Positions 1-64,000 of a DNA stretch of 64,000 nucleotides are shown here, piece after piece. Origin of the DNA: Simmondsia chinensis. Lineage: Eukaryota; Streptophyta; Magnoliopsida; Caryophyllales; Simmondsiaceae. The notes below the pieces were generated by a model. It ran no database searches, was not told where the DNA came from, and saw only the letters and a program-made list of their open reading frames with translations. The position numbers and the translations under genes were made by a program. Where the stretch lies: NCBI GenBank assembly GCA_018398585.1, contig JAGTTD010000015.1, positions 1,369,001-1,433,000 of the forward strand, read 5' to 3'. Position 1 is the first letter of the stretch. Every line of letters starts with the position of its first letter.

Positions 1-544
1 CGTTAGCCTTGTCATAGTTGGTAAAATACAGAATGAGAATTATCAGTATTTCGTATGCTTATATATTTTTTGGCTCTATACGTAAAAATTTTGTTCGAAA
101 CTTCGTCGGCTTTTTATGATTTTGTTTATATTTATAAGAACTCGTAAAATACCGATAGAGTACAGAGATATATTTCTATGAGTTTGACTTTTGTTTGATG
201 CTATTGCCTGTAATAGCGATAGCATGAAGTATAATACATAGAAGAAAAAAAAGGTACAAGTCAATTGTGTGGCAGCTAAAGTGACAAAATATAGAATATG
301 AGTACTTAATTTAGGTATAAATAATGATTATTTTAATTGGTCATTTTTTTTTTTTGGGAAGAATAAAGATATTTGTTATAGAACGTGTATTATATGCTTT
401 GCATAAAAAGCACATATTTTTTTTCTTGTTATTGGCAATAATACGTAGACTTCCTTTTTAAACGGAAAAATAAGATAGATGTTTAATATGCAAATTATAC
501 ATGTATTTTACTTACAATGGCCTAGACTTTTGAACATTTACTCA

Positions 545-740
545 AATTTAGCTCAATAAGATATTAGTTTGATCGATATTTGACTTGACTCGGGTTGATA
601 GTCTAATTAAGTTGAGTCGAGGTCATTATTGTATTGAGTTTGCTATTGGGTAGAGCTCGCTATCTTGTTGAGCTTGCTATGTTGTTTAACTTGTTGCCAA
701 GCTAAGCCATTAAGTTACGGTCGAGTCATTACCGAACGGT
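545..740. repeat. degenerate GAGCTC/GAGTCG-rich dispersed repeat
   Basis: The stretch repeats variants of 'ttgagtcga' and 'gagctcgct', the same vocabulary as other blocks near 3.33-3.9, 22.87-23.24, 30.64-31.02, 41.29-41.48, 44.2-44.48, 48.73-49.25 and 52.15-52.5 kb. I see no coding potential. The class of element is not clear from the sequence. The rest of 1-1100 is AT-rich with nothing I recognise. Confidence 0.35.
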
Positions 741-1118
741 GGGGAGCATTTCTTTTGTTTGAATTTTTTCGTAAGTTAAAAACAAGGTTTTAGAAATGTC
801 TTTTTTGGGTTTTTCCTAGCGTGAATGAAACCGAAACAAGAAAGAATCAGTTTCAAACCCTGATTTTTCAGATTTCTTATAAGCAAAACAAAGAGAGAAA
901 GCATAACCAACCAAACACGCAAAAGCGTAACACATGTCCATCGCTCAATCCCCAACTTGCAATAGGCATCTTGAAGTACAATTCCGACCGAGCACAGGTT
1001 GAATCATTTGCAAACAACCTAAATACACAACAAATGCAAATAGCATAGTACTCTTACTACTACACGGTCTACTGAGATAAGGCCCCAATGTTGCAATCAT
1101 TCATAAGCTTTATCGGAT

Positions 1119-1220
1119 ATAGCCTCCCTTTGAGGGTAACACCCAGAAGAGGTAAAGCTGTATACATAACACCACTCATCCCCTGCTCCGACGGGATCTC
1201 TTGTGGCATTGGAACTGTTG
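1119..1220 (+). repeat. headless copy of the SINE body (5S-SINE family)
   Basis: This is a diverged match to the SINE body seen throughout the window: 'agcctccctt', 'gtaacaccc', an 'aaagctgtatacat' block, a 'gggatctctt' block and a TTG/TCG-rich tail. No 5S head is present, so it is 5'-truncated or decayed. Confidence 0.45.
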
Positions 1221-1437
1221 TGGTCGTCGTCGCCGCGGTTGCAATGATTCATAAAGTAGATGAAGTTGTCAGAACGCACGTGCAGAGGACTTAGAGCAGG
1301 TGATTTGAGACAGTCATATGATGACAGTGGCATCTTCTGGTTAGTCATCCAGGGACTGCTCTGAACAACCTTTAGCTCCCTTTTTTTTTTTTTTGGCTCT
1401 ATGAAAAGTCCAATCTTTTATTTCCTTATCAAATATA

Positions 1438-1637
1438 TGTTAAATTTCACGAGCTCTTTTTAGGCCCGATCCACGAAGTTGGATCATACAAAATCATATA
1501 TAAGTCCAAGTGAGGTTCCATCCTAAAACCAATTACCAATAGGTGGAGTAACCCACTAAACTTATAAGGTAATCTCTTCTTTCTCACAACTCCAATGTGG
1601 GATTCTAATTACTAGGCTCACATGTGAAGTCTTAACA
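1438..1637 (+). repeat. LTR-like repeat, TG...CA ends, 5-bp target duplication
   Basis: A 200-bp unit begins TGTTAAAT and ends CTTAACA, flanked on both sides by ATATA (1433-1437 and 1638-1642). Internal landmarks are 'ataagtccaagtgaggttc', 'aggtggagtaaccca', 'acaactccaatgtggga' and 'ctcacatgtgaag'. TG...CA ends with a 5-bp duplication suggest a solo LTR of a small retroelement. It is the cleanest member of the family whose other copies form the extra introns at 39.8 and 47.8 kb. Confidence 0.7.
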
Positions 1638-1639
1638 AT

Positions 1640-2930
1640 ATAAAAGACGTTATGAGCCGTTGTCTGAAATAACACTAAACAAATTTTTTTAAAAAAAAAT
1701 AGCATCCAAAGGAAATTATTTATCCAAATAGTATCCATGTTATCTTTTGGAATTTTTTTTATTTTTTATTTTTGTTTTCTTGTACTTTTAAAAAAAAACT
1801 AAGTGGAGGTATTTAACGCATAATTTTCAATACACAAATATATGTGCATGCATGTATATTTTATTTTTTAAAATTTATGATATTTTCTTCATTATAATTT
1901 AAATTATTTATTAAATATTTAAATAAAATTAATTTATGAAATTTTTGGAAAAGAAAGTAAATTTTTTTTTTTAAAAAAATAATGATGTAGATGTTATTTG
2001 GGTAAATATTTTGCTCTTTAAAAGTTAATTTTAGAAATATTTTTTCTTTTAGCATTATTTTGAAAACTGGCTCGATATATAAAAATAATAATGCAGACTT
2101 GGGTTGTTACCAGCCTTGCCTAGGAGACAAGGTGCCCCCAGTCAAAATTAGCCACCTTTCACATTCTTTTGTTTGTTTTTTAACTTTTTTTTTTTTTTGG
2201 TATCCATTTTGTATTACTCATCTTATGGGCTGCACTTTCTTTTTTAGAATGGTAACGACAGACGGCTTTAGGTCCGTTCACGATGGACATCGAAGTCTAA
2301 AGCATCAACAACTCTAACGAGAGAAGGGAGAGCCTTGTCTGGCAGACTCTATGACACGGAAATGTAGTATCCCCCTAAGACCCAACTTTGCTAACTAATT
2401 TGTTGGACTACTTGGTTCCTGAAAATAGTGAATACACATGGCCTAGATACTTTGCTGGTTGATAAGATGAATATCATCGATGATTGTTAGATTGTATGTT
2501 GGAGTCGAGTAGGGATCCATGTAGTTATTGAGGACTATATTTCGGTGCATTTGGTTCCGCTTTGTGAAAAAACTGTAATATGACTGGAAGAATTATGTTC
2601 ATTTTTTTTTATCTTTTACACAAGATAAAAAAAATTACTTTTTAACTAAATAAGAAAAGATATGAAATTAGATTTTTTTTTCATAACTCATTCAGAAAGA
2701 CGTTTTAAAAAACTGTATTAACCTTAAATCTTCATCATCATGATTCACTTTCGCTTTTATACACCACTCGCACCCACTAGTACCTCTTGCACCATGGCTC
2801 GTTATAGAAAAAACATAAATAGAAATAGCGAAAGTTTGGGACTTTTTCATATTGAGAAAGTAGTAAGAATGAGATGTAAGATACAATTTGACGATTGATC
2901 CTCTTGATAGTACCACCAACCCCACTACCA
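1640..2930. other. AT-rich intergenic stretch
   Basis: Mostly T- and A-runs. The text at 2040-2075 ('agcattattttg' followed by 'ctggctcg') resembles one end of the MULE-like element at 32.8-33.6 kb and may be a decayed relative. No supported gene is visible. Confidence 0.3.
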
Positions 2931-3180
2931 CGACTAGCTGCTATTATAATTCACCGTAAACTACTATGATTCACTGCCACCCTCTCACTATGGCTACTAC
3001 GTCATCAATCATGGTCCACCACCGTTATGCACTACCACCACTATTACTCAGCATTACCATGGCTTGCTATCCATATGATTTTACTTCACTACCGTGGTCC
3101 ACCTTCATCCCGCACCAACATGGTCATCCCCTTTGATCACAATAAGTTTGCCACTACTAAGGCTTGTCATTATTCATAGT
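2915..3180. repeat. CCAC/ACCACC-rich low-complexity tract
   Basis: Imperfect repeats of 'ccacca', 'cactacc' and 'ccatgg' fill the tract without an open frame of note. It is probably a degenerate simple-sequence region. Confidence 0.35.
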
Positions 3181-4162
3181 TAGATCTTTCGTAAAAAAAA
3201 AAGTCTTTATGTATTGCATAATCAATCACTATACTGTAGAAAGAAAATATACCTTAAATATATAGATCTTATCGAAAAAATTAGCTGAAATAAGTTCAAA
3301 ACAAATAAACCAAACGCATCTTTAGTTGATCTGGGTCGTGACTCCCAGAAGTTAATTTTTCTTGAACCTTATGGGGGTCAAGTTGGCTCGACTATGTGAA
3401 CGTAAATGAGCCAAAAAAATAGAGGTTGAGTCTAATGTTTCTAAACAAAGTTTGTTTGCATTTTTATGAGGTGATGTGTAAATAATGATTGTTGAACTAA
3501 GTTCAAATACAATTGAGTTGAGTCGAGCTTGAGTTTAAAGTTTGCATGCTTAGCATGCATGGAGCAAATCACGAGCTTAGTGTAATGTTGGTCAGTTGGC
3601 AAACACCAATTCGAGGAGGATAAGTACACCGAGTTGAGCAAACTGTTTATAAGCTAATGCTTGAGCCAAATGAATTGTGGCTCGACTTAACTTACATAAA
3701 CCATACTCTATATATGAGTATAGTAATAAAGTCTCATGTTAAACTAGCTGCTTTTACTTTCTTTCTAACTATCTTTAGCATATTAATACCTTACAAAACC
3801 AAGTTCGAACAAAGTCTAAAAAAGCTCGATAAAGCTTAACGAGCTTGAGTTTAGATAAGAGACTTATTGGCTTGACTCAACTTGTTTACACCATTATAAT
3901 TATAATTTTTCAATCAACCAAGCTTCAATACGGTGTGAGTGAATCAACTACATTTGGACGCTACGTATATGTAGATTTATTAAATCACCTTTAAAAATAA
4001 ATACAAAAGAATCCAATCGGTATACATTCTTGTCTATGTATTTATACATTCCCTATACACCTTGAACCCATATTTCTCAAAAACTAACCACTAATCCAAA
4101 CATCGCAAAACCAAGACTGATCAGAACCCCAAACAACGACCCCTAAAATCTCAAAACCGACC

Positions 4163-5479
4163 CTAAAATGGCCTCTTCAAATCCTTCAAATCCTCAGATT
4201 CTATACACTCAACCTGATCCCTATACAAATTCATCATCTTCAACAATTTGGTCACTTTCTCCTTCATTCTCTCACTTCTACACCCCACCTGCAACACCAA
4301 CAACAACTTCTGAAACGCCCCCACCTCCAATGCCGCCATTATCACACCATTTTCCCCCTCACAAAGCCTCAACAACACCACCACCGCCGCCTCGGTTGCC
4401 GCATCCGACACCCTCAGTATCTTCTTCACCACCACCGGCACCGCCAACGCGTGGTGGCACAATTCTTCCCGCCCCTCATCTTCGCTGCAAACACCTTCTA
4501 GCACTGCCAGTGCCTTCTCTGATAGGCTTTTTTCTGAGTCTATGAGTGTTTCTACAAGAATTGAGAGTAAACCCATTTGTAGAAAGTTAGATAAAATTTT
4601 GGGTTCTTTAGATTTGATCAGTTGGTTTATGACCACCATTGTTGCTTTTGTTGAAGCTTGGCAAATGGGTTCTTTTATCAGCTTCACTAGCGCTTCAATG
4701 GCGCCGTCAGTTTCTACCACCGTGTTTGCCGCCGTGGATTGGTGGTCGCCGGCGCCGGAGAGGGTCTCTTTCAACACCAAGATTGCATCTTTTCGCACTG
4801 ACAAATCCCCACTTTTTAGAAACATAAGTAAAGATTCTAGGGATCTTTTTGTGCTTAGATTCTCCTTGGCTGGATCTTCTAGTGGGAAGCATAGTGGTAG
4901 TGTAGAGAGAATCTCCTCCAAAACGGCGGCGTTTTGGTCAAGCGGGCCCTCCGAAAATGAGCCGAATGCAAACCCTAAAACCTGACCTGACCCGGATCCG
5001 ACAATGCACTTTCGGTTTCGGTCGCTCTCCTTGGCTAAGTTCCGAAGCTTAGCCACGGTCTTGAGGCTAGCAACTCTGTCTTGTCTTTGACTTGCAATAG
5101 AAATATTTGTAATGAGGTCAGTTGCTTCCGTTTTGCTTATTGGGACCCTCGGGGTCGGGATGCGTTCTACACCGTAGGATCTATTCTCCACACACCAATC
5201 CTGGATCATCTGACGGATGGAGTGGTTCGGGATCGGGTCTAGGTTTGTCAACGCCTGGTTTGTCACCGGACATGTCATGTTGCCCGCTTCAATCCACCTC
5301 TCAATGCTGCCCCTATCATACGTTATCCCAGTCAATAACGTAACTGGATCCCTCATTAAATCTAACGAAATGGGGCATCGAAAATTGGACGGAATCATCA
5401 ATTCCTTTTCAAAATTTTCATCCTCCAGCCGCTTTACCCTCCTCTTTTCCACCATTCGCCTTCTCCAAGAAGAAATCAT
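4163..5479 (-). CDS. PUB21: U-box E3 ubiquitin ligase with ARM repeats (PUB20/21-like)
   Basis: A single-exon gene of 438 codons. The U-box spans about residues 30-103 and contains 'FRCPISLDLMRDPV', 'GITYDRGSIERWIE' and 'TCPVTNQAL', the E2-docking fold of plant U-box ligases. 'WCVENRS' and 'IPTPRVPIS' follow, as is typical of the PUB20/21 branch. The remainder is helical and leucine-rich with ARM-type repeats, which bind substrates in this family. Known relatives ubiquitinate immune or stress components in the cytoplasm; the substrate here is unknown. I chose the ATG at 5479 because the family starts with a short basic leader ('SWRRR'). An in-frame ATG at 5518 would add 13 residues. The gene lacks introns and is intact. 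Long antisense open frames are shadows. Confidence 0.92.
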   Translation of the reverse strand: MISSWRRRMVEKRRVKRLEDENFEKELMIPSNFRCPISLDLMRDPVTLLTGITYDRGSIERWIEAGNMTCPVTNQALTNLDPIPNHSIRQMIQDWCVENRSYGVERIPTPRVPISKTEATDLITNISIASQRQDRVASLKTVAKLRNLAKESDRNRKCIVGSGSGQVLGFAFGSFSEGPLDQNAAVLEEILSTLPLCFPLEDPAKENLSTKRSLESLLMFLKSGDLSVRKDAILVLKETLSGAGDHQSTAANTVVETDGAIEALVKLIKEPICQASTKATMVVINQLIKSKEPKILSNFLQMGLLSILVETLIDSEKSLSEKALAVLEGVCSEDEGREELCHHALAVPVVVKKILRVSDAATEAAVVVLLRLCEGENGVIMAALEVGAFQKLLLVLQVGCRSERMKEKVTKLLKMMNLYRDQVECIESEDLKDLKRPF

Positions 5480-5681
5480 CCTACCCCGTGTAACACCCAA
5501 CGCTAGTAATCCTATCATGGCGTCAGATAACCAAAAACCAGCCAAATTGCTTCGAATATCCCGATTAACAATAAAAAATTACGCTAACATCCACTTTATT
5601 TCCGAATTAGTAGAGAGAGAGAGAGAGATTATGAATATGAGATTGTGTTACAGAAATGAAAGAAAAACAAAAGGGTAATGC

Positions 5682-5689
5682 TATATATA
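5682..5689 (-). promoter_or_regulatory. TATA box of the U-box gene
   Basis: TATATATA on the minus strand lies about 200 bases upstream of the chosen ATG. A CT-rich tract (GA repeats on plus, 5612-5626) lies between, as is common in plant leaders. The position is plausible but untested. Confidence 0.5.
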
Positions 5690-6090
5690 ATGGGTTTTAT
5701 TTTGGGTCGGTCCAATATTCAAAATCTTAGTAAATGGTGGAATAATTCTAATATTTTAGTAAAGAAAAATCGGACCGGTGACCGTACCAACGTTCAATTT
5801 ATGATTTTGAAAGTTTGACCGTTGAAGTGGTAAACAAATGAGAGAGAGTCAAAGAGGGGGCCAATTTTTGAATTTTGGGGGGTTTTTAAATTATAAATTA
5901 AGAAAATTATAAAATATGATATGTATTAGTATGAATCTAGAAAATCAAATTTATGTATTGGGGTTGACGTGGAAAAATAAGAGATCAAAGTCAAATGGGT
6001 CGGTCCTTCATTGAAAATTAGAGCTTATTTGAATTTTTACGTAAATTATATAACAATACTTGGTTCGGTTTTGTAAAAAAGTAAAATAGT

Positions 6091-6384
6091 TGTTAAGGAA
6101 TTATCTTTCCTAAAAGTTTAAACTGGTGGATGAAAGCCCGGAAATAGTTTGATACTCCGACAATGCCCCCTGACGCGAATGCCAATTGGGCTTGAAGCAT
6201 GGATAGTACATAGGCCCTCCTTATACTTTGTGCTTAAATTTGTTTTTAATATTAAAGTGCAGGTTGTTGAGATTCGAATTCATGACCTCTTGGTCATCAA
6301 GTCTCTGATATTATGTTAAGGAACCATCTTTGTAAAAGCTTAAGCTGATGGGTGAAAGCCTAGAAATAATTTTATATCCTAACA
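6091..6384 (-). mobile_element. TRIM-like miniature LTR retroelement
   Basis: Two similar direct repeats of about 71 bp (6091-6162 and 6314-6384; TGTTAAGG... to ...CAACA/CTAACA) flank about 150 bp of non-coding sequence. Read on minus, the internal part begins with a decayed form of 'TGGTATCAGAGC', the initiator-tRNA-Met primer-binding sequence, and ends in a purine run ('gggggca') before the second LTR. LTR, PBS, PPT, LTR with no protein is the TRIM layout. Other copies in the window have a better-kept PBS ('ggtatcagag'). Confidence 0.65.
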
Positions 6385-6481
6385 ACAGCTAATTGATATA
6401 AGACACGTGTTTACACTCCTCCTCCTACTATACATGCTTTGCATGATCTTCATCCAAATTCTTTATGAATATGAAATATTA

Positions 6482-6620
6482 GGTTGGAGGTCCTCGCAAA
6501 CAGTCTCTCATTAGCGTCTCACCCTGATGAAATAAGGCTGCGTACATCCTACCCCTCCCAGACCCTGCGCAAGCGGGAACCCTTGAGGTATTGTGACTGT
6601 TGTTGTTGTTGTTGTTGTAT
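6482..6620 (+). repeat. SINE body, headless, with (TTG)n tail
   Basis: Contains 'ggttggaggtcctcg', 'aaggctgcgtacatcc', 'cccagaccctgcgcaagcgg' and a run of seven TTG-type triplets. It matches the 3' body of the 5S-SINE family but lacks the 5S head. Confidence 0.6.
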
Positions 6621-6697
6621 CGTTGTTATTTTCTTTATTTTGCTTTCTCTCGATTTGTTGTGTTGTTCTTGTCGCTCTTACATATGCATTATGCCAA

Positions 6698-7252
6698 GAA
6701 ATCAACTTTCTCATAAGATTGTAATGACGGGTAAAAGCCTATAGATTGGTTTTATACTTTAACATTCCCGTTCACGCAAATGTCCATCAATTTTGAAGCA
6801 TTTTATCAAGGAACCAACTTTCTTAAAAGCTTAAGCTGATAGGTCAAGGCCCATGAATAGTTTTATACTCTAGCATGTCTCCTCCCCCGAATGCTAATTG
6901 GGGTTGAAGCGTGGATATTACACAGGCCTACCTCATACCATGTGCTTAAATTATTTTAATATTGAAAGTGGAGGCTATTGAGATTCGAACTTATGATCTC
7001 TTGGTCAACAAGGCTCTGATACTATGTTAAGGAAACAACTCTTCCAAAAGCTTGAACTGATGGGTAAAGTCACATGAATAGTTTTATACTCTAACACGTG
7101 GATATTGAACAGACTCACCTTATATTTTGTGCTTAAATTATGAAAGTGGGAGTTGTTAGGATTCAAATTCCTGATCTTTTAGTCAACAAGGCTCTGATAC
7201 CATATTAATGAAATTTTAAAAGTTTAAGCTGATAGGTAAAATTTTATAGTTA
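6698..7252 (-). repeat. tandem array of TRIM-like LTR and internal units
   Basis: At least four LTR-type segments (about 6698-6764, 6803-6875, 7024-7096 and a truncated 7203-7252) alternate with internal segments carrying 'gattcgaac..' and 'aaggctctgata' (antisense of the PBS region). This LTR-int-LTR-int-LTR arrangement is expected when LTR elements recombine unequally. Confidence 0.6.
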
Positions 7253-7539
7253 ACTGTTTGTTTTCATTGCGTTGGGTGACAGTTTGAATAACGTGTTAAG
7301 AAAATGCAATACTGAGGGAGATTGTGTTGATTTGTACGCGCAAACTACACGCAGCAAAAAGTTCTGAGTTCCTACCTACCAATTTTTTTGACCACTCTCC
7401 AAATACCCAACTTTTGCTTTTAAGTTCATTTCGTGAGATTCGAGAGTTTTTCTGTATCTTTGGTCTAACTTTGTAAAAATTTACAACCCAGAACGGAAAC
7501 TTAAAATCCATCGAACACATCGAAATTAGAAGATAAACT

Positions 7540-8110
7540 CGGAATCCATAGAAGAGAAGAGAAAACTACGGTTTTTATTTCAAAAAATTGGAGAATGAGA
7601 ATTACACCCTCTCGGCAGGGGTATATTCTGAAGGAGTAAGGCTGCATACATCCACCCCTCCCAGACCCCGCTTATGCGGGAGTCCTTGAGGCACTGGATC
7701 TGTTGTTGGAGAATGAGAATTACAACAAGCTGTAGCACTATTTATATGCAAAATTACAAAAATTATGAAAACGTCCTTAAACTATGTGGAAAACATAAAA
7801 AAGGCTCCAAAACATGTTTAGAGGTCGGATGTGGGGAAAATAGGTGGAGCTAGTGGTGAAGCGGCTGGGGTTGCATAGTTCAGTTCGATAGTTTTGTTTT
7901 GACAGGTTATAAGCCTTGTAACTCCTTATGGATCAAAAGTTATGGCACTTTGAAGTTGCTTGGGCAAATTAGTGCTTTAAACCCACCCGTTTGGATTTCT
8001 GGTGGTCAACCTACTCTAAAAACTCTTTTGCTACTCATCCTATATCCGTATCAGTCCTCATACGTTTCACTGTGGTAAAATTTCTAACCTTGCCACAGAG
8101 AGTACCTATC
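7540..8110 (+). repeat. decayed LTR-type repeat, interrupted by a SINE
   Basis: The text 'ggggaaaataggtgg', 'gcatagttcagttcg', 'ggttataagcc' and 'aagttatg' recurs in diverged form at 28.13-28.57 and 61.23-61.53 kb, all on plus. This resembles a decayed copia-type LTR, an inference from style rather than a match to a known element. A SINE (7606-7705) is inserted in it. Confidence 0.35.
7606..7705 (+). mobile_element. 5'-truncated SINE with 18-bp target-site duplication
   Basis: The SINE body ('ctgaaggagtaaggctgcat', 'cagaccccgcttatgcggg', 'gaggcactggatctgttg') is flanked by identical copies of 'ttggagaatgagaattac' at 7588-7605 and 7706-7723. This long perfect duplication is the mark of LINE-mediated retroposition. 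The 5S head is absent. Confidence 0.85.
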
Positions 8111-9160
8111 AATTTTCTTATATGTTCCTACATCAACACTGTTCATTGAATGAATGAAGAATGAGGTTACAAGCTCTGATATACATAGAGTAATACATAA
8201 TAATCATAAGAATACAAATATTCGTAATTAGATAATGAAGATGTCGATCTGAAGATAAGATAAATTTGAGAGAGACAAATCAAATTAGAAATTATCTTGT
8301 AAGATAATTGAGTAGGAATATCCTATTTTAAGAGAAATATCCGAACGTTATTTGGCCATTGCATTAAACTTCTTTGTTTCCCGCATTTATTGATAAAGTA
8401 ACCGAGTTATGAACTAGGTTAGTATTAACAACTCGATTGTTGATTCTCCGAATATATGATATTCTTTTTATCAATCTAACCTTTGGTCCTTTTCTCCATA
8501 GGAGTTCGCAACCCAAAGGCAATCATGTTATCGTAGTAGGAAATAAGTTTCCTTCTCGAGATTATAAAAACAACTTCATATAAAATAATGAGCAACACAA
8601 TAATTGACAAAGTACTCTCATATGATTATAATAGATTGATACAGGCCCACATAAATACTAGGCCAAGCTAGCCCTCGGGCTTTGTTCTGTTCAAAAAAAA
8701 AAAAAAAAACAATACTAGGCCATGCTCAATAGGCACATCTACATGTTATCATAAGCGCCTATACATACAGTCTAATACAGATAAAAAATGATACCATATA
8801 GACCGAGATTAATTTCTTATTCTAAAGTTCCTATTTTTGTACTATTTCATAACTAGAACAATCCTTTATTTGCTGGAATTTCAGTGTATATTGGTATGAA
8901 AAGACTAAGCGGGTCAAGTGCAAACGCGGGGTACTCTAGAAAATACAAACCGTGTAGATTTGACCCGAACCAAAAAAATGTGTTACGATCTTCGCAAATT
9001 GATACCTACTCTAATATCAGTTGTTGTGTAGGTCTTTAATAATACGAACTAAAATTAAACTGTTACAAATAAACTAATTTAAACCGAGAAAATAAAAAAA
9101 GAGAAAGAGAAGAAGATAACATTCTTTCGTTCATAATTCATCATTAATTACAATTAAGGC
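8110..9160. other. intergenic, nothing recognised
   Basis: An AT-rich stretch with an A-run at 8692-8709 after 'ggctttgttctgttc'. No supported gene or clear repeat boundary. Confidence 0.3.
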
Positions 9161-9164
9161 TGGT

Positions 9165-9384
9165 AAATGTATCGTGTTGTGGACCTACTAGGACCTGCCT
9201 CAGTGGTAGATTGCAAGTAGGGGGATAGAGTGTTGTTTTAGGCCAAAAGGTCTGGAATTCGATTCTTCCTTTGAATCCCTCCCCGAGGAATCTTTGACTT
9301 AACTGACTTCTATGATGTGTGAATTGTAGCATGGCTGGGGTTTACTGAGTAACCGGATTCCTTGTTAACAAGAAAAAAAAAAAA
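9165..9384 (+). repeat. tRNA-derived SINE with poly(A) tail
   Basis: A tRNA-like head is visible: A-box-like 'cagtggtagattgc' and B-box-like 'ggaattcgattctt', followed by a body and an A-run at 9372-9384. It is a different family from the 5S-headed SINEs. Confidence 0.5.
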
Positions 9385-9587
9385 GTGTCGTATTCGTTTT
9401 CGTATTATGCAAGGGATCTTAGAAATGGCGTTGACCCGACTCAACCAATTTATTAAACATGTCCCTTATCCAACCCAATTATTAAACAAGTAACCCACAG
9501 GTTACCCATGTAATTATATTGGTGATTTTTAATTAAATGGTAGTTTACCAACTCACAAAAATGTCAATAATACACCTCAAGATTCAA

Positions 9588-9712
9588 CGACAATAACAAT
9601 CCCCGTGTCATAAGGGCTCCCGCCAGAGCAGGGTCTGTGAGGATGGGATATACGCAGTCTTACCCCTTCAGAGTGTAACTCTAAAGGGAGGCTGTGTCCG
9701 AGTGCCCCAACT
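9588..9712 (-). repeat. headless SINE body, minus orientation
   Basis: 'cgacaataacaat' tail, 'aagggctcccgccagagcagggtctg', 'acgcagtcttacccctt' and 'gaggctgtgtccgag' match the inverted SINE body. No 5S head is visible. Confidence 0.55.
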
Positions 9713-9889
9713 ACGAAAGCAAAGAAAACAATACACCTCATTGTTAACCCTAGTAATAAATACATGATATATTTATAATTGTTAGAATAAACTATCAAAT
9801 TAATGTTACTAAAGATAGTTTAAATTATCTTATGAGGGATAGACTACCAAAAATCTATATATAATAATAATAGTATATCATTTAAATGC

Positions 9890-10330
9890 CTAACATAACT
9901 ATCTAAATGAGTAAAGCGGGTCGAAAATGAGTTAAATGAGTCAAACCCAAATTCAACCCTATTAACTAAACAGGTAAAACAAGTCAATCCAAATTCAACC
10001 CAACTTTAAAAACTCAACCCAAACCTACTATCTTCATATCGTGTTATCATGTGATGCCAGATTTTGTCAGGCCTTTTTTTTTTTATTATTTTTTTTTGAG
10101 GCCTAATTACAATCAAGGAAAATAGTGCAGGAAAATTTGAAAATTTAAACTGGGAGTATGATTTTGCTATTGGGCTTGGGCCTTGGTTCACAGATGGGTT
10201 GGGTCGGATTAGCTTATATTGCATGTGGGTTTAGGGTTGGGTCAAGATTTGGTGACTCGATTCCAGTTATTTCTGATCCGTAAAGATTTAACCCAAATAT
10301 AACCCGACCCGACTCGATTTTCAAATGTGG
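9890..10330. repeat. GGGTTGA/TCAACCC-rich dispersed repeat
   Basis: Inverted-looking text of 'gggtcg', 'caacccaa' and 'acccgacccgac', related to blocks at 9.40-9.56, 14.9-15.05 and 30.0-30.38 kb. Probably a decayed MITE-type sequence; the ends are not clear. Confidence 0.3.
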
Positions 10331-10924
10331 TGTTACAAATGATTCATTTTAGGCATTGATATTTACCATTTTATCGTAATTAATTAAATTTTTAGGAGCA
10401 TATAATTTTAATATCAAATTGTAGTTTTCATATAAATTTTTTCTTACTGAAAACTATATAAATTTTAGATACAATTTTTAAAAATCCACTTAAATTTTTG
10501 AATTTTTCAATGTCAACGTCATTAATATTTGTTAATTTTTACTAATATAGTACAAAATAATAAATTTACCTTAATTTGAAATCATTGTACTTAATTTCAA
10601 AGAGAAAGCGAGATAGATGAAAAGTTACATAAAACTACATGTATTATATGATATCCAACACATTTGGACATCTTTGAATGTTAAATCGAACCCTCTATAT
10701 ATTGAATGTATACATCGAGCAAAAACATGCATATCTAATGCGTTGAAACCGTGGTGATAATATATTTTGGTATTACATTATAGTCGTTCACTTATCCCAT
10801 TTTCCAGCAAAGATTCAGAGAACTGCAGTTGTTATTGTCGTTGTTGTTATTCAGAGAACAAAAATCAATAATATATTCAAAGAATAATTTTTAATGTGTA
10901 ATCTATAATATATTTTCTTGGAAA

Positions 10925-11042
10925 TAGCCTTTCGTTAAGGTAACACCCTGAAGGAGTAAGGCTGCATACATCCCACCCCTCCCAGACCCTGCTTATGCGG
11001 GAACACTTGAGGCACAAGATCTGTTGCTGTTGTTGTTGTAAC
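10925..11042 (+). repeat. headless SINE body with TTG tail
   Basis: 'gtaacaccctgaaggagtaaggctgcat' and 'cccagaccctgcttatgcggg', ending 'gttgctgttgttgttg'. A clear copy of the SINE 3' body without the 5S head. 10.33-10.92 kb before it is AT-rich and otherwise empty. Confidence 0.6.
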
Positions 11043-11310
11043 CTGTAACATATTTTAAGAAAGTTTTTTAACATATTGTACTGAATGAAGTGGTGCCAAC
11101 TCAATCCTCTAAATTATAATTGTCTTTTATATATTAAAGTATAGATTTAGTATCATATTATATATTTAGTATATTTAATATAATATTAATCTACCGAAAA
11201 TACCCCAAAGCCAACTAATATTTATGGTTTAATTTTCTTAATGCATGAATGTGTTTAAGGATTTTTAAAGAAATTTCATTCAGGATCCCACACTTTCCCA
11301 CATCTAACCC

Positions 11311-11425
11311 AATTTATTTTTTGCTGCACGTTTTTCTGTGTGTTAGTTCAGACCTCAATTTTACGAGTACGCTTGTTATTGTACGGCGATTTATGTCGCT
11401 AGTTATTGAAAAAAAAAAAAAACTA
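11311..11425 (+). repeat. possible LINE/retroelement 3' end with A-run
   Basis: 'gtgtgttagttcagacctc', 'cgagtacgcttgttattg' and an A-run at 11410-11423 resemble the sequence at 38485-38572, which ends in a G-run instead. Two copies sharing a 3' end suggest a non-LTR retroelement tail. The open frames here look accidental. Confidence 0.35.
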
Positions 11426-12850
11426 ATTTCTCATTGCTCATACATATTATTTAAGCCAATGGGAAACAAATTATACAGTCTACTACTTCAATTTATTTCT
11501 TGTGCTTTTAGTTGTGTTAATTTTTTTAACCCTTGCTATAATTTATGTTGTATCAATTTTTTGTTTGGGTCCCGAATGTTGGTTCAATTGTCTCGGTGTT
11601 ACTTGCCTTCTAGTCTTGCCCTGTACATTTGTGCCTTTAGGCTTGTATCATACTTATAGAAAAAATTTGCTGCATCTATTTAGTCTTGCGGTCAGATTGG
11701 CATCAAGTTAATGACGTAATTTTTAACGGCATAATCTTGCTAGATTCGAGTAACATAATACAAACTCACCCTTTGACCCAATTCAAAAATGTACGTGATC
11801 ATACCATTAAAAATTGCATCACCAACTTAACAAATTTTACTCAAATATCAAATTGACGTAATTGTATAGAAAATAAATTGACAAAATTTAAAATATAACG
11901 ACTAAATTAATATAGTGAATAAAGTACAATGAGGTTCGGTCTAATTAACCCTTAATTTGTGCCAAAAAATGTAACGGAAAATTAATAGATTTTGATACAT
12001 TAAAATAATATATAATAGTTTTTCATATAAATATTAATGGTTATTTATTTCAAAAGTCTATTTATTTCCAAAACATTGTTATTATACTCATTTTAGTTTT
12101 AATTGTGCCAATTTAATTCTATTATAAAATTAAATTTAAATGAATGACATAATTTTTGACAGATCCATTATATTAGATGCAAGTTACCAAATACAAACAC
12201 ATATATTGACCCAATTTAAATTAGTCATGATCTAACCATTAAAAATTATCATCGCCCTTTCAACAATATTAATTTTACGGTGGGACCAAGTTGACGTCTG
12301 TAAATTATACGTATACGTGGACTAAACTTGATATAATTTAAAGTATAAAGATTGAAATAACATAGTAGACAAAGTTTAAAATTTGTGGTGTTAATAACCA
12401 TAGATATAATTATTTTTCGTTAATGTGGTAAAAATTAGTAAAAAATATTGCTAACGTCCAAGTTTTTTGCATAAGCGCGATGTGCTGCTAGCTTGACTGC
12501 ACCTCGACTAGTCCTCAAATTGCAACCCCACTCACAAGTTTTCCGACGTATAACAGGGTAAATTAGGATTGATAGTATTCATTGCTGTCACGAATAATTG
12601 TTGACATTCAATGGCAAGATTCGCACCTAAAACCTCATGCTTAATGGGATGCCAAGATTTTAAGTGCTTTACAATTTAAGCCAACCATTTCTGGTAACTT
12701 TTGACACAATTTATTATCAGATAGAAATTTATCTATAATAGTTTCTCTTCTTTTATGACCTATTTAATCAAACCTTATTAATTTTGAATTTTTTTTTTTT
12801 TTTCAGGATTTGAGGGTATTGTACCTATAAAAAAAAAAGTGCTTTTAAAT

Positions 12851-12882
<32 letters not shown>

Positions 12883-13229
12883 GCTTTTTAGTAGAAGTAG
12901 AAAAATTAGTGTTTTTCCTTTAAATTAAATTAGACTTTTTTGCCCCTTAAATATATATATATAAAAGAGTCAAAAAATGGATTCACACAACACAACAGAT
13001 TAAGTATCAGGAATCTATGATACAAATAACCGTAGATGTAATTAGCTTTTATAGTTATTTTACAAATTGATAAAATACTATCATTGTCCAAGATTTTTGG
13101 TAATCGAGGTGTCTGTTCGACTTGATCAGCTCAACTAAATTACTCTTTGGATTGTACGCATTCGATAGAGAAGTTGTCCTATGCATATTATAGTAAATTG
13201 GGACCTAAAGATTCCATAGGCAACAGAAA

Positions 13230-13340
13230 GAAATTGTTTACATCCATGGACAGGATTTGCACCGAGACCTCAAACTTCATGAGAGTCAAAAGCTTATAGT
13301 GTCTTACCATTTGAGCCAACAAGGACAATGCAAGCGATTG
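13230..13340 (-). repeat. tRNA-derived SINE segment, repeated in each MADS unit
   Basis: Read on minus it has 'ttggctcaaatggtaagaca' (A-box-like) and 'ggtgcaaatcctgtcc' (B-box-like). Counterparts lie near 16880-17000 and 20500-20830, so the insertion predates the tandem duplication. Confidence 0.45.
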
Positions 13341-13927
13341 CTTGGCATCCATAAATTATAGGAAAAAATTACATATTAGTATCCTGAAATTTAGTGTATT
13401 AATTTTTTAGTCTACAAATTTTATAAAATATTATTTTAGTCCAAAAATTATATATATTTAATAATATATTTATCAAAAAATTTTAGTAATATATTTCAAA
13501 CTGCAGTGTGTATGGTGTAAATTATGCCTCTCATCAACTCTTCTTCATTAGAAATGCCACAACATTGTTGTTCATGTGTGGGATGAGTGGAATAGCAAAA
13601 CGATGGTGTACCAACTAACAACAATAAGTTTTACATTCTTTCATACTGTTTTTTGGACTATTTTATTAAATATATGTAATTTTTGAACTAAAAAAAATAC
13701 ACCAAATTTTAGAGTACTAAAATATAGTTTATCTTAAATTATAAAGCCTTTCATTTGGCATGGCTAAAAATTTATATTTTATTATATATTTAATTAATAT
13801 TTATATTTTCAAAGAAAATATTAATATACATAAAAAGGTCATATTTTGAATATCTGCTTTGGAGCCTAAAACACTTAGGATCAGTCCTGGAGCCAACTTT
13901 TGGAGTTACGTATAGTGTCACGCCCTC

Positions 13928-13935
13928 TATATATA
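13928..13935 (+). promoter_or_regulatory. TATA box of MADS copy A
   Basis: TATATATA within 'ccctctatatatagcgca' lies 73 bases before the ATG. The same motif and spacing occur in copies B and C, so the core promoter was duplicated with the gene. Confidence 0.65.
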
Positions 13936-14000
13936 GCGCACAATACTACTGAAAGAACATAAGAGAAACCCGAAAAAAAATCCGAAGTAAAAGAAAAAAA

Positions 14001-14875
14001 ATGAAAATGGGAGGGAGAAAGAAGCTGAAGCTCACATTCATAACGAATGCGAATGCAAGAAAATCAACGTTCTCTAAGAGGGTGAAAAGTCTGCTTAAGA
14101 AGCTTGACGAACTCACCACTCTTTGTGATGTTGAAGGCTGTGCCGTGGTTTATGGGCCTCATGGGCCTGAACCCATTGTGGGCCCTAACCCGGTTAAAGC
14201 CCAACAAGTCATTACCCGATTTAGGTCCTTGCCAGTTTTGGACCGGACCCGTAAGATGTTTAACCAAGAGGACTACCTCAAGGAGTGTATTGCAAAGGTA
14301 ATTTTCTTTTTCTTTTTTGTTTTTTTTTTTTACAAAATAAATTGTTGTTTTTGATGTTTTAAAATTTATGAAAATATAATTTGTTGTTTTTTATTTATGG
14401 GGAAATGGGTAAATTATGTTTTAATACATGAAAGTATTTGTTAATTCATAAATTTTGTATTTAAATTTGGAGTCCCTTGATGGTGAGATAATATTTTAAT
14501 ATATGAAAGTATTTATTATTTCTTATCTTCAACTTTATATTTACCATGTTACTCAAATTATCCCAACAGGTTAAGCTACAAATTGAACGTGCAAAGGCGG
14601 ACAACCGAGAGGCGGAGATGATGCTGGCTCTAAACGACATCCTCATGGGCCGTCGCCCCGTGGCCAGCCTCACGATATCGGATACGGATGAGATCCGTCG
14701 CTTGATTGAACGCAGCATCACGGAGCTGGACCGAAAGTGTCAGGACCTTGGAATCGAACCCGAGGGCCCCGGACAAGCAGCAGTGGCGGCTGGCATGGCG
14801 ACCGGTGGTGGTGATGAAGGTCATAAATTTAACGGACTCCCATGGATGGGATTAGCAAAAGGTGCTAGTGGGTGA
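14001..14875 (+). CDS. type I (M-gamma, AGL80-like) MADS-box protein, copy A
   Basis: Two exons, 14001-14297 and 14570-14875 (intron 272 bp, GTAATT...CAACAG), give 200 residues. The MADS domain is at the N-terminus: 'GRKKLKLTFITNANARKST', 'FSKRVKSLLKKLDELTTLC', 'EGCAVVYGPH'. 'RKKLKL' and the 'YGPHGPEP' segment with downstream 'MFNQEDYL' are typical of the AGL80/PHERES group of nuclear DNA-binding proteins, known mainly from female gametophyte and endosperm. A helical region ('IERAKADNREAEMMLALNDIL', 'EIRRLIERSITELDRK') follows, probably for dimerisation. The second exon is notably GC-richer than its surroundings. Target genes cannot be read from the sequence. The ATG at 14001 aligns with that of copy B. 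Confidence 0.88.
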
Positions 14876-17036
14876 TAAATGTGTGGTGTGATCCACAATA
14901 ATAAGTTAATCGTGTTGAATTCGTGCTTGTTTTAAAATATGATAAAGTTGAGTCAAGTTTATGTCTGAATTAGGTTAATGTCGTGTTCGAGTTTTTTTCA
15001 ATAACGCTATGTCATGTTCTGGTTTGTTAGCTGTCGGTGGTTCTTTAAGATCACCTAGTCGTTATTTCTGTTAAGTGTTTCAGTTTGGTTCTCGTTTTAT
15101 CTTTAGGAAGTTTGATTTCGTGTTTGTGTGTGTTGTTTAAAGTTTTATGTTAAGAAGTAAAAATATAATAGTTTTGTGTTACTGTTATTTAATTGCAATC
15201 TTATGATTATTGGTAGACTGTTATATTTCTTTTGTTGAGTCGATTATACTAGTATAATTTTTCAAAACTGAGATTTTTTTATTTAAATTTAAACATCTTA
15301 ATATGTCAAAATACCTCGTGTTTTTCTTTTTAATTTTTCTAGATTAAAGTATATATTATTTATGCTTTGTTCTATTAAAATTCATATACATTTTTAAGCT
15401 ATTAGCGTGATTCTATGTCGTTATGGGCAATATAAGTTTGCTTGTTAATATATAGTATCACGACTATACTCAATTAATAATTAATTATCGATTGATATGC
15501 ATACAATAAGTATTCCATATTCATTCATGTTTTCAACAACGGATATAATTGTTTTAACGAGCTTAATACGCTCAACAATGAACATAACTGTCATAACGAA
15601 CCTAATAGGCTCCTCATAACTTCCTCTAAAATCCTATTTATTAGTAGATGACAACACTCATTTTCATATTATAATGATCATAATTGTAGCTAGAAGTGTA
15701 AGTGAACCGAACGTTTGATAAAAACACAAATATTGAAATTAAAAATTAGTAATTTTTGACAGATTCATTGTACTAGATGCGAGTTACACAATAAAAACAC
15801 AAACATTGACCCTATTTAAGCCAGTCGTGATCTGACCGTTGAAAGTTCTCATCGCCAATTCAACAATATTAATTTTATTGTAGGACCAAATTGACAATTG
15901 TAAATTATACATGGACTAAACTTGATACAATAAGAAGTATAATGAATTAAATTGATACAATGAATAAAATATAGCACATGTGGTGTAAATAACCATTAGA
16001 TACAATTGTTTTTGTTAGTATTGTAAAAATTAGTAAAAAATATTGTTCGTGTCCATGTTTTTCGAGTAAGCGTGTTGTGTCGTTAGCTTTACCGCACATT
16101 GACTAGTCCTCGAATTGCATGTACCCCGCTTTCACAAGTTTTTTGACGTATAATAAGATAAGTTTGGATTTATAGCATTTGTAGGCGCCCATAAGAAATT
16201 GTTTACATTGAATGGCAAGATCTACACCTGAAACCTCATGCTTAATGGGATGTCAGGATTAACCTCATGCTTAATGGGATGTCAGGATTTTAAGTACTTT
16301 ACAATTTAAGTCAACCATTTTTGGTAAATCTTGAAATAATTTATTGTCAGATAGAAATTTATCTGTAATAGTTTCCTTTCTTTTAGGACCTATTTGATCA
16401 AACTTGTTTAAAAAAAATAATAATAATAAAATTATATATATATATATATATATTTTTTTTTTTTCGATTGGAAGGTAATGTACCTAAAAAGGAAAGTGCT
16501 TTTAAATTAAAGCAGACATTTTTTTTAAGTAGAAGTAGAAAAATAGTACTTTTCCTTTAAATTAAAACATACATTTTTTTTTCCTTTTAAATTGTAAATA
16601 CATTAAATTGACATAATTAAAAGATTCACGAAATAAATTCACACAACATGCTAAGTATTAGAAATCTATTATCCAAATAACTGTAGATGTAATTAGCATT
16701 TGTTGTTATTTTACAAATTAATAAAAATACTCTCGTTGTCCAAGGTTTTTGATAATCGAGGTGTATGGTCAACTAGATCAGCTCAACTAGATTACTCTTT
16801 GGATCGTATGCAACCGGCAGAGATATTGTCCGACGTATAATATGGTAAATTGGGGCATACAAATTCCATAGGCAACCGCAAGAAACTGTTTACATCCATG
16901 GACAGGATTTGCACCGAGACCTCAAACTTCATGAGAGTCAAAAGCTTATAGTGTCTTACCATTTGAGCCAACAAGGACAATGCAAGCGATTGCTTGGCAT
17001 CCATAAATTATAGGGGAAAATTATATATTAGTATCC

Positions 17037-17044
17037 TAAAATTT
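17037..17044 (-). other. no separate gene in the unit B spacer
   Basis: The open frames on minus around 16.8-17.3 kb cover repeat text ('tttggtgtactaattttt' and the tRNA-like segment) shared with units A and C. They show no conserved protein. Confidence 0.3.
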
Positions 17045-17536
17045 GGTGTACTAATTTTTTTGTCCACGAATTTTGCGAAAATAATTTTTTAGTCCAAAAG
17101 TTATATGCATTTAATAATATATTTATCAAAAAATTCCCAACTGCAGTGTGTATGGTGTAAATTATGCCCCTCATCAACTCTTTCTTATTTGAAATGTCAT
17201 AGCATTGCGGTTCGTGTACAGGATGAGTGGAATAGCAAAAGGATGGAGGGAGTACTAACAAACAACGACAAGTTTTACATCATTTCACATTATCATTTGT
17301 AGTGCTTTACTAATATATGTAACTTTAGAGTGTTGAAATGTAATTTATCCTACAGTATAAAGTCTTAGGCAATAGCCATAAGTTTCTATTTATTATTTAT
17401 TTAATTAATATTTATAATTTTAAAGAAAATATTAATATACATAAAGACCATATTTTAAATATCCACTCTGCAGCCTAAAACTCTTAGGATCAGCCCTAGA
17501 GCCAACTTTTGGAGCTACATACAGTTTCACTCCCTC

Positions 17537-17544
17537 TATATATA
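17537..17544 (+). promoter_or_regulatory. TATA box of MADS copy B
   Basis: TATATATA in 'ccctctatatatagcgca', 85 bases upstream of the ATG, matching copy A. Confidence 0.65.
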
Positions 17545-17621
17545 GCGCATACTACTGACGAGAAAACACAAGAGAAACTCGAAAAAACACTCGAGTAAAA
17601 GAAAGAAAAGAAGAAAAAATC

Positions 17622-18822
17622 ATGAACACAGGAGGGAGAAAGAAGTTGAAGCTCGCATTCATAACGAATGCGAATGCAAGAAAATTGACATTCTCTAAAA
17701 GAGTGAAAGGTCTGCTTAAGAAACTTGATGAACTCACCACTCTCTGTGACGTTGAAGGTTGTGCCATTGTTTATGGGCCTCATGGGCCTGACCCTATTGT
17801 GGGCCCTGACCCGGTTAAGGCCCATCAAGCTATTGCCCGGTTCAGCTCCTTGCCTGCTTTAGACCGGACCCGTACGATGCTTAACCAGGAGGACTACCTC
17901 ACGGAACGTATTGCTAAGGTTAATTCTTTTCTTTTTTTTTTTTGGCACAAAAATGTTGTTTTCTCCAAATATTTTATTTTTTTTTTAACTTATGGAAAAT
18001 GAGTAAGTTATGTTTTAATATATGAAAGTATTTGTTTATTCGTAAATTTTGTTTTTGAGTCCCTTGATAATGGTGAAATAATATTTTAATTTAACCGTCT
18101 GTGATTCTTTAACTGGTTTTTACAAAAAAAGTGATATCATATGCTGGAAAGGTGACTTTGTATAACAGAAATGTGATTTCACCCTTCAGATTTTGAACCA
18201 ACAAATTATTTCGCGTTAATTGGTGGACCAATGCATTGTTATGTACAAAAATATTCGTGAACTGAAATATAAAATCAACGTAGGGTACTAAAGTGTAATT
18301 AAACTGAAAAACATTAGACAGGAGAGAGAAAAACTATTTCCTTTAACTGGAGTGTATGGGTTAGATTTTCATCTGTTAAATTGTACGTTATCACTAACGA
18401 ATCTTCAAAAATTATTGAAATACATTTTTCTAAGCGCCTCACATATGATACATTTTCCTAATTTATACCTTTATTATGTCTACATCGACATATTATTTCT
18501 TATATTTAACTATATATTTATTGTGTTATTTGAATTATCCCAACAGGTTAAGATGCAAATTGAACGGGTGAAGGCGGATAACCGAGAGGCGGAGATGATG
18601 CTGGTCCTAAACGACATCCTCACGGGCCATCGCCCCGTGGCCAGCCTCAACCTATCGGAAACCGATGAGATCCGTCGTTTGATTGAACGCACCATCACGG
18701 AGCTGGATCGGAAGTGGCAGGACCTCAGAATCGAACCCGAGGGCCCCGGCCAAGCGGCGGTGGCGGCTAGCATGGCGCCCGGTGGTGGTGATGAGGGTCA
18801 GAAATGCAAGGGACTCCCATGA
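17622..18822 (+). CDS. type I (M-gamma, AGL80-like) MADS-box protein, copy B
   Basis: Exons 17622-17918 and 18547-18822 (intron 628 bp, GTTAAT...CAACAG) encode 190 residues. The protein parallels copy A: MADS domain with 'FSKRVKGLLKKLDELTTLC' and 'EGCAIVYGPHGPDP', then 'IERVKADNREAEMM' and 'DEIRRLIERTITELDRKWQDL'. It stops ten residues earlier than A because an earlier TGA follows 'CKGLP'. The intron is longer than in A; the extra part (about 18090-18490) is partly matched in copy C, so A probably lost it. Reading frame, splice sites and core promoter look intact. As a recent tandem paralogue it may be redundant with A. Confidence 0.87.
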
Positions 18823-20585
18823 ATGGGGTTAGCAAAAGGTGCTAGTGGGTGATACATATGTAGTGTGATCTACAGTAATAAGTTAATCGTGTTGAATTTG
18901 TGTCTATCTTAAAATATTACAAAGTTGGGTCAAGTTTATGTTTGAATTTGGTCATGTCGTGTTCGATTTTTGTTTAAATAACTTTGTGTCATGTTATGGT
19001 TGGTTAGTCTTAGGTGGTTCTTTAAGGTCACCTAGTCGTTATTTCTGTTGAGAGTTTCAGTTTGATTGTTGTTTTATGTTTAGAAAGTTTGATTTTGTGT
19101 CTGTGTGTTGTTTAAGGTTTTATGTTAAGAAATAAAATTGTGATATTATTATTACAAGTAGACAATTATATTTCTTTTGTTGTGTAACATTATAGAAAAA
19201 TTTCTTAATAATTGAGATTTTTCTTTAGATTTGAACATCATGATGTGTCAAAAATATTATATATTTTAAGATATTAGCTTGATTATATGCCGTTTTACGC
19301 AATATAAATTTGCTAGTTGATAGTATCACGATGTACTTAATTAATAAATGTCTATAGATTGATATATGCATATATTCTATATAATAAGTATACCATATTC
19401 ATTTCTGTTTTCAACAAGGAACATAACAGTTGTAACGAACTTAATAGGCTCAACAAGGAACACAACCATTATAACGAACCTAATAGGCTCCTCATAACTT
19501 TCTTTAAAATCCTATTTATCAGTAGATGACAACATTCCGTTTCATATTATTAATGATCATAATTGTAGCTAGAGGTGTAAGTGATCCGAACGTTTGATAA
19601 AACACAAACATTGACCCAATTTAAACTAGTCATGATCTGACCATTGAAAATTCTCATCGTCAATTCAACAATATTAATTTTACTGTAGGACCAAGTTGAC
19701 AATTTTAAATTATACATGGACTAAACTTGACACAATAAAAAGTATAAGAATTAAATTAACACAACGGACTACCTGTGATGTAAATAACCTTAGGTATAAT
19801 TATTTTTTGTTAGTATAGTAAAAATTAGTAAAAAATATTGTTAGCGTCCATGTTTTTCGCATAAGCGTGTTGTGCTGCTAGCTTGACCGCACCTTGACTA
19901 TTCCTCGAATTGCATGCATCTCCCCTCACAAGTTTTTCAATCCATAATAGGATAAGTTAGGATCGATAGTATTCATTGGTGTCAGCAAAAAAAATTGTTT
20001 ACATTCAATGACAAGATTTGTATCTGAAACCTCGTGCTTAATGGGATGCCAGGATTTAAGTGCTTTACAATTTAAGCCAACCATTCTAAAAACGCCTGAC
20101 ATAATTTATTATAAGATAGAAATTTATCTATAATACTTTTTCTTATTTTAGCACCTATTTGACCAAATTTTTTCTTAAAAAAGTGTTTTTTTAGAATTTG
20201 AGGGTATTTTACCTAACAAGAAAAATGCTTTTAAATTAACTTTTATGTATAAGAAACAAATTCACACAATAAACTAATTATGAGGAATCTATGATGCAAA
20301 TTACCTTAGACGTAATTAGCTTTTGTCATTATTTTACAAATTAATAAAAATACTCTCGTCATCCAAGGTTTTTGGTAACCGAGGTATCCGTTCAACGTGA
20401 TGAACTCAACTGGATTACTCTTTGGATCGTACGCATTATACAGAGAAGTTGTCCTATATATAATATAGTAAATTGGGATCTATATCCATAGGCAGCCGCA
20501 AGAAATTGTTTACATCCATGGATAGGATTTGCGCCTAGACCTCACGCTTTATGAAATTCAAAAGATTCAATTGTCTTACCATTTG

Positions 20586-20792
20586 CATGGTCGGACATAA
20601 CCCCAAGCAACCCAAGCACCCACTTAGGGCCCCCGAATTTTAAGGGCCCCAGATTTTTGAAGTTGTAGTTGTTAAACTATTAATTCTTAGTATTAGTAAA
20701 TTTTATAGTCAAAATTATTATAATTTATAGTATATGAAGGGCCCCTTCTGAGAATTTTGCTTGAGGCCCCGGAAATGTCAGGACCAACCCTG
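20586..20792. mobile_element. hAT-type MITE with 8-bp target-site duplication
   Basis: A 207-bp insert is flanked by 'accatttg' at 20578-20585 and 20793-20800. Its ends are imperfect inverted repeats ('catggtcggacata' against the reverse complement 'cagggttggtcctgac'). The 8-bp duplication and CAGGGT-like ends point to the hAT superfamily. It breaks the tRNA-like segment that is intact in units A and B. The end 'ggggttatgtccgaccctg' at 60601-60619 is a second copy's terminus. Confidence 0.8.
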
Positions 20793-21208
20793 ACCATTTG
20801 AGCCAAATAGGACAATGCAAGCAGCTACTTGGCGTTCATAAGTTATAGGAAAAAAAATTATATATTAGTATTCTAAGATTTAGTGTATTAATTTTTTAGT
20901 TGACAAATTCTATAAATAATTTTTTAGTCAAAAAATTACAAGCATCTAATAAAGTAGTCCAAACCGCAGTGTGTAAGGGTATAAATTATGCCCCCTCATC
21001 AACTCTTTCTTTAGAAATACCACAACATTGTTGTTCGTATGTCGGATGAGTGGAATATCAAGAGGACAGTGGGATTGCCAACAAATCACGACAACTTTTA
21101 CAATATTTTACACTATTATTAGATTATTTTACAAAATACACGTGACTTTTGAAATAAAATATAATTTCATAAAAGTTTGAGGACTAAAAAAATAAAACCA
21201 AACTGTAG

Positions 21209-21345
21209 AATACAACAACAACAACAATAACAACAATCCCAGTGCCTCAAGGGCTCCCGCAAAAGCGCGGTCTAGGGGGATTGATGTACCTTTCAGGGTG
21301 TTAACCTGAAGAGAGGCTATTTCCGGGGACCCCTAACCTAAGAGA
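21209..21345 (-). repeat. headless SINE body, minus orientation, in unit C
   Basis: (CAA)n-type tail, 'cagtgcctcaagggctcccgc', 'gtacctttcagggtg' and 'gaggctatttccgg'. The block absent from units A and B continues to about 21510 with further sequence I cannot assign. Confidence 0.6.
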
Positions 21346-21766
21346 TATGTCCTCATTGCATCATGGTGACCTGTGAGCAATAGGGCATGAAAGCAAAAAA
21401 GTAAGCCATAGCATAAAATGAGCAATACAAAGCATAACACCCTAGAGGAGACTATGAGGTAAAACCTTCCCTTCAAGGCAGCTAGTATAAGCAAATATGC
21501 AAATAGGCAGATATTAGAGTCCTAATATGTAATTTATATTAAATTATAAAGTTTTTGGCATAGCCTTAAATTTCTATTTATTATGTATTTAATTAATATT
21601 TATAATTTTAAAGAAAAAGTTAATATACGTAAAAGACCATATTTTAAATTTTCACTCCAGACCCTAAAGCACTTAGGATTAACCCTGGAGTCAACTTTTG
21701 AAGTTACTTACAGTGTCACACTCCCTATATATATGTAGCGCACAGTACTGCTGAGAAAACACAAGA

Positions 21767-21870
21767 CGACAACAACAACAATCCCAGTGCTTCAAGGGCT
21801 CCCACAAAAACAGGGTCTGGGGGGTACATGTACGCAGCCTTCCCCCTTCAGAGTGTCAACCTGAAGAAAG
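21767..21870 (-). mobile_element. SINE inserted between TATA box and ATG of MADS copy C
   Basis: A 5'-truncated SINE body (CAA-type tail, 'cagtgcttcaagggctccc', 'gtacgcagcc') is flanked by perfect 14-bp copies of 'gagaaaacacaaga' (21753-21766 and 21871-21884). In copies A and B this sequence is a single leader segment, so the insertion postdates the duplication. Confidence 0.88.
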
Positions 21871-21929
21871 GAGAAAACACAAGAGAAACTCGAAAAAAAC
21901 ACTCGAGTAAAAAAAAAGAAAAAAAAACC

Positions 21930-22228
21930 ATGAAAACGGGAGGGAGAAAGAAACTGAAGCTCACATTCATAATGAATGTAAATGCAAGAAAATCGACGTT
22001 TTCTAAGAGAGTGAAAGGTTTGCTTAAGAAATTTGATGAATTCACCACTCTTGTGATAAGAGGTCTGCGCCATTGTTTATGGGCCTCGTGGGCCTGAATC
22101 CATTGTGGGCCTTACCCAGTTAAGGCCCATCAAGTTATTGCCCGGTTCAGGTCCTTGCCCGCTTCGGACCGGACCAGTAAGATGCTTAACCAGGAGGAGG
22201 ACTACCTCAAGGAACGCATTGATGAGGT
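21930..22228 (+). pseudogene. MADS-box copy C, frameshifted and truncated
   Basis: The ATG and the first 41 codons are preserved ('GRKKLKLTFIMNVNARKST', 'FSKRVKGLLKKFDEFTTL'). Small deletions at about 22050-22062, where A and B read 'ctctgtgacgttgaag', then shift the frame. Later DNA still matches the end of exon 1, including 'gatgcttaaccaggagg' and the GTAATT donor at 22229. Only the start of the intron follows; no exon 2 is found before unit homology ends. The TATA box (21726-21734) is also changed to TATATATATG. A full-length product is not possible. Confidence 0.85.
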
Positions 22229-22869
22229 AATTTTCTTTCCTTTTTTTTTTTTTTTGGTTTCAAAAAATGTTGTTTTTTGATGTTTTTAAAATGTCTTAAA
22301 ATAATTTTTTTCCCCCTTATGGGAAAATGGGTAAATTATGTTTAATATATGAAAGTATTTGTTTATCTATAGTTCTGTATTTGAATTTTTGAGTCCCTTG
22401 ATAATGGTGAAATAATATTTTAATCCAACTATCGATGATTTTTTGATTGAGTTTTACAAAAAAATGGTGTCTTATACTGAAAATGTGACTTTGTATAATA
22501 GAAATGTGATTTTTCACTCCATAATTTGAATTAACAAACTATTTGACCGTAATTGGTGGACTAAGACGTCATTATGTATAAAAAATTCGTGAACTAAAAT
22601 ATAAAATCAATGCAGAGTACTAATGCGTAATTAACCAGAAAAACATCAGCGATATGTATTTTTATGGCCTATATACTAAATATAATTAAGTATATTTTTT
22701 GGGAGTTGCTACTATTAGGGCAAAAATTATTATTGTCAAAACAATTATGTGAAGTATAAATAATAAAAGTCACAAAATTTCCTAGAAACCTATGTCCTTG
22801 CTCTGGCAATAACAATTTTACCATGATAATAACGATACCCTATTTTTTTAAGTATCTCTGTATATAGGG

Positions 22870-23240
22870 TAAGGCTTAGGCTCGGCTCATTTACATTAAG
22901 CTCAGATCGGCTCGATCTAAGCTCGAGCAAGCTTTGAATTAAGGTTGCAAATATTTTAATTCATTTGAGTTCAATCTAGGCTCATTCGGGTTCATTTAAG
23001 CTCGAGCTCGGTTAATTTAGGCTCTAATTTGGCTTTGCTGCACATGCTCGCTTAGGCTCATTTAGGCTCGTGAGCCTACGAGCTCGAGCTTCACTAAACT
23101 TGGGCTCAACTTGATAAGCTAAATGAGCCAGCTCGACTCAACTCGAGTACAAAACAAGCAAAGCCTTTTGAGCTTTATGACGATCCACTTACAAAGGTTT
23201 GTAAGCTGGCTTGGCTCAGTTACATCCCGATCTGTATGAT
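22870..23240. repeat. GAGCTCG-rich dispersed repeat
   Basis: Alternating 'ggctcg', 'gagctcg' and 'ttaagctcgagc' on both strands, ending 'ggctcagttacatccc'. It belongs with the other GAGCTC-rich blocks in the window. Confidence 0.4.
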
Positions 23241-23469
23241 TGTTTCTAAAGTTATTATTGTGGGTTAACTCCACTTTAGAAGTCAGCGAGTGGCAGGTAC
23301 CACTTTATTTGGTCGTGTTTCCTTTTTCTCGGCTAAAAATTCTACAAAATGTAACTTTATTAATACTTAAATTAAATATCTAATTTAATATTCAATAATA
23401 ATATTGAAGAGGATAAGTATCATATGAAACAGCCTCATATTGAATATTCAACCTAAGAGGGTACAAATA

Positions 23470-23724
23470 CGTAAACATTAGATTCTATTAAAATTTCGAA
23501 ATTAAGCGTACTTGGCCGAGAGTAGCACCAAAATGGGTGACCTCTTAGGAAGTCCTCGTGTTGCACCCCTCAGGTTGGGGGTTCTCGGAAATAGCCTCCC
23601 TTCAGTACCCTGAAGGTGGAAGACTGTGTACATCCACTCCCCCCCCCCCCCCCCCTCCTCTGACCCTACTTAGGCGGGAGCCCTTGGGGCACTGAAAATG
23701 TTGCTTTGCTTTGCTTTGCTTTAT
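23470..23724 (+). mobile_element. 5S rRNA-headed SINE (copy 1)
   Basis: The first half reads like plant 5S rRNA from about base 35: 'attaagcgtacttgg', 'cgagagtagcacca', 'atgggtgacct', 'ggaagtcctcgtgttgcac'. The SINE body follows directly ('caggttgggggttctcgg', 'cggga', 'cccttggggcactg') with a TTGCT-repeat tail. A 17-C run (23639-23655) is embedded in the body. Confidence 0.75.
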
Positions 23725-23967
23725 CATATGAAAATCAAAATTATACTCCTATCATACTAATTGCATTAGGTATTGTTTTGCAAGAATAACAAAACATACA
23801 ATATTTACGTAAAATACCCCTCAATATGAGAGCAAAAACCACGAACAAATAAGGAATATCCACTATTGAAAAAGGAACTATAAGATTTTTGTATCTCGCA
23901 CCTCACATACCCCCTATCTCCCTCGATTTATATTCCTATCGTGGCTTTTTGTTGAGTGTCGATACTG

Positions 23968-24170
23968 TTAGGAAACACAACAACTAAATACACCGAAAGA
24001 TTCAACAAAATAAAAAAACACAAACAATTTACATGATTTAGCCTAAAATGTCTACATTCAAGGAGTTGTAGAGATATTTTATTAACTAAAAGTTTTACAA
24101 GGAGCTTTTTTGATTACAACACACTCCTTCAAACTCCAAGTAGAGTTTATATAGACGCACGTAAATGGGT
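23968..24170 (-). repeat. fragment of a copia-type LTR
   Basis: Starts TGTTAGGAAAC, as the LTR at 61867 does (TGTTAGGAAAA), and has a related 'acaatttacatg' block. No other LTR or coding part is seen nearby. Confidence 0.35.
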
Positions 24171-24486
24171 TCATCTAAGTTAAAAATTAGGTTCAACACA
24201 AGAAGCTCCACAACTACGGAGCGTGCCTCTCAAGTTCTTGAAGGAAAAAAAAAAAAAAAAAAAAAAAGGAACCCACACGCACACACCCTATCGTTTACAT
24301 TTTTTAAATTCCATTTGCTTGGGGTTAACTCCAAGCACATATATATTATATATATTTTTTTGACAACCCAAAATTAAATCGGGCCACATCTAGACCAAAA
24401 GATTATATATGGAGTTGTGTCATGTAAGCAGGTCACACCAAAATTTGAGGCAATACTCAACATATATATATATATATATATATTAT

Positions 24487-24728
24487 TAAGCACTAAAGCA
24501 CCGGATCTTATTAGAACTTCGAAATTAAGCGTGCTTGAGCGAGAGTAGTACCAAAATGGGTGATCTCCTGGGAAGTCCTCATGTTGTCAACCTTGTCAGG
24601 CTGGGGGTCCTCGGAAACAGCCTTTCTCCAGGGTTACACTATAAAAGGATAAGGCTGCATATAACTATTCCTTCCAGACCCTGCTTATGCGAGAGTCCTT
24701 AAGACACTGAGTATATTATTATTATTGT
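24487..24728 (+). mobile_element. 5S rRNA-headed SINE (copy 2)
   Basis: 'aagcactaaagcaccggatc' begins the 5S-like head (about base 16 of 5S), which continues with 'attaagcgtgcttgagcgag', 'aatgggtgatctcctggga' and 'agtcctcatgttg'. The shared body and an ATT/TTG tail follow. Confidence 0.8.
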
Positions 24729-24729
24729 G

Positions 24730-26190
24730 TATATATATACATATAAAGGTCAGAATGTAAAAAATCATTATAAATCACTTATTTATTTGCTGACATTATC
24801 ACTATATATTTTTTTTAAGCCATTTTGTTCTTGCTCATGCAAATAGCACAACTAGACGAAAAATTAGGGCCCTGCTAGCAAATTATTTCATTTTTTTTCC
24901 CAGAAAATATTAATAATATAATAATGACCCTATGGTTGACCTTGGAAAGTCTACGTTTTCATGCCAAGAACGAGAAGGCACTAAGTCAATGACGTTAGTC
25001 AAAATATAGTGGGGCCAAGTGAACCGCGTTTCAATGGTGTGTACACTACAAGACATCCCACTAAACGGGGCTGATAAAATCCGTTACTCTAGAATAATAC
25101 AGGGTAGTCATTCAAAACAAATACAAGTAAGACGGAGCAGTTGTAAGTCAAGTATACATGCTTATATCTGTCACAGATATGGAGTGGATATATATATAAT
25201 GTTATACTTTAAAATAAAGATAGAAGTTATTTTCCTGATTCTAAGTAAAAACAAAATCGTAGTACTTTTCTTTTGAAGAAGAAACATAATTCAAAACTAA
25301 AACTTTTTAAAACAAGATCACCCTACTAAAATCACTTTTTATAAAAATATTTTAATAAAAATACTTTTTCATAAAATAAAATTTTTCACGACTTGATCAA
25401 ATATGCACTTAGCCCGACATTTCAACCCATGTCTCCATGATAATGCCCAAAACCTTTACCTCCAAATTTAAAATTTTTCTCTTCTGATTCACCATTTTTA
25501 TTTAGTTAAAAATCATGGGGTGCACAATTAATGACAATATTACAACAAACGTCGCATGAAACATTATATTTTATATTTAGACTTTCAAATTCCATGATTC
25601 CTTAAAATCATTCAATGGGTTTGTGGCTCCAATTTATATTGTTTTAGAAAGATTTGTGGAAGGATGGTAAAATGGATCAAACATTTTAATTATCAAAAAC
25701 AAAAGTGTGGAAGTAACACACAATGTTAGAGTATAAAATTATTTATAATCCTTCATGTTTTTGGAATAGTTGGTTACCCAATATCGGTATTACCACGATT
25801 TTGAAGTCCAACAACCCTGCTCTGAATATTACTCTAATTTCAACATAAAGCACAAAATGAACATGTGTACTATCTGTTATTCAAGCTGGAAAGATATTCA
25901 CATATGAAGATATGTTATAGTATAAAGTCATTCATACCGATAATTTATTACTACGCATCATTCTTAGTCAAACCATTTTCTTGTTTAATTTTGAAAAGAA
26001 CCCTCATGTGGGCCAATTTTCTTGCATTAAAAACCTTAAAAATCTCCAAAACTGTGACAATATTTCAAAGAGTCAAACCCTCCATAGCCAAACCATAACC
26101 CAAGCTCCACTATTTCATCCAATTTCACACTCAAAACAGAAGAAATAGAGATAGAAATCCAATCAAATTGCACCCAGATCTTCAACCAGG
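24730..26190. other. upstream region of receptor kinase 1
   Basis: AT-rich. A TRIM-like LTR fragment in plus orientation lies at about 25724-25800 ('tgttagagtataaaatt', then 'ggttaccca' and 'atatcggtatta'). I see no clear TATA box close to the gene. Confidence 0.3.
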
Positions 26191-26219
26191 TGAATTTTCC
26201 CATAAAAAAAACTAAGTAC

Positions 26220-31592
<5,373 letters not shown>

Positions 31593-31599
31593 TGTGTCC

Positions 31600-32690
31600 T
31601 TTTTTCCTGATTAATTACACTCTAGTACCATGAGGTCTAGTGAATCAGTCTTTCACTCTGTATGCTCTGTGTTTGAATTTTTTAGTCTGCTGATTACGGC
31701 GAAATATATTTATAGTGCAGAATCTGGTGTATGCCTTCACCTTTCCTGCACTTGACATTACCTTATTGAGAAATCAAATTAAGAAATCACTAGCGGTTAG
31801 ACTAAAAGTTTTTCACTATGACCAATGGATTGAAAACTAATTCCACAGGTTCTCATGGTACTAAAATGTAATTTACCTTTTCTTTTTCTTTCATTGTGTA
31901 ATGGGATTTATGTTCATAAGCTATCGTTAATAATCAGTTAAATTTTGGTTGTTTATACAATTAAATGTATTATTTGATAATATAATTAAAATCACTTGAT
32001 CCAAAAACCCATCAAATAAAATTATACACCCTTAATTTTCTATGTTGTTATAACTATCTCCGTTTTAATACAAATTTAAAATATCAGTAAATTTAATAAG
32101 TTGATTTTTCATTGATAATAAATTATGATGAGTAACTATTTCCAACTCTAAACATTTTATCAAATAATTCACTAAAATTAATGTTAGTAAAGTGATATCT
32201 CAAATGGTATTTTGTCATCCCATAACATTACTGTATCAATTTCCTCAAAAATATACCAAATATTTATTTATTTTGTTGGATTCTATTTAGATGCGTAGGA
32301 ATAATTTTAAAAGAAATTGAGAGGAGAAGAGAACGAGAGAAACAATAGTATACATATTCATATGAAAAACGTTCAAATTGGCAGAAAAACATAAATGGAA
32401 GAGAAATCAATTTACTAAGAAATTTGAAGTAGAGGATACAATCGATTTGTCTATATTACAATAGATATATACACATGAAAGATAACCCTATAACTCTCTT
32501 AATGGTCCTGCTGGGTCGAAGCAGAAAAGGCCTATAAATTTGAGACACAACAAAATAAAACTTTCTCCAAATTTTGTCCATAGATTTATGTCTACAAATC
32601 ACTGTTTCCAGTCGCAATTTTTTTTTATAGTTTTTTATCACTAAACCAAGATTTCATTGATGCTGACTCCAAAACTAATTACTGGGCACT
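31600..32690. other. 3' flank between receptor kinases 1 and 2
   Basis: AT-rich. The segment 32280-32640 ('gagaggagaagagaacgagagaaacaatagtata') resembles blocks at 34.12-34.26, 38.65-39.06 and 43.15-43.48 kb and parts of the copia LTR at 61.9-62.1 kb, so it is probably a decayed LTR fragment. No gene is supported. Confidence 0.3.
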
Positions 32691-33650
32691 ACAACAACTA
32701 CAACAGCAGCTAAGTGCTTCAAAGAGGCTCCTGCCAAGGCAGTGTTTAGGAGTGTAAGATATAGAGTCGGTTCCCAAAAAATAAAAAAATTAAAAAAATA
32801 ATGCTGAAAAAAAAATATTTTCAAATCTACTGTTGAACCGCGTTTACTAAACGCGGCTTTGATAAACCGCGTCCAAAAACAGCGTTTAATATTGGCATAA
32901 ACCGCATTTTAATAACGCGGTTATATCTATTAAACCGCGTCATTAAGACGCGGTTTTATATTGTTATAAACGCGTTTTTATGACCCGGATTACTAGGTTT
33001 ATCTAATTCACGCGTATTCTCTCCGTTGCTTTCACCGTCTCTCTGCCTCTTTCTCGTTAACCCACCACCAGTCACGTCGTTCGCCTCCTCCTTTCTTTTG
33101 GTTATACACTGGAGATCTTTCAAGTACTATTATTGGAGTTATTTGACCTCCACTTATGATGTTGGAGCTTCATTAAGAAAGACATGGGATCAATGTGATA
33201 ATCATCACAAATTGCGGCATAATAAAAACTATAAACGAACAAAAAATTGAAGAATTGCGGCATAATGGTAAGTATAAGTGAACAAAAAGGGGCTTTTGGA
33301 TTGCTGACGTTAAACCCCGTTTTGTAAACGCGGTTTATATGTAAACCGCGTTTAGTAGACGCGGTTCAGTGGTAAACCGCGTTTAGTAGACGCGGTTTAT
33401 ATTAAGATAAACCGCGTTTAGTAAACGCGGTTTATACTGATATAACCCACATTTTTTTATCCCGTTTTATTGAAATTTAAACGCGTTTTGCAAACGCGGT
33501 TCAACAGTAGATTTGGAAATATTTTTTTTTCAGCATTATTTTTTTAATTTTTTTATTTTTTAGCATTATTTTGGGAACCGACTCGTAAGATATATGCAGC
33601 CTTACCCCTACAGGGTGCTACCCCTGTAGAATGGTTGTTTCCGAAGGGTA
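32691..33650 (-). repeat. SINE body split in two by a MULE-like insertion
   Basis: The left part (32691-32763) has the CAA-type tail and 'gtgcttcaaagaggctcctgcc'. The right part (33585-33650) resumes with 'atatgcagccttacccctacagggtg' and 'ggttgtttccgaagggtacccaactc'. Removing the insert and one duplication copy gives a continuous minus-strand SINE body. Confidence 0.7.
32764..33584. mobile_element. MULE-like non-autonomous element, long TIRs, 10-bp TSD
   Basis: An 821-bp insert begins GAGTCGGTTCCC and ends GGGAACCGACTC. Inverted similarity extends about 80-95 bp at each end, with one 13-nt indel. It is flanked by perfect copies of 'gtaagatata' (32754-32763 and 33585-33594). Both subterminal parts are filled with inverted motifs of the type 'aaccgcgtt' / 'aacgcggtt'. 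Long TIRs and a 9-11 bp duplication fit Mutator-like elements. The middle (about 33000-33290) is more complex, without a recognisable protein; it might be captured host DNA. Confidence 0.75.
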
Positions 33651-33742
33651 CCCAACTCTAAAAAGAACCCTTTCCGAAGGGTACCCTACTCTAAAAAGAA
33701 CCTACTCTGTCAAATAAAAACAGGTATGTCTAAAGCGAACAA

Positions 33743-40555
<6,813 letters not shown>

Positions 40556-40559
40556 GGGA

Positions 40560-42555
40560 CTTCAATTTTCTACAGGGGATGACTCTTTGTCACCTAATTT
40601 TCTAGTATATGTATAACGACCCAACCTAATACCATAACAACACAACCTATGCCGCAGAGCCGGGTGTCCCCAGTCACTCGAAAATTCTTGAAGGACAATA
40701 CTGATTTTTTACCACTTAGTAAAAAAAAAAAAAAAAAAAAAAATTTCCCCTATCGATTTTTGTGAATTTTCTATAAGACGGAAAATATTTTATGAAGTTT
40801 TGAACAAATTGTAGTGTAAATGGTTGTTTAATGTATCTATGTTTTACTGTATTTTTCTTGCTCAGTATTTCAAACTTGTTGTTTCTGTTCTTTTTGGTAA
40901 AATGCCCATATTTTGTAACTTTAGTCATCTTACTATAAGATTTTATATATTTAACTACCAGTGGCCCAACGAAAAAATTCTAGATCCGTCACCAATGGCT
41001 ATGGATGGGAAAGTCCCCGATTGAGTCTATAATGGATCACTTAACAACAAAAAGAATGAAATTGATCAAACTCTACACATCTATTCGACGTGGGTCTGGG
41101 GTTACAATATGTCAATTATCTTTATTGACAAGATGATGATGACTTTTCTTTCATTTTGGTTAAGGAAACTTTGAGCGGTCAAGCCCCGGTATGGACAGGA
41201 AGAATTGATGGTGAACGTTCTTATCAAGGCTTTGATTTTGTTATCCTCCACTTGTAGCTGTATGAAAATGTCCAGCACATAGATTACAGAGTGAAAGGTG
41301 TAAACGAGCCGAGCCAAGTTCGAGCTATACACGATATAGAATTAACTTCACAACATTCAAAATTCATTGAGCTTGGAGACTTTGACTTCACACTCGGCTC
41401 AATCTAGTTCACCTGAATCACACTCAGGTAGTTCAACCTGAATTATACTAATTGTTTAAACTCATTCAGGCTCGAGTTAGATTCTTTCATGCTTGTGTGT
41501 ACAAGAAATAGGGCAAATTCAGCTTTATATTAGTTGTACGTCCAAAGTACTGTTATGATTGTCTATTAGGTCCCCGTCGCATTATTAAGTACACATTTGA
41601 AGTTAATGGCATGGAATGAAGGAGAGGATACTAGATAGGTGGTCATATAACAGTTGCGTATACGGATGCAGGTGTCGTGGAGAAAATCCTGGTCTTTCTA
41701 AGGGAATTTGAGTTGCTTTTACGTCTTTTATTTGTATGTTTTGAATGAATACTCAAATAATTATTAACTTTTGCGCCTCTTTGATAGTTTTTAACGTGTA
41801 AATAGATTTATAAATTTGTTTTAGTGAACAAAATGCAATATAAGTACATTATGATGGTCATTGCGAAAGTACTATTATTTAGCTGATATCACAAAATGGC
41901 TAGCTCGAAATCTGCTATATAATGGTTGTCAGTTAACCAAAAATGCTTTATTTCGTTCGTTTGATTCAATGGTTAAGGTTGTGCTTTATTAAGCAATCAA
42001 ACTCTTTATTGCCATGGCCTGTCAGAACCAAAGAGAATTGTATCCAGCTTAATATCATAACAACATCTTTATCGTTTTAGGTAAACTGGTTCAATTTACA
42101 TGCACCTTAACTAATCATAGGTCTACATGCTTCGCTCACTTGGATATAATATTAGAACGAGCAAACATATACAGGCATTCGTATCTAACTAATCATAGGT
42201 CTACATGCTTCGCTCACTCGGATATAATAACTAGAACGAGCAAACATATACAGGCATTCGTATCCAGGCAGGCTTTCCCTGATGACTTAATGTTAAAAAC
42301 ATATTATGTTTGTGAAAAAGATACAAGAAGGATACAATGTTACTATACATGACACAAGGACATCATGTTTTGAAAAAAGAGCAAGAAAGCGACACATTTT
42401 GCAAAAAAGAACATCAACCACAACTTGAACTTCGAATCATGTTCTTTTGTTTAAACATGTTGCCTTATTCGCTGTTTTTCGTAACACGGTCTTATTATAT
42501 ACATAGTAAACATTGAGCCCTTTTCATTACTTTTTTTAAAATAATACCCTTCTAA
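40560..42555. other. intergenic between receptor kinases 2 and 3
   Basis: Contains an A-run (40722-40743), a GAGCTC-type repeat at 41290-41480 and a tandem duplication of 78 bp (42111-42188, 42189-42266). No gene is supported. Confidence 0.4.
42111..42266. repeat. 78-bp direct tandem duplication
   Basis: Two adjacent copies of 'ctaatcataggtctacatgc ... aggcattcgtatc' differ at only a few positions, so the duplication is recent. Confidence 0.85.
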
Positions 42556-42558
42556 CAG

Positions 42559-42662
42559 TACAACAACAACAACAACCCAGTCCTTCATAGAGGCTCTTGC
42601 CATGGCAGGGTCTAGGGGAAAGATGTATGCAGCCTTACCACTGCAAGGTGTTACCCTCCCTG
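42559..42662 (-). repeat. SINE body downstream of receptor kinase 3
   Basis: (CAA)n tail, 'agtccttcatagaggctcttgcc', 'atggcagggtctagggg' and 'gcagccttaccactgcaaggtg'. Minus orientation, no 5S head. Confidence 0.65.
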
Positions 42663-42722
42663 ACCTTAAAACATAATACCCTTGAAACAGTATTTATGCT
42701 ATATGTTTCAACGGCCACTGAT

Positions 42723-42780
42723 CCCGGACCCTGCCATTGCGGGAGCCTTTATGAGGCATTGGGTTGTTGTTGTTGTTGTG
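42723..42780 (+). mobile_element. very short SINE directly behind the stop codon of receptor kinase 3
   Basis: 58 bp of SINE 3' end ('cccggaccctgccattgcgg', 'gaggcattgggttgttg') lie between perfect 15-bp copies of 'tcaacggccactgat' (42708-42722 and 42781-42795). The right copy is the last five codons of the kinase, stop included. Confidence 0.9.
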
Positions 42781-45700
42781 TCAACGGCCACTGATAGATG
42801 TAACAGAAACCATATTTACAGAAGAGAAATGCTGATCAGCAGAATCAGTTTCTGAAGCAAAGTGGCGCAGAGCAAAGCCAGGCTTGTTTGGGTGGGGGAG
42901 TAGAGAGATTTCACCAGTAAGCATAGACATAACAGTTGAAATACTAGGCCTATCTTTAGCAAATTCTTGGACACACAGTAACCCCACTTTGATGCACCTT
43001 ATTATCTCTGCATGGAAGTTTGGTTCAGATATTGTTGGATCTATCAGTGTCACTATATTGCCCTCCTTCAGTAGTTTCCATGCCTGATACCACAATCAAG
43101 AAAGATAGAGAGCTTGAGCCAATTTATCAAATCATTTGTTCGGGAAATAGCAAAGAACTGGGTTTGATTTAGATGTGAAGGAACAAATCTAAAAGAAACT
43201 GAGAAGAGAAGAGAGAGAGAGATAAACAATAGTATATAGATTTATGGTGAAAACCCTCAGATTGAGGGAAGACCATCATCGGAGGAGAAAGCAATCCACT
43301 AACGATTTCAAGGAGGGGATACAGCAGGATGTTGCACAAAACAATATAACATAATACATATAGATAGAGGCTGAAACCACACATAGATCTCTCTAAATAG
43401 GTCTATTGGGTTGATGGACCCAGCCCTCCATTATCACTATAGATCTCTGGTTCTAAATCAAGACATAAATTTGAGTCACAACACAATGTATTCTTAAGCC
43501 TTCACCTAATGGCTTTAGCTTTTAGGATAGTTGGTTCCTTAACATGGTATCAAATCTTCTTTGGCTGAGAAGCCTGATGTTCCAATCACAACCACCCTTA
43601 TTCTCCATATTAATATGATTCAAGTACAAGGTATGAAGCCACATGTGGTGATCCACACTTGAATGTAACGTACAACAAATTTGGTTCGAGAATATGAAAT
43701 TTTATTGGGTCCTTGGTAGAATTGAGATCCATATATAAGTTTAAGAGATGTTTTGTTCTGAAACTACCTCTCATTAGATGGTGTATCTCACTAGGCCTAT
43801 AAGGTGTTTTCTTCTTTATCGCAACTCTTATATGAGACTTTGTTATTAGACTCGCATATAAAGGCGCAGAAAAGTTTGATGCTAAGATAATGGGACTTAC
43901 GTATCCTGTTAGGCTTAAGGATTGCTCTTCATGCCAGAAGCTGCTAGTCTTTTTCCCGCTTATGATCTCCAATATCAGTACTCCAAGGCTAAAAACATCC
44001 GACTTTTCTGAGAATCTCCCTTCCATTGCATACTCAGGGGACATGTAACCGCTGCAAATCAATTCAGATTTTAACTTAAATATCGAAAAGTTTGATAGAG
44101 ACTCATTAAAGGCTCTATGAGAGTTCATTAAGGGCTCGATAAGAATTAGGTAGAAAGACATTACGGGATAGTTAAGAACTCGTCAACAGTTAATATTAGC
44201 TCAAAAATTGGTCGATAATAGCTTAACTCGCTGGCGAGCCCAGCTCAGTTATGAACTCGATTTGGCTCGATAACGAGCTTAAGTCACCTTGATTAGGTTA
44301 GCTAGTTGAGCCAAGCTAAGTAACGAACAAATTAAAATCTTATCGAATAAAGCTTGAATAAAGGTTTGAATGCTCGATAAGGGCTTAGCTTGAACTCGTG
44401 CTCAATAAGGCTTATCGAGCACAAGTTCAAACAAGGGGTGCTCGACTCGACTTGACTTGTTTACAACCCTACCGGTATGGCAAAATGATGTCATATTAAG
44501 AATGCCGAAAATGGTATATATTAAATATCCCCTCCTTTCCTTACAGTTTTAGTATTGAAGTGATATCATGATGTATCAGGATGAATAGGAATGAGAACCC
44601 AAAGGTTGCTCTAATGGTAAGATATTTGGACCAGACACCGCCAAGTTTGGGCTATGAATCCGGTCATTGGTTCGCAAACAATTTCTTGGGTCCACCACCG
44701 GGTTTGTGGACTCCAAATTACCCACTACTTGTAAGGGAACTCCTAAGTGGGCGATGCTTGAAACCCGGTATTAGCCGAGATATGCATAAGTTGTCCTGAA
44801 CTTCTAGTTAAGAAAAAAGTAGGAGTAAAGGAAACTATGTTCCAACAACTCTTCTGGTGTCAGCATGATCCTGGGAGTCCCAAAACATCCTTGCCATGCC
44901 AAAGTCTGAGATTTTAGGGGTGAGGTGTTCATCCAACAAAATGTTGCTTGCTTTGAGGTCTCTATGTATAATCTTTAATCTTGAATCTCTGTGTAGATAA
45001 ATTAGCCCTCTACACACTCCTTCCATGATGTTGAAGCGTTTCTTCCAGTCCAAAAGTCCTTTTCTCATCGGATCTTCATTTGCAGACATAACGGTCAGAA
45101 ACTGTCTAGGGATGATCCCTAAAGTTTAAACTATTAGGTGAAGGTAGCATACATAGTACACATGTCCACTTCATACTTTGTGCTTAAATTAAAGTAATAT
45201 GACGAGTAGGAGCTAGTGGAGCTTGAGCTTGAAACGTCGTAGTCCAAGAGGCTCTATAATCATGTTAAAATCGACTATTAGAAAAGTTTAAGCTATTAGG
45301 TGAAGGTCTAGAAATAGTTTCATACTATAATAGGATTTTTACTTGCTTGAATGACATAGTGAAATCATATAATGAGGCTAACAAATGAAAAAGAAAAATG
45401 AATCACCCTTCAAAAAAGTGTTATTTCTTATCAAAGTGATTCAACAATTGGTTGGATAGCAGCTCTCTCGAGTTCAATACGCGTTTCAAACTCAAATGTG
45501 ACCTTGAACTATGGAATGGTATTTTTGAGTCTGACAAGTTAATTATTTTACACATACGTGACTATGATTGAAATGTGCTGAAGAGAAGCTAATGAAATGA
45601 TTAAATATGCCATGGATATAAACAATGTCATGAGATTCTATTGGAATCCCACATGACTTCGCTATGTTAATATAATCTAACTTATATGATGAGAACATCT

Positions 45701-46395
45701 CCCTCTTAGTACGACAATTTTTAAGATGGAGTTAAGTTTAATATCCTCTGATAGATGGTTACCTGATAGGAATGCGTCTAAGCTTTTATTTGGCATGTAT
45801 TCATAAACCAACATCTTGTCTTCAGCTGTTATGCAACATCCTAGAAGTCTGACAAGATTTCGGTGCTGAAGTTTAGAAATGACCATCGTTTCATTCATGA
45901 ACTCCTCCACGCCTCGTGTGGAGGCTCTTGAAAGTCTTTTTACTGCTATTTCTTGGCCATTTTCCAATTTTCCCTGTAAAACATGATAGATTATTCATTT
46001 TATATTGGCTAATACAGTGAAATACCAATCTTCCAATGCAACAACCCAGTAGATTGGCTGAAGTGGTAAAGCACTTGGACCTGGTGCCTTATAAAGCTTC
46101 AGGTTTAAGGTCTGAATCTTACCATTTGGTGCTCCCTAGCCCTTGGAACCAACCCAGTAGGTTTGTGGCCTCTAACTTACCCTTCTGTATGTAGAAAAAC
46201 TTACGGATGACTACGTACGCAACCCAGGAATTAGTCGAGGTACATGTAAGTTGAGCAATTTGAGTCCTATCTTTTGATGCTTACAATTCTTTGGTGCAAG
46301 CCTACTGGTTCCGTGATCCTTAACTTACCTTATTGCATGTAGGAAAACTTTCAAGGGGTTAAATGAGCAAACCAAGGATGAGTCAAGGTGCACCT

Positions 46396-46440
<45 letters not shown>

Positions 46441-48600
46441 CTTGGCATGTAACCATTACCCAATACACTGGACCAAAGCCACCTTGGCCAAGCTTGTTAC
46501 TTCGATCAAAGTTATTTGTTGCAGTTGCCAACTGCTTAAAATCAAATAATGGTAGCTCTTCCACTTTGGCTGCTTGTGTCGTTTCATCTCTGAACATATC
46601 TGATGCCCTTTTCTTCCTCTCATTTTTCTCTTCTGCAAAGATTTAAGTGTTTAGGATTCAATTCTAGAGAGATTTCATTCAATGAATTAGCTTTTCTTTT
46701 ATGATAGATTACCTCTGCTTCGAGCCAACAAACGCCATAGGAAGTAAATGAAGGCAGCAAGTGCCAGTGCTCCTAAAGTTCCCACCACAGCAGAAATTGT
46801 TCTTACTTTACTTTTACCTGTGAATCTCAAGGAAATTGTTAAAGATTTCACATGTGAATCTAGGAACAAAATCTCATATATGGGTTGTGATGCGACAAAG
46901 AAGAGACCACAATAGAACTCTAGTGGGTTACTCCACTTGATGCCAATTGATTTTGGAATGAAACCTTTGTTATGCTTATACGCGGACTTCACATAACGGC
47001 TGAATGAAATTTCATAGAGATCTTAATAAGTTTTCTTGATGCAGATAGGAAACAAGAAGGTAGAACACTACTTAGGTCTAGACCTAGTGTAGGAGGTTCC
47101 AAGTTCGAATCCCCCGACCCTGCTTAACGCGAATCATATAGAGAAGAAACTAGGTCTAATACCCAGCTCGGAACGGGCCAGACGAACATAAAGATCAACT
47201 CCTCCGATGTGGAACTCTGCTATGTCAATAAAAGCTCTGCTCCATGTCATACATCCAGCACCAGTATCATAAGCATAAGCTAAACATGAACAATTCTTCA
47301 AACACTGCATCCTACATGAGTCTTCATCAGATCCCATTAACCACTCAGCATGGTCAGGAACCTTCATCCTCTTCAGTTTCAAAAATCCATCTTTGCCACA
47401 CTGCAAGTTTGTCCTCCTTACACACCCACTAGTCCATTTCCCTTTGCTCCATTCTTCCCTATTCTTCGGCTCGAACCCATCAAGACAACGACAAATTGGG
47501 GTCTTTTTGGAGTTGCAGACTCCAAAAAGACCACAAGTTCCATAAACATCGCACACTGTTTCAGGGGCCCAGTACTCAACTTCCCAGTTTCTTTTACCTT
47601 CATCCCAGTATATTTGATGAGAAGTCCCATCATACTGCACTGCATAGTTTGACAATAAGGACTTGTTTGGATAGAAATATGTTAGAGAGATTGTGCCCTT
47701 TCGATCATCGTCAACGACAGTTTGAGCATTGATGAAATCAGGAATATCATACTGCACTCCAATGAATATGTTACCTGAGAAGAAAAAAAGCCACTTATGA
47801 GTTTAATAATGTGTTATGTATTAGAGTTTTGACAAATAAGAGATTGGCATATAAGCCTAGCAGATCACTCCAACTAAAGATGAAATTTCACTTAGGGACC
47901 TTATATACCAAGTCCATGAGAAGCTTTGAGCATGATAAAACTTGACATTACCGTTCCAAGGACCCGCTCTCCAGTGAGGCCGATCACCATCCCAGACAAC
48001 AAGCTGAGGGAGAATAATTGAATCAAACGCAGCTGTGAATCTCCCCTCAGATGGATCTGAAGGGCTCTGCCAAGATGTTAGGACATTTCTCGTCTTAGAA
48101 TTCTTGGTTCCTGTGATCTTCATGTTTGGCAACAATGAGTCTGTGATATGATCAAAGCTCTGCCATATGACTGTCCCATTTTCGCCAGAATTTATGGGGT
48201 TGAATCCTAACAAAACGAGGTTCCCAGAATCAAAAAGATGCGCAGTTGAGACATTAAAGGCAGAATTTGAAGTATTTGATGACCAAACAATCTCATTGCG
48301 CCCGCTCAAGATCTGAAGATTGCCATCCTTGGAGATTCTAATCACCCCAGAGTAAGAATCATTTAGAGGATTATTGCGGTTCGCTACCCATATGACATTC
48401 ATTACAGGCTTGTTGAACCAGATACCGACGTAGCGTTTGGTGGAGTTAGTAGGAGTGAAGAAGCCTAGTTTAAAAGTGCCATTACTAGACACTATACTTG
48501 CAGGATCTTTGAGGGGTTGAGAAGATGAAATGATGTCAGTGGCAGAGCCAAATATGAACGTTGAGGAGCAAAGGAAGATTAGAAATTTGATAAGAGTCAT
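42781..48600 (-). CDS. S-domain receptor-like Ser/Thr kinase 3, with an extra LTR-derived intron
   Basis: Eight exons on minus: 48600-47952, 47774-47163, 46817-46713, 46632-46460, 45973-45763, 45073-44836, 44051-43901, 43083-42781; 813 residues. Signal peptide, bulb lectin ('[11 protein letters not shown]', 'VWSSNTSN'), '[16 protein letters not shown]', EGF-like and PAN cysteines ('[17 protein letters not shown]'), a membrane span, then a kinase with '[10 protein letters not shown]', Lys525, 'HRDLKASN' with Asp622 and DFG near 640. A 177-bp intron (47951-47775) splits the ectodomain codon for Gly in 'WNGN'; it is another insertion of the LTR-like family, at a different site from kinase 2. The donor after exon 6 is weak (GTTTCC), and 'VYW' replaces the usual 'VYK'. 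Otherwise the gene looks functional. Confidence 0.86.
43495..43620 (+). repeat. TRIM-like fragment with PBS in intron of receptor kinase 3
   Basis: An LTR-like end ('aggatagttggttccttaaca') is directly followed by 'tggtatcaaatc', close to the tRNA-Met primer-binding sequence. Plus orientation. Confidence 0.5.
43690..43890 (+). repeat. diverged LTR-like repeat in intron of receptor kinase 3
   Basis: Shares 'atataagtttaagagatg', 'attagatggtgtatctcac', 'taggcctataaggtg' and 'gactcgcatata' with the family at 1438-1637. Opposite strand to the gene. Confidence 0.5.
44590..44817 (+). repeat. tRNA-derived SINE in intron of receptor kinase 3
   Basis: A tRNA-like head ('ggttgctctaatggtaagat', 'ctatgaatccggtc') is followed by a body with 'gggtttgtggactcc' and 'attagccgagatatgcataag', then an A-rich end. 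The body matches 46130-46265 and 46283-46405. Confidence 0.5.
45115..45335 (-). repeat. TRIM-like element in intron of receptor kinase 3
   Basis: Decayed LTR pieces ('aaagtttaaactattaggtgaagg', 'aaagtttaagctattaggtgaagg') flank an internal block with 'actttgtgcttaaatt' and 'caagaggctct', as in the other TRIM-like copies. Confidence 0.45.
46045..46405 (+). repeat. tRNA-derived SINE plus a second body fragment
   Basis: 'ttggctgaagtggtaaagca' and 'ggtctgaatcttacc' form a tRNA-like head. The body 'aggtttgtggcctctaac' to 'gaggtacatgtaagttg' is followed by a partial second copy (46283-46405). It lies in the intron between kinase exons and ends near an AT repeat (46408-46437). Confidence 0.5.
46837..47005 (-). 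repeat. LTR-like repeat in intron of receptor kinase 3
   Basis: Same family and same orientation as the two exonic insertions: on minus it ends 'cacatgtgaaatctttaaca' and is followed by ATTTC, which also occurs at its start. It lies in the ancestral intron before the transmembrane exon, so it made no new intron. Confidence 0.55.
47776..47947 (-). mobile_element. LTR-like repeat forming a new intron in receptor kinase 3
   Basis: The insert begins TGTCAAG and ends CTTCTCA (TG...CA) with a perfect 5-bp duplication GGTAA (47952-47948 and 47775-47771). It contains the family core 'agttggagtgatctgctagg' and 'cttatat'. The donor is G^GTAAT from the first duplication; the acceptor is CA of the element plus G of the second. 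Kinase 1 has the uninterrupted target 'ggaacggtaacat'. Confidence 0.82.
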
Positions 48601-48670
48601 TGTTTATAAGAGTATGATCCTTAACTGAGTAGTGTTATGTGCATATAGCATTGGATCATGGGAAGCAAAC

Positions 48671-48677
48671 TTATATA
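48671..48677 (-). promoter_or_regulatory. TATA box of receptor kinase 3
   Basis: TATATAA on minus, about 71 bases before the ATG. Confidence 0.5.
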
Positions 48678-48729
48678 GAAGCATGAGACATAGTTAGAGA
48701 ATAACATACTATTACAATCGCTTGAACTG

Positions 48730-49250
48730 GGAGCAGGGATGTTAACGAACCAAACATTCGATGAACCGCTCGTGTTCTAAATCGATAAGGGTTCATTATG
48801 TTCATTTTAGGGGCTCAATTGCCTACGGAACAAGTCCAAGCAAGCTTGATAAGCTTAACGAGCCAAGTTCAAACAAGGGTGTGCTCAACTCGTTAACATT
48901 CGCAAATGGTTTAAAAGGACTCGTTAACGGCTTGTTAAGGGTTGGAATCAAATGGCTCAACAAAGATTCCATAGTAACTGGAACAGCTCAGCTTAGTAGT
49001 GACCATAACTTGATAGCAAGCTTGACTAAATTATGAACTTTTGTTGGCTTGATAACGAGCATGGTTCAATTCGATAACTAGCTAAGCTCGACTCAATAAT
49101 GAACTCGGCTCGGCTCAATTTGTCTGGCAAGGCAAGTCGAGCTGGCTACCAAATGCCCTAATACCTTATTGTACCAAGATCGAAAAAGGGTTCAAAAGCT
49201 TGAACAAGGGGATTCTCAGCTCAATTTGGCTCATTTACAACCCTAATCGA
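48730..49250. repeat. GAGCTCG-rich dispersed repeat upstream of receptor kinase 3
   Basis: Repeated 'gcttgataagcttaacgagcc', 'ggctcggctc' and 'gataacgagc', ending 'ggctcatttacaaccc'. The same family occurs at 44.2-44.48 kb, inside this kinase gene. Confidence 0.45.
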
Positions 49251-49259
49251 GAGGTTTTA

Positions 49260-49445
49260 AGCTCAAATCTCAACAATCACCCATCTTAATGTCAAAATAA
49301 TCACAACATGAAGTACAATGTAGACTTGTGCTTTATCTGTGTTTCAAGCCTAATGCGCATTAGTACGAGGGAGCAATGTTAGTGAATAAAATCATTCATG
49401 GACATTTACTTAATGGTTTAAACTTTTGGGATAGTTAATTTCGAG
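49260..49445 (+). repeat. TRIM-like remnant
   Basis: 'caaatctcaacaatcaccc', 'acttgtgctttatctgtg' and the LTR-like 'atggtttaaacttttgggatag' match the TRIM-like family in plus orientation. Confidence 0.4.
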
Positions 49446-49647
49446 AGCGAAAATGAAAGTCATTGACCTGGTTCTGCAGATAACGACTTCCATGCGAGAT
49501 TTCAAATGACCTTGACTTTCCCCGAGAAGTGACTTTGATTTGTAGTGTGTTAAAAAAGCTGAACCACACATTTTATTGTAATTTGTCACCCACTTCCCCC
49601 TTTTGCACGCAAAAAAATTCCAAGTGATGGTACATTCAAATAATATT

Positions 49648-49901
49648 ACAACAACAACAACAACAGACCCAATGCCTCAAGGGCTCCCGCATCAGAGGAG
49701 TTTGGGAGGAGTGGATGTACACAGCCTTACCCCTTCAAGGTGTAACCCTGCCGGGAGGCTGTTTCCGAGGACCCCCAACCTGAAGAGTTTGCAACATGAG
49801 GACTTCCCATAAATTCACCCATCTTGGTACTACTCTCGCCCAAGCACGCTTAACCTCGGAGTTCTAATAGGATCCGATGCCATTAGTTCTCAGGTGAACC
49901 C
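49648..49901 (-). mobile_element. full-length 5S rRNA-headed SINE with target-site duplication
   Basis: The 254-bp element is bounded by perfect 13-bp copies of 'ttcaaataatatt' (49635-49647 and 49902-49914). On minus it starts GGGTTCACC, immediately after the duplication, and continues as a 5S-like head ('actaatggcatcggatcc', 'agaactccgaggttaagcg', 'tgcttgggcgagagtagtac', 'gatgggtga', 'gggaagtcctcatgttgca'). The shared body 'caggttgggggtcctcgg' to 'gaggcattgggtc' and a TTG tail follow. The 5S internal promoter boxes are largely kept. Confidence 0.9.
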
Positions 49902-50169
49902 TTCAAATAATATTGTCAAGTATAAAATTATTTATAGGTCTTTATATAACAGTTTATTCTATAGATAGTTTTTTGATATGGTATCTCTTGAAAGAGAGGA
50001 GTTGAGTTTAAATCTTAATAACTCTTCCGATATTAATATAATTTTCATTGGCTTCGACTCAAAAAAAAAAATACCCCTCGCTGGCGATGTTCGACACCAG
50101 AAATCCATCATGACATTTTAATAGCAGATAGATCACAAATGCCTGCCTGTTTACGCCAATAGCGAGTAC

Positions 50170-50372
50170 AAGTAGAGATGGCAATAGAACAGATAAAATT
50201 TGTTAGGTGGATATCCACCTTATTTGGAGTGAGTACGAGTGTATGGTATCGTACCCGTTAGAGCAAATACAAGTATCCATTTAACATTTGTGACAGATAT
50301 GAAGTTATGTGGCTGGTACGGGTACAGACAAAGCATCCATACTCTCTGTGATCCATTGCCATCCCTGCTCCG
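50170..50372. repeat. decayed hAT-like MITE (GGGTAC type)
   Basis: The ends 'tagagatggcaatagaa' and 'ttgccatccctgc' match the ends of the element at 56473-57033, and the interior has 'gtacccg' and 'acgggtac'. The target duplication is no longer clear. Confidence 0.5.
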
Positions 50373-50374
50373 AA

Positions 50375-51385
50375 GGTATCGAAATTGGAACACGAATCCT
50401 TGTCTTATCTTTGTATGGTAGATAAGTAAGATCGGAAATTTGATCCTAGCACCTCTTATTTTTATTTTAGGTCATTAATCCTAACAGTATCTTACCACTG
50501 AATTAAGCCATTGTTGGACATGCTGAGACAAGTTTCTTCGCTACGATTGGCCTATCATCTCTTCATTAGTAATTGCTATTTACTTGCCTTTCTTATACAT
50601 TTTTGCCATTTTCTTTTTTACAATTAGCAATTAATGTTCAGCATCAATACAGAGTAAGCCCGTAGCATCCAAGATAAAGATGCAAAACTTAAATCCAAAG
50701 GGAGAACTTGTGTTTAGCTGGTTGGGAAACGGAGTACACCCAAGCAGTCATAGGTCGATGCTGTAAAGCAACTTTCTTGGTGAAACTATGCAACTCCAAA
50801 CGTTTCGTTCTTCTTCAGCACACTCCATGGATATAGAATTCAGTCGAGAACTATGGCCTGCAAGGTTACCTGATGCAACTAAGAAGAGAATTTTCCATGA
50901 ATATTAGATTTTAAATTACGTGTAAATAATTCAACCCGACTCATGCAACCAAGTAAAACAGTTGATAGCACCGACAAAGTCGAGTAAACCATGTAGCTGC
51001 GGCTATTACATTATGCATCGACCTTTATTTAATTGCATATTTGCAAACACTAGTGGTCACCCAACCCTAGAACAACCTTCTAGCGGTGATCGGGTGGGAA
51101 TCTTGTTACTGATTCGTATTTCTGGATAACGGTGTTTTGTCTTCCGACATGCTTTCTGTATCCATCCATGTTGATGTCTAGCGTGTTACCAATTTGCAGT
51201 ATCGACCAGTGTTTACATTAGCGTGCTCCTCATCTGGGCCTACAAGAAACTAGTTCCCATCCCTATTCCCCTTGTTTCAAACTTTTGTTTTGAATTTATC
51301 TAATTTACTTGTCTACGAGCTTGTTTTGCACATTACTCATGCGTTGATGATCTCTTACTAACAGGTCATATGCTCCATGCTGCGG
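50375..51385. other. intergenic, nothing recognised
   Basis: More complex than the surrounding AT-rich DNA, but without an open frame or a repeat that I can place. Confidence 0.3.
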
Positions 51386-51522
51386 ACCAACGTCTCAGGT
51401 TGGGGGTCCTTGGAAACAGCCTCTCTTCAGGGTATCCCCTGAAGGAGAAAAGCTGCGTACATCTACCCCCCAGACTTTGCTTTTGCGGAAGCCCTTAGCC
51501 ACTAGATTTGTTGTTGTTGTAG
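51386..51522 (+). repeat. SINE body starting at the 5S/body junction
   Basis: Begins 'gtctcaggttgggggtcc', which is where the 5S head ends in complete copies, and runs through 'aaagctgcgtacatctacc' to a TTG-type tail. A second small fragment is at 51925-51995. Confidence 0.6.
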
Positions 51523-52149
51523 TTGTAGTGCCTTTTGGACCTATATCTTAATTATTTAAAAACAAAAACCTCTAGTGGTAATAGGTGCTTATGTTTCATT
51601 GCTTGCACCAAGTTTAAACAGCCCTATTACACATATCTATGAATCATATTTGACTATCCATTTTCTGTCGTAATTCTAGTAGAGTTGTTTAACGGATGCC
51701 AATGCACATCCGTTAAGGTAAAAAATTCTTTAAGTAACTACCTATTCGTTTTGTTAGACAGACATTTTTTTCTTTTTGTTTCTTGCCATGTTACTGTTTG
51801 TTTTCTAGAATGAATAATGGGTTCAAGTGTTGCACCTTCATATTTCATATGCTTCGCCGAATCATAATGGTCTTAAAATTGTATATTTAACATTTTTGAA
51901 GCACTTGGTAGCACTCTATGAGCTAAGTGTACATCTCACCTTTCCAGAGATTCTGCCTTAGCAGGAGTCTCTTTGAGGTACTAGGTTGTGGTTGTATATT
52001 TAACAATTTTGAAATTTGACTCAAAGGCTACTAGAAACTGAACCTACAAAACTGTCCCAGCAGCACAACACAAGTTTGAAGAAACTGTAGATGTTGACCA
52101 TGGCAAATAGAACCCAACAATCTCAAAAGTTTTAGCCTACTAACCATGC

Positions 52150-52500
52150 TTTAGCTTAGGGTTATAAATGAGCTGAGTTGGTCTGTGAATCCTCATAAGC
52201 CGACTCGTTATAAAGCTCAAAAGATATGACCCATTTTAGACTAGCGTTGAGGTGAGCCAAACCCAAACCTAATAAAGCTCGAACTCGAAGGCTCTCGAGT
52301 CTAAATGAGCCAATCTCAATCGAGCCAGAAAAAGGGGAGCTTAGCTTACAAGAATCAGTTGAATTCGAGCTCAATCAAACCCAAGTCTCAGATTTGTTGA
52401 GCAGAGCCCAAGCCGAACAAAATGTTGACGAATTGAACCGAGTTTCAAGCCAAACGAGCTCCGGCACTTCCCAACTCATTTACACCCTTTAGCTGATAAA
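52150..52500. repeat. GAGCTC-rich dispersed repeat
   Basis: 'aaagctcgaactcg', 'gagccaatctcaatcgagcc' and 'cgagctccgg', ending 'actcatttacaccc'. Downstream of the FQR1 gene. Confidence 0.4.
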
Positions 52501-52690
52501 ACTATATTATAAAGGTTCCATAATCTGGTCATTTCATTTTTCAAATATCAATTGAAACAATTGTATAAGGGAACACAGGTACAAAAGAGAATATATTTAA
52601 CAAGGCATGTAGTTATTTGACAGAGATATTTATACAAGCAGAAACCAATAAGAATTACCATACATGTAGAATGCGTTATGAAATGAATTT

Positions 52691-55600
52691 TCAAGCAGCT
52701 GACTTGAGCTTCTTGGCAATGGTGGCAAAGTACTTGCCTTGGTGGAAAGCTTGTTCAAGTTCGAGCTCGGAAGGCTGTCTGGATCCATCACCCGCAAACG
52801 TACCCGAACCATACGGGGTGCCTCCTTTCACCTTCTCCATCTCGAACATGCCTGCACCGAATGTGTAGCCAATTGGGACGAATATCATTCCATGGTGCGC
52901 TAGCTGTGTTATGGCTGTCAGCCTGCGTAGGTACAACAATTTAGTTTGAGATATAGAACCATTGTTTGAACATCTGAATATGATTGGTCCATACATCACG
53001 TACAAGTTAAAAACAATCGTCCAACATGGATGAAACCGATTGGAATGAAACGACATATATAAACACAGTAGACTACTCCATGTAACCAAATCTTGATTCG
53101 AGTCCCCTTGCGTTTCTGACAGGGGGTGTAGCGGACATGACCTAGCAACATAACCAGCTTTTGAACTCTATGCTTGTAGAAAAATTCAAATGGATAGTCA
53201 TACAACCACGAATTACAAAACTATCGTCACATAACAGAATGATCATGTGACATCTAGCTAAAAATCCATTACATGAAGACAATCTCTATTTGATTCCATA
53301 TCCGACTAGGACTACTCTACTTAATGACAATTAATTTTGGAATGGGACTTAACTCGAGTTATATGTCAGGCCTTTTGGTTGGAAGGCCCAATATGGAATC
53401 CATTTCCCCCTAATCTTAATAGAAATATATTCAAACGCCTTTTCTTTTAGATCTCAACGTGAAAATAATCATTCATGGGAACTCACAAACTTTAAGATAG
53501 CTTTAATATGATATTAAAACCTCTTTAATAGAGAAGTCTTGAGTTCAAATTCCAAAAAGCTCCTAATATAATTTTAACACAAGGTACGAATTGGATCTAT
53601 ACAGATTCATGCCTTAATCCCAACGGGCATTCAAGTAAGGGGAATATATTAGACTATAAAACTTGACTAGGCCTTCGCCTAATACCTTAAACTTAAGTTC
53701 CTAAAATGGGAACTTACGGGGTAGTCTCTTGTCCACCACCTTGAGATCCAGTGCTGTAAAAGATGCCAGCAGGCTTTCCCGCAAGCTGCTGTGCTCTCCA
53801 GAGGCCTCCAGTGGCATCCATAAATGCTTTAAATTGAGCCGCCATCATCCCAAATCTAGTGGGGAAACCAAAGAGGAAGCCATCTGCCTCAGCGAGCTCA
53901 TTGGGCGTGATGATAGGTACATCACTCTTTGGTGGTGCACTCATTTTCGCGAGCACCTCATCTGGCAGTGTTTCCGGTACCTTTTACACATGCCGGGTGT
54001 TAGAATTTGACATGAGTATGGTTAAAATGTCTTACATCAAAGCGGTTAGAGAAGATATCAATGTATAAGCTTATTCACCTAGGCTCTGTTTGTTTTGATG
54101 GAAAAGATTTTCCATCATAGAAATTTTATAGCACAAGTAAGTCGCAATTCTTGCTTTAACGGAAATGTTTTCCTCCATAGAGGAAGTTATCTTCCTTTCA
54201 AAGAAAAGGAATGATATTTCCCTTCACAGAATGGAAAATATTTTTTATTATAGTGTCATGTGCTATATCTTACTTTAACATCTTAATCAAGCATGAATTT
54301 TATATAAATACGGACAGAAGAATTGTGTCCCTAAGCTAAACAAACAAAATATTGTAGCAGAAGATATTTTTCAATTAAAATATTTAGAGAAGCAAGATTT
54401 TCGGGAGTAAAATGTTTCCCTTCAGACCAAACATAGCCCTAATATAAACTGATTTTAGGAGTGAAATTTCACTTCAATCTATGTGACAATCTCATATAAC
54501 GATCTCTAGGCAAGTTCCAAACCTGGTTTTTTTTTTTTTTTTTTTTTTCCTTTTTCAAGCAAAACAACGCCCGAAGTTCCACACTCTCTTTGTATTCTGA
54601 CATTGTCTGATTTCCAGACCCGATTCAAACCAAGTATTTTGATCATTCATATGATGTCACGTAAATCTCTCTCTTCATACTCGGAAGCCTAATTTTATGC
54701 ACATTCACTGATCTTACATTAAAAGTACTGAAGCTCAAGCTACTGTAAGGAAAGAAACAACAATATACCTGCCAAAGCTTTGCTTCGACTCCTTCGACAG
54801 AAGTAGCTCCTTTTTTTATCTCCTCTGCCAGCTTCTCAACATGACCATACATCGAGTAGTAACTGCAAGGGATCAAATATATCGACACTAAGGATACGAT
54901 AAACCATTACAATCGCATGTTTTATACTCTACAACTACACCACGAAGGACACTAAATACTTATATCATGTTTTTCAATCCAATCCTGTAAAGCATGACTA
55001 ATATATACGTGTTATGCAAGAAACCAAATGAAGGAAAGACACATGGATCTTGCACAAGATGCATAGAGACCTGGAATGTTGTAATCCAATATGAAGATGT
55101 ATCACAGAGCAACCAGTACATTGAGAAATTGACACATGAGGTGTAAGGAAAATAGAGGTAATATTAAAAGTTAGTGTTGTGACATTATTGTTAATTGTTT
55201 ACGGCTAACTCATTAACATCTCCCGAAAGGAAAGGATGCAAAACTCAACCAACTATCAAAGACTAACAACATATAGGAAGCTCTATTTAAAATTCCAATT
55301 TGGTCTTTCTTGCTAAAACAGTTCCTTCTTTAAACTACGACTTAAATAATTTCTGCTAAAACAGTTCCTTCTTTAGACTACGACTTCAATAATTTCTATG
55401 GAAAGTGAAAACCATTTTATATGTCATCCTCATCTATATGAGGAAAGTTTCATACTCATTTCACTTTCATTTTAACAAGAGATTATAACTAACTAAAATA
55501 GAATTTCTTCTGGTTCCTACCAAGAACACGATCAATTTACATTACCAAAATACATGAAGTACCAAAACATTTGACATGAATTAAATGAGTAGGTGCATAC

Positions 55601-58600
55601 AATATTATATATGTATCTTATTAGCTATAAGTTTACAAATAAAATCAGAGGCATACAAATAAAGAAGCATAATGAATAACAACTTTTACACGAATGCCAG
55701 ACAATAAAAGCGAGGGTATGTACCAGCCACATATAAATTAGGATCACCACAGAAAATGCCTATTCTACAACCTACTTTCAAACATCTATTTGTCTTAATT
55801 TCGGCCTCATATGCATAACTATCAATTACTTGTTGTGAAGGGAAGTATTATACATACTCTTCAACCAAATCCCGATAAGAGAATTCAAAGGAACTAACTA
55901 CACCAAAAGCTTAGGTTATTAGGCCAAGGGTCAAGAATAGTTTTATTTGTGACATGTCCCCTCACAAGAATGTGTACTAGACATGAAGCACGAATAAAGT
56001 GCAGGCTCATTTAATACTTTGTGCTTAAGCTGTACTGATATAATTAGAGGTGACTATTGAGATTTAAACTCAACACCTCTCAGTCAAAGAGACCTTGAAC
56101 TATATCAAGGAACCAACCATGAACTATCCTAATAGCTTAAATTATTAGGTGAAAGTTCAAGAATGATTTTATACTCTAACAAAAAAAAAAAACAATTCAA
56201 GTATGATTTTGTACTTTAACAAGAAAAACAATCAACTAACTAGGGCTAGTTGATTTGAAAATATAACTAGCTGGTAAAAGTAATCCAAAACTTGCTAGGT
56301 CCACCCACGTATACCGAACCCTAGAGGGGGAGCAATAATACTCCACTATATACAACAATGTTTACACTTACACTTAACCATCCACTACTAATTCTACATG
56401 TTCTCCCTCTACCAATACCAGATACAAAAGGACCCTATTCATAAGGCTCTATAAACATACTAGACACAAGAGTAGGGATAGCAATGGGGGTAAAACCAGC
56501 TACCCACGGGTACCTGCCCCAAAGAGGGCAGGTAGTGGGTACGGGTTAGGTGTACCTACCCCGTACCCGTCACGGGTATGGGGCAAGTACGGGTATAATT
56601 TTGTACCCGCCCTGCCCCGCTCCATACCCGCCCCTCCTCACCCCACCTCATACTCGCCACACCCGCTTCATTTTGTATATAGTTAACCTTCAAATTAAAA
56701 AATAAGTGTTTAAATTCAATAATCCAAATTGTTTATCAATGTTATAAGAAAAATATAATTAATTTTTAAAAATATTAGTAAATAACTAATATAAGCGGGT
56801 ATAGATAATCATTTTTAAGCACATCAGGGAGGGTATGGGGCGGGTAATGGATGCCCGTTGGATACCCGCGGGTAATGGGGCGGGTACGGATATGGGTTTG
56901 TACCCGCCCCGGGTATCAACTTCATATCCGTCGCAGGTAATGGGGCTGTTCGGGTATAGGATTTGGGTCGCGGGTACGGAAATGGAGGAGGCACCCCCCG
57001 TATCTGCCTCGCCCCGCTCCATTACCATCCCTACACAAGAGGACTTTATTTAAAGGCCTCTATGGTCACCTTATTTATACAACCATATAAAATTCTGGAT
57101 ATAAATTGGCTGTTTCAGTAGACCATCGGTCTCCAAATCTTAACAAAACTAACGTCTATACTGAGAAAATCAAAAGAGGAGTCACTTAGGTCAAAAGATG
57201 GCTAGCATCTCGTAGAGGTACAAGCTACGTTAAACACCAAAGTTAAGAAAAGACCACACAGATTCGATCGTTGATGCACTATCAAAGTTCAATTTCGTGA
57301 TGAAAATTTGACTGCACACGACCAACTCATCATAATTAGGGCATTAAGTGACAAAACCTACCAGAATTGGCGGTAATGAACGGCTATGAAACTAATTCAT
57401 CAGAAATGCGACAAAATAACTGACAGCACAGGGAATAATCAAGTTCATAACTCAAAAGTACAGCTTGCAATACTTTAAACTTACACAAATTAAACACCAA
57501 AGTCGAAAAGAAAATTTGATCACATAAATGAAATTGTTAAAAAAAATGCTTTCACCTGTAAAGCCTTATTTAGTTACCAAGAAGTAAGTATAAGAAATCA
57601 GAATTTAATGAGAAGTGAGCATTCGTCCTCTTATTTGGTTATTAGAAGAACTAAATAGCGGAAATTCTTAGCAATTTACAATTTCTTTAAAACACAGGAA
57701 ATAACTTACCTAACTCTAAGTCGTAATTCATTTATTTTTACCTAGCCTCTAGGAAGCTCTATTTCTCGACTCGGTAACCAAACAATTTGTACCTAATTCC
57801 TAGAAAGTAGATACAGGAATAGAATTCCTAAAAAATATAACTCTCGGTATGAATCCAATTCATATGCTAACTGGCCTAAGAATTCAATAAAAACATCAAT
57901 AATACACGAGAGAAGTTCCGATAATCACAATCATATCAAAAAATAGAACACGAAAACAGAGAAATGAAATATTACACGAAGTAGACAACGGTCACCATTA
58001 GAGTGCAGGCCTTCAATGAGTGTGACAAGCAGATTTCTTCAGTAGAAACTCGCAAAATATGTAAATGGAAAAGAAAATTTAATCATACAGATCAAATTCC
58101 TACAACCTAACGGTTTCAATAGTAACAATTCAATACAAACAGCAACAACATCACAATCAGATCAAACAACTCCGAAAAGAGCACAGAAACAGAGAAATGA
58201 AAGACTACACGATGTAGATTACGGTCGCCAATAGAGTGCAGGCCTTCAGTGAGCGTAATTTGCAGATTTCTTTAGTAGAAACTCGCAAAATATATAAATC
58301 GAAAGGAAATTTTGATCATGCAGATCAAATTCCTACAAATGCTTCCAAAAGTAACAATTCAGTACAAACAGCAATAATATCACAATCAGATCAAGAAACC
58401 TCAAAAAGAACTCGGAAACAGAGAAATGAAGAATTGACGATGTAGATTATGGTCGCCATTAGATTGCAGGCCTTCAGTGAGTGTGACTAAGCAGATTTCT
58501 TTAGCTCAAGCTCGCAAAATATATAAATTGAAAGGAAAAATTGATCATACAGATCAAATTCCTACAAACATACGGCTTCAACAGTTACAATTCAATACAA

Positions 58601-58923
58601 ACAGCAACAATACCACAATCAGATCAAAGAACTTCAAAAAGCACACGGAAACAGAGAAATGAAAGAATACACGATGTAGATTACGGTCGCCATTAGAGTG
58701 CAGGCCCTCAGTGAGTATGATTTAGCAGATTTCTTTAGTACAAACTTGTAAAATATATAAATTCAAAGGAAAAATTGATCATACAGATCAAATTCCTACA
58801 AATGCTTCCAAAAGTAACAATTCAATACAAACAGCAACAATATCACAATCAAATCAAAGAACTTCGAAAAGAACACGAAAACAGAGGAATGAAGGATTAC
58901 ACGATGTAGATTTTTGCCGCCAT
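52691..58923 (-). CDS. FQR1: FMN-dependent NAD(P)H:quinone oxidoreductase (FQR1/WrbA family)
   Basis: Four exons on minus: 58923-58901 (23 nt), 54862-54769, 53980-53718, 52922-52691, giving 203 residues, the usual size. The flavodoxin-like fold is clear: N-terminal '[20 protein letters not shown]' (first strand and FMN phosphate loop), '[21 protein letters not shown]', '[17 protein letters not shown]', '[17 protein letters not shown]' and the C-terminal '[22 protein letters not shown]'. Known members reduce quinones by two electrons to limit semiquinone and oxidative stress, often induced by auxin; they are cytosolic or plasma-membrane associated. Exon 1 ends 'atcgt' before GTAATC, and exon 2 resumes with 't tac tac', making Val-Tyr-Tyr. 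I chose the outermost exon 1 because it has the family-typical sequence and a TATA box. Four further exon-1 copies lie in the 4-kb first intron. Confidence 0.9.
53480..53710 (+). repeat. TRIM-like element in intron 3 of FQR1
   Basis: LTR-like 'gcctaataccttaaacttaag', internal 'gagaagtcttgagttcaaattcc' and 'atgatattaaaacctc' follow the layout of the other TRIM-like copies, plus orientation. Confidence 0.4.
54081..54442. mobile_element. MITE in intron 2 of FQR1
   Basis: The ends 'aggctctgtttgttttgatgg' and, reversed, 'ttagggctatgtttggtctga' are imperfect inverted repeats around an AT-rich interior with further palindromic text ('ggaaaagattttcc'). Confidence 0.5.
55890..56185 (-). repeat. TRIM-like element in intron 1 of FQR1
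   Basis: LTR pieces at both ends ('aggccaagggtcaagaatagtttta', 'attaggtgaaagttcaagaatgattttatactctaac' in part) with 'cccctcacaagaatgtg' and 'actttgtgcttaa' between them. Confidence 0.5.
56473..57033. mobile_element. hAT-type MITE with 8-bp target-site duplication
   Basis: A 561-bp element starts TAGGGATAGCAATGG and ends CCATTACCATCCCTA, flanked by perfect 'cacaagag' (56465-56472 and 57034-57041). The interior has many inverted 'gggtacgg' / 'ccgtaccc' motifs in both arms around an AT-rich centre. TIRs and 8-bp duplication identify the hAT superfamily. It lies in FQR1 intron 1. Confidence 0.88.
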
Positions 58924-58985
58924 TAGAGTGTAGGCCTTGACTGAGTGTGATTAGCAGATATCTTCAGTAGAATCTCGCAGAATGT
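57870..58985 (-). repeat. five tandem copies of FQR1 exon 1 and flanks, period about 231 bp
   Basis: Exon-1-like segments lie at 57998-57976, 58231-58209, 58459-58437, 58693-58671 and 58923-58901. Each unit also holds a piece of leader ('ggcctgcactcta') and of intron ('acagagaaatga', 'cagcaacaatatcacaatcag' type text). Predicted starts: copy 1 MVTVVYFV with good donor; copy 2 has TTG in place of ATG; copy 3 MATIIYIV with donor GT changed to CA; copy 4 MATVIYIV with good donor; copy 5 MAAKIYIV (canonical). The reading frame of all five segments is preserved. Confidence 0.9.
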
Positions 58986-59021
58986 GTAGATTGAAGCGTG
59001 GAGAAGAAGAAGAAATGAGAT

Positions 59022-59028
59022 TATATAA
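59022..59028 (-). promoter_or_regulatory. TATA box of FQR1
   Basis: TATATAA on minus about 100 bases before the outermost ATG, followed by a CT-rich leader ('catttcttcttcttctcc'). I see no comparable TATA box in the inner repeat units. Confidence 0.6.
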
Positions 59029-59127
59029 AAGAAGAGCGGACCTTCTGGTTATCTGTCTGTTGCTCTCCCAATCTGTAACTACCATCTACGGCCGCCTTTT
59101 TTAATAATTTGTTTCAATGTATTTTAC

Positions 59128-59368
59128 AAAGGCACCAACACGCAAGCACCGGATCTCGTTAGAATTTTGAAATTAAACGTGCTTGGGTTAGAGTAGTACT
59201 AAGATAGGTGACCTACTGGGAATTCATCGTGTTGCACCCCTTAGGTTGAGGATTTTAAGAAACAGTCTCTATTTAAGGTAGCACCCTGAAGGAGGAAAGC
59301 TGCGTATATTTACTCCCCAGACCCTGCTTAAACGGGAGTTCTTAGGGCATCGAGAATGTTGCTTTATT
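59128..59368 (+). mobile_element. 5S rRNA-headed SINE (copy 4), upstream of FQR1
   Basis: 'gcaagcaccggatctcg', 'aattaaacgtgcttgggtt', 'gagtagtactaagataggtgac' and 'atcgtgttgcacccc' form the 5S head. The body ('caccctgaaggaggaaagctgcg', 'cagaccctgcttaaacggga') and a short tail follow. Confidence 0.75.
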
Positions 59369-59379
59369 TTAGTATTGTA

Positions 59380-60110
59380 TTCTATTTAAAAAATAGTTCA
59401 ATATTTACTAATATATGAAAGGAGAATTATTACTTAGTTACTATGAAGTTCGGCCATTTATCATCTGGGTAGGCTGATATCTCCGGTACATATATTATAG
59501 GGTACCCAAAAGTTTTAAAATTTTATCAATTAAGTACCTTCCTATCGAGTTTCAATAGATTTTTGTTAGAAAATGCTAAAGTGAAACATAATTCCGATAA
59601 TATATGAGGATTTTCATTAGAATTTGATAATTTTTTACCAAAAAATGTTGACACCATACATGAATTTGATAATATAAAGGTAGAATACATCAAATTTCAG
59701 TGAATTTTTTATTATAATTTGTTGAACTTTTACCGAAAATATTGACATAGTTTTTATATATTAGCATATTCATGTACTAAATTAGCATTTTTATATAAAG
59801 TTGATCAGATTTGTACAAAGTTTTTCAAATTCCAACTTAGGGTACCTAGGTGATGAAAATTTCAAACCTTAGAGTACCTCATTGTATATACTGAAATGTT
59901 AGAATACCTAGGTAATAATTGTTCAAATCCGATAATACCTATGTAATAATTTCTTTATGTGATAATACAAGTCTTTCGAGGATATAAGCTAATGTTTGGG
60001 AATTCAAGGAGCCAAAGACTCCACCCGGTTTGATCTCTATTTAGATATGAGAAGAATAAGATATGCTTAACCTTACTTCTACAGAATACTACCCTGTAAA
60101 GAAGTTTTCT
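59380..60110. other. intergenic, AT-rich
   Basis: Repeated phrases such as 'ttaccgaaaatattgaca' and 'gagtacct' but no gene or element that I can define. Confidence 0.3.
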
Positions 60111-60119
60111 ACTACGAGA

Positions 60120-60258
60120 CAACAACAATAACAACAAAAAACTTAATGCCTCAAGGGGCTCCCATCAATGCAGGGTCTAAGCAAGAGGGTGAGATGTAAG
60201 CAGCCTTATCTTTTTAGAATGCTATCCTAAAGAGAGGTTGTATCCGAGGACCCGCAAA
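60120..60258 (-). repeat. headless SINE body, minus orientation
   Basis: CAA-type tail, 'taatgcctcaaggggctccc', 'atgcagggtcta', 'taagcagccttatctttttag' and 'gaggttgtatccgaggaccc'. Confidence 0.6.
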
Positions 60259-60760
60259 CGAGTGTATTAGGTGGAGGAGTATGATAATGTATGTGCAACT
60301 TTGTAATTTGCCTTGTTCCACAAGTGTGGGTTGTCATGTGTTTGGGTGAGCAAGTGAGTGATGTGGACTTTATTGCTTTTTCTTGTCATTTTCACTCCTA
60401 CCCACTTTTTAGTTTTTTTTTGCTTCTAGAAGCCTTCATTTTTTTAAACATTTTTAAAAATTTTAAATGGACCTTCCACGTACAATAAATTATAAAAATT
60501 TTAATTATAATACTTATTGAAATTAATAATTGATAATTTAACAACTACAACCCTATAAATTTTGGGACCTCTAAATTTGACTGCTCCGCTTCAGTTGTTT
60601 GGGGTTATGTCCGACCCTGGAGAGGGAGAGTGAGAGTGAAGAATGAATTCCGAGTCACACATTTGTTTGAGGAAGGAGAAGGGGGTGATGTTAAGTGGAA
60701 AAATGCTGATGTCAGTAATTAAATGAGTAGCCCAAAATGCACCTCTTACCTGTATATAAA

Positions 60761-61021
60761 GGGTTTATTTACCAGGCACTAATACACCGCATCACATTAG
60801 AAGTCCGAATTTAAGCATGCTTGGACGAGAGTAGTATCAGGATGGGTGACTTCCTGGGAAGTCCTCGTGTTGCCAACCTTATAAGATTAGGGGTCTTTGG
60901 AAACAGCCTCTCAGCAGGCTTACACCCTGAAGGAGTAAGGCTGGGTACATCCACCCCCCAAACCCTGCTTAGGCGGGAGCCCTTGAGACACTTGGTCTGC
61001 TGCTGTTGTTGTTGTTGTTGT

Positions 61022-61022
<1 letters not shown>
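60761..61022 (+). mobile_element. 5S rRNA-headed SINE (copy 5) with (TTG)n tail
   Basis: The head starts with a 5S-like 5' end ('gggtttatttaccaggcacta') and keeps 'aagcatgcttggacgagag', 'aggatgggtgac' and 'ctgggaagtcctcgtgttg'. The body and a clean TTG run follow. The tail abuts an AT repeat, which hides any target duplication. Confidence 0.82.
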
Positions 61023-61100
<78 letters not shown>

Positions 61101-61135
61101 TAACAAAGTTTGTATTTAAGGATTTCTAAAATGAA

Positions 61136-61204
<69 letters not shown>
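61021..61204. repeat. compound (AT)n-(AG)n and (AT)n microsatellites
   Basis: (TA)n at about 61021-61048, (GA)n at about 61049-61096, then an A-run and a second (AT)n at about 61153-61204. The first begins exactly at a SINE tail. Confidence 0.9.
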
Positions 61205-61208
<4 letters not shown>

Positions 61209-61229
61209 AAGCTAAGAATTTATAAGCAA

Positions 61230-61530
61230 TATCAAAAATGCAAAATTAGAAAATTACGAAAATACTCCTAAATTAGAAATAAAAAACAAAAATGGCCCGA
61301 AAAGCATCTTAGGGACCGAATTTGACCAAAACGATGGTGCCAAAAGCAAAACAGGTAGCTTCACATGATTTGACCCAAGAATTTCATTTTGATATATTAT
61401 GGGTCACGTAACTTCTCAAGAATCAAAAATTATGCTTATTTCATGTCGCAATTGCAACCCAATTCTTCCTGCTAGTCCATTTGGGTTTCTTATTATTGTC
61501 CAACTACTCCATAAATTTTTCGTCTATAAT
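61230..61530 (+). repeat. decayed LTR-type repeat
   Basis: 'aaatactcctaaatt', 'ttttgatatattatgggtcacg' and 'agaatcaaaaattatgc' correspond to the blocks at 7.54 and 28.13 kb. Confidence 0.35.
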
Positions 61531-61758
61531 ATCTGTATAATATAATATTTATTAAATTATGAAATATATACATGTAATAATTATATATATATTTTTTATA
61601 ATTAAAATTAGAGTGGATGCTCTATTTTAATGAGTGCTAGTAGTTGAACTTGGACCACATGTAATTTGATGTCTTCTCATGGGGAAAAATAATGAGTGAG
61701 CTCGTGGCTTTCAACCCTACTTTCATTATGCTTTTCCCCTCCACGCAATTATCTCATT

Positions 61759-61774
61759 ATTATTATTATTATTA

Positions 61775-61825
<51 letters not shown>

Positions 61826-61826
61826 G
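61759..61826. repeat. (ATT)n microsatellite
   Basis: About 22 ATT triplets with one interruption. It separates the copia remnant from the intergenic DNA. Confidence 0.9.
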
Positions 61827-61844
61827 TAAGAAAACTTAACAAAT

Positions 61845-61866
61845 CTGATATGCTCTGATATCAATT
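61845..61866 (-). other. copia primer-binding site on the outer side of the LTR
   Basis: On minus the LTR end CCTAACA is followed by 'aattgatatcagagcatatc', one mismatch from the usual 'TGGTATCAGAGC' tRNA-Met primer site. A PBS belongs downstream of a 5' LTR, yet the other side of this LTR has the PPT and the end of a polyprotein. Confidence 0.65.
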
Positions 61867-62454
61867 TGTTAGGAAAATCTTGATGCCGAAGCGGAAACCC
61901 TGATAGCTTGATTCGATTCAAATAATATGACTCACACAAATGAGAAATAAACAAAAATATATGGAGAAAGAAAGAACAAACAAGAACACACAATATTTAC
62001 GTGGAAACCCCTCTACAATCGAGAGGGAAGAAAATCACGGGCCAAAATGGAGATTCTTTATTAATACTGAACGGAAGAATTACAACGACACTTCCTCTGA
62101 ACGAGATCTATGAAAGAATTACAATCGCTTTCTCTTAACTCTCATAGCACTCGAATATCTTGGAGGAATTACAAAATCATTTCTTTTCTTAATGGCGGTG
62201 CCTCACTCTTTTTTGATTGGATACCTTGACGTAAACCCTACATCCTAATTTATAGGCGCGGGTCTGGGAGGGACCGATCGATAGGGAAACACCCGATCGA
62301 TCGGAACCAGTAGATCGATCGGCCCTCTTACTGCCCAAAAATACCAAAATTTCCTTAAATCACTCAATCGATCGGGCTTCCCTCCTGATCAATCGGTGAC
62401 CCTACGGCAAACACTATAAAACTAAAACAAGTAATATGAGACATAATCCTAACA
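61867..62454 (-). mobile_element. LTR of a Ty1-copia element
   Basis: A 588-bp LTR bounded by TGTTAGGA and TCCTAACA (TG...CA with short inverted ends). A purine-rich tract lies just upstream on minus ('ttgggccaaggtggagatt', 62455-62473). It contains several 'gatcgatcgg' motifs. Confidence 0.75.
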
Positions 62455-62474
62455 AATCTCCACCTTGGCCCAAA

Positions 62475-63999
62475 TTACATACATAAAAGAATTTCATACA
62501 CTTTCTCCAATAAACACCCCACACACGGGGTTATCTCAACTAACACATGAGACCTAACCGAGTCCGAGCAAAGCTTAAACTTCCTACTAGGTAGAAACTG
62601 AGTGAACATATCTGAGAGGTTATCAGCAATGCCAATCTTCTTCTTCTCTGAATTGGCTCTTGACACATTAACTGAACTAGTCACCTGCTGCTGAACTGTG
62701 TTACTTAACTGAACTCCTTTTGACTTACTCACCTGACCTGAATCACAAACAACTAATGATATCTTCTGTGGAGACAATAACAAAGACTCGCCAAACGTGA
62801 CACGTCTACTCGTCAGGAATTGCTTGAAGCGAAAACCTTTCTGCTTCCCATAAAGCCCTTGTTCACATAATATCAGTCTTGTAGACTGACCACACAAAGA
62901 GCCCCTCACACTGTGCTCAGACAGACCCCAATCACCTGAATGATCCAATCTCAAACGTCCTAAATTTGTGATTTCTGGTTTTGTCAACAACAAGGATGAT
63001 GAAGATGCTGCAACAGATCTAACAACTGTGGAACCGACAAGCTTATACAAAGTACTTAACCTTTTGCCCTTCATAACTGTCAATGCACCCTTAACGATCC
63101 TCAAAACTCCACCTTTAGCTGTGTACTTGTATCCTTTAGACTCAAGAGTACTTAAAGAGATGAGATTCTTCTTCAAATCAGGAACATGGTGAACATCGCT
63201 CAAAACCCTGATAGTGCCATCGAACATCCTAAAACGAATTGTTCCTATACCCAGAACTTTGCATGAAGTATCATTACCCATCAAAGCAACTCCACCTCGA
63301 ACTGACTCACCAATCTCGATTGGGACAGACATGATAGGAGCAACCCGAATCCAAAATCCAACACTAACTACTATGGATCTCTGGTCAGACTTGTTATCTA
63401 CTTCAAGTTTTCTTTTAAGCTTGTAACAGTCTTTCTTAATGTGCCCTTTCTTATGACAGTAGTTACAGATTAGGTCTCGATACCTAGACTTAGACTTGCT
63501 TCTACTATGATCATACTCAGTTCTCCCCCTCACAAATAAACCACTACTTGAGCTATTCACAGAACCAGATAATTTCCTATCTACTCGTTCTTTACTCAGT
63601 AGGTTTCTCTTAACTTCATCAGCAGATATGGTTTGTCTACCACCATAAATCATACTTTCAATAAAACCCTTATATGAAGTAGAGAGAGAACATAACAACA
63701 ACATTGCCTGATCTTCATCCTTAGGAACATTATCCAATTATTTCAAATATTGAATAATTGAGTTAAATTCATTGACGTGATTCTTAAGTGGCGTACCTTC
63801 TGACATACGAAACGTGAACAATCGGCATTTAACTGCGAGTTTGTTAGAGACAGACTTGAAATAAAACATATTCTGTAATTTCTCCCACAACTCCTTAGCG
63901 GTCTTCACTTCCAAAACTTCTGTCAAAACGTCATCGGTAAGACACATCTGAATTGCTGTGAGTACCTTCTTATCTAACTCCTCCTATTGTGCTTCTGTC
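62475..63999 (-). pseudogene. decayed Ty1-copia polyprotein with large internal deletion
   Basis: On minus, a gag-like segment ('AKELWEKLQNMF') is interrupted by a TAA at about 63738; an earlier TAG lies near 63985. The CCHC zinc knuckle 'CNYCHKKGHIKKDC' (about 63468-63427) follows. In the protease region the expected D-S-G is replaced by shifted sequence. The gag-pre-integrase signature 'VHHVPDLKKNLISL' is then clear. The integrase core and reverse transcriptase are missing, and the frame runs into 'ADNLSDMFTQFLPSRKFKLC', which resembles the RNase H C-terminus. The 5' part lies beyond the window. Confidence 0.85.
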
Positions 64000-64000
64000 A

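Follow-up and report, generated by a model that had tools for sequence, protein, structure and literature searches.

Introduction

Introners with 5' splice sites derived from a target-site duplication (TSD), e.g. those of Symbiodinium microadriaticum (Gozashti et al. 2022, PMC9860276), are among the closest described systems to the locus reported here. According to the excerpted text of that paper, none of the introners detected among 3,325 surveyed genomes came from land plants, and introner families were retained only if they comprised at least four highly similar introns. The inserts considered here, which lie in two neighbouring receptor kinase genes of a flowering plant, are like the Symbiodinium introners, as these are excerpted (PMC9860276), in that the donor would come from the target duplication and the acceptor from the element, with mRNA length unchanged; the present elements bring all of the 3' splice site but its last G. 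They differ in that introner families are, in the same excerpts (PMC9860276), mainly described as DNA-transposon-like, whereas the ends found here are LTR-like. Furthermore, the intronic family copies in the window, i.e. the whole 64-kb stretch of DNA that was analysed, number only two and are 56% identical, below the four-intron criterion.

Introns born from transposable elements are known from plants, with examples from Zea (Ds; Giroux 1994) and Oryza (catalase; Iwamoto 1998) in the excerpted list of Yenerall and Zhou 2012 (PMC3443670); a CACTA transposon spliced from a MYB gene of soybean, as described in an excerpt of PMC4219821, is a further plant precedent. Here, likewise, a transposon would have created an intron in a plant gene, but in the present case one family is involved twice, at different codons of neighbouring paralogues, and the splice logic is shared. 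The Zea and Oryza examples are reportedly single cases each.

A third point of comparison are the SMART/TRIM elements, very short LTR retrotransposons that are enriched in and near genes, lie in introns, UTRs or exons and have altered gene structures (excerpts of PMC3281118, PMC4717578). The family described here is also short, and differs in showing no paired units in the window. The excerpted SMART/TRIM accounts (PMC3281118, PMC4717578) describe no coding insertion that was precisely turned into a new intron, and among the matches listed from the literature on LTR/TRIM elements and introns, which were available as excerpts, we recognised no case of a plant coding exon in which a solo LTR is spliced out as a new intron. 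What appears to be new is that a single LTR-like family would have given rise, under one rule, to introns at two codons in plant paralogues that lie next to each other.

Host genes

The window contains three S-domain receptor kinase genes, termed K1, K2 and K3, whose models were assembled manually on the basis of GT-AG sites and open frames:

26220..31592, plus strand: K1, S-domain receptor kinase, 7 exons, 830 aa, with neither extra intron
33743..40555, minus strand: K2, S-domain receptor kinase paralogue, 8 exons, 815 aa, hand-built model
42781..48600, minus strand: K3, S-domain (G-type lectin) receptor kinase, 8 exons, 813 aa, hand-built model
48600-47952, 47774-47163, 46817-46713, 46632-46460, 45973-45763, 45073-44836, 44051-43901 and 43083-42781, minus strand: exons of K3

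All three frames are open throughout. Pfam covered the ectodomain pieces, with B_lectin, S_locus_glycop and PAN_2 found in those of exon 1 in each gene, and the kinase motifs were read directly in the translations. K1 has six introns; K2 and K3 have the corresponding six, as judged by eye from translations and phases, plus one extra each, the extra intron being the insert in the ectodomain exon. In pairwise comparison, codon identity is 62.3% of 802 for K2–K3, 62.1% of 813 for K1–K2 and 57.2% of 810 for K1–K3. As a side observation, the glycine-rich loop segment of K3 ends in a Trp (VYW, 46460-46462), where both K1 and K2 have a Lys (VYK).

The inserts in K3 and K2

The inserts and their surroundings comprise the following features:

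47948..47952, minus strand: upstream GGTAA copy at K3, its first G the exon end and its GTAA the predicted 5' splice site
47776..47947, minus strand: K3 element, 172 nt, LTR-like, TGTCAAG...TTCTTCTCA, in the acceptor-giving orientation
47771..47775, minus strand: downstream GGTAA copy at K3, its first G (47775) completing a CAG acceptor and its GTAA opening the next exon
47775..47951, minus strand: predicted phase-1 intron of K3, 177 nt, GTAATG...TTCTCAG
39974..39807, minus strand: K2 element, 168 nt, a clear family copy between GGTAC duplications
39806..39978, minus strand: predicted phase-1 intron of K2, 173 nt, with GGTAC duplications at 39979-39975 and 39806-39802

On the minus strand K3 thus reads TGGAACGGTAA, then the 172-nt element, then GGTAACATATTC, and the insertion point is the Gly codon of WNGN. 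The predicted splice, G^GTAATG...CTCAG^GTAAC, takes out 177 nt and restores GGAACGGTAACAT, a sequence that is present uninterrupted in K1; the homologous stretch of K2, GGAATGGCAATAT, is uninterrupted as well. An earlier, sequence-only reading of this DNA had described the K3 insert by its 172-nt length, position, TG...CA ends and perfect GGTAA duplication, all of which we find again, and the sequence likewise shows its predicted donor, G^GTAATG, and its predicted acceptor, TTCTCAG^GTAAC. It was also right that the target is unbroken in K1, which reads TGGAACGGTAACATT, and that K2, reading TGGAATGGCAATATC, lacks an interruption at the K3 insertion site. In the alignment, 26 codons separate the extra intron of K2 from that of K3, the former being the upstream one. 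Both putative gains split a GGT glycine codon in phase 1.

The spliced ectodomain of K3 matches solved structures of SRK8 (6kyw; E 1.9e-71) and SRK9 (1.3e-64), and its alignment with SRK8 has no gap at the new junction. A structured RNA in the K3 intron was considered and rejected (fold z-score -0.53, with 64 of 200 shuffles equally or more stable), and 42000-49000 contained no Rfam match at the gathering threshold.

The repeat family

A family profile was built from five copies and searched across the window, which holds six clear members, i.e. the K2 and K3 inserts and four further copies, besides partial matches:

1438..1637, plus strand: family copy with ATATA duplication and TG...CA ends, from profile and flanks
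34990..35185, plus strand: family copy with GTAAC duplication, antisense within the older K2 intron 35267-34446
43693..43866, plus strand: family copy with decayed 3' end, antisense within the older K3 intron 43900-43084
46837..47016, minus strand: family copy with flanks ATCTC/ATTTC (4/5), oriented as the intronic inserts, within the older K3 intron 47162-46818
36579-36670 (36.6 kb), minus strand: partial family copy, 31.9 bits, E 3.4e-9, within the older K2 intron 36819-36409
53.3 kb, minus strand: partial family match, 20.6 bits, E 9.9e-6
54.0 kb, minus strand: partial family match, 15.3 bits, E 0.0004

The copy at 46837-47016 stops 19 nt short of the exon that follows intron 47162-46818 and may have altered the branch point region there.

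That the K3 insert is related to these copies had been proposed from the letters alone, with an alignment to the family suggested as a check, and this alignment points to a significant relationship. Against the K2 insert the local score is 52 (5000 shuffles: mean 23.1, maximum 42), and leave-one-out nhmmer finds the K3 insert with 32.5 bits (E 2.3e-9 in the window; matched stretch 47899..47791), whereas only 49 of 1000 shuffled sequences were reported at all, the best of them with 3.1 bits. The element ends in the leave-one-out test are a few bases off those of the pairwise-alignment and flank tests. The remaining five copies score 65.2 (K2), 98.2, 86.2, 81.2 and 73.9 bits, and the best shuffled score across all six tests (1000 shuffles each) was 9.1. 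When 1472 window positions, with both strands counted, were scanned against the K2 insert, eight scored at least as high as the K3 insert; all eight overlap family copies, one of them being the K2 insert itself. By these scores the K3 insert is the weakest yet clearly a member of the family. It is also the most divergent of the six copies, with 87 of 143 positions identical to the leave-one-out family consensus (61%) and 56 of 143 different. A single pattern for the family core gave 0 exact matches in viral and 0 in prokaryotic contigs, as expected for plant DNA.

Nature of the inserted unit

Duplications of 5 bp together with TG...CA ends are the mark left by LTR integration. The 5-mers flanking the elements are identical in all five positions in four of the six copies (GGTAA, GGTAC, ATATA and GTAAC), so that the family has the target duplication of 4–6 bp that is expected of an LTR unit. 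When flanks of different copies were paired as a control, perfect matches occurred in 0 of 30 pairs at fixed boundaries and in 1 of 30 with a slip of 1 or 2; the control with slip is to be preferred, since the duplication was taken into account when the starts of the K2 and 35.0-kb elements were set. Matches of at least four occurred in 2 of 30 pairs at fixed boundaries and in 6 and 7 of 30 with slip. The two remaining copies (43.7 kb and 46.9 kb) have flanks that agree in four of five positions, and since such agreement is also reached by some mismatched pairs and the 3' end of the 43.7-kb copy is decayed, these two cases are weak evidence.

Duplications and ends, either TG...CA or TA...CA, fit LTR integration, and it is on the 5-bp duplications and the TG..CA/TG..TA ends that an LTR identity rests. 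As all six clear copies are single units, the family unit is likely, though not proven, to be a solo LTR. It would lie antisense to the transcription of its own parent.

The alternative with the most to be said for it accepts both gains as real and takes the unit for some other small non-autonomous element, MITE-like or of unknown type, that also makes 5-bp duplications. Among the matches in the window there is neither an internal region nor a PBS nor a partner unit, and the TG...CA pair of ends is found in the K3 and 1.4-kb copies only, the other three copies with an intact 3' end (three of five; K2, 35.0 kb and 46.9 kb) starting with TA rather than TG, i.e. TA...CA as read in this orientation. 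Against this stand the combination of 5-bp duplications and TG...CA ends, which in general is typical of LTR integration, and the aligned ends of the inserts, in which no long terminal inverted repeat is visible. On balance, we regard a non-LTR unit as a real but lesser possibility.

Splice sites and predicted removal of the inserts

A matrix for scoring splice sites was derived from the 18 introns conserved among K1–K3, and for the scoring of each of these the intron in question was omitted from the matrix. The K3 donor reaches 6.39 (11th of 20; conserved donors range from -2.57 to 9.41) and the K3 acceptor 11.69 (first of 20), while the K2 sites are moderate, with 5.15 for the donor TGG|GTACTA (16th of 20) and 4.73 for the acceptor (15th of 20). 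No other GT or AG tested scored as high as the predicted pair in either insert (12 GT and 10 AG tested in K3, 9 and 9 in K2); the closest rival donor, with 6.03 as against 6.39, is another GT that precedes the K3 donor by 36 nt. GTAATG, the donor hexamer of the K3 insert, is shared with K1 intron 2 and with one of the conserved introns of K3 (46459). As read from the sequence, both inserts have the introner-like design of a 5' site from the target duplication and a 3' site at the element end. That K2 and K3 share their splice logic had already been pointed out in the sequence-only reading and agrees with what we find: in both, the duplication would provide the donor, and the acceptor would be formed by the end of the element together with the duplication's first G. 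A separate observation concerns the conserved K3 intron with its donor at 44836: this donor (ATA|GTTTCC) has the lowest of the 20 scores, -2.57, and its K2 counterpart is ATA|GTAAGT; the intron is a candidate for alternative splicing.

On this basis the K3 and K2 inserts are presumably spliced out as introns. If the K3 insert were instead unspliced or poorly spliced, K3 would be a recent pseudogene or would encode a truncated B-lectin protein of about 247 aa, since read-through of the insert runs into a stop after ...SSLVGVIC, 29 residues beyond WNGN. The intact frame alone rules out only neutral decay beyond about 3–5%: in simulations with substitutions only, a neutral K3 frame remains free of stops with a probability of 0.17 at 2%, 0.018 at 5% and 0.0005 at 10% divergence. 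For K2–K3, dN/dS is low, at 0.266/1.187 (NG86) or 0.271/1.32 (YN00), but with dS above 1 and with time before the insertion averaged in. What speaks against an unspliced insert is that both sites are the best of those tested in and around it and lie within or above the range of conserved sites of the genes, that K2 independently has the same arrangement and is also open throughout, and that the insert would be old, provided its 61% identity to the consensus measures the time elapsed since insertion. Should even a small part of that divergence postdate the insertion, K3 has been kept, and the insert must be removed; the dating argument is weaker, however, in that this copy, the most divergent one, may partly represent a separate subfamily instead of being old. 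Taken together, we consider a failure to splice improbable, and splicing remains the reading that we prefer.

Probable history of the two introns

The K2 and K3 inserts are each absent from the other gene, and K1 is without both, which makes two gains the simplest history; each insert, moreover, has its own duplication (GGTAA in K3, GGTAC in K2). As K2 is about equally close to K3 and to K1, this argument is not based on a tree. In the sequence-only reading, the two paralogues had gained separate introns from the same source. This holds at the level of the family; a single source copy would go beyond what the 56% identity of the inserts (149 aligned columns) supports. That the K3 intron is ancestral, was lost in K1 and K2 and only later received the element is hardly credible: other family copies do lie within older introns (35.0, 43.7 and 46.9 kb), but the flanks in K3 closely match uninterrupted K1, and with the element making up 172 of the 177 bases of the intron and the duplication the rest, no older intron sequence is left. 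The K2 and K3 introns are best read as two independent gains, each through an LTR-like unit, probably a solo LTR, that inserted at GGT.

Other features of the window

A different short repeat family lies at 6095-7218, in pairs 221–222 nt apart, where GCTCTGATAC(C/T)AT.. adjoins TTAA(G/T)GAA..; we take this motif to resemble a primer-binding site beside an LTR start, possibly of a TRIM-type element. Weaker pieces related to this repeat lie at 45.3, 55.9 and 56.1 kb; no repeat family was found in 55700-56400. Three similar stretches follow each other in tandem at 12194-22051, about 3.6–4.3 kb apart, one with an SRF-type (MADS) domain (17559-18002). The minus strand also carries a U-box/ARM (plant U-box) protein (4163-5578, 471-codon open frame) and a Copia-type polyprotein fragment (Pol_BBD; 62475-63737, 420-codon open frame). 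This gene content, with S-domain kinases, a U-box/ARM protein, a MADS-type domain and a copia polyprotein, points to a flowering plant as the host.

Discussion

Overall, we consider it highly probable that the K3 intron arose from an LTR-like unit inserted at GGTAA, and the K2 intron separately from a unit of the same family at GGTAC. According to this proposal, an LTR-like unit, probably a solo LTR, of a family that is old and dispersed would have entered the K3 coding sequence at GGTAA, with the 5-bp duplication placing G|GTAA on both sides of the element. The upstream copy of the duplication would then supply the donor to the spliceosome, while the pyrimidine-rich element end ...TTTTTTTCTTCTCA and the first G of the downstream copy would together form the CAG acceptor. 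The 177-nt insert could thus leave as a phase-1 intron, and the K3 mRNA would regain exactly its former sequence. The K2 intron would have a separate origin from another family copy, at GGTAC, by the same rule: the duplication would have to begin with GGT, its first G both ending the exon and completing the acceptor, and its GT serving as the donor.

The origin of new introns in multicellular lineages that are rich in introns is an unsettled question. With two independent gains in neighbouring paralogues, both from one family, it becomes testable whether a flowering plant has an introner-like family. More tentatively, and with the odds rather against it, such a family may exist as an LTR-derived unit whose end comes close to a full 3' splice site when read in one orientation, and insertions thus oriented at GGT would yield precise introns; many more would then be present genome-wide, all at GGTNN and all in this orientation. 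With two independent gains, one family and a simple rule, i.e. one orientation and a duplication starting with GGT, the question of intron origin would become testable in one genome.
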